Positions 1 to 64,000 of a stretch of 64,000 bases of DNA are shown piece by piece. Origin of the DNA: Ricordea florida (Eukaryota; Cnidaria; Anthozoa; Corallimorpharia; Ricordeidae). The stretch covers positions 13,491,742 to 13,555,741 of the forward strand of contig OX453286.1 in assembly GCA_949710005.1 (NCBI GenBank), written 5' to 3'. The notes below the pieces were generated by a model, which saw only the letters and a list, made by a program, of their open reading frames with translations, did not search any database and was not told the origin of the DNA. Made by a program: the position numbers and the translations under genes. Position 1 is the stretch's first letter, and each line of letters opens with the position of its first letter.

Positions 1-2476
1 TACTTAATTAGCAGCTATATGCTTAACTAATTAGCCTATGTATCTACCGGAGTGGCTTATGGATGTACCTGATTAACTAATAATATATTCCACTAGCCTA
101 TTTACCTGATAAGCCCGTATATTTCCTAACTAGTTTACCTGTTATTTAATAAGCCCATATATATGCCTAATTAGCCTATATTTTTATCTTATTGCCTAAT
201 AGTTTTACCTAGTAAGCCTATGTTTTTACTTGATTAGCAGCTATGCCTTAATGATTATCCTCTGCATCTACCAGACTGGCTTAAGGATGTACCTGATTGG
301 TCTAATATATATACGATTAAGCTATTTATCTGATTAGCCCCTATAATTTCCTCATTAGTTTATATATTTACCTCATTATCCTATGTGTTGCCTAATTAGG
401 CTACTTAGCTACGGGATTGGCCCATCTATATAGCTAATTAGCCTAACTATTTACCTGTTTGGTTTATATATTTCATTAATTGGTCTTTTTATCTAATTAG
501 TCTTTTTTGCCTAATTACTTATCTTCTTACCTTATTGTCTAATAGTTTTACCTAGTTAGCCTATGTGTCTACCTAATTAGCAGGTATGCTTACCTGATTA
601 GCCTATGTATTACCCGGATGGCTTATGGATGTACCTGATTGACTTATGATACATTCGATTAGGCTGTTTACCTTATTAGCCCATATTTATTCGTCTAATT
701 AGTTTATCTGTTTATCTATTAAGCCTATATATATATGCCTAATTAGCCTATCTTTTTATATAAATTTACCTTTTAGCCTATGTATTTACTTGATTAGAAG
801 CTACGCCTTACTGATTAGCCTCTTTATCTACCGGACTGGCTTAAGGATGCACCTGATAGGCCTATGATATATTTCATTAGCCTATCTACCTGATTAGCCC
901 ATATATTTTGCTAATTATTTTATCCATTTATTTAATAAGCCTCTGTATTTTCTTTATTAGCCTATCTAGTCACCTGATTGGCCCATTTATATACCTAATT
1001 AACCTAAATATTAACCTGATAAGCTTATTAAGTTTTCCTAATATCTCTTTTTTATCAAGTTGGCCTATGTATTTGCCTTGTAAACTTATCGTTTTACTTG
1101 ACTTGTTGACTAGTCTAGATAGTTGGCCTATGGTTTAACTTAATTAGCAGCTATCCTTAACTGATTATCCTATGTATCTACCGGACTGGCTAATGGATGT
1201 ACCTGATTGACCTATGATATATTCGATTACCCTATTTAGCTGATTAGCGCATATATTTTCCTAATTAGTTTATCTGTTTATTTAAGTAGACTATGTATAT
1301 GCCTTTTACCTTGTCGCCTAATAAATTTACCTAGGTAGCCTATGCGTTGACTTGATTAGAAGCTGCGCTTTACTGTTAGCCTATGTATCTACCGGACTTG
1401 CTTCAAGATGTACCTAATAGGCCTATAATATAATCGATCAGTGTATTTACCTGAGTAGCAAATATAATTTTCTAATTAGTCTTTCTTTTTTATCTATTAG
1501 CATAATTAGCATCTCTACTCTCCTAATTAGGCTACCTATTTACCTGTTTATGCCGTCTATATAGCTAAATAGCCTAACCATTAAACTGATTAACTTATAT
1601 ATTTTCCTAATTATTCTCTTGATTTATCTAGATTGCCTATGTGTTTACTTGATTAGCGCATATATTTCCTAATTAGTTTATCTATTTATCTAATTAGCCT
1701 ATACTTTTGCTTAAGAAACTAGGTTTGTCCTTTATTGAATGAGAGTTTTACCTTCTTAGCCCATGTACCTACTTGATTAGCAGCTATGCTAAACTGATTA
1801 GCCTATGTGTCTACCGAACAGGCTTATGGTTGTACCTGATTGACCTTAGATATATTCAAGTAGCCTATTTACCTGATTAGCCCATATATTTTCCTAATTA
1901 GTTTACCTATTTATCTAATTAGCCTATATATTTGCCTTTTTACCTTATTGCCTAAAGGTTATACCTAGTTAGCCTTTGTCTACTTGATAAGCAGCTATTC
2001 TTACCTGTTTAGCCTATGCATATACCAGGTTGACTTATGGATGTACCTGATTGGCCTATGATATATTCGATTACCCTATCTAGCTTATTAGCCCATATAT
2101 TTTCCTAATTAGTTTATCTGTTTATCTAAGTAGCCTATATATTTCCCTAATTAGCCTATCTTTTTACCTTATCGCCTAATAAATTTATCTAGTTAGCCTA
2201 TGTGTTGACTTGATTAGCAGCTACGCCTTACTGAGTAGCCTATGTATAAACTGGACTGGCTTCAGGATGTACCTAATAGGCCCATAATATATTCGATCAG
2301 CTCATTTACCTGATTAGCAAATATATTTTTCTAATTAGTTTCTCTATTTATCTAATTAGGCTTTGCTTTTGCCTAATTAATGTATCTTTTTACCTAATTA
2401 GCCTATCTGCATACCTAATTAGCATAACTATTTACCTGTTCCCTAATTGATCTCTTAATTTATTTAATTAGCCTAT
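1..2476. repeat. Satellite A, copy 1, first block
   Basis: Degenerate tandem DNA built from phrases of about 20 bases such as CCTAATTAGCCTATATATTT and CCTGATTAGCCCATATATTT. A longer recurring anchor of the type TACCGGACTGGCTTAAGG appears every few hundred bases (near 47, 268, 828, 1,170 and 1,389). The block matches 32,781-35,268 in order and sequence with scattered differences. Stops occur in all frames and the few short ORFs are low-complexity I/L/S/Y strings, so I see no gene here. Confidence 0.9.
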
Positions 2477-2485
2477 GTGTTTACT

Positions 2486-2698
2486 GAGTCTGGGTAATTG
2501 TCGAGAGTCGAGAATCGAGAGTAACATGTCGAGAGTCGAGAGTTACATGTCGAGAGTCGAGACTGATATGTCGAGAGTAATTTTTTTAAGGAATTTTTTT
2601 GTGTTAGTCCGAGAAAGGAGCCATTGATCACCTTAACATCGGAACAATCGCAACAACTTCGCATTGCATTTGTGCGTAATTGCATTTGTGCGGCTTTC
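2486..2698 (+). repeat. MULE left terminal inverted repeat with 21-bp minisatellite
   Basis: About 213 bp, pairing with 8,743-8,963. After the outer GAGTCTGGGTAATTG comes a run of 21-bp units (TCGAGAGTCGAGAGTTACATG and variants), then a unique stretch ending GCGGCTTTC. The right end carries one extra minisatellite unit. Units like these may bind transposase, which is inference. Confidence 0.9.
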
Positions 2699-3480
2699 TT
2701 TGTTTTTTGATGAATGAACACTCTATGAAAGAAACACGTTAAACATGACACGGTCACGCTCATCGGTACGCTTTAATTTCTGCCAGCGTTGTATTCGTGA
2801 TATTTTCGGACAAAGGTGCACGCGGTATCTCCGTATCCAGTTGCTAGTTTACAGAAATTGCTATATTCCTTCAATTCTTTTATCCGTTAAAAATGACTTT
2901 AAAGTAATATGCAGAAGTGGTGTCCAGTCACTAGTAGCGACGGTGAAAGTATCTGTGAACCTTCAAACACTTTCTGGCGAGAGTAACAAGGAATATATGC
3001 ATGTGAGCTCTTGTATTAACGGTTAGTGACTGCGAATAGGCTTTAATTCTATTCATAATTTAATCACTGATTGAGACTCAAACACAGGGATCTTTTGGGA
3101 CAAACTTGTAAAGCACATACTTTAGAAAATATGAATTGGGCATTTATTTCATTTTAAGTATTTCAATCGCAAGGAAAACAACTTCGCCTAATTGGATTTG
3201 TGCGGCTTTCTTTGTTTTTCGTTGTATGAACACTCTACAAAAAAAAAGGCTGAACATGACACCATTACGTTCATCGGTACCCTTTCTGCCAGCGTTGTAT
3301 CCGTGATCATTTCGGACAGAGGTGCAAGAAGCTTCCAGTTGCTGGTTTAAAGAAATTGCTATATTCCTTCAAGTATTTTATTCGTTAAAAATGAATTCAA
3401 GGTCGTACGCAGAAGTGGTGTCCAGTAGTAGCGACGGTGAAAGTATCTGTGAACCTTCAAACCCTTTCTGGCGCAAGTAT
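2683..3480 (+). repeat. Internal direct duplication in the MULE leader
   Basis: About 280 bp at 2,683-2,965 recurs at 3,197-3,480. Both copies contain TTTGTGCGGCTTTCTTTG, the word CTGCCAGCGTTGTAT, AGAAATTGCTATATTCCTTC and the coding-like stretch AGAAGTGGTGTCCAGT ... GGTGAAAGTATCTGTGAACC. The second copy keeps an open frame and supplies the first transposase exon. The first copy is a broken repeat of that exon and its promoter region. Confidence 0.8.
2989..3180 (+). repeat. Subterminal inverted repeat of the MULE, left arm
   Basis: Three blocks here recur inverted and in the opposite order at 8,118-8,277: one around GTGAGCTCTTGTATTAACGG, one around GGGATCTTTTGGGACAAACT, and one around TTTCAATCGCAAGGAAAA. 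The element therefore has a second, inner pair of inverted repeats between its TIRs and its coding region. Confidence 0.8.
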
Positions 3481-5321
3481 CAAGTAGAAGACGAAGCAGA
3501 CGCAATGAAGAGGGCTATAGAAAATAGCAAGGTATGTGGGAACAAATTCTTCAATGATTCCATATGGATTTAGATTAAAAAGAGCGCGCTCGGCTTCTAT
3601 CTATTTCACTGGACACTTTTCAATCGCTGTTGTAGGAGGACCAGCAAATATATTCGGAGTTTTCATGCCAACCATGTACATCCAATTCAAGTACAAGTAA
3701 CATTCCGGAATTGACCAAGGTAACTGAGGTAAAAAGTTTTCTCTCACGCTTTTTGTCTGGGGCGACATAGATAACACATGGCGACATTAATTGCTGCAAC
3801 GGAAATTTTTAAACAGAATGAAAGATAGTTCAGACTCCCTAACGCGACCATCCTTAGCATGTTTAAAGTGAGTTAATTTGGAATGCGATATAATGGAATA
3901 CGATGAAAGTGAATATATGAAATCCACACATTTGAACTGCCGAAGAAAGCAACGATCGACTGTTCGTCTTGCACTCAGATAGGTTTAACATTAGGCACCA
4001 CTTTGAAGAAAACATTAAGTTATCAATTTTGGATCTGCACTTTGTCTCTAAGCCTGGCGTAAAGCAGAAAGAAAGCCCGGAAACATCGCTAGTACCGCAA
4101 CAGAGAGCATGGAGCTCGATCATTCCATTGTGTTTTTGGGTTGATTTTTATCATTCAAATTGTTTTAACAATTTAAGAGAAACGAAAGTAAATTTTTGGC
4201 TTCTCACCTTCATATATGTCTTTCTTTCTTTCCTTTAAAATTCACAATAAGCAGGTGAATTCGTCGAGTTCAAATGACAATGAATTATCGAGACCAGTAC
4301 CTGGTTTCCATTGGAAGCGCAACAGCAAGACAGGACGTCGATATGGCGATAAGGTTTATAAAGTATGTTCAAAACTGATTAATAATACATATAATTAATT
4401 TATATGATCGTGTCTGAGCAACGCTATATTTTTTCTTTTATGTTTGTATTTTATAGACGGCTAAATAAAGTAGTTTTTAGATATTTGGGAAGATCATTTG
4501 GTATGGCGGGGACATGCTCTTTGTTATAGCATTGTTTCAACAGCAACCTTTGTTAGAACCATTTTTGAAGAAACATATGATGATCGATTACAATAACTTC
4601 GGTTCGAAAATCCAGACGTACTACACGCGTAATGTAACTTCGTTCGATTTTTAATTTGTGGTTCTTGCCAGTTACTCTCATAACATTTACTGTGATTTGA
4701 TTTGATTTTTAGGGGTAATACGTTACTTTAATACCACTAGCACACTCGCTGAGTTTTTGAGGGAAGGTTGAGGGGGGAAATTCTCACAGAAAAAAAAACC
4801 TTTCTGGTTGAACGGTTAGTATTTTGATGTAACATTGTGTTAACTACAGCTCAAAAACATCTCTTTTAAAGGGAAAAAACCGAACCTATGAATCATGGGA
4901 GGAGGACGAGGAGTACTGCCCAAGTGTTCCCTCCATGCCAGCGACCAGTGGCTATAAATACCAGGAGGTTTGTATCAGCTTTTAACTGCTCAGATGTCCT
5001 TCAGGTATAGATAGTTTGGGGGTTTACCATCCATTTTACTTGATAACCAACGCAAGGCATTGCTTTCCTGTTTCTCATTAACTGCAGCTGATATTCGTTT
5101 ACAAATAAGAAGCTACTTTGACAATGTCCTATCATTATTACTTCACATCATTTCTTTACAGTATTTTGATATCTTTCCATCCATCAGAGCCCATCGGATC
5201 GGGATGTCATAAATTTGACGGTGTCTCCATTGAAGTCAGTGAAGAAAGAAATAATTGACCTATCAGCTTCTCCGAAAATGCAGAAGAAAAAGGGCAAGCA
5301 AACCGTATTCTGCAGAAAAAG
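3391..5321 (+). CDS. MULE transposase, spliced N-terminal exons
   Basis: Five short open segments separated by GT-AG introns: 3,391-3,531, 3,636-3,719, 4,255-4,353, 4,872-4,967 and 5,188-5,321. The first four junctions are phase 0 with donors of the form AAG|GTATGT or AAG|GTAACT, which supports real exons. The start chosen is the ATG at 3,391 (MNSRSYAEVV). The encoded region is polar, rich in Ser, Asp, Glu and Lys, with no recognised domain, and probably a disordered leader. The segment after 5,590 (Ser/Asp-rich) cannot be joined without meeting a stop and contains TAG near 5,701, so the gene is broken before the zinc-binding region. Exon limits are inferred from splice motifs only. Confidence 0.6.
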
Positions 5322-5804
5322 GTATGAAAGACTATAACGGAACAGCCAGTGATGTTAGCTGCCTTTGACTTCCTGAGATAAAACACCAATATGTGATCAT
5401 CGTTTTCCTTCACCTTATGCCGCACGTACATAATCATTAATTCCTGTAATCATTTTTAGCTGGAAGCTGCTTATATTTTGTCCTTATTTTCCCTAAAAAA
5501 ATCTCGGTTTACTTACTCATTGTCAGAAAAATGTACACATATTCATAAAACTGCTCTCAGTAAAAAAAAAACTTGATTGTTTGTCTCGTAGATAAAAAAG
5601 AAAACCCGTTTCCTCTTCCGGATCCAGTGATTCCGCAAGTGACAGTGATTTGTCCAATTCTTTTCAACGAAAAGGTCACCGCAAAATTGCTGTCGAATAC
5701 TAGGATAACGTGGACAGAGAGCAGGTAGAAAAACTCCCTGAGGGGATTAATGGAGTGAAGGTGTTTGTAATAAAGAACGTTGATAAAAAAAGACAATAGA
5801 AACG

Positions 5805-6386
5805 TTGAAAGATGGCCGTCGCTGGAAAAAGAACTGTCCTACTTGTTGGCAAGGACACTCAAAGGTCAGATATTCGGATTGCAAGGGTTCCTACCTTTGC
5901 GAAAATGGAAAGTGTCCATACAGGTTAGAATTCGGCATAATAAACAAAACTCAGTTTGAAAAAAAGAAAGACGGAAGAATGGTGTGCAAGGGATGCGGAA
6001 GTTCCGGAAATTTCGTGAAATGTCCAGCTCGCACGTACATTTCGTACGGAAAGAAATCTGTGACGGTTTATCATTGTGGTGAACATACTTGCCCAATCAT
6101 AAGAGCTACAGGTAAGAATGTTCAACACATAGAGCAACTAGTTCGGGATAATCCCAATATCAAGCCTTCGGAAATCCAATCGGTCTCCGTTATTTCAGCA
6201 TTCAGACAGCAACTCGACTGGAATGAAGTTGAGAAAAAAGTGGAAAGTACGCTAGACCGCAACTGGATTGCGAATACCAAAAAGAAAGTCAAACGAGAAA
6301 TGGAACCAATTGGCCATGACTTTGAGGCAGTCGCAGTATTCAAAGAATACTGCGACAAGAAAATCGGTCGTATATTTATAAAATAA
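5805..6386 (+). pseudogene. MULE transposase, zinc-binding DNA-recognition region
   Basis: Open frame without its own ATG start, part of the larger broken transposase. It carries Cys/His pairs: CPTC, then SDCKGSYLCENGKCPYRLEF, then CKGCG, then CPAR ... YHCGEHTC. A C-x-n-C ... H-x-C pattern of this kind resembles the FLYWCH/WRKY-GCM1 zinc fold that precedes many Mutator-like catalytic domains, so a role in binding the element ends is likely. The frame stops at 6,384-6,386, while the following residues of the family continue in another frame, so a single-base shift lies at about 6,365-6,380 in an A/T-rich run. Confidence 0.7.
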
Positions 6387-6409
6387 ATGACCGCAGAGGA
6401 AATCCAGAC

Positions 6410-6925
6410 ATGCCATCGTTTGTATTCAAAACGAGCGAGACCAAAGCAAGAATGGGGTTGAACATGGACCGAGAGGGGGAGCATTTTTTGCATGAGGAAT
6501 TTTGCTTCTTCGATGGAAAGCGGAAGCGATGTAAAGGGTTTGTTACCTTAACGGCCAGCGTGTATCACCCTCTCCTACGCAAGCAGATCACACTTGCTGT
6601 TATGGAAAGCGAGTCCGAAAACACAGCAAATGTTACCCTGTTTCTGAACCTTTTCAACGAGGTGTTGGCAAAGGTATCCAAGGACCAAAACACAAGGTTT
6701 AATCCTATCGGATGGTGTACGGACATGGCTGGAGCGAACCTGGCCGGTATAGCCAACGTTTTTGGTGAGGAAGGAAAAAGTCGTATCAAGTCGTGCGAGT
6801 TCCATTTCAAGGAACATAGAAATAAAATGGCTAGAAAATTAGAAACTGAAAGCTCAGATGTTTTTATATGTGCAATCGGCTCCTTGAAAGTGAAACACAG
6901 GACGCTTATCACGAGGCAAAAATAG
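6410..6925 (+). pseudogene. MULE transposase, catalytic core (first two acidic residues)
   Basis: Contains FFDGKRKRCKGFVTLTASVY, whose Asp (codon 6,512-6,514) fits the first catalytic residue of the RNase H-like fold, and WCTDMAGANLAGI, whose Asp (6,722-6,724) fits the second. KSCEFHFKEH supplies the C-x2-H pair characteristic of MULEs. The last stretch (from about 6,868) is out of frame: the true continuation is in the overlapping frame that begins there, so there is a frameshift in the T-run near 6,860-6,868. It cuts and joins DNA in active relatives; this copy cannot make a whole enzyme. Confidence 0.75.
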
Positions 6926-7992
6926 CAATTGATCAGTTTATAAACAGTAAAACAGAACGAGCATTCTTAAAATCTTGGTTGGCTTGGTGGCACGACAGAC
7001 GAGGGCTTATTTTCCGAGCATTTGCTCCAGGTCAAGCACCTCGCATGAACCAAGCTGAGGTAGTCCACGCTGGATGGGTCCACCGGGATCTACCAAATAT
7101 GTCATTGTTGGATGCCTGTCAAGCGAATGTAAGGGACGCAATAACTCTAGACGTAGAGATAAAAGCCTACGAACAAGGCTCTGCGACAGGTGGGACTGGA
7201 CCGTCATATACCCAACGCCAGCGGAGAAAACACTTGGAGCAGACAAAAAGGGCGAAACAACTTGGCCACGATATGTTTTGTGCAAGCCATGGGGAAAGTG
7301 GGTACAAAATAGACCCCAAATCAAAACATCGCCCTCGCAACACTGCAACCACAGTAGGAAGAAAAGGCAGCTCACTTTCATCGCATTCTGTTCAAATGCA
7401 TGCTGCCGAATCCCGGGATTTGCCTTCAACTTCTGTACCACTTAACACTCCATCCGTTTCGTCGACGTCGACCAGTTTTACAATCACAGACCCGACGCAA
7501 CCTTTGCCAAATATATCAGTATATGGCACCAACCATTCGTTCCCCGTGCCACCAATCACAGCCAATGCCTCGTTTCACTCCATAAACCTGCCGCAATTAC
7601 CTCCTTCTCTCTTAGGTGGACAACCGCAACCCCTTCAATGGCACTCAGGGATGTCTCCGTATCCATATGAACTTGTACCCCTCCCAACAAAAGCTCAGAA
7701 ATGTTATGGATGTGGCGTTAATTTTGTGGAGAAATACCGTTCCTCGCCTTTTAATATTGTCGTGAGGCACATGGATAGGCGGGTTATACGTAGAAATGAA
7801 CAAAATGGCAAGCTTGTGTACAGCAGTGACTATGCTAACACGTATTACCATCCTCATCCTTCACATATTCGACGAAAGAATCCAGTGTTCACCGGATTAG
7901 TATTTCTTTCACCCACCCTGTACAACTCTTTGGATGGTAGTGCTAAAATTATAATGGATTCATATGAATTCAATGTTATTTTTAAAAACTGA
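6868..7992 (+). pseudogene. MULE transposase, C-terminal part with catalytic Glu and Cys-rich tail
   Basis: Continues the catalytic domain: RMNQAEVVHAGW provides a candidate third acidic residue (Glu, 7,057-7,059) in the N-x-x-E-x-x-H setting seen in MULEs. A low-complexity Ser/Thr/Pro linker (about residues 170-270) follows, then a compact Cys/His module starting KCYGCGVNFVEKYR and containing VVRHMDRR and DYANTYYHPHPSHIRRKNP. I recall this module from uncharacterised cnidarian proteins; it may be a second zinc-binding domain. The stop at 7,990-7,992 is followed by AATAAA at 8,064-8,069. This is the longest intact stretch of the element. Confidence 0.7.
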
Positions 7993-8063
7993 AAATTGAA
8001 TCGCTCCTTTGTCGTGTAATGGTTTGTGAACATTGAAAGAAATTGTTTTACTCGGCACCACTG

Positions 8064-8069
8064 AATAAA
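8064..8069 (+). terminator. Poly(A) signal of the MULE transposase
   Basis: AATAAA about 72 bases after the stop codon, the only close match before the right subterminal repeat. Confidence 0.55.
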
Positions 8070-8117
8070 ACTCCAGTGATATGGAAAAAAATTGCTGTCT
8101 TGGAGTAACAGTGATGA

Positions 8118-8277
8118 ACGATTTTCCTTGCGCGATTGAAATACTAAATCAAAAATGAAATAAAGCACAATTTAAATTTTCTGAAGTATATGCATTACAA
8201 GTTTGTCCCAAAAGATCCCTGTGTTTGTATTCCCAGTCACTAACCTTTAATACAAGAGCTCACATGTATCTATTCCT
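8118..8277 (-). repeat. Subterminal inverted repeat of the MULE, right arm
   Basis: Inverted counterpart of 2,989-3,180, lying just downstream of the transposase poly(A) signal. The arms are imperfect, consistent with an old element. Confidence 0.8.
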
Positions 8278-8742
8278 TGCTACCGGAATTTTTTCCGGAT
8301 GTTATCTGTTATCAAACGTGACACAAGAGGATAAACAGATAAGGAGAGAAAACAGGAATTTATGCTAATTTCGGTTTCCCGAAATACTTGACATCTTCTC
8401 TTCCTTTAAACTGTTCTTGACGTTTAACATCTCGTTTTAAAGCGTGACGTTCAGCAAAACTAGCTTGTTTACTCTAATTGACGCGCATGTTGCAGTTTAG
8501 GTACAATAATAGGGCGAAAGATACATGTTATTTTCTCACGCGCGATGATGATTTCATTCAATTAAGTTGCATACCAGAAGATTATCATGAAATGATATTG
8601 AGTTCTTTTCGCAGTTTTCCTAAGGAGTACCAAATGCATTCAAAGTCGTACGATAAGTGAATAAAAACCGTGGCACCGTCGATAAGCATTTAGAAACCGC
8701 GACCAAAGATATTTCGAAACAAACAAAACAAGTATCGGTGTC

Positions 8743-8963
8743 GAAAGCCGCACAAATGCAATTACGCGAACTTGTTGCGATTGTTCCGATGTTAAGGTGA
8801 TCAATGGCTCCTTTCTCGGACTAACACAAAAAAATTCCTTAAAAAAATTTCTCTCGACATATCAGTCTCGACTCTCGACATGTAACTCTCGACTCTCGAC
8901 ATTTCAGTCTCGACTCTCGACATGTTACTCTCGACTCTCGACTCTCGACAATTACCCAGACTC
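8743..8963 (-). repeat. MULE right terminal inverted repeat
   Basis: Inverted partner of 2,486-2,698. It contains about four CTCGACTCTCGACATG-type units, then AATTACCCAGACTC at the extreme end, followed directly by the target duplication GTGAATACT. Confidence 0.9.
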
Positions 8964-8972
8964 GTGAATACT

Positions 8973-9097
8973 TGATTAGCAGCTAGGTTTAATTGATTAG
9001 CCTATGTATCTACTGGACTGGCTAAAGGATGTACCTGATAGGCCTATGTTATATTCAATTAGCCTTATTATTTTATTAGCCCATATATTTTTCTAAT

Positions 9098-9137
<40 letters not shown>

Positions 9138-9439
9138 GGTTATAAAAATGCCTCAAGCCAACAAAGAATGCCACTGCGTCAGGAGGATCAATGAAGATTC
9201 ACAGTCCAAGCCTCACCACAAAAATGAATTTAAAAGCGTTTGATAAAGCAAGGACGGACAACTTCTGACGATAAAAATGTTAAAAAGTTAAAAATTTAAT
9301 AGAAAAAACGTTTCGGTCTTAGACCTTCGTCAGTTACAGTAACTGACGAAAGTCAAAGACCGAAACGTTTTTTCTACTAAATTTTTAACTTTTTAACTTT
9401 TTTATCGTCAGAAGTTGTCCGTCCTTGCTTTATCAAACG

Positions 9440-9480
<41 letters not shown>

Positions 9481-10280
9481 AATTAGTCTATTTATTTGCC
9501 TAATTAGCATATCTATTTACCTGATTAGCCCATCTGTATACCTAATTACCCATATACTTTCCTAATTAGTTTATCTATTTATCTAATTAGCCTAAATATT
9601 TGCTTAAGAACTTACCTTTTTCCCCTACTGCCTGATATTTTTACCAGGTTAGAGTATGTGTCTACTTAATTTGATGCTACGCCTTACTGATTACCCTATG
9701 TATATACCGAACTGGTTTAAGGATGTACCTGATAGGCATATGATATATTTAATTAGCCCAAATATTCTAGTAGCCCGAATATTTTTCTAATTAGTTTATC
9801 TATATATCTAATTTGCCTAATTAGCATACACTTTTATCTGATACTTTTTTCTCCATACACGTTTTTCTAATTAGTTTATATATAATCTAATTAGTCTATT
9901 TATTTGCCTAATTAGCCTATCTGTTTACCTCATTTTCCCATTTGTATACCTAATTACCCATATACTTTCCTAATTAGTTTATCTATTTATCTAATTAGCC
10001 TATATATTTGCTTAAGAACCTACCTTTTTCCCCTACTGCCTGATAGTTTTACCAGGTTAGAGTATGTGTCTACTTAATTTGAAGCTACGCCTTACTGATT
10101 ACCCTATCTATATACCGGACTGCTTTAAGGATATACCTGATAGGCCTATGATATATTTAATTAGCCCAAATATTCTAGTAGCCCATATATTTTTCTAATT
10201 AGTTTATCTATATATCTAATTTGCCTAATTAGCATACACTTTTATCTGATACTTTTTTTTTACATACACGTTTTTCTAAT

Positions 10281-10312
<32 letters not shown>

Positions 10313-12797
10313 CTAATTAGTCTATTTATTTGCCTTATTAGCCTATCTGTTTACCTGATTTTCCGCTTTGTATACCTAATTACCCATATACTTTCCTATT
10401 TAGTTTATCTATTTATCTAATTAGCCTATATATTTGCTTAAGAACCTACCTTTTTCCCCTACTGCCTGATAGTTTTACCAGGTTAGAGTATGTGTCTACT
10501 TAATTTGCAGCTACGCCTTACTGATTACCCTATGTATATACCGGACTGGCTTAAGGATATACCCTATATGCCTATAATATATTTAGTTAGCCTAAATCTT
10601 CTACTTGCCCATATATTTTTCCAATTAATTTATCTATATATCTAATTTGCCTAATTAGCATACACTTTTATCTGATACTTTTTTTCTGCATACACGTTTT
10701 TCTAATTAGTTTATATATATATATATATCTAATTAGTCTATTTATTTGCCTAATTAGCCTATCTGTTTACCTCATTTTCCCATTTGTATATATAATTACC
10801 CATATACTTTCCTATTTAGTTTATCTATTTGTCTAGTTAGCCTATTTATTTGCTTAAGAACCTACCTTTTTCCACTACTGCCTGATAGTTTTACCTGGTT
10901 AGAGCATGTGTCTACTTAATTTGCAGCCACGCCTTACTGATTACCCTATGTATATACCGGACTGGCTTAAGGATATACCCTATAGGCCTATAATATATTT
11001 AATTAGCCTAAATCTTCTACTAGCCCATATATTTTCTAATTGATTTATCTATATATCTAATTTGCCTAATTAGCATACACTTTTATCGGTTACACTTTTT
11101 CTGCATACACGTTTTTCTAATTAGTTTATATATATATAACTAATTAGTCTATTTATTTGCCTAATTAGCTTATCTGTGTACCTGATTTTCGAATTTGTAT
11201 ACCTAATTCCCCATATACTTTCCTAATTAGTTTATCTATTTATCTAATTAGCCTATATATTTGCTTAAGAACCTACCTTTTCAACTACTGCCTGATAGTT
11301 TTACCAGGTTAGAGTATGTGTCTACTTAATTTGCATCTACGCCTTACTGATTACCCTATGTATATATCGGACTGCTTTAAGGATATACCTGATAGGCCTA
11401 TGATATATTTAATTAGCCTAAATCTTCTACTAGCCCATATATTTTCTATTTAGTTTATCTATATATCTAATTTGCCTAATTAGCATACACTTTTATGTGA
11501 TACTTTTTTTCTTCATACACGCTTTTCTAATTAGTTTATATATATATATATGTCTAATTAGTCTATTTATTTGCCTAATTAGCCTATCTGTTTACCTCAT
11601 TAGTTCTTCTGTATACCTAATTACCCATATACTTTCCTAATTAGTTTATCTATTTATCTAGTTAGTCTATATATTCGCTTATGAACCTACCTTTTTCCCC
11701 TACTTCCTGATACTTTTACCTAGTTAGCCTATGTGTTGACTTGATTAGCAGCTAGGCTTACTTGATTAGCCTATGTATATACCGGACTGGCTTAAGGGTA
11801 TACCTGATAGTCCTATGATATATTTAATTAGACAAAACATTCTACTAGCCCACATATTTTTCTAATTAGTTTATCTATATATCTAATTTGCTTAATTAGC
11901 ACCTCTTTTATCAGATACTTTTTTCTGCATACACGTTTCTCTACTTATTTTATATATATATATATATATCTAATTAGTCTATTTACTTGCCTAATTAGCC
12001 TATCTGTTTACCTGATTTTACCATTTGTATACCTAATTACCCATATACTTTCCTAATTAGTTTATCTATTTATCTAATTAGCCTATATATTTGCTTAAGA
12101 TCCTACCTTTTTCCCCCACTGCCTGATAGTTTTACCTGGTTAGAGTATGTGTCTACTTAATTTGCAGCTACGCCTTACTGATTACCCTATGTATATACCG
12201 GACTGGCTTAAGGATATACCCTATAGGCCTATAATATATTAAATTTGCCTAAATCTTCTACTAGCCCATATATTTTTCCAATTAGTTTATCTATATATCT
12301 AATTCTGCCTAATTAGCATACACTTTTATGGGATACTTTTTTCTGCATACACGTTTTTCTAATTAGTTTATAAATATATATATCTAATTAGTCTATTTAT
12401 TTGCCTAATTAGCCTATCTGTTTACCTGATTAGCCCATCTGTATACCTAATTACCCATATACTTTCCTAATTAGTTTATCTATTTATCTATTTAGTCTAT
12501 ATATTTGCTTATGTACCTACCTTTTCCCCTACTCCCTGATAGTTTTACCTAGTTAGCTTATGTGTTGACTTGATTAGCAGCTAGGCTTACTTGATTAGCC
12601 TATGCATATACCGGACTGGCTAAAGGATGTACCTGATAGGCCTATGATATATTTAACTAGGCTAAACATTAAACTAGCCCATATATTTTTCTAATTATTT
12701 TATCTTTATATATAATTTGCCTAATTAGCATACACTTTTATCTGATACACTTTTTCTGCATACACGTTTTTCTCCTTAGTTTATATATATATCTAAT
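8973..12797. repeat. Satellite A, copy 1, second block, with (TA)n tracts
   Basis: Resumes satellite A exactly where the MULE interrupted it (compare 35,278 onward). A higher-order period of about 400-420 bp is visible, each unit containing a (TA)n tract, CTAATTAGTCTATTTATTTG, GCTTAAGAACCTACC and TACCGGACTGGCTTAAGG. The (TA)n tracts vary from about 8 to more than 30 bp. An inserted palindrome (9,137-9,444) splits one tract. No gene is present. Confidence 0.9.
9137..9444. mobile_element. Retroelement-derived insert with a 106-bp-arm palindrome
   Basis: Foreign, non-satellite sequence inside a (TA)n tract. Arms 9,232-9,337 and 9,339-9,444 are near-perfect complements around A9338 (core CAGTTAC-A-GTAACTG), broken mainly by small indels. 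Each arm carries CTGACGAA ... GACCGAAACG. Similar words occur near the 3' ends of Penelope-like elements, so I suggest a Penelope-type or related fragment in an inverted pair. No protein is encoded. A foldback MITE is the alternative. Confidence 0.55.
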
Positions 12798-13157
12798 TAA
12801 ATAAAACTGCTGGAGCGATCTGTGATCATAGCTTAAAATATATAAATGGCTTAAACAGATCTAAAAATATAAAAAGGTATACTCTAAATTTTTCGATCGC
12901 CTTCTGCGGTCTTCTTCAGAGAAATGATGGATTTCGCAAGGTTCGCAGAATTCTAACAAGTTGCATTAACGTTATTGTTCGCTGCCCCTCTGGGGAGCAA
13001 CTAGCGATGCGTAAACCCTTGGGAAGGGCGTTCTTTCATTTATAGTGTTTTTGTCGAGGAAAGAATGTAAGGACTCAAGAAACAATCTTTTGTTCTTGCT
13101 GCTTACACCTGTTTCAAGAATTTCGGCGTAACTTGGATGTATGTCGTGGCCGATTTC
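12798..13157 (-). mobile_element. Penelope-like element 3' fragment (minus strand)
   Basis: On the minus strand a short open frame ends at 12,972. It includes EIGHDIHPSYAEILE, KNKRLFLESLHSF and PRVYASLV, which resemble the C-terminal end of the GIY-YIG endonuclease domain of Penelope-like elements (H-x-x-x-x-G-H-x-I ... KRLFLES ... P-x-V-Y). Downstream on the same strand lies CTGAAGAAGACCGCAGAAGG ... GATCGAAAA, a motif style common near the 3' ends of these elements. Its first 82 bp (13,157 down to 13,076) are repeated inverted at 13,211-13,292. Confidence 0.55.
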
Positions 13158-13292
13158 AAATGGAAATATCAACAAATGGAAATATCAACTCCGCGATTAA
13201 ACATCATGCAGAAATCGGCCACGACATACATCCAAGTTACGCCGAAATTCTTGAAACAGGTGTAAGCAGCAAGAACAAAAGATTGTTTCTTG
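13076..13292. repeat. 82-bp inverted repeat with 53-bp spacer
   Basis: Arms 13,076-13,157 and 13,211-13,292 are exact or almost exact complements. The spacer (13,158-13,210) holds a direct repeat of AAATGGAAATATCAAC. The right arm ends at the base where retrotransposon coding sequence begins, so the repeat marks the junction of a chimeric insertion. Confidence 0.9.
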
Positions 13293-14731
13293 ACTGCATC
13301 GCACCTGTGATCTCTAGACTGGTAAATGGTTCGTTTCAAATGGCTGCCTTTCCCAAAGCATGGAAAATTGCTGAGGTGATACCGGTACCTAAAGAAGGCA
13401 ATTCAGAAGAACCGGCTAACAATAGACCGATATCATTGTTACCCATTCTATCGAAAGTAAGTGAGAGACTGGCACACAAGCAGTTTGTGGAATTTTTAAC
13501 AACGAATGATAAACTGTCGCTCTATCAAAGTGGTAATAGGAAAATGCATTCGACAGAAACTGCCCTCATTAATGTTTCAGACAATCTTTTAAAAGCAATT
13601 GACGAAAAATCAGCCTCGTTACTTGTACTGCTTGATATGTCAAAAGCTTTTGACAGTCTTAATCATAATCTATTGTTAGAAAAACTACGAAAACTTGGCC
13701 TTAAAGCTTCGGCGGTTTCCTGGTTTAGCAGTTATCTATCTAGTAGATATCAAAGGGTACGATACGAAGATTCAGTTTCAGAAATGTTACCTTTAACAAA
13801 TGGAGTACCTCAGGGATCAATCTTGGGTCCAGTGCTTTTTACAATTTATATTAATGATTTAATTAGTGCTATTACCTACAGTCAAGCTGCCGCGTATGTT
13901 GATGATAGTCAATTGTACTTTAAATTTTCTGTATCAGCTTCATCAAGTGCTATGGCAGCTGTAAACCAAGATCTTAGGAATATCAGCAAATGGTGCGCAA
14001 CAAATGCTCTACTCATAAACCCTGACAAGACAAAATTAGTGGTTGTTGGCTCAGCACAACTTATTAAGAAGCTACCTCCTATTTCATTGTCTTTGTTAGG
14101 CAAAACTATTTCACCAGTTCCGTTTGCCAAGGATCTAGGGGTATATATTGACCAATGTCTCACTTATGATGTACATATCTCTAAGACAGCTTCTAGTTGC
14201 ATGAACCAGTTGGTACATATCAGAAGAATTAAACATCTCTTAGACAAGAAAACACTATTATTACTTATAAATAGCTTCGTTTTCAGTAAATTGTTTTATT
14301 GTTCCTCAGTGTGGGGGAACACATCTAAACGTAATCTACACAAACTACAGTTGGTGCAGAACTTTGCAGCCAGAGTTGTATTAGGGTTAAGGAAGTTTGA
14401 CCATATATCTCAGGGTCGGAAATCTCTTAGATGGTTAGATGTTACAGAGAAAGTTTTATTTAATGATTTAGTTTTAGCATTCAAATGTGTAAATGGTCTA
14501 GCTCCAGATTATTTAGTTAAATATTTTGTTAAACGTTCAGCAGTTCACAATAGGAATACAAGGGGATGTAATAATTTTGTGGTTCCCCGATGTAGACTGT
14601 CAACAGGACAAAGGGCGTTTTCCTATCGGGGTCCAAGGGAATGGAATGGGCTAGCTGAGAACATTAAGAATATCAAAGAAATTAATAATTTTAAGAAGAC
14701 TCTTTTTAAGAATATGTTTTATAACAATTAA
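13159..14731 (+). CDS. Chimeric ORF: Penelope endonuclease tail fused to L2/CR1-like reverse transcriptase
   Basis: One frame is open from before 13,159 to the TAA at 14,729-14,731. The first 45 or so residues (INSAIKHHAEIGHDIHPS ... KNKRLFL) come from a Penelope-like endonuclease. From DCIAPVIS at 13,293 onward the frame is reverse transcriptase: PVPKEG and RPISLLPILSKV, then LVLLDMSKAFDSLNHNLLL (catalytic Asp near 13,634), NGVPQGSILGPVLFTIYIND, and YVDDSQLYF near 13,892-13,918 as the catalytic box, followed by thumb-type sequence to VWGN and RGPREWNGL. The box is YVDD rather than the usual YADD. In active relatives it copies element RNA at a nicked target. No intact endonuclease remains, so self-mobility is unlikely. 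The fused frame is probably fortuitous. Confidence 0.75.
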
Positions 14732-14852
14732 TTAAATTTTAAATTTAAATTGTTATTGTAAATAAGTTTTTAGTATTTTTTAATAGTTAGTTTATTGTGA
14801 CTGAAAAGCCCTGTTAAAGGGAGTTCCAATAAAGTATGTATGTATGTATGTA
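13293..14852 (+). mobile_element. 5'-truncated L2/CR1-like non-LTR retrotransposon
   Basis: A reverse-transcriptase coding region (to 14,731) is followed by a 3' untranslated part, AATAAA at 14,828-14,833 and a (GTAT)n tail to about 14,852. A microsatellite tail of this kind is usual for L2/CR1-type elements. Upstream endonuclease sequence is missing: at 13,292 the sequence passes directly into Penelope-like DNA. On the right, satellite A resumes with ACTTAATTTGCAGCTAC. About 200 bp of satellite seems to be missing between the two flanks. Confidence 0.8.
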
Positions 14853-16971
14853 CTTAATTTGCAGCTACTCCTTACTGATTACCCTATGCATATACTGGAC
14901 TGGCTAAAGGATGTACCTGATAGGCCTATGATATATTGAATTAGGCTAAATATTCTACTAGCACATATATTTTTCTAATTAGTTTATCTATATATCTAAT
15001 TTGCCTATCTAGCATTATTTTTTATCTGATTGGCCCATCTATATACCTAATAAGCCTAACCATTTGTCTTATTGGCTTATATCTTTCTCTAATTAGTTTG
15101 TGTGTTTATCTAATTAGCCTATCTATTTGCCTAATTAGCCTCTATTTTTACCTGAGTTGTTGATGGGTTTAGTTAGTTAGGCTATGTGTTTACCTGATAT
15201 TTTTTTATCAGTTTATCTATCTATCTCATTGGCCTCTGTACATTCCTTATAAGCCTATCTATTTTCCTGATTGGCCCTTCAATCTACCTAATTAGCCTAA
15301 CTATTAACCTAACTAACTTATATATTTCCCTAATTAGTCCGTTTATTTATCTAATTTGCCTATGTATTTGCTTATTAGCCTATCTTTTAACCTGACTTCT
15401 TGACTGGTTTAGATAGGTGGCCTATGTTTTTTACTTGACTAGCAGCTATGCTTAACTGATTAACTTATGTTTCTACCGGACTGGCTTATGGATGTACCTA
15501 ATTGACCTATGATAAATTCGATTAGCCTAATCATCTGATTAGCCCATATATTTTTTTTAGTTGGCGTATCTATTTATGTAATGAGCCTGTATATTTGCCC
15601 AATTAGATTTTTTTAAGTTATTGCGTGATAGTATTACATAGTTAGCCTATGTGTGTACTTGATTAGCAGCTATGCTTACCTGTATAGCCCATGTATCTAC
15701 CGTACTGGCTCATTGATGTACCTGATTGACCTATGATATATTTCATTAGCTTATTAACCTGATTAGCCTATATATTTTTCTAATAATTTTATCCATTTAT
15801 TTAATAAGGCTCTTTATTTTCTTAATTAGCCTATCTATTCACCTGATTGGCCTCTCTATATACCTAATTAGCCTAAGTATTAACCTGATTAGCTTAGCAA
15901 TTTTTTCCTAATTGGTCTCCACATTTATCTAATTAGCCTATGTATTTGCCTTATAAGCCTATCTTTTTATTTGACTTCATGACTGGTCTAGATAGTAGGC
16001 CTATGTTTTAACTTAATTAGCAGCTATCCTTAAGTAATTAACCTATGTATCTACTGAACTGGTTACTTGATGTACCTGATTGACCTATGATATATTCGAT
16101 TACCCTACTTACCTGATTAGCCCATATATTTTCCTAATTAGTTTAATTATTTATCTAATTAGCCTATATATTTGCCTAATTAGCCTATCTTTTTACTTTA
16201 TTGCCTAAAGGTTTTACCTAGTTAGCCTATGTCTCTACTTGATAAGCAGCTATGCTTACCTGTTTAGCCTATGTATCTACCGGGTTGACTTATCGATGTA
16301 CCTGACTGGCCTATAATATGTTCGATTACCCTATCTAGCTTATTAGTCCATATATTTTCCTAATTAGTTTACCTGTTTATCTATGTAACCTATATATATG
16401 CTAATTAGCCTTATAAGCTTGTATCAATCCCTAATTGATTTTTTAATTTATTTAATTAGCCTATGTGTTTACTTGATTAGCAGCTATGCTTAACTGATTA
16501 GCCTATGTATTTATCGGATTCATTTCAGCATGTACCTAATAGGATTATGATATATTCGATTAGCCTATTTACCTGATTAGCCCATAGGTTTTAAATTATT
16601 TTATTTTTATACCTAATTAGCCTTTCTATTAGCCGAATTAGCCCATATAGTAACCCGATAACATTATATTTAATTAATTAGTCTTTTTGGTTATCTAATT
16701 AGCCTATTAATTTGCTTTATTAGCCTGTCTTTTTACCTGACTTCTTGACTGGTTTATATAGTTGGGCTATGTTTTTACTTGATTAGCAGCTATGCTTTAC
16801 TGATCTACCTATGTATCTACTGGACTGGCTCTTGGATGTACCTGAATGGCCTATAATAAATTCGATTAGCCTTATCTTTTTACGTTATTGCCTAATAGTT
16901 TTACCTAGTTAGCCTATGTGTCTACTTGGTTAGCAGCTATGCTTAACTGATTAGCGTATGTAACTACCGGA
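14853..16971. repeat. Satellite A, copy 1, third block
   Basis: CCTAATTAGCCTAT-type phrases without the (TA)n-containing 400-bp order of the previous block. Corresponds to about 40,300-44,671 in copy 2, although shorter. Recurring TACCGGACTGGCTTATGG anchors are present. No gene. Confidence 0.88.
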
Positions 16972-17218
16972 TATCACGGTGGGAAATTTCTACCCCTTTA
17001 TCAGCCAAAAGAATGTCCACTTGATCCCAGTCTTTTAAAGAGACAATTGAGCTCGGCCGATATTGATTCATTCGATCCGCAGCTGGTATTGTAGTTTTAT
17101 TGGCCCATAGAAGCCTGGAAGCTAGTTTATCTTTTTTGCACCAAAGACAAATCGTTTCTTCGCATCGTGAGCTTTCTTCTCGTACCAAATTTGCTATATT
17201 TTCACTTTTTTTTCGCAT
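16964..17218 (-). CDS. Unrecognised 84-residue ORF at the left end of the CAC-ended element
   Basis: From ATG at 17,218 it reads MRKKSENIANLVREESSRCE and then CLWCKKDKLASRLLW, ending in ADKGVEISHRDIR. The last residues translate the terminal inverted repeat itself and the stop lies just outside the element, which argues against a complete gene. Two Cys in C-x2-C and high charge hint at a small zinc-binding exon. It could be the last exon of a lost transposase. I do not recognise it. Confidence 0.3.
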   Translation of the reverse strand: MRKKSENIANLVREESSRCEETICLWCKKDKLASRLLWANKTTIPAADRMNQYRPSSIVSLKDWDQVDILLADKGVEISHRDIR

Positions 17219-17470
17219 TTTTGCTCCGGAGCAAAGTTGGCATAGACATCTGAAGAGCAATCATCGATATGAAGTGTGAGTACCTTGTTTTATTTCTTAT
17301 TTTTTTGCCTTTGTGTAGGATTTATGAACAAATTAAAACCATAGAACCACACTTTTGACTCTACTAAATATTTTTGGAACCTCGAGAACATTGATTGTTA
17401 TTTATTTAATATTGAAAATTTGTCACAAAATTGGTGAATTTTTAGGTGGCATTGAGTGCTGCTGTGGCTG

Positions 17471-17638
17471 ATGGGGAGCAAGAAGCGAAGAGCTCCGCGA
17501 AGAACGACCAAAACTACAGAAAAACTGCGATTTCCCATAGGCGATCTCGCTCAAAGGAGGTCTGAATTAAAAGAAGAGTTTTTAAGAAAATCAAAGCAAT
17601 TAAATGCTTTGAGGAAGAATTCGAGCCGAATTAATTAG
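17471..17638 (+). CDS. Unrecognised small basic ORF
   Basis: ATG at 17,471 gives a 55-residue, strongly basic product beginning MGSKKRRAPRRTTK and ending in KQLNALRKNSSRIN. It follows an acceptor-like TTTTTAG near 17,445, and a donor-like CAAGTAAGT overlaps its end, so it may be an exon. No homology is recognised and chance is possible. Confidence 0.25.
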   Translation: MGSKKRRAPRRTTKTTEKLRFPIGDLAQRRSELKEEFLRKSKQLNALRKNSSRIN

Positions 17639-17639
17639 C

Positions 17640-19140
17640 AAGTAAGTAATATTGTCCTGACAATCATGGACTGGTCATGGAAATCATGCATGCATTCAAC
17701 TCAAGACTTTGTTTTCTATTGTGTGAATCTGGCTATTACTCTTTTATGATTACTTTTTTGTTTCATGGGTTATAAAAACCACTCTAATTGCTTCATTGCT
17801 GTTCTATTGTGTACATATAAAAATGTACAGTAAAAATTGCATTTAAATCCATGAAACAGTAGTACTACTTTAATTAGCTAGGACAGCTGAATGGCACAAA
17901 TTAAGCAGAAGGAAAAAATTAATAAGTTTGTTTTCTTGTTGTTTTTATTTTGAACTAGTTATGTTACACACTTTTAGTGTTTGCTTTCTAACTTTATTTT
18001 TTAACTTTATATTTATTCATTTGAAAATACCCACTTAAAGTATATATCTATCTATCAATACTCAAAAGCTCTGCATACAAATATGCTAAAAAGAGCCAAA
18101 AAGTAATTTTGAGATAGACTTGTTCTATTCACATTAAACTGTAAAAGAAATATGACTGACTGTAGTAAAAACAGTGCAGTACTATCACCAATACTTTTTT
18201 ACAGTTCAAATAAATTGACTTTGTTACTCTAAAAAAGAAAAACTGATTGATAACTGATTTTAACTATTTATAACCAATCAATAACAGTTGTTATGCCTTT
18301 GATGTTGTGCCTTTTCAAATACTGTCTATTGACCGGGAAATCATAACAATGAATAATGCAAAACTATTTTCTGTTTGTATGTTTTAAATGCATCTTTAAA
18401 TACTCAATATATACCGATTATGAGATTATAAAAAAAATATCTATGTATTTGACTTTAATGGAATAAAAGTTATTTGTATTTGACTCATTCCTTGTGTTTA
18501 TATTTATATACAATGGTTAAGTGCTCCCTCTAAACCAGTGAACGTATAGTTACACAGCAAATAGCACTAAATTATGCTAGAGTAGAAGCACTAAATCTGT
18601 GAAACAAATATTACTAGTTATAATAAATAGTGTTGATGAGACAATAGAGAACAAACAAATTAGCATTATTTATCGCCTACTTTGTACTATGTTTGTTTCA
18701 GGAATTAAGTGTATTTATTCTACACTGTTTAGCAAGCTGTATCTTTAGTAATATTTATTTCATGAATTTAGCATGAGCACCTTATAACAAAACAAATAAA
18801 TGTATTAGAGCGCACACACTTAATCCGTGAAATATAAACAGTACAAAATAGGTGTTAAATTATGCTAATTTCTTTGTTTCCTGTTGTCTAATCAACACTA
18901 TTTAGTAGTAGCTAGTATTATTTGTTTCACAGATAAAGTGAGTGCACTCTACTATAAGTTACCTACAACATCGTAGACAATAGGAACCAAAATGTTTTCT
19001 TTGTATCAACAAGTACAAGTTATTGTTCATGGTTTAAATGTGTACTCTTTAACTCATGGAAATGAGTACAACTTACAGAAGTACCGATGTGTGTATTGGG
19101 AAGTTGTGCATATTGCAAACACTATAACAAAAATCAAATT
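17640..19140. other. AT-rich noncoding interior of the CAC-ended element with foldback
   Basis: No frame of note. The stretch from about 18,580 to 18,955 is an imperfect inverted repeat: CTGTGAAACAAATATTACTA, AATAGTGTTGAT and AACAAATTAGCAT on the left return inverted as ATGCTAATTTCTTTGTTTCC, ATCAACACTATTTAGTAGTA and TTATTTGTTTCACAG on the right. It may be a small nested foldback element. Confidence 0.6.
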
Positions 19141-19150
19141 GTAAAATTTC

Positions 19151-19650
19151 CTAATCAAAATCGTATGTCATTCCAAACTGCTTCTCCTCATTTACAATAG
19201 CCTCAATTCTCTTCTTATTCTTGAACTTCTTCTTGAGAAACTCATCATCTGAGTAAGAGGTGCCCATAATCTTATTAAAAAGACTTTTTACCGGCCCTGG
19301 CAAAAGACGAAAACGCCAAGACAGCCTTCTTGTGTTTCTTTTGGTCTCGCCGGTGAATAAGCCGTAGTTTGTGGTTGACGCAAGTGTCCGTATAATTTGG
19401 AATAATTCTGTAGGCAATTCCACCTTTATAAAAACTTTCCAAGGACTTCTCGGAGCACACCTAAACGATAATCTTCTCATAAACTGCTTGTACCATCTCT
19501 CTGCTTTGCGTTAAATCATGGGGTAGTACTGGCCAACGCGATGCCTATGTTTTGACCTCGATGGTCCGAAATGGCTCTGTAATTGGCTCCACAAGATTTT
19601 TAAGGTCTTCGTAAGCCTTCTCCACTTTTCCTTTATCTAAATTGTCCATA
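19151..19650 (-). pseudogene. Decayed unrecognised minus-strand gene
   Basis: On the minus strand an ATG near 19,650 opens MDNLDKGKVEKAYEDLKNLV, interrupted by TAG and a second TAG before VCSEKSLESFYKGGIAYRII and continuing to 19,275. The adjacent frame then runs to 19,151 with a Lys-rich end (FLKKKFKNKKRIEAIVNEEK). The composition looks like former coding sequence with at least two stops and one frameshift. It may be the relic of a transposase of the surrounding element. I cannot name the family. Confidence 0.4.
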
Positions 19651-19723
19651 GAGACAATAGTTCAGACCGGCCTACAGTAAGTGCACCGAGGATAATATTC
19701 GGAATGATTTCCGCTCAGGTCCC

Positions 19724-19811
19724 TACTTCATTACGCATGTTGTAGCCGAGCAAGAAATGTTTGCACGCGAACTTCCCAAGACAATTCAAGTACAGCATGC
19801 ATAATGAAGTA
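19724..19811. repeat. Hairpin-forming inverted repeat
   Basis: TACTTCATTACGCATGTTGTA (19,724-19,744, 21 bp including ends) is complementary, with two mismatches, to 19,791-19,811. The loop is about 46 bases. It lies between the decayed gene and the Harbinger insertion. Confidence 0.75.
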
Positions 19812-20241
19812 GCCTCACAACAGCAGCCATTTTTAATTTGTTCGAATCAGGAAGGTTAATACTTCATTCGTACACATATTCAGTGCCCAAACACACATGG
19901 CCTTTCAAGTGTCACACTCATGAAGTATTAGGGAGCTTAAGCACGAGGACTTTTCAAGACGACGCCGCCGTCAATTAACGGTTGAGACTGGGACTAGGTA
20001 CATTGCGCATGACATACCCCTGACAAACGACGTCGCTCTGCGCCGACGACGTGAGTTTGGAGAATTTGACGGCGTACTGGAAAGGTGAGTGATTTATGAG
20101 ATTTTATTGCTTTTGTAGGGTTTTTTTACTTCTATTTTTGGTTCATACGATTTCATCGATTTCAAGCGATGCTCAAATATATTTTTAGCTGAGTTTAAGA
20201 ACAACTTCTGCCTTTTTTCAGCAGTTTTTTAGAAGATAGAA

Positions 20242-21445
20242 ATGGCCTCAGAGCAAACGACGAACAAACCTCCCCTCAAATCGTAAGTAAAATGAAATAT
20301 CTTATTTGCGAATGAGAAAAACAGACAAACTGCATCCACCGCGTTTTAACATTTTAAAAGAAATGGAAACCTATGTTACTATTTCATTGTTTGTCTGTCT
20401 TTCCGAAGTATGTGTTGATTTTTTTGGATGTTTAAAGGTTTTTTTATTTTGCAATCTAGTGTTCATTTATGGGAAAAGTTTTCTGCAGTTTTTCTGGTTG
20501 CAGTCAACATGGTTAAGTTTGGTTATTCTCACTTAACCTCCCTTAAAACCGCTATCAAATACCTTTCAGAAAGTACAACTTTTGAGTTTATTCATAGGGC
20601 AAGCAAACATTAACACTAGCAAATAAATATGGCAATTGACACTTTTCTGTTGATTTATTTGTAGAGTAATGCAGTGGAAACCGGAGCATGATGCCATATT
20701 TTTAAGAGAGGTCCTTGCTTCAGATCTCTATTCCACTCGCAAAGGTAGCTCTGAAAGGGGAAAAATTTGGTCACAGCTTGCTGAAAAGTTGAATGAAGTG
20801 TCCAGCTGTAAATTTATTGTTACACAAAAATCCCTAAGAGATCGTTTAAAGCTTTTGACGCAGAAGCACAAGCAAAAAATGAGGTCAGAGGAGAGAGCTA
20901 GTGGAATAGATCCAGAAATGACTGAAATAGATATAATGCTTGAGGAAATTTGTGAGAAAGAAGAAGTGGCAGAAGAGGAAGATGAGACCAAAAAGAAAAA
21001 AGTCAAGGCAGAAAAGGAGAGTGCAGAGAAAATGAGGTTAAAAGCCATGGAGAAATTGAGTGAGAGCCAGAAAAGAAAGGATAGCAACGAGGAAACTCAG
21101 CCCAAAAAGAGCAGAAAGAGTGTTGGTGATGCTGTGAGCTACCTACAAGAGAAGTCAAAGCAAGAAATTGCTTTGAGGAAAGAGGAAATCGAACTGAAAA
21201 AGCAAGAGGAGGGACGAATTGCCCATTTGTCTGAACAGCAACTTAAAATGCAGCAAGACATGCTGCAGATGATCCAGCAGCAACACCAGAATCAGCAAAG
21301 ACAACAGCAAGAACAGCAGAGACAGCAAGAGAGGCTTCAGCAACAACAACTTCAAACCATGCAGTCCATTCTAACCCAACAGCAACAACAGTCACAAGCA
21401 ATGCTTGCTTTGTTTGAAAAATTTGCTACCAATAAAGATCCCTGA
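20242..21445 (+). CDS. Harbinger Myb/SANT-like DNA-binding protein
   Basis: Two exons, 20,242-20,282 and 20,665-21,445 (donor TC|GTAAGT, acceptor TTTGTAG|A), joined in frame to give 273 residues. Residues about 15-95 (WKPEHDAIFLREVLASDLYS, then a Trp-containing helix and SLRDRLKLLTQKHKQKM) fit the Myb/SANT-like trihelix of Harbinger accessory proteins. The middle is Glu/Lys-rich and the C-terminal third is a Gln-rich coiled coil (QQQHQNQQRQQQEQQRQQER). In known Harbingers this protein binds the terminal repeats and brings the transposase to the nucleus and to DNA. The downstream-only start at the ATG of exon 2 (20,669) is a possible shorter form. Confidence 0.85.
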
Positions 21446-21892
21446 ACAAACAGGATATTGGATTTGTAAGAAAGCATTCTGTTGTACATGGTTCACCTTT
21501 TGGAAAAAATAGTTCAGTAATGCCTTATGGCTGCAATGTTGTGTATTTTTAGAAGTTGATACTATTGAAAATGAAATCAGGGTGTTGTTAACTCTGCCTG
21601 ACTTTAAGGCATCTATTTAACTATGATTTTTATAGTGCTAAACATTTTTGTTATTTCACTTACATCAAGATGTTTTTTTATTGATACACACAGTGAGATG
21701 TTTTTTCGGCTTTGCATTGCAAGGAAACAAATGTCTGACTTTGAAGTTTTATAACCACTGATAGAGTTGAGTTCTCTGTACAGCTTTAAAATTTAGTACA
21801 TAGAAATTAAATAAAAAAAAACATTTTCATTAATGTCACACAGAGGTGACAGGTATGGAAAGAAATACATACAGTTTAACTATATTTATTAT

Positions 21893-21977
21893 GCTCAGTC
21901 TCCAGCCATGGGTGTCTCGATGTGCAGGAGGTACTGCACCATGGGTACATCGAGACATACATGACTGGAGACTGAGC
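21893..21977. terminator. 85-nt hairpin between the convergent Harbinger genes
   Basis: Outer stem GCTCAGTCTCCAG (21,893-21,905) pairs with CTGGAGACTGAGC (21,965-21,977). An inner stem pairs TGTCTCGATGT with ACATCGAGACA, and GCAG with CTGC. It sits between the stop codons of the two opposing genes (21,445 and 22,233), so a role in transcript ending or separation is possible. A nested MITE or cruciform is the alternative. The structure is seen; the function is inferred. Confidence 0.5.
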
Positions 21978-22232
21978 CCGCTGTATTTACAGCTGTTTTT
22001 GTTGTGCATGGTCTTAGTTTAGACACCCAGAAGAATACCAACATCTACAATCCCCTAAAGATTTCAGCAAACACTATTTGTCTATTTATAATGATAGAGT
22101 CAGTTATAAAATTAACAAAAATAGTATTTCAACTTAATTAAGTTGGAGGTTTTACAGACTCATATTTGGAATAAAAGATCTTTGTTTTTTCTCAGTTTCA
22201 TACAAGTTATCTCTTATCAAAAATACTTAGAG

Positions 22233-23800
22233 TCAAACAAAATAATCTTCCAGGCTTGGAGGATCTAGCTGAAAATACTGTGAGGTTTCATTTCCATATA
22301 AACATGTAAGAGCATTTCTTAGTAAGGCAGATACAACATACATTTTGCCAACGCTACTGAGCCCCACTTTCAGATTTTTCTTGAAGTCTATAAATTTAAA
22401 GTAGTTTTGGACATCTGCAAATAGCCATTCAACCGATGTTCGCACAGAGTTCATTGACTGGTTATAAAGCTGCTTCTGAGGGGTAAGGTAAGCATCTCTG
22501 AAGGGGCCCTGCAGATGAACCCTTAGGGGGTAGGCAGGGTCCCCATATATGCACATTGGTTGCCCTGTTGTTGAAAATGCATACTGTTCAAGATCTTGTA
22601 GTAGTCCAGAATCTCTGAGCATACTGGCATCATGCCTCTTTCCCTCTAGAATAAATTGGGAATATCTTATTAAAAACCTTCATATAGATACTTATTGTTT
22701 ACATGCCATTAAAGACAATCTATTTCAAGTGACCTATCTTTTAATAATACACAGGCTTTGGTTATGAATGTTTCTGGCATTATAAGGGACTGATCAATAT
22801 ACCATGTGAAAGCATAACCTTTACAACATTGATATAGGTACAGGTACATGAGAGAACATTCCATTTCCCTTGTTTAATTTTTTTATTATTTTAACTATTT
22901 TACTCTTCTTGTTGCATCAAAATTATTTAGTTCCGCCCATTTTTATTCAGTCCACAAAATGAGAGGCTGGGCTTAAGAGTCTATTTTAGAGTAAAATGGA
23001 ACAGGACCTGTTTAAATGGAGGAAAGCCAATAAGGTGAATGTTCGACTATAATATAAATTATATAGAGAGAGTCAGGTAAGCCCGCATGCTGGAATAACA
23101 ACAAAATGACAAAAGAAACATGTAATTTTCACTTACCTACTGGTCCATATAGGTTGCCAATCAGTCCATTAGGTAGGGCAAGTGACTGAAATTTTAAAGC
23201 GTGTACTCGCTTATGTCCATTATACATAATACGCTGGTGTTCATCTGGTCGAGCTATAGGTCGGACAGTTCCGTCCACAAATCCAAAACAGTTCTCCAAT
23301 GCAGCCCCCTTTCCGTGGATAGTTTCTGCGTATACTTCTAAAGCACGAGGGCTCAGCAGTGTGTGATTCCATTGTGTTATGAGATGATTGTGAGTATTGT
23401 AAATGTAATCGAGGACATGATTTGTAGCCATACTAAAAACGGGAACTGGACGTCCAAAACGGTAAATGAGGTCTCCATATCTACAGGGATACGCAAGTCG
23501 CTTCAAGAGCATACAGAGGCCTTCCATACCATCTACAACACTCCTCTGAGAAAGCTGAAATGACCGTGGAATCCTAAGAGCTTGCGCCAGTGTTGGAAGA
23601 TCTCTTTTCCTTACTCTAAATTCGGCTTTGCATTCGTCGTCGTTCATGTTACCCAAGTCAAAGCGGTCGTACGAATCATAAGCAAAATATGGATTTCGTG
23701 AAGAAAACAACTCGTACAGGATTATGAAATCCTCATCAGTAATAAGATCAGCATCGTAGTAGAGAAGAAGGGTCTGACGAAACTCTTTAAAACTTGCCAT
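22233..23800 (-). CDS. Harbinger DDE transposase (HARBI1-like)
   Basis: Two exons, 23,800-23,137 and 22,645-22,233 (donor GTAG|GTAAGT, acceptor TTCTAG|AGG), joining GPV to EGKRHDASM in frame for 358 residues, the normal size for the family. Exon 1 has an N-terminal helical part, PCRYGDLIYRFGRPV (helix-turn-helix-like), and GFVDGTVRPIARP, whose Asp is the first catalytic residue. Exon 2 has YGDPAYPL (second Asp) and SVRTSVEWLFADV (Glu). The enzyme cuts and inserts the element at 3-bp targets in the nucleus, with the Myb-like protein as partner. No broken frame is visible. The ATG at 23,800 (MASFKEFRQT) aligns with the related copy at 54,490. Confidence 0.93.
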
Positions 23801-24051
23801 AGCACAACAGATACAAAACTGTATCTGGAACTGAGAATGGAGGCGTCTTGTCAAAACAGCATCCGTGCTTAAAGAAATTAAATTTGGCGGGAGAGCGACG
23901 ACGTCAGACCCAGGCCTTCGTGGATCTGACGGCGGCGTCGTCCTCGAGGTCTCTCGTGCTTAAGCTCCCTATTGTGTCGGGTGTTACGGCTGACCAACAT
24001 ATTGTGCACTCAACTTGGCCACATTTGGCAGTAAAATTTCCCAGCGTGTAT

Positions 24052-24700
24052 ATTCGATTAGACCATTTACCTGATAAGCCCATATATTTTCCTAATTAGT
24101 TTATCTATTTATCTATTTTGCCTATATATTTTATAATTAGAGTATGCTTTTACCTAATTGCACCGATCTATATACCTAATTAGCCTAACTATTTAGCTGA
24201 TTAGCTTATATATTTCCCTAATTAGTTTCTTTATCTATTTAGCTTATTTATTTGCCTAATTAGCCTATGTTTCTTCCTGACTTCTTGATGGGCTTACCTA
24301 GTTAGCCTATCTGTCTATTTGATTAGCAGCTATGCTTACCTGACTAGGCTAGGTATTATCTGAATTGCTTATTGATGTACCTGATTGGCCCTTGATATAT
24401 TTGATAAGCTTATTTAGTTACCTTATTGGCCCATATGTTTACCCGATTAGTTTATAAGTATTTGCCTGATAAGTTTCTCTATTTCCCTGGTTGCCTGATA
24501 GATTTAGCTGACTGTCCTATGATGGCACTGATTGGCAGATGTGTTTACCTTATTTGCCTATTTATTCACAGTATTAGCCTATCCGCTCACAAGTACTCTG
24601 AAATCTGCATCATTGGTCTATGCATTTGCCTGATTAGCCTCGCTATTTTCCTGATTAGGAGGTAGGGGTTAGCTGGTTAGCCCATGGGTATACTCGACTA
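24052..24700. repeat. Satellite A, copy 1, fourth block
   Basis: Satellite phrases resume directly after the TAT duplication and align with 44,675-45,300. A short ORF here is translated satellite and is repeated in copy 2 at the same place. Confidence 0.88.
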
Positions 24701-25708
24701 ACCTAGATTTGTGTTAGTAGGTGTAGATGTTAAGTTATTGCGTGAAACAAAGGAAATTTACTTAGTGTGTAAAGGGAAGTGAAGAGCATGTCACTACAAA
24801 ATATTGGAAAAACACCTGATAAAATGAATTGGCGCGGAATGTGGAGATAGGAGAGTACCTTCATTTGTGGATAACATGTGGCTTAGACTTTGAAAAATGA
24901 TCTTATTTTGTTTAGACTCTATACACCTTTCGCGAGGGTTAGGCATACACGGATTGGATTTTTATTTATTGGTAAGTGTTGCTGATTTTGGAACAAGATG
25001 TAACAGATGATTGTTCCAGGATTTGGTAAATGTCCTAGAACCGGCAAATCCCTACTACTCGTGTTGATACACCCAGGCTTACCACTTTTCGTAAGAAAAC
25101 ATTTGGCTCCGAACTACGCAATGAGACCCTTGTTTTACTAAAACGTGAGATCTCCCATGCACTTAGATCTCTTCTTAATGAGTTACTTTGCATTGAAGAT
25201 ACCAAAGCTATGCGCATTGGCAGGACCACTCCAAAGTGCAATCCCAATAGTGATCAGAGCCAACGTCGATGCCGCCCCCCCTTGTCCTCTATCCTCTGCA
25301 AAAACGGCCGGACGCCCACATACCACTCAACCTGATGGCTTATCATTACCCACCTGACCATGTCTGCCGACCGTGGGCTCGGTCAAACATGGTGATAGAT
25401 GACCCTAAGAATATCGGTGTTGAGTACGAGTCTTTTGATCAGAGCAGTGACCTTACAGTCCCACCAGTTGTAATTAAGGAGCATAGTCCGATCACCAGTC
25501 CCTAGCACCTTCTATCATGATAACCCCGTGGAACTGACACACCAGCATACAACCTGATGCTGTCTCCGTCGGCGACTTAGTAAGAATAAATTGAAAGTTT
25601 GCGAGAAATACCTCGTCGTCAGCGCCGGTGCAAGAGACTGCAACAGTTGAGTGTATCTCAGTTGCTTTTCCTGGAGTTGTTCTAGGATAGGCTCATTATG
25701 TTTCTATA
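24701..25708. other. Low-copy block of the large satellite unit, copy 1
   Basis: About 1 kb without satellite phrases, repeated at 45,300-46,639 with few differences. Compared with copy 2 it lacks about 335 bp after position 25,617 (CAGCGCCGGTG), where copy 2 carries extra sequence at about 46,240-46,565. It contains one coding-like stretch, listed separately. Otherwise I see nothing recognisable. Confidence 0.7.
25039..25335 (+). pseudogene. Coding-like remnant conserved between both satellite-unit copies
   Basis: Frame open from just after a TAG to a TGA, reading TTFRKKTFGSELRNETLVLL, then KREISHALRSLLNELLCIED and KAMRIGRTTPKCNPNSDQSQ. The paralogue at 45,662 onward has the same frame with only a few substitutions until a longer C-run (45,897 onward) shifts it. 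Helical, charged sequence of this kind does not look like translated satellite, so I infer a fragment of a real exon captured by the unit. The family is not recognised. Confidence 0.4.
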
Positions 25709-27442
25709 TGTGACCCCCCACGGGAAAACAGGTAAAAAGGTGATGACACGGGCACGCGTGCGATGACACGGCACGCAAAGCGTGACATTTGACACGCATA
25801 TGCGCATATTTAATGAGCAGAATAATAGGTGTCACGGTAGCATTTGTTTGGCACGAATTAACACGCTAACCTTTTGTTCACGCTTAGCGTGCGCAATGTC
25901 ACGCTAAGCGTGCAATATAACCCGGTAAAAATCGTGCGATATGACACGGCAGTGCTTAGTAAAAAAAATAATAGACAATCAAAATGTTGTCGCATCGAAT
26001 CGGATCAGCTATGCACGTTCGTATCACTTCCCAAACCACATGCATGTTGTAATCGACTGAAGCAGCAAAAGAAGAAATGGAAACATTTAATAAAACAACG
26101 AAAAAACAAAAACATGGAGCGACTCACATTATCTAATGAACATAATTGTTTATAAAACTGATACGCAAAAAAAAGGAAACCAAATTTTAAATTGAACATA
26201 AAATAGCGTAACGTACAAGTGCGGCGGAGCAGTAACTCACTATCGTTCTCCTACTCGAGCGTGAAAACGACCTTAATTTGTATTTAAATTTACATCGAAG
26301 GAAGAAATAGTTAACTGCCAAAGTTTCATGGAAAATGAATTTCTTTACGTATAAATCATAACAACAATTAAACGCTACGCAATGACCTTTGTTCGTACGG
26401 GAACGCTTGCTAGGCAGGCGTATTCTGTATATCGCTCAAGGACAAGGAGACCCATGAGAAAAAATCAAGCAAGCTTTCTATTAGTATTGCGATGTCAGAT
26501 GCTTAAAAATTCCCAAAAACAGTGGTCTTTTACTTTGCAAGCAAACCACTTTTGTATTTCGCATTTAATTTTTCTGGTGTAGGAAAATCAACGATTTTAG
26601 ACCGTGTTTAAGAGCGCTTGCTGTCACGTGGTGTTTTGTTGACATCTGATCCCTTATTTGGTCAATAAAAGTGCTCTGTGAAATGCAATTCAGTTTTTTT
26701 TGGAAATAGCGAAAGGAAGTTATGTTGCACGCGTAACAAAAGCCACACCATGGTTTCAGAAGCCTACTTTGTACCACTAAAGCGAAAGCCTGCAGGCACA
26801 AAGAGTTGAAGCGATAAATTAGCCGGGAAATAAGCCAAGACCTTTTCGAATCGAATTGAAGAAATGTGCGACATGTTAGTCACGCGCCAATTATACGCGG
26901 TGGTGGAACACTTTCATGGAAAGCATGCGAAGGATTAAAACATTACTTTAGCTCAATTAAAACGAATTGTCAAAGAAGAATAATCAAATAACAATATTCC
27001 AAAAGACGCAAATGAACGAATCATTTAAAATGACTGCAAAATATATTTTGTTGAAAATGATTCACTCGATGATGAACACAAAGTTTTTGCTAACATGGCC
27101 AAAGACGAGCCGCCGGGTAGATAAGTGAAAACATTCGGACAGCTTGTCAGTCTAGCGTGCATTTCGACACGGTTTGCGTTTCACTCGCTTAGCGTGCTAT
27201 TTCGCTCACTTAGCGTGTCATTTTGCTCGCTGTTTTTGTTTTCCAAAACCTTGACACACTTCTTTGTTAGAATGAACACGCTCCTTTGTTTCTTCCGTGC
27301 CATATGAAACAAAAGAAAATTTTAATGAGCCGTGCGTTGTGACACGCTGCTTGCGTGTTAAAAGAATTTTCTTTTGTTTAGCGTGTTAAAATAGCGTGCC
27401 CGTGTCATCACCTTTTTACCTGTTTTCCCGTGGAGGGTCACA
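25709..27442. mobile_element. 1.7-kb TIR element with TA target duplication
   Basis: Both ends begin TGTGACCC and share about 49 bp with a single mismatch: TGTGACCCYCCACGGG, then AAAACAGGTAAAAAGG, then TGATGACACGGGCACGC. TA flanks each end (25,707-25,708 and 27,443-27,444) and copy 2 has the empty site at 46,640-46,641. Inside each end lie clusters of AGCGTG/CACGCT words (for example CACGCTTAGCGTG). No transposase is recognisable, so it is non-autonomous. A TA duplication fits Tc1/mariner-type or several other superfamilies; the long TIR and subterminal repeats do not decide it. Confidence 0.85.
25874..26155 (+). CDS. Unrecognised short ORF inside the TA element
   Basis: 93 codons whose first part translates the AGCGTG-rich subterminal repeats and whose end is Lys-rich (KQQKKKWKHLIKQRKNKN). 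It has no domain. The overlap with repeats makes a real protein doubtful. Confidence 0.15.
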   Translation: MFTLSVRNVTLSVQYNPVKIVRYDTAVLSKKNNRQSKCCRIESDQLCTFVSLPKPHACCNRLKQQKKKWKHLIKQRKNKNMERLTLSNEHNCL

Positions 27443-27444
27443 TA

Positions 27445-30400
27445 TTTAGTCTCTTATTTTTGCAGGCACCCTTAGTTTACTTGTAAGCTTAAATGGTAGG
27501 ATGTAGAGAGAGAGCTAGGAGGCAACTTGCTACTTCTGTTTCTACACAGATGGTGACATTATATTACTCTACTAAGATCTCTATCACCTTGTTGGTTTTC
27601 ATGTCTTAAACTGCAAATACTACTATTTGCGCGTATTAGAAACTATTTTTCACTTTAGCAATAAAATGTTGCCGAACAAATCGTAAAGGAAATGCATTTC
27701 CGCAAAAAGAAATAACGTAGCTGCTATTTCTTGTGCGTGAAACTTGCTACCTCTGTTAACACACAAAGGCTGAAATTCAATGACTTTTCTAGAAAGTCTT
27801 TTACATTGTTGGTTTTGGATGGTTGAAACTCCGAATGACATTTCTTGTATTGGGCCTATTTCAGAAAGCATGTTTCTAGCTAGCTGAATATAAAATAAAA
27901 TGTTGCAGCACAAATCATGAAAGGGACGCATTTCCGTGTAGCGTATTAACGTAGCTGCTATTTGGTGTGTGTTGAACTTGTTACTACTCTTTTCACACAA
28001 TTGGTGACATTCTGTGACTTTTGTAGAAAGTCTTTCACATTGTTGCTTTATATTGTTGAAACTCTGAATGACACTATTAGCATTGGGCATATTTCAGAAA
28101 CCATGTTTCTAGCTTAATCGGGAGAAATAAAATGTTTCCAGGCAAATATTACGCATCTCCGTGCAACGCAATAACGTAGCTGCTATTTGTTGTGTGTTGA
28201 ACTTGCTTCTTCTCTTTCCACACAAATGGTGTCATTCTATGTCTTTTGTAGAAAGTCTTTTACATTGTAGGTTTTGGATGGTTGAAACTACGAATGACAT
28301 TATTTGCATTGGTCACATTATAAATTTCATGTTTTCAGCTTAAAATCGTTTAAATAATATGTTGCTTGGCAAATAAGAAAATGGACGTATTTCCGTGCAC
28401 GCAATGACGTAGCTGCTATTTGTTGTGTGTTTAACTTGTTGCTGCTTTTTTCACACAAACGGTGAACATTCCATGGCTTTTGCAGAAAACCTTTATATTG
28501 TTAGTCTTGAGTGGTGCAAACTCCGAATAACATTTCTTGTATTAGGCATATTTTAAAAAAGCATGTTTCTAGCTTGCTTAATATAAAATTAAATGTTGCA
28601 GGACAAATCGTGAAGGGAACGCATTTCCGTGAAGGGCAATAACGTAGCTCCTATTTGTTGTGATTTCAACTAATTTGTTGTGTCTTTAACTTGTTACTTA
28701 TTTTTTCACACAAAGGGTGACATTCTATGACTTTTGTAGAAAGTCTTTAACATCACTGCTTGTGAATGGTTGACTTAGCTGTTACTTCTTTTGCGTGCAG
28801 CCTGCTACTTCAGTCTCCACTCAAATTGTGACATTGTATGACTTTTTTTTCACAGAAATAAAATGTTCAATGAGAAATCGTAAAGGGGCTCATTTCCGTA
28901 CAGCGCAATAACGTAGCTGCTATTTGTTGTTCGTGCAACTTGCTACTTCTGTTTCCACACACAAGGCGACATCTTACCACTTTGCAAGAAAAGAAATTTT
29001 ATTAAATTGTTAGTTTTTGATGTCTTATGCTGCAAAGGACAGTATTGGCATTAAGTGGTTTTCAGAAAGTATTGTTTAGATAAGCATCACGGAAATAAAA
29101 TGTGTGCCTGAAAAATCGTATAGGGGAAGCATTTCCGCCCAGCGTAATAACGTAGCTGCTATTTGTTGTTCGTACAACTTGCTACTTCTGTTTCCACACA
29201 AAGGCTAACATTCTATGACTTTTGTAGGAAGTCTTTTACGTTGTTGGTTTTGGATAATTGAAACTCTGAATTACATTATTTTTCATTGGGCACTTTTTGG
29301 AAACGATGTTTCCAGCTTAATATTACAGAAATATAATGTTGTCCGGCTAATAATAGAACGGACGCATTTCCGTGCCGTATACTAGCTATTTGTTGTGTGT
29401 TTAACTTGTTACTGGTCTTTTCACACAAAGGCTGACATTCTATGACTTTTGTAGAAAGTCTTTTACGGTGTTGCTTTTGAATGTTGGTAATTCTTAATGA
29501 CATTGTTTACCTTGGATAGTTCTTAGAAACCATGTTTCTTGCTTAATATTAGAAAAATATAATGTTACCAAGCAAATAATAAAAGGGAGGCATTTCCGTT
29601 GCGAGCATTAACGTTGCTGCTATTTGTTGTACGTGCAATCCTGCTACTTCTGTTAGCACACAAATGCTGACATTCTATGACTTTTGTAAAAAGTCTCTTA
29701 CATTGTTGATTTTGAAAAGTTGATACTCAGAATGACATTACTTGCATTGGGCACTTTTCAAAATTCATGTTTTCAGCTTAATATCACAGAAATATTTATG
29801 TTGCTTGACAAGTCGTAAAGGTGACGTATTTCGGTAAAGCGCAATAACGTGGTTGCTGTTTGTTGTGTGTGCAACTTGTTAGTTTTGTTTCCACATAGCA
29901 GGGCGACCTTTCATCACTTTACAAGAAAGTTTATTAACTTTTTAGTTATTGATGTCTTATATTTTAATTTGACAGTATTGGCATTAAGTGCTTTTCAGAA
30001 ACCTTGTTTTCAGTTTAGAGTCACAGAAATAAAATTTTGCCGACAAAATCGTAAAAGTGAGGCATTTTCGCACAGCAAAACACGTAGCTGCTATTTGTTG
30101 TTGTACAACTTGCATCTTCTGTTTCCATTCAAAGTGTGAAATTGTATGACTTTTGTAATAAGTCTTTTACATTTTTGGTTTTTCATAGTTAAAATCGGAA
30201 TGTCACAATTTGCAATAATCTCTTGTCAGAATTCATGTTAATAAAATGTTACAGAACAAATCGCGAAGCGGACGCATTTCCGCGTAGCGCAATAACGTAG
30301 CTGCTATTTGTTGTGCGTCTAACTTGTTACTTCTCTTTCCATACAAAGGGTGACATTGTACCAGTTTACTAGAAACTCTATCACATTGTTAGTTTTGGAT

Positions 30401-30820
30401 GTGTTTTACTGAGCGCTTCTAAGAATATCGTAAAGGGGAAGCTTTTCCGCACAGCGACATAACGTAGCTGCTATTTGTTCTGCGTGCAACCTTATATTTC
30501 TATTTTCACACAAATTGTGACATTCTACGAGTTCTTAAGAAAGTCTTTGACACTGTTGGATTTGGATAGTTGAAACTCTGAATGATATTATTTGCATTGG
30601 GCACTTTTCAGAAACCATCAGGTTAATATCACAGAAATAAAATATTGCAGGATAAATCGCAACGGGGACGCATTTCCGTGCAGCGCAATAACGTAGCGCC
30701 TCTCGGTTGCGTGTGCAACATTTTACGTGTTTCTATACAAATGGTTACATTCTAGGACTATTCTAGCAAATGTATCATATTGCCGATTTTGGTAGGATTT
30801 TACTGCGAATGACATAGTTT
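27445..30820 (+). repeat. Satellite B array, forward, copy 1
   Basis: About 14-15 units of roughly 230 bp. Anchor AATAACGTAGCTGCTATTTG recurs near 27,713, 28,169, 28,907, 29,147, 30,287 and elsewhere. Each unit also has ACAAATCGTGAAGGGGACGC-type sequence, CCACACAAAGGGTGACATTC and GAAACTCCGAATGACATTA. Short ORFs here are translated repeats. Some units are shortened to 170-205 bp. Confidence 0.9.
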
Positions 30821-31810
30821 GCTGTATCAAACATCGAAAACTGACAATGTGATAGACTCAGGAAAAGTAGTAGAATTTCACCCTTTGTGTGGAAGCAGAA
30901 GTAACAAATTTTATTTCTGTAATATTAAATTGAAAACAAGGTTTTTAAGAAGTGCTCAATGCAAATAATGTCATTCGTAGTTTAAACCATCCAAAACTAG
31001 CCATGTGTGAGATTTTCTTGAAAAGTGGTAGAATGTCGTTATTTGTGTGGAATCAGAAGTAACTAGTTGCACACACAACAAACAGCAGCTACGTTATTGA
31101 GTTGCAGGAAAATGCGTCGCGTTTACGATTTGTTTTGCAACAATTTATTTTATGAAGATTTAAATAGAAGCAAGGTTTTTAAGAAGTGGACAATATAAAA
31201 ATGTCATTCGCAGTTTAAACTATCAGAAAGCAACCATGTGAAAGAATTTCTACAAAAGCCATAGAATGTCACCCTTTGTTTGAAAACAGAAATGAAAACG
31301 GAAATGCGTCCCCTTTGCGATTTCTTTGCAACATTTTATTTCTGTAATATTAAATTGAAAACAAGGTTTCTAAGAAGTGCTAAATGCAAATAATGCCATT
31401 TGCAGTATAGAATATCGAAAACTAACGATGTCATAGTCTTTCTAGAAAACTGGTAGAATGTTACCTTATGTGTGGAAACAGAGGTATCGGGTTGCAGACG
31501 CAACAAATAGCAGCTATCTTATTGAGCTGTACGGAAATGCGTTCCCTTTCCAATTTCTCCTGTAACATTTCTATATATATATATATTTCATTTACATTTA
31601 ATCAAGTACAAGGTTTCTGAGAAGTGCTTACTACAAATAATGTCATTGGCAGTACAAACCTACCAAAACCAATAATGTGATAAACTTTCTACGAAAGTCA
31701 TAGAATGTTACCCTTTGCTTGATAAAAGAAGTTGCAAATTGCACACGCAACAAATAGCAACTATGCTATTGCGCGGCACGAAAGAGCTTCTTTTTTACGA
31801 TTTGTCTATT
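30821..31810 (-). repeat. Satellite B array, inverted, copy 1
   Basis: The same unit continues on the opposite strand: ACAAATAGCAGCTACGTTAT, GGAAATGCGTCCCC and GTGTGGAAACAGAAGTAAC replace their complements. About four units. The switch lies at about 30,820-30,850. Confidence 0.9.
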
Positions 31811-32780
31811 TCTTTGACTTACCTATGTATTTACTTGATTAGCAGATGTCTTTTCCTAATTGGTTGATTGCTTTTACCTGGGTAAGTATTTACTTCATAC
31901 GCCTATCTATTTACCTAATTCACCTAATTGCTTAACTGATTTAGCAGATGCGTTTAACTGATTAACAGATGTATTTTGATAATTGGCCTATGTATTTACT
32001 TGACTAGTCTGTCTTTATCTGATTAGCCTATGTATTTATCTGATTAGCTGGTGTATTTACCTGATTAGCTGATGTATCTACTTGAATACCTCTTCCACTC
32101 ACTAGAACTTGAGAACTGGCCTTGTTGCCGATGTATTCGCCTGATTGGCTAATGTATTTTCCTGATCTACTTGACTGGCAGATGTATTTACCTCATTATC
32201 CTTTTTATTTACCTGATTGGCGGATGGATTAACCTGATAATTCTATGCATTTACCTGATTAGCCAATGCATTTACCTAATCAGCCCTAGCACACACTAGT
32301 CTCTGAAATGTCCCTGCCTGCTCGAAGTATTTGTCTGGTTGGCCTATGTATTTTCCTAACTGGCCTATGCATTTACTTAAAAAACAGATCTTTCTATGTG
32401 ATTTACAGCTTCGTTTACCTAATTAGCCTACGTATTTAGCTAATTAGCTTATCTAATTAAATGATTAACCTATGATACACTTATGTAGTTATCTGATTGG
32501 CTCATGATCGGTATAATTAGAAGATATATTTTCCTAATTTGAGTATGTATTTACCGATTAGAAGATGTATTTGGCTGAGTAGCCTACGTATTTATATCAC
32601 TGGATGAAGGATTTACCTAATTGGCCTATTAATATACCTGCTCAGCAAATTTATTTACTTGGTTAGCCTATAACATTAACTAGTTTCTTTATCTGTTTAC
32701 CTGATTAGCCTATGTATTTGCCTAAATAGCCCATCTTTTTACCTGACTTTTAGATGGTTTACTTAGTTAGCCTATGTGTT
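31811..32780. repeat. Satellite A, divergent block at the end of copy 1
   Basis: Phrases such as TATTTACCTGATTAGCAGATG, more varied than elsewhere. It matches 50,396-50,577 at its beginning, and at its end it runs into the start of copy 2 at 32,781. No gene. Confidence 0.85.
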
Positions 32781-35700
32781 TACTTGATTAGCAGCTATAT
32801 GCTTAACTAATTAGCCTGTGTATCTACCGGAGTGGCTTATGGATGTACCTGATTAACTAATAATATATTCCACTAGCATATTTACCTGATAAGCCCGTAT
32901 ATTTCCTAATTAGTTTACCTGTTTATGTAATAAGCCCATATATATGCCTAATTAGCCTATATTTTTATCTTATTGCCTAATAGTTTTGCCTAGTAAGCCT
33001 ATGTTTTTACTTGATTAGCAGCTATGCCTTAATGATTAGCCTCTGTATCTACCGGACTGGCTTAAGGATGTACCTGATTGGCCTATGATATATTCGATTA
33101 AGCTATTTATCTGATTAGCCTCTATAATTTCCTCATTAGTTTATATATTTACCTCATTATCCTATGTGTTTGCCTAATTAGCCTATTTAGCTACGGGATT
33201 GGCCCATCTATATAGCTAATTAGCCTAACTATTTACCTGTTTGGTTTATAAATTTCATTAATTGGTCTTTTTATCTAATTAGCCTTTTTTGCCTAATTAC
33301 TTATCTTTTTACCTTATTGTCTAATAGTCTTACCTAGTTAGCCTATGTGTCTACCTAACTAGTAGGTATGCTTACCTGATTAGCCTATGTATCACCCGGA
33401 TGGCTTATGGATGTACCTGATTGACTTATGATACATTCGATTAGGCTGTTTACCTTATTAGCCCGTATATATTCGTCTAATTAGTTTATCTGTTTATCTA
33501 TTAAGCCTATATATATATATATGCCTAATTAGCCTATCTTTTTATATAAATTTACCTTTTAGCCTATGTATTTACTTGATTAGAAGCTACGCCTTACTGA
33601 TTAGCCTATGTATCTACCGGACTGGCTTAAGGATGCACCTGGTAGGCCTATGATATATTTCATTAGCCTATTTACCTGATTAGCCCATATATTTTGCTAA
33701 TTATTTTATCCATTTATTTAATAAGCCTCTGTATTTTCTTTATTAGCCTATCTAGTCACCTGATTGGCCCATTTATATACCTAATTAACCTAACTATTAA
33801 CCTGATAAGCTTATTAATTTTTCCTAATATCTCTTTTTTTATCAAGTTAACCTATGTATTTTCCTTGTAAACTTATCGTTTTACTTGACTTGTTGACTGG
33901 TCTAGATAGTTAGCCTATGTTTTAACTTAATTAGCAGCTATCCTTAACTGATTATCCTATGTATCTACCGGACTGGCTAATGGATGTACCTGATTGACCT
34001 ATGATATATTCGATTACCCTATTTAGCTGATTAGCGCATATATTTTCCTAATTAGTTTATCTGTTTATCTAAGTAGACTATGTATATGCCTTTTACCTTG
34101 TCGCCTAATAGATTTACCTAGGTAGCCTATGCGTTGACTTAATTAGCAGCTGCGCCTTACTGTTAGCCTATGTATCTACCGGACTTGCTTCAAGATGTAC
34201 CTAATAGGCCTATAATATATTCGATCAGTGTATTTACCTGAGTAGCAAATATCTTTTTCTAATTAGTTTATCTATTTATCTAAATTAGCTTCTCTACTCT
34301 CCTAATTAGGCTACCTATTTACCTGTTTATGCCGTCTATATAGCTAAATAGCCTAACCATTGAACTGATTAACTTATATATTTTCCTAATTATTCTCTTG
34401 ATTTATCTAGATTGCTTATGTGTTTACTTGATTAGCGCATATATTTCCTAATTAGTTTATCTATTTATCTAATTAGCCTATATATTTTCTTAAGAAACTA
34501 GGTTTGTCCTTTATTGAATGATAGTTTTACCTTCTTAGCCTATGTACCTACTAGATTAGCAGCTATGCTAAACTGATTAGCCTATGTATCTACCGGACTG
34601 GCTTATGGTTGTACCTGATTGACCTATAATATATTCAAGTAGCCTATTTACCTGATTAGCCCATATATTTTCTTAATTAGTTTACCTATTTATCTAATTA
34701 GCCTATATATTTGCCTAATTAGCCTATCTCTTTACCATATTGCCTAAAGGTTTTACCTAGTTAGCCTTTTACTTGATAAGCAGCTATTCTTACCTGTTTA
34801 GCCTATGCATATACCAGGTTGACTTATGGATGTACCTGATTGGCCTATGATATATTCGATTATCCTATCTAGGTTATTAGCCCATATATTTTCCTAATTA
34901 GTTTATCTGTTTATCTTAGTAGCCTATATATATATATGCTAATTAGCCTATCTTTTTACGTTATCGCCTAATAAATTTATCTAGTTAGCCTATGGGTTGA
35001 CTTGATTAGCAGCTACGCTTTACTGATTAGCCTATGTATCCACTGGACTGCCTTCAGGATGTACCTGATAAGCCCATAATATATTCGATCAGCTTATTTA
35101 CCTGATTAGCAAATATATTTTTCTAATTAGTTTCTCTATTTATCTAATTAGCCTTTGTTTTTGCCTAATTAATCTATGTTTTTACCTGTTTAGCCTATCT
35201 GTACACCTAATTAGCATAACTATTTACCTGATTCTTAATTGATCTCTTAATTTTTTTAATTAGGCTATGTGTTTACTTGATTAGAAGCTAGGCTTATTTG
35301 ATTAGCCTATGTATCTACCGGACTGGCTAAAGGATGTACCTGATAGGCCTACGTTATATTCAATTAACCTTATTATTTTATAAGCCCATATATTTTTCTC
35401 ATTAGTTTATATATATATATCTAATTAATCTATTTATTTGCCTAATTAGCCTATCTGTTTACCTGATTAGCCCATCTGTATACCTAATTACCCATATACA
35501 TTCCTAATTAGTTTATCTGTTTATCTAATTAGCCTATATATTTGCTTAAGAACCTACCTTTTTCCCCTACTGCCTGATAGTTTTACCTGGTTAGACTATG
35601 TGTCTACTTAATTTGCAGCTACGCCTTACTGATTACCCTATGTATCTACCGGACTGGCTTAAGGATGTGCCTGATAGGCCTATCAAATATTCAATTAGCA

Positions 35701-36495
35701 TAATTATTTGATAAGCCCATATATGTTTCTAAGTAGTTCATTGATTTATCTAATTAGCCTATGTATTCGCCTTATTAGCCTTTCTAGTTAGCTGATTGGC
35801 TTATATGTTTCCTTAATTAGTCTCTTTATCTATCTAATTATACTTGGTATTTGCCTTATATGCCCTTTTTACCTGACTTCTGGACTGGTTTATTCTAGTT
35901 GGTTTTCACTTAATTAGCAGCTATGCTTAACTCATTATGCTATGTATCTACCGGACTGTCTTATGGATGTACCTGATTTTCCTATGATATATTCTATTAG
36001 CCTATTTACCTGATTAGCCCATATGTTTTCTTAATTAGTTTATCTGTTTATCTAATTAGCCTATATATTTGCCTATGAACCTACCTTTTCCCTTATTTCT
36101 TGATAGTTTTACCTAGTTTAGCCTACGTGTCTACTTGGTTAGCAGCTATGCTTAACTGATTAGCCTATCTATCTAGTGGACTGGCTTATAGATTTACCTG
36201 ATTGGTATATGATATATTCGATTAACGTATTTACCTGATAACTAAATATATTTGTCTAATTAGTTTATGTATTTATCTAATTAGCCTATGTATTTGTCTA
36301 ACTTGCCTATCTTTTTGCCTTATTGCCTGATAGTTTTACCTAGTTAGCCTATAGGTTGACTTGATTAGAAGCTAGGCTTACTCGATTAGCCTATGCATAT
36401 ACCGGACTGGCTAAAGGATGTACCTGATAGGCCTATGATATATTTAATTAGCCTAAGTATTCTACTAGTCCATATATTTTTCTAATTAGTTTATC
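32781..36495. repeat. Satellite A, copy 2, first blocks
   Basis: Position 32,781 aligns with position 1 of the window. At 35,269-35,277 it contains the unoccupied 9-bp site used by the MULE in copy 1. Includes one (TA)n-bearing higher-order unit after 35,400. No gene. Confidence 0.9.
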
Positions 36496-36501
36496 TATAT
36501 A

Positions 36502-38498
36502 ATGATAATAATAATAAAAATAATAATAGACTTGTATAGCGCTAGAACTATACAAAAATATTCAAAAGCGCTTTACATTAAGTTAAAATCAATAAATAAA
36601 TAGAAAGCACTAAACTTTAAAACTATTTCAACAACTATGCTAAACTTTAAAACTATTCCAACAAAGCAAAAGCTTTCTTAAAAAGAAATGTTTTCAGTTG
36701 CTTTTTAAAAGTGGCGAGGCTGCTACTTGTTCTTATAGTTAATGGCAGCGAGTTCCATAAAACAGGTGCAGCATGAGCAAAGGCCCGATCCCCAAGTTTA
36801 GAGCAGTTGACTTTTGGAACGACCAGAAGAGATTTTGCAGACGAACGAAGAGCGTAATTAACAGCTGGTTTCAGGGATAAAAGATCTTTTATGTAGGAAG
36901 GACTTTGGTTGTGTAGTGCCTTGTAAACAAGAAGAAGCAATTTAAACTGAACTCTAAACGATACTGGAAGCCAATGCAAGTCGATAAGAGCGGGTGTGAT
37001 ATGATCAAATTTCGCAATCCGAAAAATCACTCTAGCCGCGGCATTCTGAACTTTCTGTAAACGATCAAGCTGGTATTTAGGTAGATCAAATAGAAGAGCA
37101 TTGCAGTAATCAAGGTGCGAAGATACAAAGGCGTGGATCAGTGTCTTTGTGGATTGCGCGGTAAGGAATTTTCTGATCTGTCTTATGTTGTATAGTCCAC
37201 GAAAAGCCTTGCTACAAATCTTGCCAATGTGAACATTCATTCGCATATGAGCATCGAACCAGGCCCCAAGGTTCCGGACGCTTTCTAACGGTTAAATGAC
37301 AGTGTCGCTAATGATAATAGAATCAATAAATGTTTTTTCAAGTTGTTGACGGGTACCAATAATTAGAAATTCAGTTTTCGCGTCATTGATCATTAGACGA
37401 TTACCAATAAACCAAGAGCGGACATCAGCGATGCACTTTTTAATGACAGAGACAGCGTTAAATTCCGAATGGACAGAACAAGGTCGGAAGGAAAGGTAAA
37501 TCTGGGTGTCGTCAGCATAGCCATGGACGGAAGGGAGGTGCTGTGAAATAATGTTAAAGAGACGGGAGACGTAAAGAGTAAATAAAATAGGGGCCATGCA
37601 ACTGCCCTGGGGGACTCCACAGTTCAGATCGAAGTCGTCAGAAGTCTTATCACCGACAAGTATACGTTGTTTGCGACCAGACAGAAATGAGTCGAACCAA
37701 TTTAAAGCAGTTCCGACGACTCCAAAATCCTGTTGTAAGCTATTGAGAAGAATGCAATGTTCAATGGTATCAAAAGCAGCACTTAGGTCCAAAAGTACGA
37801 GAAGTGTCACTTGCTTATTATCCATACTCATTAAGATTTCGTTTTGAACCTTCAATAGAGCAGTCTCTGTCGAGTGATACTTACGGAAGCCGGACTGGAA
37901 TTTCGGAAGAGGGGCATTTTTCTCACAGTGGACGAGAAGTTGTTGAAGTGCGGCCTTTTCCACCACCTTGGAAATGAATGGAAGATTACTGACTGGGTTG
38001 AAATTTTTGTAGACCAAATCAAGTCCAGGTTTTTTCAATAGAGGGATGACATCAGCGGTTCTCCAATTTTCTGGAACGGAACCACTGGCAAGAGAGAGAT
38101 TAACCATCTCAGTGATAGATGGCGCTAATACATCAAGACAGGACTTCACTAGCCATGTAGGAAGAGGATCCAACCGACAATAGGCATTAGAAGATTCTCG
38201 AACAATCTTACACACTTCTCCTATGGATAACGAAGAAAAATTCTCCAGATTCTCCTTCGGAGTGACAGGAACAAGTCAAGGCACTTGAACTTGAAACTTG
38301 TCAAGATTTGCCTTTATGGTTTCAATTTTTTTGAGTAAAAAAGGTGCCAAATTCGTTTGCAAGTTTAGTGGAAGAGCCATCTCAAGTGGTTCCCTGGACA
38401 AAGAATTAACCACACGAAATAGCTGACGAGAGTCACCCGCACACTGATCAATTAGGTTAGAGTAATAACTCACACGTGCAGATTTAAGAGATGCAGAG
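36502..38498 (-). mobile_element. 5'-truncated L2/CR1-like retrotransposon
   Basis: 1,997-bp insertion flanked by TATATA at 36,496-36,501 and 38,499-38,504, replacing the normal satellite phrase TTATCTATATATCTAATTTG. On the minus strand it ends in a (TTA)n-type tail preceded by TATAGCGCTATACAAG-like sequence (shown as CTTGTATAGCGCTAG on plus). It lacks the 5' endonuclease region. A single reading frame runs almost through it. Confidence 0.85.
36653..38473 (-). pseudogene. L2/CR1-like reverse transcriptase with two nonsense codons
   Basis: One frame on the minus strand from 38,473 to the stop before 36,653, interrupted only by TGA at 38,278-38,276 and TAA at 37,294-37,292. It starts inside the linker before the reverse transcriptase (LIDQCAGDSRQLFRVVNSLS). 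It then has WRTADVIPLLKKPG, FQSGFRKYHSTETALLKVQN, LVLLDLSAAFDTIEHCILL (first catalytic Asp), CGVPQGSCMAPILFTLYVS and HGYADDTQIYLSF (catalytic YADD), and the C-terminal SHLDYCNALLFDLP and LHWLPVSFRVQFKLLLLVYK block typical of this group. With no frameshift and only two stops, it is a fairly young copy. It is a different subfamily from the one at 13,293. Confidence 0.9.
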
Positions 38499-38504
38499 TA
38501 TATA

Positions 38505-41500
38505 TCTAATTTGCCTAATTAGCATACACTTTTATCTGATACACTTTTTCTGCATACACGTTTTTCTAATTAGTATATATATATATATCTAATTAGTCTA
38601 TTTATTTGCCTAATTAGCCTATCTGTTTACCTAATTAGCCCATCTGTATACCTAATTACCCATATACTTTCCTAATTAGTTTATCTATTTATCTAATTAG
38701 CCTATATATTTGCTTAAGAACCTACCTTTTTCCCCTACTGCCTGATAGTTTTACCTGGTTAGACTATGTGTCTACTTAACTTGCAGCTACGCCTTACTGA
38801 TTACCCTACGTATCTACTGGACTGGCTTAAAGGTGTGCCTGATAAAGGTGTGCCTGAATTAGCCTAATTATTTTATTAGCCCATATATTTTTAAAGTAGT
38901 TTATTTATTTATCTAATTAGCCTATGTATTCGCCTTATTAGCCTTTCTAGTTAGCTGACTGGCTTATATGTTTCCTTAATTAGTCTCTTTATCTATCTAA
39001 TTATACTTGGTATTTGCCTTCTATGCCCTTTGTTACCTGACTTCTGGACTGGTTTATCTAGTTGGGTTTCACTTAATTGGCAGCTATACTTAACTCATTA
39101 GGCTATGTGTCTAGCGGATTGGCTTATGGATGTACCTGATTTTCCTATGATATATTCTATTAGCCTATTTACCTGATTAGCCCATATGTTTTCTTAATTA
39201 GTTTATCTATTTATCTAATTAGCCTATATATTTGCCTATGAACCTACCTTTTCCCTTATTTCTTGATAGTTTTACCTAGTTTAGCCTACGTGTCTACTTG
39301 GTTAGCAGCTATGCTTAACTGATTAGCCTATCTATCTAGTGGACTGGCTTATAGATGTACCTGATTGGCATATGATATATTCGATTAACGTATTTACCTG
39401 ATAACTTAATATATTTTCCTAATTAGTTCATCTATTTATCTAATTAGTCTATGTATTTGTCTAACTTGCCTATCTTTTTGCCTTATTGCTTGATACTTTT
39501 ACCTAGTTAGCCTATGTGTTGACTTGATTAGCAGCTACGCTTACATGATTAGCCTATGCATATACCGGACTGGCTAAAGGGTGTACATGATAGGCCTATG
39601 ATATATTTAATTAGCCAAAATATTCTACTAGCCCATATATTTTTCTAATTAGTTTATCTATATATCTAATTTGCCTAATTAGCATACACTTTTATCTGAT
39701 ACACGTTTTCTGCATACACGTTTTTCTAATTAACTTATATATATATATATCTAATTAGTCACTTTATTTGCCTAATTAGCCTATCTGTTTACCTGATTAG
39801 CCCATCTGTAGACCTATTTACCCATATACTTTCGTAATTAGTTTATCTATTTATCTAATTAGCCTATATATTTGCTTAAGAACCTACCTTTTTCCCCTAC
39901 TGCCTGATAGTTTTACCTGGTTAGACTATGTGTCTACTTAATTTGCAGCTACGCCCTAGTTATTACCCTATGTATCTACCGGACTGGCTTCAGGATGTAC
40001 CTGACAGGCCACAATATATTGGATCAGCTTATTTACCTGATTGGCAAATATATTTTTCTCATTAGTTTCTCTACTTATCTAATTAGCCTTTGTTTATGCC
40101 TAATTAATCTATCTTTTTACCTGATTAGCCTATCTGTATATCTAATTAGCATAACTATTTACCTGAGCCCTAATTAATCTCTTAGTTTATTTAACTGGCC
40201 TATGTGTTTACTTGATTAGCAGCTAGGCTTATTTGATTAGCCTATGCACATACCGGACTGGCTAAAGGATGTACCTGATAGGCCTATGATATATTTAATT
40301 AGCCTAAATATTCTACTAGCCCATATATTTTTCTAATTAGTTTATCTATATATCTAATTTGCCAAATTAGCATACATTTTTATCTGATTGGCTCATGTAT
40401 ATACCGAATAAGCCAAACTATTTGTCTGATTGGCTCATATCTTCCTCTAATTAGTTTCTGTATTTGTCTAATTAGCCTATCTATTTGCCTAATTCGCCCC
40501 TCTTTTTACCTGACTTTTTGATGGGTTTATCTAGTTAGGCTATGTGTTTACTTGATATTTTTTAATCAGTTTATCTATTTATCTCATTTGCCTCTGTACA
40601 TTCCTTATAAGCCTATCTATTTAACTGATTGGCCCATCTATCTACCTAATTAGCCTAACTATTAACCTAACTAACTTATATATTTCCCTAATTAGTCTGT
40701 TTATTTATGTAATTTGCCTATGTAGTTGCCTTAGCCTATCTTCTTACCTGACTTCTTGACTGGTTTAGATAGTTGGCCTATGTTTTTTACTTGATTTAAA
40801 GCTATGCTTAACTGATTAACTTATGTGTATATTGGACTGGCTTATGGAGATACCTAATTGACCTATGATAAATTCGATTAGCCTCTTTGCCTGATTAGCC
40901 CATATATTTTTTCTAGTTGGCGTATCTATTTATCTAATGAGCCTATATATTTGCCCAATTAGACTATCTTTTTAAGTTATTGCGTGATAGTATTACCTAG
41001 TTATCCTATGTGTCTAGTGGATTAGCAGCGTACTTATACGTATAGCCCATGTATCTACCGGACTGGCTAATGGATGTACCTGATTAACCTATGATATATT
41101 CGATTACCCTATTTACCTTATAAGCCCATATATTTTAGTAATTAGTTTCCCTATTTATCTAATTAGCCTATATATTTTCCTAATTAGCCTATCTTTTTAC
41201 CTTATCGCCTAATAAATTTAGCTAGTTAGCCTATGTGTTGACTTGATTAGCAGCTACGCTTTACTGATTAGCCTATGTATCTACTGGACTGGATTCAGGA
41301 TGTACTTGATAGGCCCACAATATATTCGATCCGCTTATTTACCTGATTTGCAAATATATTTTTCTAATTAGTTTCCCTATTTATCTAACTAGCCTTTGTT
41401 TTTGCCTATTTAATCTATCTTTTTACCTGATTAGCATATCTGTATACCTAATTAGCAGAACTATTTACCTGATCCTTAATTGATCTCTTAATTTATTTAA

Positions 41501-41643
41501 TTAGCCTATGGGTTTACTTGATTAGCAGCTAGGCTTATTTTATTAGCCTATGTATCTACCAGACTGGCTAAAGGATGTACCTGATAGGCCTATGATATAT
41601 TCAATTAGCCTTATTATTTTATTAGCCCATATCTTTTTCTAAT

Positions 41644-41688
<45 letters not shown>

Positions 41689-44671
41689 GTCTATTTATTT
41701 GCCTAATTACCCTATCTGTTTACCTGATTAGCCCATCTGTATACCTAATTACCCATATACTTTCCTAATTAGTTTATCTATTTATCCAATTAGCCTATCT
41801 ATTTGCTTAAGAAGCTACCTTTTTCCCCTACTGCCTGATAGTTTTACCTGGTTAGACTATGTGTCTACTTAACTTTCGGCTACGCCTTAGTGATTACCCT
41901 ATGTATCTACCGGACTGGCTTAAGCATGTACCTGCTGGGCCTATCATATATTCAATTAGCCTGATTATTTTATTAGCCCATATATTTTTCTAAGTACTTT
42001 ATTTATTTACCTAATTAGCCTATGTATTCGCCTAATAAGCCTTTCTAATTACCTGATTGGCTTATATGTTTCGTTAATTAGTCTCTCTATCTATCTAATT
42101 ATACTTGGTATTTGCCTTATATGCCATTTTTTACCTGACTTCTGGACTGGTTTATCTAGTTGGTTTTCACTTAATTAGCAGCTATGCTTAACTCATTAGG
42201 CTATGTATATACCGGACTGGCTTATGGATGTACCTGAGTTTCCTATGATATATTCTATTAGCCTATTTACCTGATTAGCCCATATGTTTTCTTAATTGGT
42301 TTATCTATTTATCTAATTAGCCTATATATTTGCCTATGAACCTACCTTTTCCCTTATTTCTTGATAGTTTTACCTAGTTTAGCCTACTTGTCTACTTGGT
42401 TAGCAGCTATGCTTAACTGATTAGTCTCTCTATCTAGTGGACTTGCTTAAAGATGTACATGATTGGCATATGATATATTCGATTAATGCATTTCCCAGAT
42501 AAGTCAATATATTTTTCTAATTAGTTTATCTATTTACCTAATTAGCCTACGTATTTGTCTAATTTGCCTATCTTTTTGTCTTATTGCCTGATAGTTTTAC
42601 ATAGTTAGCCTATGTGTTGACTTGATTAGAAGCTAGGCTTACTTGATTAGCCTATGCATATACCGGACTGGCTCAAGGATGTACCTGATAGGCCTATGAT
42701 ATATTTAATTAGCCTAAATATTCTACTAGCCCATATATTTTTCTAATTAGTTTATCTATATATCTAATTTGCCTAATTAGCATACACTTTTATTTGATTG
42801 GCCCATGTATATACCTAATAAGCCCAACTATTTGCCTGATTGGCTTATATCTTACTCTAATTAGTTTCTGTATTTATCTAATTAGCCTATCTATTTGCCT
42901 AATTAGCCTCTCTTTTTACTTGACTTTTTGATGGGTTTAGCTAGTTATTCTATGTGTTTACTTGATATTTTTTAATCAGTTTATCTATTCATATCATTTT
43001 CCTCTGTACATTCCTTATAAGTCTATCTATTTACCATATTGGCCCATCTATCTACCTAATTAGCCTAACTATTAACCTAACTAACTTATATATTTCCCTA
43101 ATTAGTCTGTTTATTTATGTAATTTGCCTATGTATTTGCCTTAGCCTATCTTTTTACCTGACTTCTTGACTGGTTTAGATAGTTGGCCTATGTTTTTACT
43201 TGATTAGAAGCTATGCTTAACTGATTATCTTATGTTTCTACCGGACTGGCTTATGGATATACCTAATTGACCTATGATAAATTCGATTAGACTACTTACC
43301 TGATTAGCCCATATCTTTTTCTAGTTGGCGTATCTATTTATCTAATGAGCCTATATATTTGCCCAATCAGACTTAATTTTTAAGTTATTGCGTGATAATA
43401 TTACCTTGTTAGCCTATGTGACTAGTTGATTAGCAGCATACGTACCTGTGTAGCCCATGTATCTACCGGACTGGCTTATTTATGTACCTGATTGACCTAT
43501 GATATATTCCATTAGCTTATTAACCTGATTAGCCTGTATTTTCTTAATTAGCCTATCTATTCACCTGATTGGCCTCTCTATATACCTAATTAGCCTAGGT
43601 GTTAACCTGATTAGCTTAGCAATTTTTTCCTAATTGGTCTCCATATTTATCTAATTAGCCTATTTATTTTTACTTGATTTCATGACTGGTCTAGATAGGA
43701 GGCCTATGTTATAACTTAATTAGCAGCTATCCTTAAGTGATTAACCTATGTATGTACCGGACTGGCTAATGGTGTACCATATTGACCTATGATATATTCG
43801 ATTACCCTATTTACCTGATTAGCCCATATATTTTCCTAATTACTTTACCTATTTATCTAATTAGCCTATATATTTGCCTAATTAGCCTATCTTTTTACCT
43901 TATTGCTTAAAGATTTTACCTAGTTAGCCTATGTGTCTACTTAATAAGCAGCTATGCTTACCTGTTTATCCTATGTATCTACCGGGTTGACTTATGGATG
44001 TACCTGATTGGCCTATGATATATTCGATTACCCTATCTAACTTATTAGCCCATATATTTTCCTAATTAATTACCTGTTTATCTATGTAACCTATATATAT
44101 GCTAATTAGCCTTATAAGCTTATAGAAATCCCTAATTAATTTCTTCACTTATTTTATTAGCCTTTGTGTTTACTTGATTAGCCGCTATGCTTTACTGATT
44201 AGCCTATGTATCTATCGGACTCATTTCAGCATGTACCTAATAGGATTATGATATATTCGATTAGCCCATTTACCTGATTAGCCCATACTTTTTAAATTAT
44301 TTTATTTTTATACCTAATTAGCCTCTCTATTAGCCGAATTAGCCTATATAGTAACCCGATAGCTTTATATTTAATTTATTAGTTTTTTTGTTTATCTAAT
44401 TAGCCTATTAATTTGCTTTATTAGCCTGTCTTTTTACCTGACTTCTTGACTGGCTTATATAGTTGGGCTATGTTCTTACTTCATTAGCAGCTATGCTTTA
44501 CTGATGTATCTATGTATCTACCGGACTGGCTCTTGGATGTACCTGATTGGCCTATAATAAATTCGATTAGCCTATCTTTTTACCTTATTGCCTAATAGCT
44601 TTACCTAGTTAGCTTATGTGTCTACTTGGTTAGCAGCTATGCCTAACTGATTAGCGTATGTATCTACCGGA
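38505..44671. repeat. Satellite A, copy 2, main block
   Basis: Continuous satellite phrases with several (TA)n tracts (for example about 41,650-41,690) and repeated TACCGGACTGGCTAAAGG anchors. It corresponds to the copy 1 blocks on either side of the chimeric retroelement. No gene is seen in 6.2 kb. Confidence 0.9.
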
Positions 44672-44674
44672 TAT

Positions 44675-45300
44675 ATTCGATTAGACTATTTACCTGATAA
44701 GCCCATACATATTCCTAATTAGTTTATCTATTTATCTATTTTGCCTATATTTTTTATAATTAGAGTATGCTTTGACCTGATTGCGCCGATCTATATACCT
44801 AATTAGCCTAACTATTTAGCTGATTAGCTTATATATTTCCCTAATTAGTTTCTTTATCTATTTAGCTTATGTATTTGCCTAATTAGCCTATCTTTTTACC
44901 TGACTTCTTGGTGGTTCTACCTAGTTAGCCTATGTGTCTATTTGATTAGCAGCTATGCTTACCTGAATAGGCTATGTATTACCTTAATTGCTTATGGATG
45001 TACCTGATTGGCCCTTGATATATTTGATAAGCCTATCTAGTTACCTTATTGGCCTATATATTTACCCAATTAGTTTATAAGTATTTGCCTGATAAGTCTC
45101 TCTATTTCCCTTGTTGCCTGATAGATTTACCTGACTGTCCGATGATGGCACTGATTGGCAGATGTGTTTACCTTATTTGCCTATTTATTCACAGTATTAG
45201 CCTATCCGCTCACAAGTACTCTGAAATCTGCATCATTGGTCTATGTATTTGATTGATTAGCCTCGCTATTTTCCTGATTAGGAGGTAGGGGTTAGTTGGT
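44675..45300. repeat. Satellite A, copy 2, block before the low-copy segment
   Basis: Aligns with 24,052-24,700. The preceding TAT at 44,672-44,674 is the unoccupied target of the 7.1-kb insertion in copy 1. Confidence 0.88.
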
Positions 45301-46640
45301 TAGCCCATGGATATACTCGACTAACCTAGATTTGTGTTAAGTTACCTATGTTGAGTTATTGCGTGAAACAAAGAAAATTTACTTAGTGTGTAAAAGGAAG
45401 TGAAGAGCATGTCACTACAAAATAATGGAAAAACACCTGATGAAATGAATTTGCGCGGAATGTGGAGATAGGAGAGTACCTTCATTAGTGGATAACCTGT
45501 GGATTATACTTTGAAAAATGATCTTATTTTGTTTAGACTCTATACACCTTTCGCGAGGGTTAGGCATACACGGATTGGATTTTTATTTATTGGTAAGTGT
45601 TGCTGATTTTGGAACAAGATGTAACAGATGATTGTTCCAGGATTTGGTAAATGTCCTAGAACCGGCAAATCCCTACTACTCGTGTTGATACACCCAGGCC
45701 TACCACTTTTAGTAAGAAAACATTTGGCTCCGAACTACGCAATAAGACCCTTGTTTTACTAAAACGTGAGATCTCCCATGCACTTAGATCTCTTCTTGAT
45801 GAGTTACTTTGCATTGAAGATACCAAAGCTATGCGCATTGGCAGGACCACTCCAAAGTGCAATCCCAATAGTGATGAGAGCCAACGTCGATGCCGCCCCC
45901 CCCCCCCCCTTGTCCTCTATCCTCTGCAAAAACGGCCGGACGCCCACATACCACTCAACCTGATGGCTTACCATTACCCACCTGACCATGTCTGCCGACC
46001 GTGGGCTCGGTCACACATGGATGACCCTAAGAATATCGGTGTTGAGTACGAGTCTTTTGATCAGAGCAGTGACCTTACAGTCCCACCAGTTCTAATTAAG
46101 GAGCATAGTCTCTAGCTCCTTCTATCATGATAACCCCATGGAACTGACACACCAGCATACAACCTGATGCTGTCTCCGTCGGCGACTTAGTAAGAGTAAA
46201 TTGAAAGTTTGTGAGAAATACCTCGACGTCAGCGTCGGTGAGGACCTTTATGTGAGCTTGGGAAGTTCACCACCTCTCAGTTTAGCAGGTCCCTATCTTC
46301 AAATGTTATCCAGTGGCCTCAACAGTTTCGGTTCAGCACCCGTAGGGTCCAATTCGTTCCTCCCTATGAAAACCTCACGGTTCCAACACCTGTGCATGAC
46401 TTTATACCTTCCCAGAGGATTCCATGTAATACTTGGAGCCTCTCCTCCTGACTTCAAGGGTCTATCTGATAAGCAACGTGGATCTGATGTTGTTGTTATT
46501 GTTGGCCAACTGGCACTTGCACGTGTCTTTTAGTGTTTACATTGAGACGGACAAAGCTCAGAGCAAAAGACTGCACCAGTTGTGTGTATCTCAGTTGCTT
46601 TTCCTGGTGTTGTTCTAGTTTAGGCTCAGTATGTTTCTAT
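45301..46640. other. Low-copy block of the large satellite unit, copy 2
   Basis: Paralogue of 24,701-25,708 and more complete: it keeps about 335 bp (around 46,240-46,565) missing from copy 1. Within this extra part one frame reads KVCEKYLDVSVGEDLYVSLG, then RFQHLCMTLYLPRGFHVILG and SDKQRGSDVVVIVGQLALAR, again looking like old coding sequence. A run of about 13 C begins at 45,897. No family is recognised. Confidence 0.6.
45662..45960 (+). pseudogene. Coding-like remnant, copy 2
   Basis: Same sequence and frame as 25,039-25,335 (TFSKKTFGSELRNKTLVLLK here), with the frame lost at the expanded C-run. Substitutions between the copies (R to S, E to K, N to D, Q to E) are conservative or polar. 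Function unknown. Confidence 0.35.
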
Positions 46641-49390
46641 ATTTAGTCTCTTATCTTTGCAGGCACCCTTAGTTTACTTGTAAGCTTAAATGCTAGGTTG
46701 TAGAGAGAGAGCTAGGAGGCAACCACAATAGTACGATTTTTCCCATTATCTGCCCAACTTCCTACTTCTGTTTCTACACAGATTACTTTACTAAGAAGTC
46801 TATCACATTGTTGATTTTCATGTCTTAAACTGCAAATACTACTATTTCCATTAAGCGCGTATTAGAAACCATTTTTCACTTTAGCAATAAAATGTTTTGC
46901 CGAACAAATCGTAAATTAAATGCATTTCCGCAAAAAGAAATAACGTAGCTGCTATTTCTTGTGCGTGAAACTTGCTACTTCTGTTAACACACAAAGGCTG
47001 AAATTCAATGACTTTTGTAGAAAGTCTTTTACATTGTTGGTTTTGGATGGTTGAAACTCCGAATGACATTTCTTGTATTGGGCCTATTTCAGAAAGCATG
47101 TTCCCAGCTAGCTGTATATAAAATAAAATGTTGCAGGACAAATCGTGAAAGGGACACATTTCCGTGTAGCGCATTAACGTAGCTGCTATTTGGTGTGTGT
47201 TGAACTTGTTACTACTCGTTTCACACAATTGGTGACATTCTATGACTTTTGTAGAAAGTCTTTCACATTGTTGCTTTATATTGTTGAAACTCTGAATGAC
47301 ACTATTAGCATTGGGCATATTTCAGAAACCATGTTTCTAGCTTAATCGGGAGAAATAAAATGTTTCCAGGCAAATATTACGCATCTCCGTGCAGCGCAAT
47401 AACGTAGCTGGTATTTGTTGTGTGTTGAATTTGCTTCTTCTCTTTCCACAGAAATGGTGACATTCTATGTCTTTTGTAGAAAGTCTTTTACATTGTAGGT
47501 TTTGGATGGTTGAAACTACGAATGACATTATTTGCATTGATCACTTTAATGAATTCATGTTTTCAGCTTAAAATCATTTAAATAAAATGTTGCTGGGCAA
47601 ATAAGAAAAGGGACGTATTTCCGTGAAGGGCAATAACGTAGCTCCTATTTGTTGTGATTTCAACTAATTTGTTGTGTGTTTAACTTGCTACTTATTTTTT
47701 CACACAAAGGGTGACATTCTATGACTTTTCTAGAAAGTCTTTAACATCGCTGCTTGTGAATGGTTGAGACTTCGAGATACATTACTTGAATTGTGCACTT
47801 TTCAGAATTTATGTTTTATCCTTAATATTACAGTAATATAATGTTGCAGGTTAAATTGTGACAGGGACCCATTACCGTGCAGCACATTAACTTAGCTGTT
47901 ACTACTTTTGCGTGCAGCGTTGCTACTTCAGTCTCCACTCAAATGTTGAATGAGAAATCGTGAAGGGGCTCATTTCCGTACAGCGCAATAACCTAGCTGC
48001 TATTTTTTGTTTGTGCAACTTGCTACTTCTGTCTCCACACACAAGGCGACATGTTACCACTTTGTAAGAAATTTTATTAAATTGTTAGTTTTTGATATCT
48101 TATGCTGCAAAGGACAGTATTGGCATTAAGTGGTTTTCAGAAACCATTGTTTAGATAAGTATCACGGAAATAAAATGTGTGCCTGAAAAACCGTATAGAG
48201 GAAGCATTTCCGCCCGGCGTAATAACATAGCTGCTATTTGTTGTTCGAACAACTTGCTACTTCTGTTTCCACACAAAGGCTGACATTCCATGACTTTTGT
48301 AGGAAGTCTTTTACGTTGTTGGTTTTGGCTAATTGAAACTCTGAATGACATTGTTTTACATTGGGCACTTTTTAGAAACGATGTTTCCAGCTTAATATTA
48401 CAGAAATATAATGTTGTCCGGCTAATACTAGAACGGACGCATTTCCGTGCCGTACACTAGCTATTTGTTGTGTGTTTAACTTGTTACTTGTCTTTTCACA
48501 CAAAGGCTGACATTCTATGACTTTTGTAGAAAGTCTCTTACATTGTTGATTTTGAAAAGTTGAAACTCAGAATGACATTACTTGCATTGATCACTTTCAA
48601 AAATTCATGTTTTCAGCTTAATATCACAGAAATATTAATGTTGCACGACAAATCGCAAAGGGGACGTATTTCGGTAAAGCGCAATAACGTGGTTGCTGTT
48701 TGTTGTGTGTGCAACTTGTTACTTCTGTTTCCATTCAAAGTGTGAAATTGTATGACTTTTGTAATAAGTCTTTTACATTGTTGGTTTTGCATAGTTGAAA
48801 ATCCGAATGACACAATTTGCAATAATCTCTTGTCAGAATTCGTGTTAATAAAATGTTACAGGACAAGTCGTGAAGGGAACGCATTTCCGTCTAGCGCAAT
48901 AACGTAGCTGCTATTTGTTGTGCGTCTTGCTTGTTACTTCTCTTTCCACACAAAGGGTGACATTGTACCAGTCTACTAGAAACTCTATCACATTGTTAGT
49001 TTTGGACGTGTTTTACTGAGCGCTTCTCAGAATATCGTAAAGGGGAAGCTTTTCCGCACAGCGACATAACGTAGCTGCTATTTGTTCTGCGTGCAACCTA
49101 CTAATGCTGTTTTCACACAAATGGTAACATTCTACGAGATTTGGTTGGTTGAAACACTGAATGACATTATTTGCATTGGGCAATTTTCAGAAACTATATT
49201 TTCAGGTTAATATCACAGAAATAAAATATTGCAGGACAAATCGCAAAGGGGACGCATTTCCGTGCAGCGCAATAACGTAGCGCCTCTCGGTTGCGTGTGC
49301 AACATTTTACATGTTTCTACACAAATGGTTACAATCTAGGACTATTGTAGCAAATGTATCATATTGTTGATTTTAGTAGGATTTTACTGC
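46641..49390 (+). repeat. Satellite B array, forward, copy 2
   Basis: About 230-bp units as in copy 1, unit by unit in the same order but with a few units missing or shortened. At 46,640-46,641 it shows the empty TA site of the 1.7-kb element. No gene. Confidence 0.9.
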
Positions 49391-50395
49391 GAATGACATA
49401 GTTTGCTGTATCAAACATCGAAAACTGACAATGGGATAGACTCAAGAAAAGCAGTAGAATGTCACCCTTTGTGTGGAAACAGAAGTAACAAATTTTACAC
49501 ACAGCAAATAGCAGCTACAATATAGAGTTGCACGAAATTGCGTCCCCTTTACGATTTGTTCTGCAACATTTTATTTTTGTAAGATTAAATTACAAACCAG
49601 ATTTCTAGAAAAGTGGTAGAATGTCGCCATTTGTGTGGAAACAGAAGTAACTAGTTGCACACACAACAAACAGCACCTACGTTATTGAGTTGCACGAAAA
49701 TGCGTCGCGCTTACGATTTGTTTTGCGACAATTTATTTTATGAAGATTGTATTAAAAACAACGTTTTTAAGAAGTGCACAATATAAAAATGTCATTCGCA
49801 GTTTAAACTATCAGAAAGCAACAATGTGAAAGACCTTCTACAAAAGCCATAGAATGTCACCCTTTGTTTGAAAACAGAAATGAAAACGGAAATGCGTCCC
49901 CTTTACGATTTCTTTGCAACATTTTATTTCTGTAATATTAAATTGAAAACAAGGTTTCTAAGAAGTGCTAAATGCAAATAATGCCATTTGCAGTATAGAA
50001 TATCGAAAACTAACGATGTCATAGTCTTTCTAGAAAACTGGTAGAATGTTACCTTATGTGTGGAAACAGAAGTACCAAGTTGCAGACGCAACAAATAGCA
50101 GCTCTCTTATTGAGCTGTAGGAAATGCGTTCCCTTTGCAACTTCTCCTGTAACATTTCTATATATATATTTCATTTATATTTAATCAAATCCAAGGTTTC
50201 TGAGAAGTGCTTACTACAAATAATGTCATTGGCAGTACAAAACTACCAAAACCAATAATGTGATAAACTTTCTACGAAAGTCATAGAATGTTACCCTTTG
50301 TTTGATAACAGAAGTTGCAAATTGCACACGCAACAAATAGCAACTATGCTATTGCGCGGCACGAAAAAGCTTCTTTTCTATGATTTGTCTATTTC
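49391..50395 (-). repeat. Satellite B array, inverted, copy 2
   Basis: Strand switch at the same place in the unit as at 30,820, so the inversion predates the duplication of the large unit. About four inverted units. Confidence 0.9.
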
Positions 50396-50577
50396 TTTGA
50401 TTTATCTATGTATTTACTTGATTAGCAGATGTATTTACCTAATTGGTTGATTGCTTTTACCTGGGTAAGTATTTACTTCATACGCCTATCTATTTACCTA
50501 ATTCGCCTAATTGCTTTACTGATTTAGCAGATGCGTTTAACTGATTAACAGATGTATTTTCATAATTAGCCAATGTA
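50396..50577. repeat. Satellite A, truncated end of copy 2
   Basis: Matches 31,811-31,995 and stops at ATAATTAGCCAATGTA, where the second Harbinger begins. Confidence 0.85.
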
Positions 50578-51269
50578 AAAAGAAGTCAACAAAACTTTTG
50601 GGCATTGAATGTTGTTACTTACCCTTCATCCTCTATTGTTGGGAAAGCAAGCCAAGAATTAAGACTCACATACTGTTGTGTTATTTTAATACCAAGGAGT
50701 AGGTCTGTCAGATTATTTTTTTACAGCTAGGTAAAAAAATAAGGATCACCTAGCTATAAAAATCCTGTCAGCCCCACTGCTCGAGGACCAGACCACATAA
50801 TGACTTTAAACCAACAAGAGAACAAAATGTTTATTTTGAACTATCATTTAAAAAAAGTACCCTTCAAGGCTTGGTGGGCTGAGATAAAAAACTTAGATGT
50901 CTGGTTTCCATACAGACAGGTGAGAGCATTCCTGAGAAGAACAGAAACAACATACATTTTCTCCACACTACTTAGCATTAGCTTCAAATTTTTTTTAAAG
51001 TCCATGAACTTAAAGGAGGTTACAACATCGCCAAACAGCTACTCTACAGAAGTCCTGACGGTGCTCATTGCAGCATTATATTGTTCCATCTGATGAGTGA
51101 GAACACCAAACTTGAATGGACCTTGCAGGTGGATTCTTAATGGATATGCACGATCTCCGTAGAGACAGAGGGGCTGGCCTGCAGGACTAAAGGCAAAGTG
51201 CTCAAGGCTGTCCACCAACTTTGAGTCAGCCAACATACCAGCGTCATGTCTCTTCCCCTCTAAAGACAT

Positions 51270-53531
51270 AAAAAAAGATTTTGAAAGAGGATCATATAAA
51301 AAAATACATGAATTTTCTAATCATTTTAAACTATAAATACGACTCCCGCAAAACCTCGCGAAGATAGTTTTTAAAGGACTCCTAATTGTTTTTCCTACGA
51401 GGGATGAAACCCCAATTTATGTATTTACTTATTATTATATTATTTTTATATTTTGTACTTTCTCATTTTTTGCAATTATTATCATGATTATTATGATTGT
51501 ATCATTATCATTTTTAATATTACTACTGGTATTGATATTATTATTAGTATTGTTATTTTTTATATTTAACATAATATGTCCTAATCTGGGAAAAGGTATT
51601 GTTCCTCTATTACTACAAGCAATTCCGTTTTTCCTGAATAGGGTTTGTCTCATATGAAGTAAAAATTACTCAACTCTGAACAATACCATTTCTTCTTTTA
51701 AGCTTAGAATCTAGTCATGGTTGTCACAGCCATAAGATCTTTAAATTCCCTGACTTTTTCCCTTACCAAAAAAATTAGAAAAGTCACAAATTAGTCCTGG
51801 TAATGACCTCCAAACTCCTGACCTGTCTGACCTGTGGCAATCATGCTAGTGCAGTCATTATCATCATTATAATTATGTCCATACAGTTAGGGTGGAAAAT
51901 CATAGGGCATTTAGGAAACTTCAAAGACTTGCTATTACATACAGCACCCTGGCAATGAATATATAAAAAAAATCGCTAAAACATTTAGCATTACAAACTT
52001 TAGTTTCGCCCTTATAGAGTTTTTCCAATGCAAAAGGTCAACTGTATATTATGGTTGTTATTAAATATTTGTATTTGACATCATAAAAATGAATTAAACA
52101 GCATTAAGGAAAAAGGTTAAGATGTTGCCTAATTTTGCAAAGTAGGGCTTAAATGAACTTTTCATTTGTGGGAAAAGGATGGATGCTAAGAGAGTAATTC
52201 CCAGGGATACATGGAACTAAAAGGTAAAAACCCATTTTGAAATGGCTCAATGGAACTAGTTTGTCCCAACAAACTTTTTGATTGCGCAATACATATATGT
52301 AGGTAATGACATTAACTGACGATCGCAGTAGCTTATATGCAGCAAAGAAATAGAGCAAAGAGAAATACTACTCAGAAGTCAGTAGTAACATCTGCTTTAT
52401 TTACAAATAATTGCATTGATCAGTGATAATTTTGCAGAACCAGTCACTTATTGTTTGGTATCTTTTCTGTTGAAAATACTGAACATAACTGCTACATCAA
52501 ACAAATCTACAATATATTTCACTGTTGCAATGATATCAGATCACATAATTATAAATACTTGCTATCACAACTGCAATCTCTGTATTGGGAATTTCTTTCA
52601 AATGGAAGGCAATCGTTTCACTACGAAAAATACCTACTTACATTCTCATTGCAGTATTAATACTACGTGACTGTCATCTTTCATTTCTTTGCGGTTGGTT
52701 TCTGTTTCCCCTTTCCTGGCACGTTTTTCACGACGATATGGTAATCTGTTATGTCGTTCGTCTTCTGATTCTGTCTGCATGCTGGAAGTCGTTCCTACTC
52801 GGTTTCCGTTCTAAGTCATTTTGCTAAATTTTGTTCGCCAATTTCGTTATGTAATCGCTCGCTCATGTCCCGTATACCTAAAACGAGTCTTTGTTTCTAT
52901 CGATAACAACTTCAATTTCCAATCTAACTTGATGAAAACTTGATGGTATTCCTGGTCCTTTTCCTTGCTGATTCCTTTGCTTTTTTGAGCAAGCAGTTGT
53001 TGTCTTAGCTGCGATTTCTCTTGTTATCGTGTCTACCGTCGTTTCTGAATCTCTGCTTTGAGTCGCCGCTTCCCGTGTGCCAATTTTTTGCGGCATTCAA
53101 ACTTACTCGACGACGATCTCTCGCCATTCTTTCTTGTATATGTAGGAGATCTTCTTGCTTTGATGTATTTCCAAGACGAGTGAAATCGGTTTCCACAAAA
53201 TTCACATTATTTTCAAAACATCATTCAAGAAATTCCTAATGGCGGAATTTCACATGGAGTAATGTTGCCAGGTAACCTGGCCTGCGAACGAACACCTTTA
53301 ATATATATATATATATATATATGCATATATAAAAACTCACGGCTCGATTTACTCGGGCTTGCGAGCCACGTGGTCTGATCGAAAGCGACACGATTGGTAA
53401 CCTCGCTTCGCGAGGAATTACAAATTGTAACTAAAACCGATTAATAGAATTAAATTATATAGTTGATAGTGCAATTGATAAATGAAAGAATTAATTATAC
53501 TGATAAACAGGATTCCAAATAGTAGGTTAAA

Positions 53532-53569
<38 letters not shown>

Positions 53570-53671
53570 GCAACTTTTAAAAATCAGTTTTTCCTAAACA
53601 GACTGAAACCGGACATAAATAGGTGATGTATAGAGAGACAGCCGGTAAGTATATATATTTTTTTCCCTTAC
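51270..53671. other. Expanded intron of the second Harbinger
   Basis: 2.4 kb where the intact copy has 0.5 kb. Mostly AT-rich sequence with nothing recognisable. It includes (TA)n at about 53,302-53,321 and (ATT)n at about 53,534-53,569. Probably contains at least one further insertion, whose limits I could not find. Confidence 0.5.
52878..53205 (-). pseudogene. Possible exon remnant within the intron
   Basis: Minus-strand reading NFVETDFTRLGNTSKQEDLL, then HIQERMARDRRR, followed by a good donor (CGA|GTAAGT) near 53,107. An overlapping frame continues TREAATQSRDSETTVDTITR and EIAAKTTTACSKKQRNQQ to 52,878. Charged, helical composition suggests past coding. No family recognised and the frames do not join. 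Confidence 0.25.
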
Positions 53672-54645
53672 CAACTGGGCCATAAAGCTTTCCAATTAGA
53701 CCATTAGGTAGTGCAACGCTTTGAAACTTTAAGGCATGCACTCTTTTGTGGCCATTGTAAACTGTGCGCTGGTTTGCTCTTGGACGTGTTATAGGCCGAA
53801 CAGTTCCATCAATGAATCCAAAGCAATTTGCTAAAGGAGAACCCTTGGATGCAATTGCATCGACGTACGTCTCAAGTTTGACTGGACTTAAAATGTTGTG
53901 GTTCCATCGTGTAACCCTGTGGGCATGATAATTGTATACGTGGTCCAACAGCTGGTTTGTCACAATGCTGAGAATTGGTGCTGGTTTAGCAAACCTTTGT
54001 ATCATATCTCCATATCTACATGGATAGGACAACCGCTTAAAAGAATACAGAGACCCTCGACAACGTCACAAATAGATCTAAACAAGAACAACAACAATTT
54101 CTTACTGTCAATATAAATAAGCTTTTATTTGACACAAATACAAATAAGTAAGTTATCATGTTCATCGCTTCAGTTCTTGAGAAAGAGCGTGGAATAAAAA
54201 CACTTCCAACTTTGCTTGTTTTTAAAATAGTTACCTTTGTTCGCATTCGATGATGGCAGGATTTGAAGGACATCCGAAAGAGCCACTTTATCTCTCTTTC
54301 TAAATCTAAATTCAGCCAAGCACTCAGATTCTTCGAGTTCTTCAAGGTCAAAATCAGGGTAACTGTGGTAGGGAAAATCTGGGTTTCTCGAAAAATATTG
54401 CTCATACAGTAACATGAATTCTTCATCATCAATCACACCATCATTTTGCATGAGGAGAAGAAGAGTCTGCGTATCTCTAAACGACGACATATTCGAACGA
54501 GATGTTTCAGGCGGCGTCATTTGGAACATTTGCTTAAGTTTTTATTTTTCCCGCCGAGAACGAAACCCGCTACCCAGTCTTTTACAGACATGACGTCATA
54601 ATTCCGTCGTCGTCGTCTCTTTCGTCGGCAATGCTTAAGCTCTCT

Positions 54646-54656
54646 AATAATTAGCA
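54646..54656. repeat. Satellite A scrap between Harbinger and the viral segment
   Basis: AATAATTAGCA resembles the satellite phrase and the 50,570 junction (ATAATTAGC). It may be the remains of the Harbinger target or of the site into which the viral segment joined. Confidence 0.35.
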
Positions 54657-55153
54657 GAAACGACGTCGCCTGGATTTGTTACGAAAACTGGGAAAAGAAC
54701 TGTCGGGCCGCACCTAGAATACCCTTGGCAAACGCACGCGACTACGCCTGCTTGGTCGAGTGTCCGTTGGATTCGTGTCCGTGCAACGTGTTGGCAATCA
54801 GACTCTGCAGGGCCATAGACTCGAGGAAAGCGGTGGTGTCTCTGTGCGGGTTGGACGCCTCGGGTGACGCGAAGCTGAAGAGCGTTTTCTTTTGTTCGAC
54901 CGAAAGCGGTCCGCCTTGCCCGAACGGTAGCAAACCGGTCAAATTGAACTATCTTGGCAGAAAAGCTCTCGCACTCGATTATCGGTATCGCACAGGAGCC
55001 CTGTGGTTAAGCGCATTGCCAGTCGCGCGTCCTTTGCACCGCGGCGAATGCGTGTGCCTGGAAGGTTGCGAAAAACGAAGACTACCGCGTTTGCGATGCA
55101 ACGTCGAGTCCCCGTACATGGACACTCTAACGGAGTGCTTGAGGAAGGATTAA
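54657..55153 (+). CDS. Unrecognised viral-segment ORF, N-terminus missing
   Basis: The frame is open from the left edge of the segment (AWICYENWEKNCRAAP ...) with no ATG before the edge, and ends at TAA 55,151-55,153. Cys-rich: ACLVECPLDSCPCN, FFCSTESGPPC, GECVCLEGCEK, which may bind metal. About 165 residues remain. No homology recognised. Coding is supported by length, composition and lack of stops in GC-rich DNA; the lost start fits truncation at integration. Confidence 0.5.
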
Positions 55154-55458
55154 ATCGACCGCGACATAGGCGACGCCATCGTTTTCGTACATCACGTAGC
55201 GGGAGTGCAATGTAAAAAGACCTCAAAACCGCTCTCTTACTGCAACAGTACCGCAACGGGCACCGGCATCGACAAAAAAAGTTAACGCGAAGTTTTTTTT
55301 GGCCAAGTCGCATACAATGTCATCTCACCTACAAGGGTAGCAAACGACAAAACACAAAACCGTTCTCGCGGAAAGATTTTTTTTGGAGTTTTCGTCGTTG
55401 ACGCTGCCCGTTTTAGTTTGTTTGTTTCTTCTTTTCTTTTTATTTTTGCGTCCCTTTC
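55154..55458. other. Spacer in the viral segment
   Basis: Ends with a T-rich stretch (55,410-55,446) containing TTTATT at 55,439-55,444, which is an AATAAA on minus and could serve the polymerase-like gene. No convincing ORF. Confidence 0.4.
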
Positions 55459-55605
55459 ATGGAGTGGCTGTTGTGCACGGTCACTCTTCCCGATGACTTT
55501 GAGGTCGATATGCCGCCGCCAGGGCCACCACCACCGTTAATGCCGGGTATACGTGACCACAAACGGGAGAAAGCGCGACTGAGAACCCGCGACGCAAACC
55601 TATGA
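55459..55605 (+). CDS. Small proline-rich ORF, viral segment
   Basis: ATG at 55,459 opens 48 codons (MEWLLCTVTLPDDFEVDMPP, then a Pro run, then a basic end KREKARLRTRDANL). It ends 52 bases before the stop of the opposing polymerase-like gene, so the two would be convergent. It is too short to be sure of; composition and start context make it worth keeping. Confidence 0.3.
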   Translation: MEWLLCTVTLPDDFEVDMPPPGPPPPLMPGIRDHKREKARLRTRDANL

Positions 55606-55657
55606 TTGTAGGCCGCGTTTCAAGAAATTCGGTTGACGCTAGCACCTTACAACGCTT

Positions 55658-56876
55658 TCAACCTTTCAACCCTTGTTTCTCCAGCGCTTTCGATTCTTCC
55701 GGCGAGTACCAAGTGTTCTTGCCGGCGTTCAGCAGACAAGCGAGCGCCGGATTTATGCTGACAAAGTCGAAGATCGCAAACGGTCCGTCGGCCACGTAAT
55801 GAGGCAGCCAAGGAAGGACGTGACCTCCGCGGTAACCGGCGCTTTTCTCCACGCGCACCCTGCACACGGTGTTCAAACGACCGTTAAAGGACGCCATGGC
55901 CGCAGCGTACCGCCATTTGGCCGACAAAGGAAGGACATTTTTTTTCGTTGTTGCTCCTTCTTGCCAGCAGCGCAGCAGAAATCGCGCCCTGTCTTCTTCG
56001 CTCTCCGAGAGGCGAGACCAACGTACCCCAGCCTCGAAAACGGGGACGCCGAGGCCGCACTTGAATTTTGTCTTGCCGACCCGGGAGGGCCATCGATCCC
56101 ACACGGAAAATACTGCGTCAAAGTCGCGATTCAAGAACTCCTTGAGTTTTGGCATTGCCGTGCCGGCATCGCGAACGACGATAGCCTTGGATTCGTTTCT
56201 TCCTGCTAACCGAACGAACTCCGCGGCGTCTGCGAATTCGAAAGTCCGGGCGCTTTCGACTTGAGCTACCAACAGCCTTCCCTCCGCGTCGACGTCCAGT
56301 CGCAGGACGGGCACGTTCGGTGTAGGCGCAAACCAGGTCCGTCCTTTCGACCCACCATCGTGTCGCAGAAAGCCATCGCACGGATCCCTTGCGACATCTG
56401 GCAACGAAGCGCGCGCTCGGAATGCCCAGATTGAACAAGAGGTCGATGCACGAGTCTGTAAAGAATCGCGCCTTTCGTTGGACGAGATCTCGAAAAAGCC
56501 GGGAGTAGGCATCCTCGGTGCTCAAACGGATCTGCACCAGGGTTTCGGGGTCGCCTATCCCTTCGTCTACGCGTTTGTCGCAGCCAAAGTCTTTGTCCCC
56601 CACGCGACGTTGACTGTCGCGCAAGAGTCGAGCGGGCTCCTCGTAGTCGTACGCTTTAAGGTAGAGTCGATAAGGCACGGGAGAGAACTGCCACGCGACG
56701 AGATTTTCTTCCTGGTCGAAGCCGGCGACGATCAGGCTGCAGGACGTCCCGTTTTTCTTAGCGGTGTAAGCGGAGTACGAGAACACGGTCAGCTCGTAAT
56801 CGTCTTCTTTCGTGCCGCATCCGCCTTCGAAACACACGCGCCCCCCATTCAAGTCGTCTCGTTGCAACCCGTTCAT
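55658..56876 (-). pseudogene. Family B DNA polymerase-like gene, frameshifted and C-terminally truncated
   Basis: Start taken as ATG at 56,876 (MNGLQRDDLNGG). Two overlapping frames cover it, with the switch at about 56,320-56,345. Order of marks on minus: FFTDSCIDLLFNLGIPSARF (fits the helix-and-strand block before the exonuclease domain), VPVLRLDVDAEG (position of exonuclease motif I, Asp-x-Asp instead of Asp-x-Glu), FSVWDRWPSR (weak motif II), then GYRGGHVLP and FAIFDFVSINPAL. The last matches the spacing of polymerase motif A, D-F-x-S-x-x-P, but with Asn where Tyr is usual. About 185 residues separate exonuclease I from motif A, short for the family, and the frame ends at TGA soon after, so motifs B and C are absent. 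Copying viral DNA is the family role; this copy cannot do so. The assignment rests on motif order only. Confidence 0.5.
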
Positions 56877-57316
56877 GCTCGTCTCGCTTAACACTCGCTT
56901 AAAACATCACACACGCACAAACGCACTAGCGCACACACTAAAAAAAAACAGCAAATGCAAACGAAAACTAGAAATAAACCACGACAACAAAGGTTGGCAC
57001 TTTTTTGTTTATTGGTTAATATCAACAAGCGAGAGGCGCGTGCGATGCTGTCTGCAAACAGTCGCAAACGCCAACTCCGTTGAGTTTCTCCGGCACACTG
57101 CAAGTCGCTTTACGCGCGGGATTGTTGGACATTGCGGGACAGTTGTTACTTAATTCCGCTGTTCTTATTTTGTTTTGCGTTTTATTTTGTTATTTTAGAA
57201 AATTGGGTTTGTTTTTCGATTTTTTTTTGCCGTCGCTTTTGTTCCGTCGCTCGTTGTCGTCTCTTTTGCCATTGGGCGGTTTTGTTGAATGTTATTTTAG
57301 AGGGATCCGCGCACCT
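56877..57316. promoter_or_regulatory. Intergenic region between divergent viral-segment genes
   Basis: Separates the minus gene starting at 56,876 from the plus gene starting at 57,317, so promoters for both should lie here. It holds an A-run (56,939-56,948), AATAAA near 56,971 on plus and TTTATT near 57,017. A hydrophobic translation over 57,140-57,260 exists but is low-complexity F/L and probably not coding. No clear TATA element beyond AT-rich patches. Confidence 0.35.
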
Positions 57317-58029
57317 ATGAAAAACGGAACCGGAGAGAATGAGACGGAACAAGCTCCCTCTCCTTATTATGGAAGCAACGCCAAAATCCAATGCGTAGAT
57401 TTCGTTCCTCCCCCGCCGCTGAGCGTGCCCGCGGAGTTTGAAGAAGAGGTGAAATTCTTGATTCTAGACGTGACGGGCACCGACACCGGCTTCACGCATT
57501 GGATATCGCCGAGCACCACGGACCGCACAATCCTGGAACTTTACACGTTCTTGTACCTTTTGAACATGATATTCGCCCACGCCGATCTTCCGTGCTGCAT
57601 TTTCGCAACGACAAATCAGGCGGGCTGGAATCGACCAGCAGCGAAAAGTCGGGCATATGGAAAAAGTTTCACGACGACGGCATCGCGTCCGTGTACCGGT
57701 CTTACATCAACGACGACGTCAACGCGTTCCAGCAAGACATCCATGAGGTGATTTTCGACTGCTGTTTCGTGGTTCTCGCCAACCGAATGTTCTTGTGCCC
57801 GTCGCTCAAGGATCGCATGGTGACGCACGAAGTGAACAAAGTGGTCACCGAAAGCGAGAAGCTGACGGTGGCGGAGGTTTTCGAGCGCATGGAACGCTAC
57901 GAGACCATGAAGCTGCTAGTCGTCGCTCTGGTTCGCATTTTCGAGTTCGTCGCTTGCTCGTTCGAAGACTACGCCCACCTAAGCGATATGGAAAAGTTAG
58001 CGTTTCACGTCATGGACGAGGAGTTTTGA
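57317..58029 (+). pseudogene. Unrecognised viral-segment gene with one frameshift
   Basis: ATG at 57,317 (MKNGTGENETEQAPSPYYGS) opens a frame containing VPAEFEEEVKFLILDVTG and TILELYTFLYLLNMIFAHAD. At about 57,595-57,610, near the TTTT of GCATTTTCGC, coding character passes to the next frame, which continues KFHDDGIASVYRSYINDDVN, NAFQQDIHEVIFDCCFVVLA and FEDYAHLSDMEKLAFHVMDE to TGA at 58,027-58,029. Expected product about 237 residues, mixed alpha/beta, soluble. I do not recognise it; a structural or regulatory role cannot be told from sequence. The next gene starts 3 bases after its stop. Confidence 0.5.
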
Positions 58030-58032
58030 GCC

Positions 58033-58639
58033 ATGCAACTCGATGCCAACTTTCTGGGAAGGGGCCGACTGTTGGACAACATACGGATCATGACTCTCAT
58101 GTACGCCCTTTGGCGCGCCACGCTCGAAGTGCTGGGCTGCGTCGACACCGTCGAGACAACCATGCCCGAGGAGGAGTGCAACCAGAGGATGGCTCGAGAG
58201 GCGATACGCTCGTCGGGGCAAAAACCCCTATATTCGGTGGTTCGCAAAGTGCAGGAGGTCTTCAATCCAGCGCCGGCGGACTACCTGACGGTGACGACGT
58301 TGATTTATTTCGACGAAAACCCCTACGGACCAATCTACCGCGTCATCGTCGGATCCATAGTCGACCCGTCCAAAGTCGAGACGTCCAGCGAACCGCCGTT
58401 CCATTTTTGTCGTTTCGGACATGACGAGCACCCGACTGTGCGAGGCCTTCAGCGAAGCCCGCTTGCAGTACGACCTCAAAGACATCAGGTCCACGCTAGA
58501 TTCGATGTCCCTTTCCATGTCTCGGCAAGGGATTCCCGTGCTCGCTATTTCGAGTCAAAGTCGACGCGAAGGAGGCGGGTACTCCTCATTTTTTCAACTT
58601 AGGTTAGATGCCTCGGAGACGCAACGCGTTTGGAGATGA
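58033..58639 (+). pseudogene. Unrecognised viral-segment gene with frameshift in a T-run
   Basis: ATG at 58,033 (MQLDANFLGRGRLLDNIRIM) follows the previous stop by 3 bases. The frame has MYALWRATLEVLGCVDTVET, FNPAPADYLTVTTLIYFDEN and YGPIYRVIVGSIVDPSK. At the T5 run 58,404-58,408 the coding signal moves to the adjacent frame, which reads TSTRLCEAFSEARLQYDLKD and RSTLDSMSLSMSRQGIPVLA and ends at TGA 58,637-58,639, overlapping the next ATG. The whole would be about 202 residues. The ATG at 58,421 could alternatively start a separate short gene. No family recognised. Confidence 0.5.
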
Positions 58640-59361
58640 CAGAGCTCGTCGACAGGCTCACGGAGGACATTCGAACCAAGATACGCGACGCCTTGGACCG
58701 CAAGATAGCAGACCCGTTTCGCGGAGCGCTGCGAGACGAGTTGAAAGATTCCCAGGTGACAATCGACACGAGGCGTTACGGCAGCAAAGCCGACCGCCTT
58801 TTCCTGTTCCTTTTTCATCTACCGCCCAACAGGTGGAGCCAACGACACGGCGGGATAGTGGAAGGTGACCACTGGGACGTAAAACCCTCTGCGAGAATAA
58901 GCGTCGATTTTAACTACGCGCGCCTCGAAGTGTTGCGCTCTTGGCTTTGCGAGTGCGTCGAGGACGCGGCCAACGTGCGGCGACGAGAAGGATACGTCGT
59001 CGTGTCAAAGGCGAGCGTTTGTCTCGGGCTCCCCGATGCCCTGACGAATTGTAGCGTGTTTGAAATGTTTTTCGACGCGGAACCCAGAGATGGCGGCGAC
59101 GAGGACGACGACCCTTGCGACGACGATTCAGGACTCTTGCCTCACTACCGCATAGGGGACAATGTGTACGTGCACCAGGCCGTGTTGTTCCTGCGCCTCG
59201 GGGTCAACGATGCTTGGGCTCGACACTTGCGCGATCGCTGCTCCGAAACGGACTGCCCCACAGAGTACCGCGTGTTGGACGCCAACGGTCACCCGGAGGC
59301 GTGCGCCCGACTCGCCGCCATGAAAAGGACGATCGTGGAGGAATGTTACACGACCAAATAG
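58636..59361 (+). CDS. Unrecognised viral-segment gene, 5' part before an amber codon
   Basis: ATG at 58,636 overlaps the preceding TGA (ATGA), a compact arrangement. 241 residues: an N-terminal helical region (MTELVDRLTEDIRTKIRDAL), FLFLFHLPPNRWSQRHGG, RISVDFNYARLEVLRSWLCE, an acidic stretch (GGDEDDDPCDDDSG, about residues 150-165) and VYVHQAVLFLRLGVNDAWAR. It ends at TAG 59,359-59,361. The same frame remains open beyond the TAG for another 255 codons, so this and the next entry may be one gene. No homology recognised. Confidence 0.5.
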   Translation: MTELVDRLTEDIRTKIRDALDRKIADPFRGALRDELKDSQVTIDTRRYGSKADRLFLFLFHLPPNRWSQRHGGIVEGDHWDVKPSARISVDFNYARLEVLRSWLCECVEDAANVRRREGYVVVSKASVCLGLPDALTNCSVFEMFFDAEPRDGGDEDDDPCDDDSGLLPHYRIGDNVYVHQAVLFLRLGVNDAWARHLRDRCSETDCPTEYRVLDANGHPEACARLAAMKRTIVEECYTTK

Positions 59362-60126
59362 AAGCGTCCGCTCTGTCGATTCGAGCAAGACGGCAAAGGA
59401 AACCGCGTCGCCTTGTTGCACGTGGCCTTGGCGTCCAAGATACAGAAGGAGGTTCGATGCAAACACGGCTCTTCCACGGGCACGGCAGAAGACTTCGTTC
59501 GTCGGTGCTTGCGGGAAAACTTTACGGAGAGAGAAACGGTCGTGTTCTTCGACAAGAGTCGCCGCCAAGGACCCGTCCTCGACGTGGTCAAGATTCGCGA
59601 CGTCCGACTCGCGAACGGCGGTCGCCTGCCGAAGTTTTGCTTGCGCGCCGCGTCTAGAGCAACGCGCTTGCCTTTTACGCTGCAAATGATGGACGAGGGA
59701 AGGGTCGGAGTGTTGGCTACGAGAAACAAACCGTTGACTGCGTTTCCGCCGGATCACGAAGCCCGGTACTTCGCGCGCAAGTATTTTGCCAGTTCGGGCT
59801 GGATAAGGGAAGCGCAAGATCGAGCGAGCGCAACGCACGGCCCGGACTACGACACTTGCGAAGCCGCCGCGCGCGAAGAGGTAGAAAGTTTGACGGACAT
59901 GTGGCTCGAAAGATTCAGAGGAAGATACCGACCGTTCTCGCTGGGAAGGCCCGTTTCCACTGTTGCAGAGTTCGTTCGCCAACCGAGTCGATCGGATCGC
60001 TCCAACGAGGGAAAAAAGAAAACAGACCCGCGAACCGCGGTCGACCCAGAAGACAACGACAGCGATTGCGACCGTGACTACGAGATCGATGATCCCGGCA
60101 TTAGTCTCTCCTCTCTCGAGCGGTGA
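59362..60126 (+). CDS. Unrecognised viral-segment gene, part after the amber codon
   Basis: In phase with the preceding ORF, with no in-frame ATG near its beginning, which supports continuation across the TAG (mutation, sequencing error or readthrough). Contains NRVALLHVALASKIQKEVRC, VVFFDKSRRQGPVLDVVKIR, RLPKFCLRAASRATRLPFTL and ARYFARKYFASSGWIREAQD. The C-terminal tail is highly polar and acidic (EDNDSDCDRDYEIDD) after a basic KKK patch, plausibly a nuclear localisation and regulatory tail. TGA at 60,124-60,126, AATAAA at 60,180-60,185. No family recognised. Confidence 0.5.
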   Translation, partial: KRPLCRFEQDGKGNRVALLHVALASKIQKEVRCKHGSSTGTAEDFVRRCLRENFTERETVVFFDKSRRQGPVLDVVKIRDVRLANGGRLPKFCLRAASRATRLPFTLQMMDEGRVGVLATRNKPLTAFPPDHEARYFARKYFASSGWIREAQDRASATHGPDYDTCEAAAREEVESLTDMWLERFRGRYRPFSLGRPVSTVAEFVRQPSRSDRSNEGKKKTDPRTAVDPEDNDSDCDRDYEIDDPGISLSSLER

Positions 60127-60179
60127 ACGTAAAACGAAAACGAAAAAAAAGAAACCCTCCCCTCCAAAAAAAAAGCAAA

Positions 60180-60185
60180 AATAAA
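60180..60185 (+). terminator. Poly(A) signal, plus strand
   Basis: AATAAA 54 bases after the stop of the gene ending at 60,126. It faces the minus-strand signal at 60,227-60,232. Confidence 0.6.
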
Positions 60186-60226
60186 GAAAAACACAACGCG
60201 CTATCTGTAGCAAAAGAGCAGGCTTT

Positions 60227-60232
60227 TTTATT
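60227..60232 (-). terminator. Poly(A) signal, minus strand
   Basis: TTTATT on plus, hence AATAAA on minus, 17 bases beyond the stop of the minus gene at 60,249. Tight tail-to-tail ends of this kind are typical of compact nuclear DNA viruses. Confidence 0.6.
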
Positions 60233-60248
60233 GTTACTCTTGTCACTC

Positions 60249-60556
60249 TCACCATTCCTTGGACCATTGTCCCTCGAACGATTTATTCATCGCGGATAGC
60301 TCGGGCGCAACGAGTGTAGCGATCTCCGAATAATGATTCCTTTTCTTGCCTCTCTTTTTACTCCTAGGCCCTTGCCGCATTCCGCTTAGCCGAGAAGTCT
60401 CTGGAATCTGTAAGCCGTGGCAATCGCACGCGCGAATTCCACCTTCGTCCCCGCTTTCTTCCATTGAGGTCATTTGATTTATTAAGAGCTGCAGTTGCGG
60501 TGCCACAATATCCGCAAAGCTTTGCTCGTCTTGGGCGTTGTTTGGTTCGTCGTTTA
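60249..60556 (-). CDS. Unrecognised viral-segment ORF, N-terminus missing
   Basis: The minus frame is open from the right edge of the segment (about 60,556) to the stop at 60,249 and has no ATG at the edge, so the start is lost. It reads NDEPNNAQDEQSFADIV, PQLQLLINQMTSMEESGDEG, a CDCH motif, a basic patch RSKKRGKKRNHY that could be a nuclear localisation signal, and a C-terminus FEGQWSKEW. About 102 residues remain. Function unknown. Confidence 0.45.
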
Positions 60557-63500
60557 AAGTAATGCCTTTTCAAATATCGTTGATTTTTATAGAAGCAGCA
60601 AAAACTGTGGTTTCACTATAAGGTACCCTCTCGTCTTTAAATGGGCATTTCTCGGGTTCCAATCAGCCGAACTGATTTAAATTTATAGCAAAATTTAGTC
60701 AACACTATAAATTTCAGAGCGCTTGGCCAATTGGGTTTGGAGTAAGGGGCTTTCAAATATTGTTGATTTTTATAGAAGCAGCAAAAAGGTGGTGTTACTT
60801 TAAGACACATTCTCGTCTTCAAACTGGCATTTCTCGGGTTTGTTTTTGCTGAATTGATTAAACTTTGTACCAAAATTTAGTCCAAGGCATTTAGTTTGTG
60901 TGGTATATTTTTCAGAGCGATTAGCCTATTAGGTTTGAAGTAATGACTTTTAAAATATCGTTGATTTCCAAAGATGCAGCAAAAACGGTGGTTTTACTGA
61001 AAGGCACATTCTCGTTTTTGAACTGGCATTTCTCGGGTTTGATTCAGCCAAATTGATTGAAATTTAAACCAAAATTTAGTCCATGACGTCTCGTTTGTGT
61101 GGTATAAATTTCAGAGCGATTACCTTATTGGGTTTGCAGTAATGGCCTTTAAATATCGTTGATTTTCAACGAAGCAATAAAACCGGTCGTATTACTGTAA
61201 GGCATATTCTCGTCTTTAAACTGGTCTTTCTCGGGTTTCATTCAGCTGAATTCATTGAAGTGTGTACCAAAATTTAGTCCAAGGCGTCTAGTTTGTGTTG
61301 TATATTTTTTAGAGCTATTACCTGATTGGGCTTGGAGTAATGGCCTTTAAAATATCGTTGATTTCAAAAGAAGCAATAACAACGGTGGTGCTACTGTAAG
61401 GCTCATTCTCGTGTTTCATTCAGCCGAATTGATTTAAATTTAAACAAAAATTTAGTCCAAGGTGTATAGTTAGTGTGGTATAAATTTCGGAGCGATTGCT
61501 GATTGGGTTTGGGGTAATAGCTTTTCAGAATTCGTTGATTTTAAAAAAAGCAGCAAAAACGGTGGTGTTTCTGTAAGGCTCCTTCCCGTCTTTAAACGGG
61601 CATTTATAGTTTTTACAGTGATTGGCTTATTGGGTTTGAAGGAATGGCCTTTCAAATATTGTTGATTTTTAAAGAATCAAAAACGGTGGTGTTACTGTAA
61701 AACACCCTCTTGTCTTTAAACGCGCATTTCTTATGTTCCCATTAGACGAATTGATTAAAATGTAAGCCAAACTTTAGTCCAAGGAACTACTTTGCGTGGT
61801 ATAAATATCAGAGCGTATGGCTGATTGGGTTTGGAGTATTTGCTTTTCGAAACTCGTTGATTTTCAAAGAAGCAGCAAAAACGGAAAAGTTACTTTAAGG
61901 CACCCTCTCCTTCTTTAAACGGCTTTTTCTAGGGTTACAATCTGCCAAATTGATCGCAATTTAGATTAAATTTAGTCCATGCCGTTTACTTTGTGTGGTA
62001 TAAATTTGAGAGCGATTAGCTTATTGGGTTTTGAGTAATGGCCTTTTAAATATCGTTGATTTTCAAAAATGCAGCAAAAACGGAGTTACTTTAAGGCACA
62101 TTCTCGTTTTTATAGTGGCATTTCTCGGGTTCTAGTCAGCCGAATTGATTGAAAATCAAACCAAACTTTAGTCCATGGCGGGTATTTTTTTTCGTGTAAC
62201 TTTCAGAGCGATTGGCTGATGTGTTTAAACTAATGAACTTTAAAAAGTCGTTGATTTTTAAAGAAGCAGAAAAAACGGTTGTGTTACTGTTAGGCACCCT
62301 CTCATCTAAGAACGGCAATTTCTCGGGTTCCAATCAACCAAACTGATCACAATTTAAATCAAAATTTAGCCCAGGCCGTCTAATTTGTGTCGTATAAATT
62401 TCAGATCGATGTTATTATCCTTTTTGGAGTAATGGCCTTTCAAACATTGTAGATTTTAAAAGGAGGAGCAAAAACGGCGATGTTACTGTAAGGAAACCCC
62501 CCTTGTCTTCAAACGGCCATTTCTTTGACTCCAACTAGCCAAATTAATTGAAATTTAAATAGAAAATAGTCCACTCCGTCTAGTTTTGGTGGTCCAAATT
62601 ATAGAACGATCGTATGATTGGGTTTGGAGTAATGGCCTTTCAAATATCGGTGATTTTCAAAGAAGCAGCAACAACGGTGGTGTTAATGTCAGGCACCCTC
62701 TCTTTTTTCAACGGCCATTTCTTCGGTTCCAACGAGATAAGTTGATTGAAATTTGGATATGAAATACCCTTTCGGTCTTGCTTGTTTGGTTTAAATTTCA
62801 GAGCAATTAACTGGTTGGGTTTGGAGTAATGCCATTTCAAAAATCGTTGAGTTTCAAAGAAGCAGCAAAAACGGTGGTGTTGCTGTCAGGCACCCTCTCG
62901 TATTTAAGCGGCCATTTCTCGGGTTCCAATCAGCCTAATTGACTAAACTGTAAATCAAAATTTAGCCCAGGACGTCTAGTTTCTGTGGTGTAAATTTAAG
63001 AACGATCGTATAATTGGGTTTGGAGTAATGGCCTTTCAAACATCGTTGATTTTAAAAAAAGCAGAAAAAACCGTGGTATTATTGTAGGGCACCCTCTCGC
63101 ATTAAAACTCAATTTCTCGGGGTCCAATCAGCCGAATTGAGTAAACTTTCAATCAAAATGTATAGCAGGATGTCTCGTTTGTGTGGTATAATTTTCAGAA
63201 CGATCAAATGATTATGTTTGGAGTAATGGCTTTTCAAAAATCGTTGATTGTCAAGGAAGCAGCAAAAACGGTGCTGTTACTGTAAGGAACCCTCTCCATT
63301 TCTTCGGTTCCAACGAGATAAATTGATTGCAATTTCAATAGGGAATAGTCCAGGGAATAGTCCAAATTTAAGAGCGATTCGCTGATTGGGTTTGAAGTAA
63401 TGCCCGTTAAAAAATCGTTCATTTTCAAAGAAGCATCAAAAACGGTTGTGCTACTGTAAGGCATCCTCTCGTCTTCAACCGGCCATTTCTCTGGTTCCAA

Positions 63501-63795
63501 GAAGCCGAATTGATTGCAATTTAAATAGGGAATAGTTCACCCCGTCTAGATTGGGTGGACTAAATTTCAGAGCGATTTGCTGATTGGGTTCTGAGTGGTG
63601 GCCGTTCAAAAATCTTTGATTTTCAAAGAAGCGGCAAAAACGGTGGTGTTACTCTAAGGAAGCCTCTCGTCTTTAAACGGCCATTTCTTCGGTTTCAACA
63701 AGATAAATTAATTCCAATTTAATAGAGAATAGTCCAGGCCGTCTAGTTTGTGTGGTCCAAATTTCAGAGCGATTCGCTGATTAGGTTTGCAGTAC
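60557..63795 (+). repeat. Satellite C array, forward
   Basis: About 17 units of roughly 195-200 bp, some shortened (about 125 bp near 61,534-61,661). Anchors: CGTTGATTTTCAAAGAAGCA, AACGGTGGTGTTACTGTAAG, TTCTCGGGTTCCAATCAGCC, AAATTTAGTCCA and TTTCAGAGCGATTGGCTGAT, then TGGGTTTGGAGTAATGGCC. Starts exactly where the viral minus ORF breaks off. Short ORFs here are translated repeats. Not related to satellites A or B by eye. Confidence 0.9.
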
Positions 63796-64000
63796 CAGAC
63801 TTCTTCCCATCTAAATTTCAATCCATTAAGTTCATTGGATTCTGCGAAATGGACGTTTAACTACTAGAGGGTGCCTTACAATAGCACGACCGTTCTTGCT
63901 GCTTGCTTGAAAATCAACGATTTATAGACGCCCATTACTCCAAAAAGAATCGCTCTGAAATTTGGACCACAGGAATTAGACGGCCTGGACTACTTTTCAC
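63796..64000 (-). repeat. Satellite C, inverted unit at the window end
   Basis: From about 63,865 the unit appears on the other strand (AGAGGGTGCCTTACAATAGC, GAAAATCAACGA, CCCATTACTCCA, ATCGCTCTGAAATTTGG). About 70 bp around 63,796-63,864 at the switch match the unit poorly. The array probably continues past the window. Confidence 0.85.

What the first reader, a model, noticed from the sequence alone, without database searches (positions are those of the whole stretch)
54657..60556. GC-rich gene-dense island: likely endogenous fragment of an undescribed large DNA virus
Seen directly: eight densely packed ORFs on both strands, 3-base and ATGA gene junctions, tail-to-tail poly(A) signals, and no resemblance to the transposon genes around it, all inside AT-rich satellite. 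Both outermost ORFs are cut by the segment edges. One gene has family B polymerase marks. The other proteins are unfamiliar to me, so the virus may be from a poorly known lineage of marine invertebrates. That last step is inference.
Basis: partly seen in the sequence, partly recalled or inferred. Interest (0 to 1): 0.88.

Follow-up and report, generated by a model that had tools for sequence, protein, structure and literature searches.

The report
Decayed fragment of integrated large virus
A 5.9 kb GC-rich block in an animal chromosome (probably a coral) is the broken remnant of a large DNA virus, perhaps herpes-like, whose roughly 80 kb integrated copies recur near the middle of several chromosomes; it could give a genomic handle on the unidentified herpes-like viruses reported from corals.

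Summary
The block is real: window 54646-60541, GC 0.541 against 0.357 outside, far more long ORFs than base shuffles. It is a fragment of a colinear element of about 75-81 kb, of which parts were found at 10 loci on 9 contigs. Relative to the copy on contig 10 it lacks about 2.6 kb and 1.7 kb; frameshifts and in-frame stops make four or five broken genes look like eight. Longer copies carry family B DNA polymerase, PIF1 helicase, ribonucleotide reductase small chain, protein kinase and TRAF-like proteins, and a probable terminase ATPase, sub-threshold in Pfam and PHROGs. Six further copies begin within 6 bases of the left end seen in contig 10. Nine measured loci lie at 0.42-0.54 of contig length. 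Fluorescent-protein exons point to an anthozoan host. Five IMG/VR scans for close relatives found none. New variant of a known kind (endogenous large DNA viruses).

The parts
54646..60541 (.). whole viral segment, a twice-deleted fragment of a ~75-81 kb element
   Evidence: blastn to C10, C9, C6 copies; GC and ORF statistics
54646..55150 (+). 3' part of a Cys-rich (secreted-looking) ORF, 5' end cut off; 541-aa frame in the C10 copy
   Evidence: no Pfam or PHROGs hit; 'secreted-looking' is by eye
55660..55667 (.). deletion junction: about 2.59 kb present in C10 (distal part of the polymerase gene and beyond) is absent
55661..56512 (-). family B DNA polymerase, piece with the palm motif (motif II region); frame broken towards its N-terminal part
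   Evidence: 88% identical over 163 aa to P0001; P0001 = PF00136, E 1.2e-7
56121..56894 (-). N-terminal piece of the same polymerase gene, in another frame
   Evidence: 85% identical over 194 aa to P0002
57318..57605 (+). 5' part of a probable ATPase/helicase gene (ATG at 57318)
   Evidence: aligned to the C10 copy across L010/L011
57605..57605 (.). deletion junction: about 1.73 kb present in C10, including the Walker A part of the ATPase gene, is absent; the frame changes here
57605..58420 (+). 3' part of the ATPase/helicase gene, interrupted by an in-frame stop at 58027-58029
   Evidence: open at that place in L011:2140-3045; SF3-helicase assignment is by recalled motifs only
58630..60123 (+). 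gene of unknown function in two open pieces (58630-59358, 59362-60123), split by an in-frame stop at 59359-59361
   Evidence: L011:3049-3987 is open across that place; no homologue for the second piece
60180..60232 (.). tail-to-tail poly(A) signals AATAAA (60180) and TTTATT (60227)
60252..60541 (-). truncated ORF of unknown function converging on the previous gene; its frame crosses the segment edge
   Evidence: no Pfam hit

Best explanation
The block is a decayed, twice-deleted 5.9 kb fragment of a large double-stranded DNA virus that entered the germ line of its host and now exists as a family of integrated copies, the best covered about 80 kb long. Shown: the gene set, colinear multi-copy structure, a shared left end with differing flanks, decay, and mid-contig location. 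Inferred: the virus replicated with its own family B polymerase and helicases, used ribonucleotide reductase and a kinase for DNA synthesis and regulation, carried captured host-like TRAF/MATH proteins that may have interfered with signalling, and packaged DNA with a herpes/tailed-phage type terminase. Also inferred: genomes inserted by their left end, perhaps by an encoded recombinase or at a short CCTAA homology; copies persisted or accumulated in low-recombination, satellite-rich regions; the window copy then lost its ends and two internal stretches and picked up stops and frameshifts. No gene in the window fragment is intact, so it probably makes no viral protein today. Viral origin about 0.95; herpes-like (Duplodnaviria) lineage about 0.6; anthozoan, probably stony-coral host about 0.85.
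For: Polymerase; best solved relatives are herpesvirus polymerases at E 0.003, ahead of an archaeal one at 0.023 and polymerase alpha at 0.15; PHROGs DNA polymerase 6.9e-5. PIF1 helicase E 1.3e-23, RNR small chain 3.1e-101, kinase 1.6e-10 (the ORF was picked by motif), TRAF-like 7.3e-32. Terminase: the only Pfam family up to E 10 for L017:8797-9717 is PF02500 (E 0.065, 13.5 bits, cut-off 25), and its only named PHROGs family is terminase large subunit (E 0.27); the piece aligns over its full length at 5 of 5 loci found (93-97% besides the query itself), 4 of 5 without a stop. Colinearity. Left end: six other copies match only from query positions 100-106 (junction at 101), while the C10 flank is a host repeat that makes the other 33 of 40 rows. 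Insertions at corresponding element positions in C10 and C6 are unrelated sequences apart from simple repeat at the edge, as expected of separately ageing copies. Location: 9 of 9 measured loci at 0.423-0.539 of contig length.
Against: No capsid protein, portal, protease or terminase nuclease part was identified by profile; the capsid candidate (1,004 aa) has no Pfam hit up to E 10 and no named PHROGs hit. The terminase matches are below threshold, and an unnamed PHROGs family scores better (0.031). PF02499 found nothing, though the 14 control genomes gave nothing either. The helicase resembles cellular PIF1 far more than the herpes helicase profile (E 0.054), and the RNR is closest to animal enzymes; both could be captured genes. 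Five IMG/VR scans found no relative. The right end was not tested (search unanswered). The excess of third-position changes between copies is modest, so the copies' history is not resolved.
Confidence: 0.72

Rival explanations
1. A giant mobile element rather than a true virus: a virus-transposon fusion (Teratorn-like) that spreads by transposition inside the genome.
For: Parts at 10 loci, a shared left end with different flanks, and an ORF (L011:8275-9900 running into L017:1-684) that by eye resembles a tyrosine recombinase.
Against: No recombinase or transposase family for that ORF in Pfam (both parts) or PHROGs (first part only). No inverted repeat between the left end and the C10 right side, but that side is cut by a LINE-like insertion, so this test is weak.
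Confidence: 0.15
2. A large DNA virus of another group: Mirusviricota, Nucleocytoviricota, or a nimavirus-like group.
For: Large ATPase/helicase genes and RNR occur widely in such viruses (recalled); some mirusviruses have the terminase ATPase and nuclease parts encoded apart (PMC12768974, passages read).
Against: No Nucleocytoviricota family among the Pfam families listed for 126 distinct ORF pieces (only 25 of 64 and 25 of 62 families were shown in the first two); a terminase, if real, argues against Nucleocytoviricota and nimaviruses (recalled); mirusviruses are reported to infect predominantly unicellular eukaryotes (PMC12768974).
Confidence: 0.2
3. Ordinary host gene island or assembly contaminant.
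For: RNR small chain and TRAF-like proteins have close animal relatives.
Against: Colinear copies with stops, embedded in host repeats, on nine contigs; most ORF pieces scanned singly have no Pfam family.
Confidence: 0.02
4. One integration followed by spread through ectopic exchange between similar satellite-rich mid-chromosome regions, not repeated viral insertion.
For: The nine measured loci are mid-contig; satellite sequence of the window also matches the C9 flank.
Against: C10 and C9 left flanks do not match; C10 and C6 left flanks differ directly at the terminus; seven copies share the left end.
Confidence: 0.25

Closest known systems
Lancelet integrated malacoherpesviruses (amphioxus-associated herpesvirus, PMC2994540; BelcheriHV-1, PMC12373286; passages read)
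   Same: Large DNA virus integrated in an aquatic animal genome, mostly intronless clustered genes, family B polymerase; BelcheriHV-1 also has GC above the host and repeat-rich flanks.
   Different: Those are about 150 kb; [quoted passage not shown] Here about 80 kb, parts at 10 loci, decayed, only weak profile similarity. The mollusc and amphioxus terminase is reported intronless; here the ATPase frame ends before a nuclease part.
Teratorn, piggyBac-herpesvirus fusion of medaka (PMC5601938, PMC10175614; abstract starts in search listings only)
   Same: Endogenous herpesvirus-derived element in an animal genome.
   Different: Teratorn is about 180 kb and of the piggyBac superfamily; no such transposase was among the families listed here (two lists truncated).
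Mirusviricota (PMC12768974; passages read)
   Same: Herpes/phage-related viruses with a terminase; ATPase and nuclease parts encoded apart in some.
   Different: Reported predominantly from unicellular eukaryotes, some genomes over 500 kb; here an animal chromosome and about 80 kb. Relationship not tested by tree.
Coral 'herpes-like' virus particles (PMC4761846; passages read)
   Same: Herpes-like large DNA virus signal in coral hosts.
   Different: That evidence is microscopy and metagenomic similarity; here an integrated, decayed element. No link between the two is shown.

Membership tests
Endogenous large dsDNA virus (general) | Colinear set of viral replication and nucleotide-metabolism genes inside host chromosomes, with decay | tested here: met
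Herpesvirales | Family B DNA polymerase of herpes type | tested here: inconclusive
   PF00136 met; herpesvirus polymerases are the best solved relatives but only at E 0.003; no tree
Herpesvirales | Large terminase (DNA_pack_N / DNA_pack_C) | tested here: inconclusive
   PF02500 E 0.065, below cut-off; PF02499 nothing, controls nothing either
Herpesvirales | HK97-fold major capsid protein, triplexes, protease, portal | tested here: inconclusive
   candidate of 1,004 aa without Pfam hit; weak PHROGs head-protease hit E 0.018 for another ORF; no usable fold (searches were of other pieces)
Malacoherpesviridae | Sequence similarity to OsHV-1/HaHV-1 proteins | not testable with these tools
   no named animal-virus protein set is searchable here except solved structures
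Malacoherpesviridae | Uninterrupted (intronless) terminase gene (PMC2994540) | tested here: inconclusive
   ATPase frame ends in an AT-rich stretch followed by another ORF; nuclease part not located
Nucleocytoviricota | Double-jelly-roll capsid and packaging ATPase families | tested here: inconclusive
   none among listed Pfam families of 126 distinct ORF pieces; 25 of 64 and 25 of 62 families shown in two of three scans
Polinton/adintovirus | 15-25 kb, protein-primed PolB (PF03175), retroviral-type integrase (size and set recalled) | tested here: not met
   element ~80 kb; PF00136 far better than PF03175 (1.2e-7 against 0.038)
Teratorn | piggyBac transposase within the element | tested here: inconclusive
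   not among listed families; two lists truncated

The most novel reading that the evidence does not exclude
A cnidarian lineage of herpes-like viruses with a compact genome of about 75-80 kb, a terminase gene split between its ATPase and nuclease parts, and a dedicated way of integrating by one exact (CCTAA-starting) end, which has repeatedly endogenised and become a recurrent component of mid-chromosome, possibly centromeric, regions of its coral host.
Probability: 0.3. Interest if true: 0.92.

Novelty: new variant of a known kind. Interest (0 to 1): 0.78.

Why it matters
Herpes-like particles and sequence hits have been reported from corals, but neither microscopy nor metagenomics alone had fully resolved their identity (PMC4761846), and herpesvirus hits in invertebrate transcriptomes may be inflated by genes shared with hosts, RNR among them (PMC11097642). 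A chromosomal, multi-copy, colinear virus with a polymerase and a probable terminase gives defined genes to test for. It would also bear on how old herpes-type viruses are in animals, and on how large DNA viruses integrate with a fixed end and persist in satellite-rich regions.

Tried and rejected
Contamination or a host gene island: rejected (ten loci, decay, host repeats at the flanks). Polinton/adintovirus: rejected on size and polymerase family. Intact gene-dense island: rejected. Intron in the terminase gene: considered after (AT-rich stretch, a possible splice donor by eye), but no second part was found, so left open. Recombinase: motif impression only, no profile support. Structure prediction: two single-sequence AlphaFold2 models of window pieces had mean pLDDT 33 and 34 and were not searched or used. 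Sequence searches against solved structures: the terminase, portal candidate and one capsid-candidate piece gave nothing meaningful; L011:946-2136 gave AAA-type hits from E 0.001 upwards. Five IMG/VR scans found no relative. The search for homologous proteins: 1 of 3 queries had hits. Phages collection with the polymerase piece: none. PF02499 in the own genome: none. A shared inserted element between C10 and C6, which would have argued for copying after integration: not found. A first fluorescent-protein query was read on the wrong strand and gave nothing; it was repeated with a correctly oriented exon of another locus. Two papers looked for were not held.
Full report
What is there. The window lies on contig 15 (27.1 Mb) of a 538 Mb eukaryotic assembly in 48 contigs. 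Around 54646-60541 GC rises to 0.541, against 0.357 in the rest of the window, and long open frames are far denser than in 200 base shuffles. Satellite arrays with periods of about 100 to 416 bp lie on both sides. Pfam and PHROGs give no credible family for the window's own pieces. One of three protein searches found relatives: the polymerase piece matches P0001 (88% over 163 aa) and P0002, two ENA proteins from contigs of the same length (21.7 kb), presumably one contig. P0001 carries PF00136, DNA_pol_B, at E 1.2e-7.

Anatomy of the fragment. Compared with the copy on contig 10, the window copy lacks about 2.59 kb between 55660 and 55667 and about 1.73 kb at 57605. The polymerase gene is split by a frameshift and truncated by the first deletion. 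The next gene has lost its Walker A part through the second deletion (L011:946-2136 of the C10 copy contains it). The C10 frames end at other stops. So about four or five broken genes are present, with real tail-to-tail poly(A) signals at 60180 and 60227.

The element behind it. Copies on contigs 10, 9 and 6 are colinear at about 92-98% identity in the larger blocks. The window is 92.6-94.9% identical to C10 by substitutions in seven coding blocks, and 86-91% over longer blocks with gaps and non-coding sequence counted. The C6 copy runs from 16002248 to 15921546 by alignment, and to about 15921000 by GC in 500-base bins: about 81 kb. The C10 copy runs from 13466183 to a LINE-like insertion at 13546782 (a reverse transcriptase ORF lies beyond), with two AT-rich insertions inside. 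Insertions in C10 and C6 at two corresponding places are unrelated apart from simple repeats at their edges. Loci with parts of the element, hits within about 100 kb on a contig counted as one: C1, C6, C7 (two, their left ends in opposite orientation), C8 (left end only), C9, C10, C12, C15 (the window), C16: ten loci on nine contigs. Counts are lower bounds because the search scores only the best candidates. A codon-usage map of the C10 copy selects 67 segments, 52.4 kb coding; it was trained on chosen ORFs of the same element and counts broken pieces separately.

Gene content of the longer copies. Pfam was run on three sets of ORF pieces (51, 50 and 37; 126 distinct). In the first two sets only 25 of 64 and 25 of 62 families were displayed, so single-member hits of the second set are hidden. 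Found: PIF1 helicase (E 1.3e-23; herpes helicase profile only 0.054; best solved relatives cellular PIF1), ribonucleotide reductase small chain (3.1e-101; best solved relatives mammalian M2 chains), protein kinase (1.6e-10; assigned to L017:5921-6634 by motif), TRAF-like RING/zf-TRAF/MATH proteins (7.3e-32). The polymerase's best solved relatives are herpesvirus polymerases, at E 0.003 only, and a PHROGs DNA polymerase at 6.9e-5.

Is it herpes-like? The strongest hint is L017:8797-9717 of the C10 copy. By eye it has the Walker A signature of herpes-type terminases (motif recalled), which is why I scanned it. With Pfam up to E 10 its only family is PF02500 DNA_pack_N (E 0.065; 13.5 bits against a cut-off of 25; profile positions 173-268 of 278; the longer frame gave E 0.12). 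In PHROGs its only named family is terminase large subunit (E 0.27), behind an unnamed one at 0.031. Neither passes a threshold, but two libraries agree on function, and the piece is kept over its full length at the 5 loci found, 4 of 5 without stops. The nuclease half was not found: PF02499 gave nothing in the genome, and nothing in the 14 control genomes either. After the ATPase part the frame runs into an AT-rich stretch and a different ORF begins, so a split gene is possible but not shown. A capsid candidate (a long open frame of 1,004 aa scanned as it stands) has no Pfam hit, no named PHROGs hit and no IMG/VR relative. I therefore place the herpes-like assignment at about 0.6.

Ends and location. 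A query of 100 bases of C10 flank plus the first 207 bases of the element matched C10 in full and six other places over the element part only, from query positions 100-106; the other 33 of 40 scored rows (of 1640 candidates) match the flank part only, so that flank is a host repeat. Several of those repeat matches run up to 6 bases past the junction, which suggests a short shared CCTAA at the crossover; resemblance to telomeric repeats is a recalled impression, not a test. C10 and C6 left flanks differ right at the junction. C9 starts 214 bases further in. No inverted repeat was seen between the left end and the C10 right side, but that side is cut by an insertion, and the true right end is untested. 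The left end carries a tandem array of about 267 bp (9.5 copies in C6; about three in C10), with a diverged inverted copy about 8.5 kb inside (about 78%). The nine loci with known contig length lie at 0.423-0.539 of it; the length of contig 8 was not obtained. If sites were independent and uniform, the chance of all nine in that band, chosen after seeing the data, would be about 5e-9; for 'within 0.1 of the centre' about 5e-7. The loci may not be independent. That these regions are centromeric is an inference.

History. Substitutions between copies fall on codon positions 1/2/3 as 64/66/96 (window against C10, summed over the seven blocks), 130/124/177 (C10 against C6) and 96/96/157 (C10 against C9), at about 6.2%, 2.2% and 4.2% divergence. 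The third-position excess differs from equality (P 0.014, 0.003 and 2e-5) but is small; it fits mostly neutral decay after integration plus some divergence under constraint before it, or a mutation bias at GC-rich third positions. I give no date.

Host. The genome holds 61 matches to the GFP family, 57 of them on contig 11. A correctly oriented exon matched Azami-Green and Dronpa best among solved structures (best 60 of 308 shown); that these come from stony corals is recalled.

Literature seen. Passages read: lancelet proviruses (PMC2994540, PMC12373286), viral fragments in amphioxus (PMC10145014), mirusviruses (PMC12768974), coral herpes-like particles (PMC4761846) and a survey of invertebrate viromes (PMC11097642). 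Others appear only in listings. In nine searches of the library no title or abstract start shown reports an integrated herpes-like virus in a cnidarian; this library lacks most subscription papers, and one directly relevant survey of invertebrate herpesviruses was not held.

Verdict. It is a decayed fragment of an integrated, multi-copy large DNA virus, probably herpes-like, in what is probably a coral.

Noticed in passing
window 53577-54529 (-) and 23129-23959 (-): Two related transposase-like ORF remnants that look like PIF/Harbinger (recalled); one lies just left of the viral segment.
   Followed up: no
window 13046-14731 (+) and 36653-38275 (-): Long reverse-transcriptase-type ORFs of non-LTR elements (identity by eye).
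   Followed up: no
window 9462-12792, 27711-30182, 60712-63794: Tandem arrays with periods 416, about 234 and about 198; sequence of the window's satellite stretches also matches the fetched C9 stretches many times.
   Followed up: partly
L040:5115-7703 (contig 6, left end of that copy): 267-bp tandem array of 9.5 units at the element's left end, about three units in C10, with a diverged inverted copy about 8.5 kb inside the element.
   Followed up: partly
L011:8275-9900 (+) running into L017:1-684 (+): ORF with an acidic stretch in its first half and a C-terminal part that by eye resembles tyrosine recombinases; no profile hit.
   Followed up: partly
L015:2441-3946, L016:6766-7458, L038:8920-9933: Three TRAF/MATH-type proteins in one viral element, repeated use of a host signalling fold.
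   Followed up: partly
own genome, contig 11, about 9-20 Mb: Large cluster of GFP-family exons (57 of 61 matches), used here only to identify the host group.
   Followed up: partly
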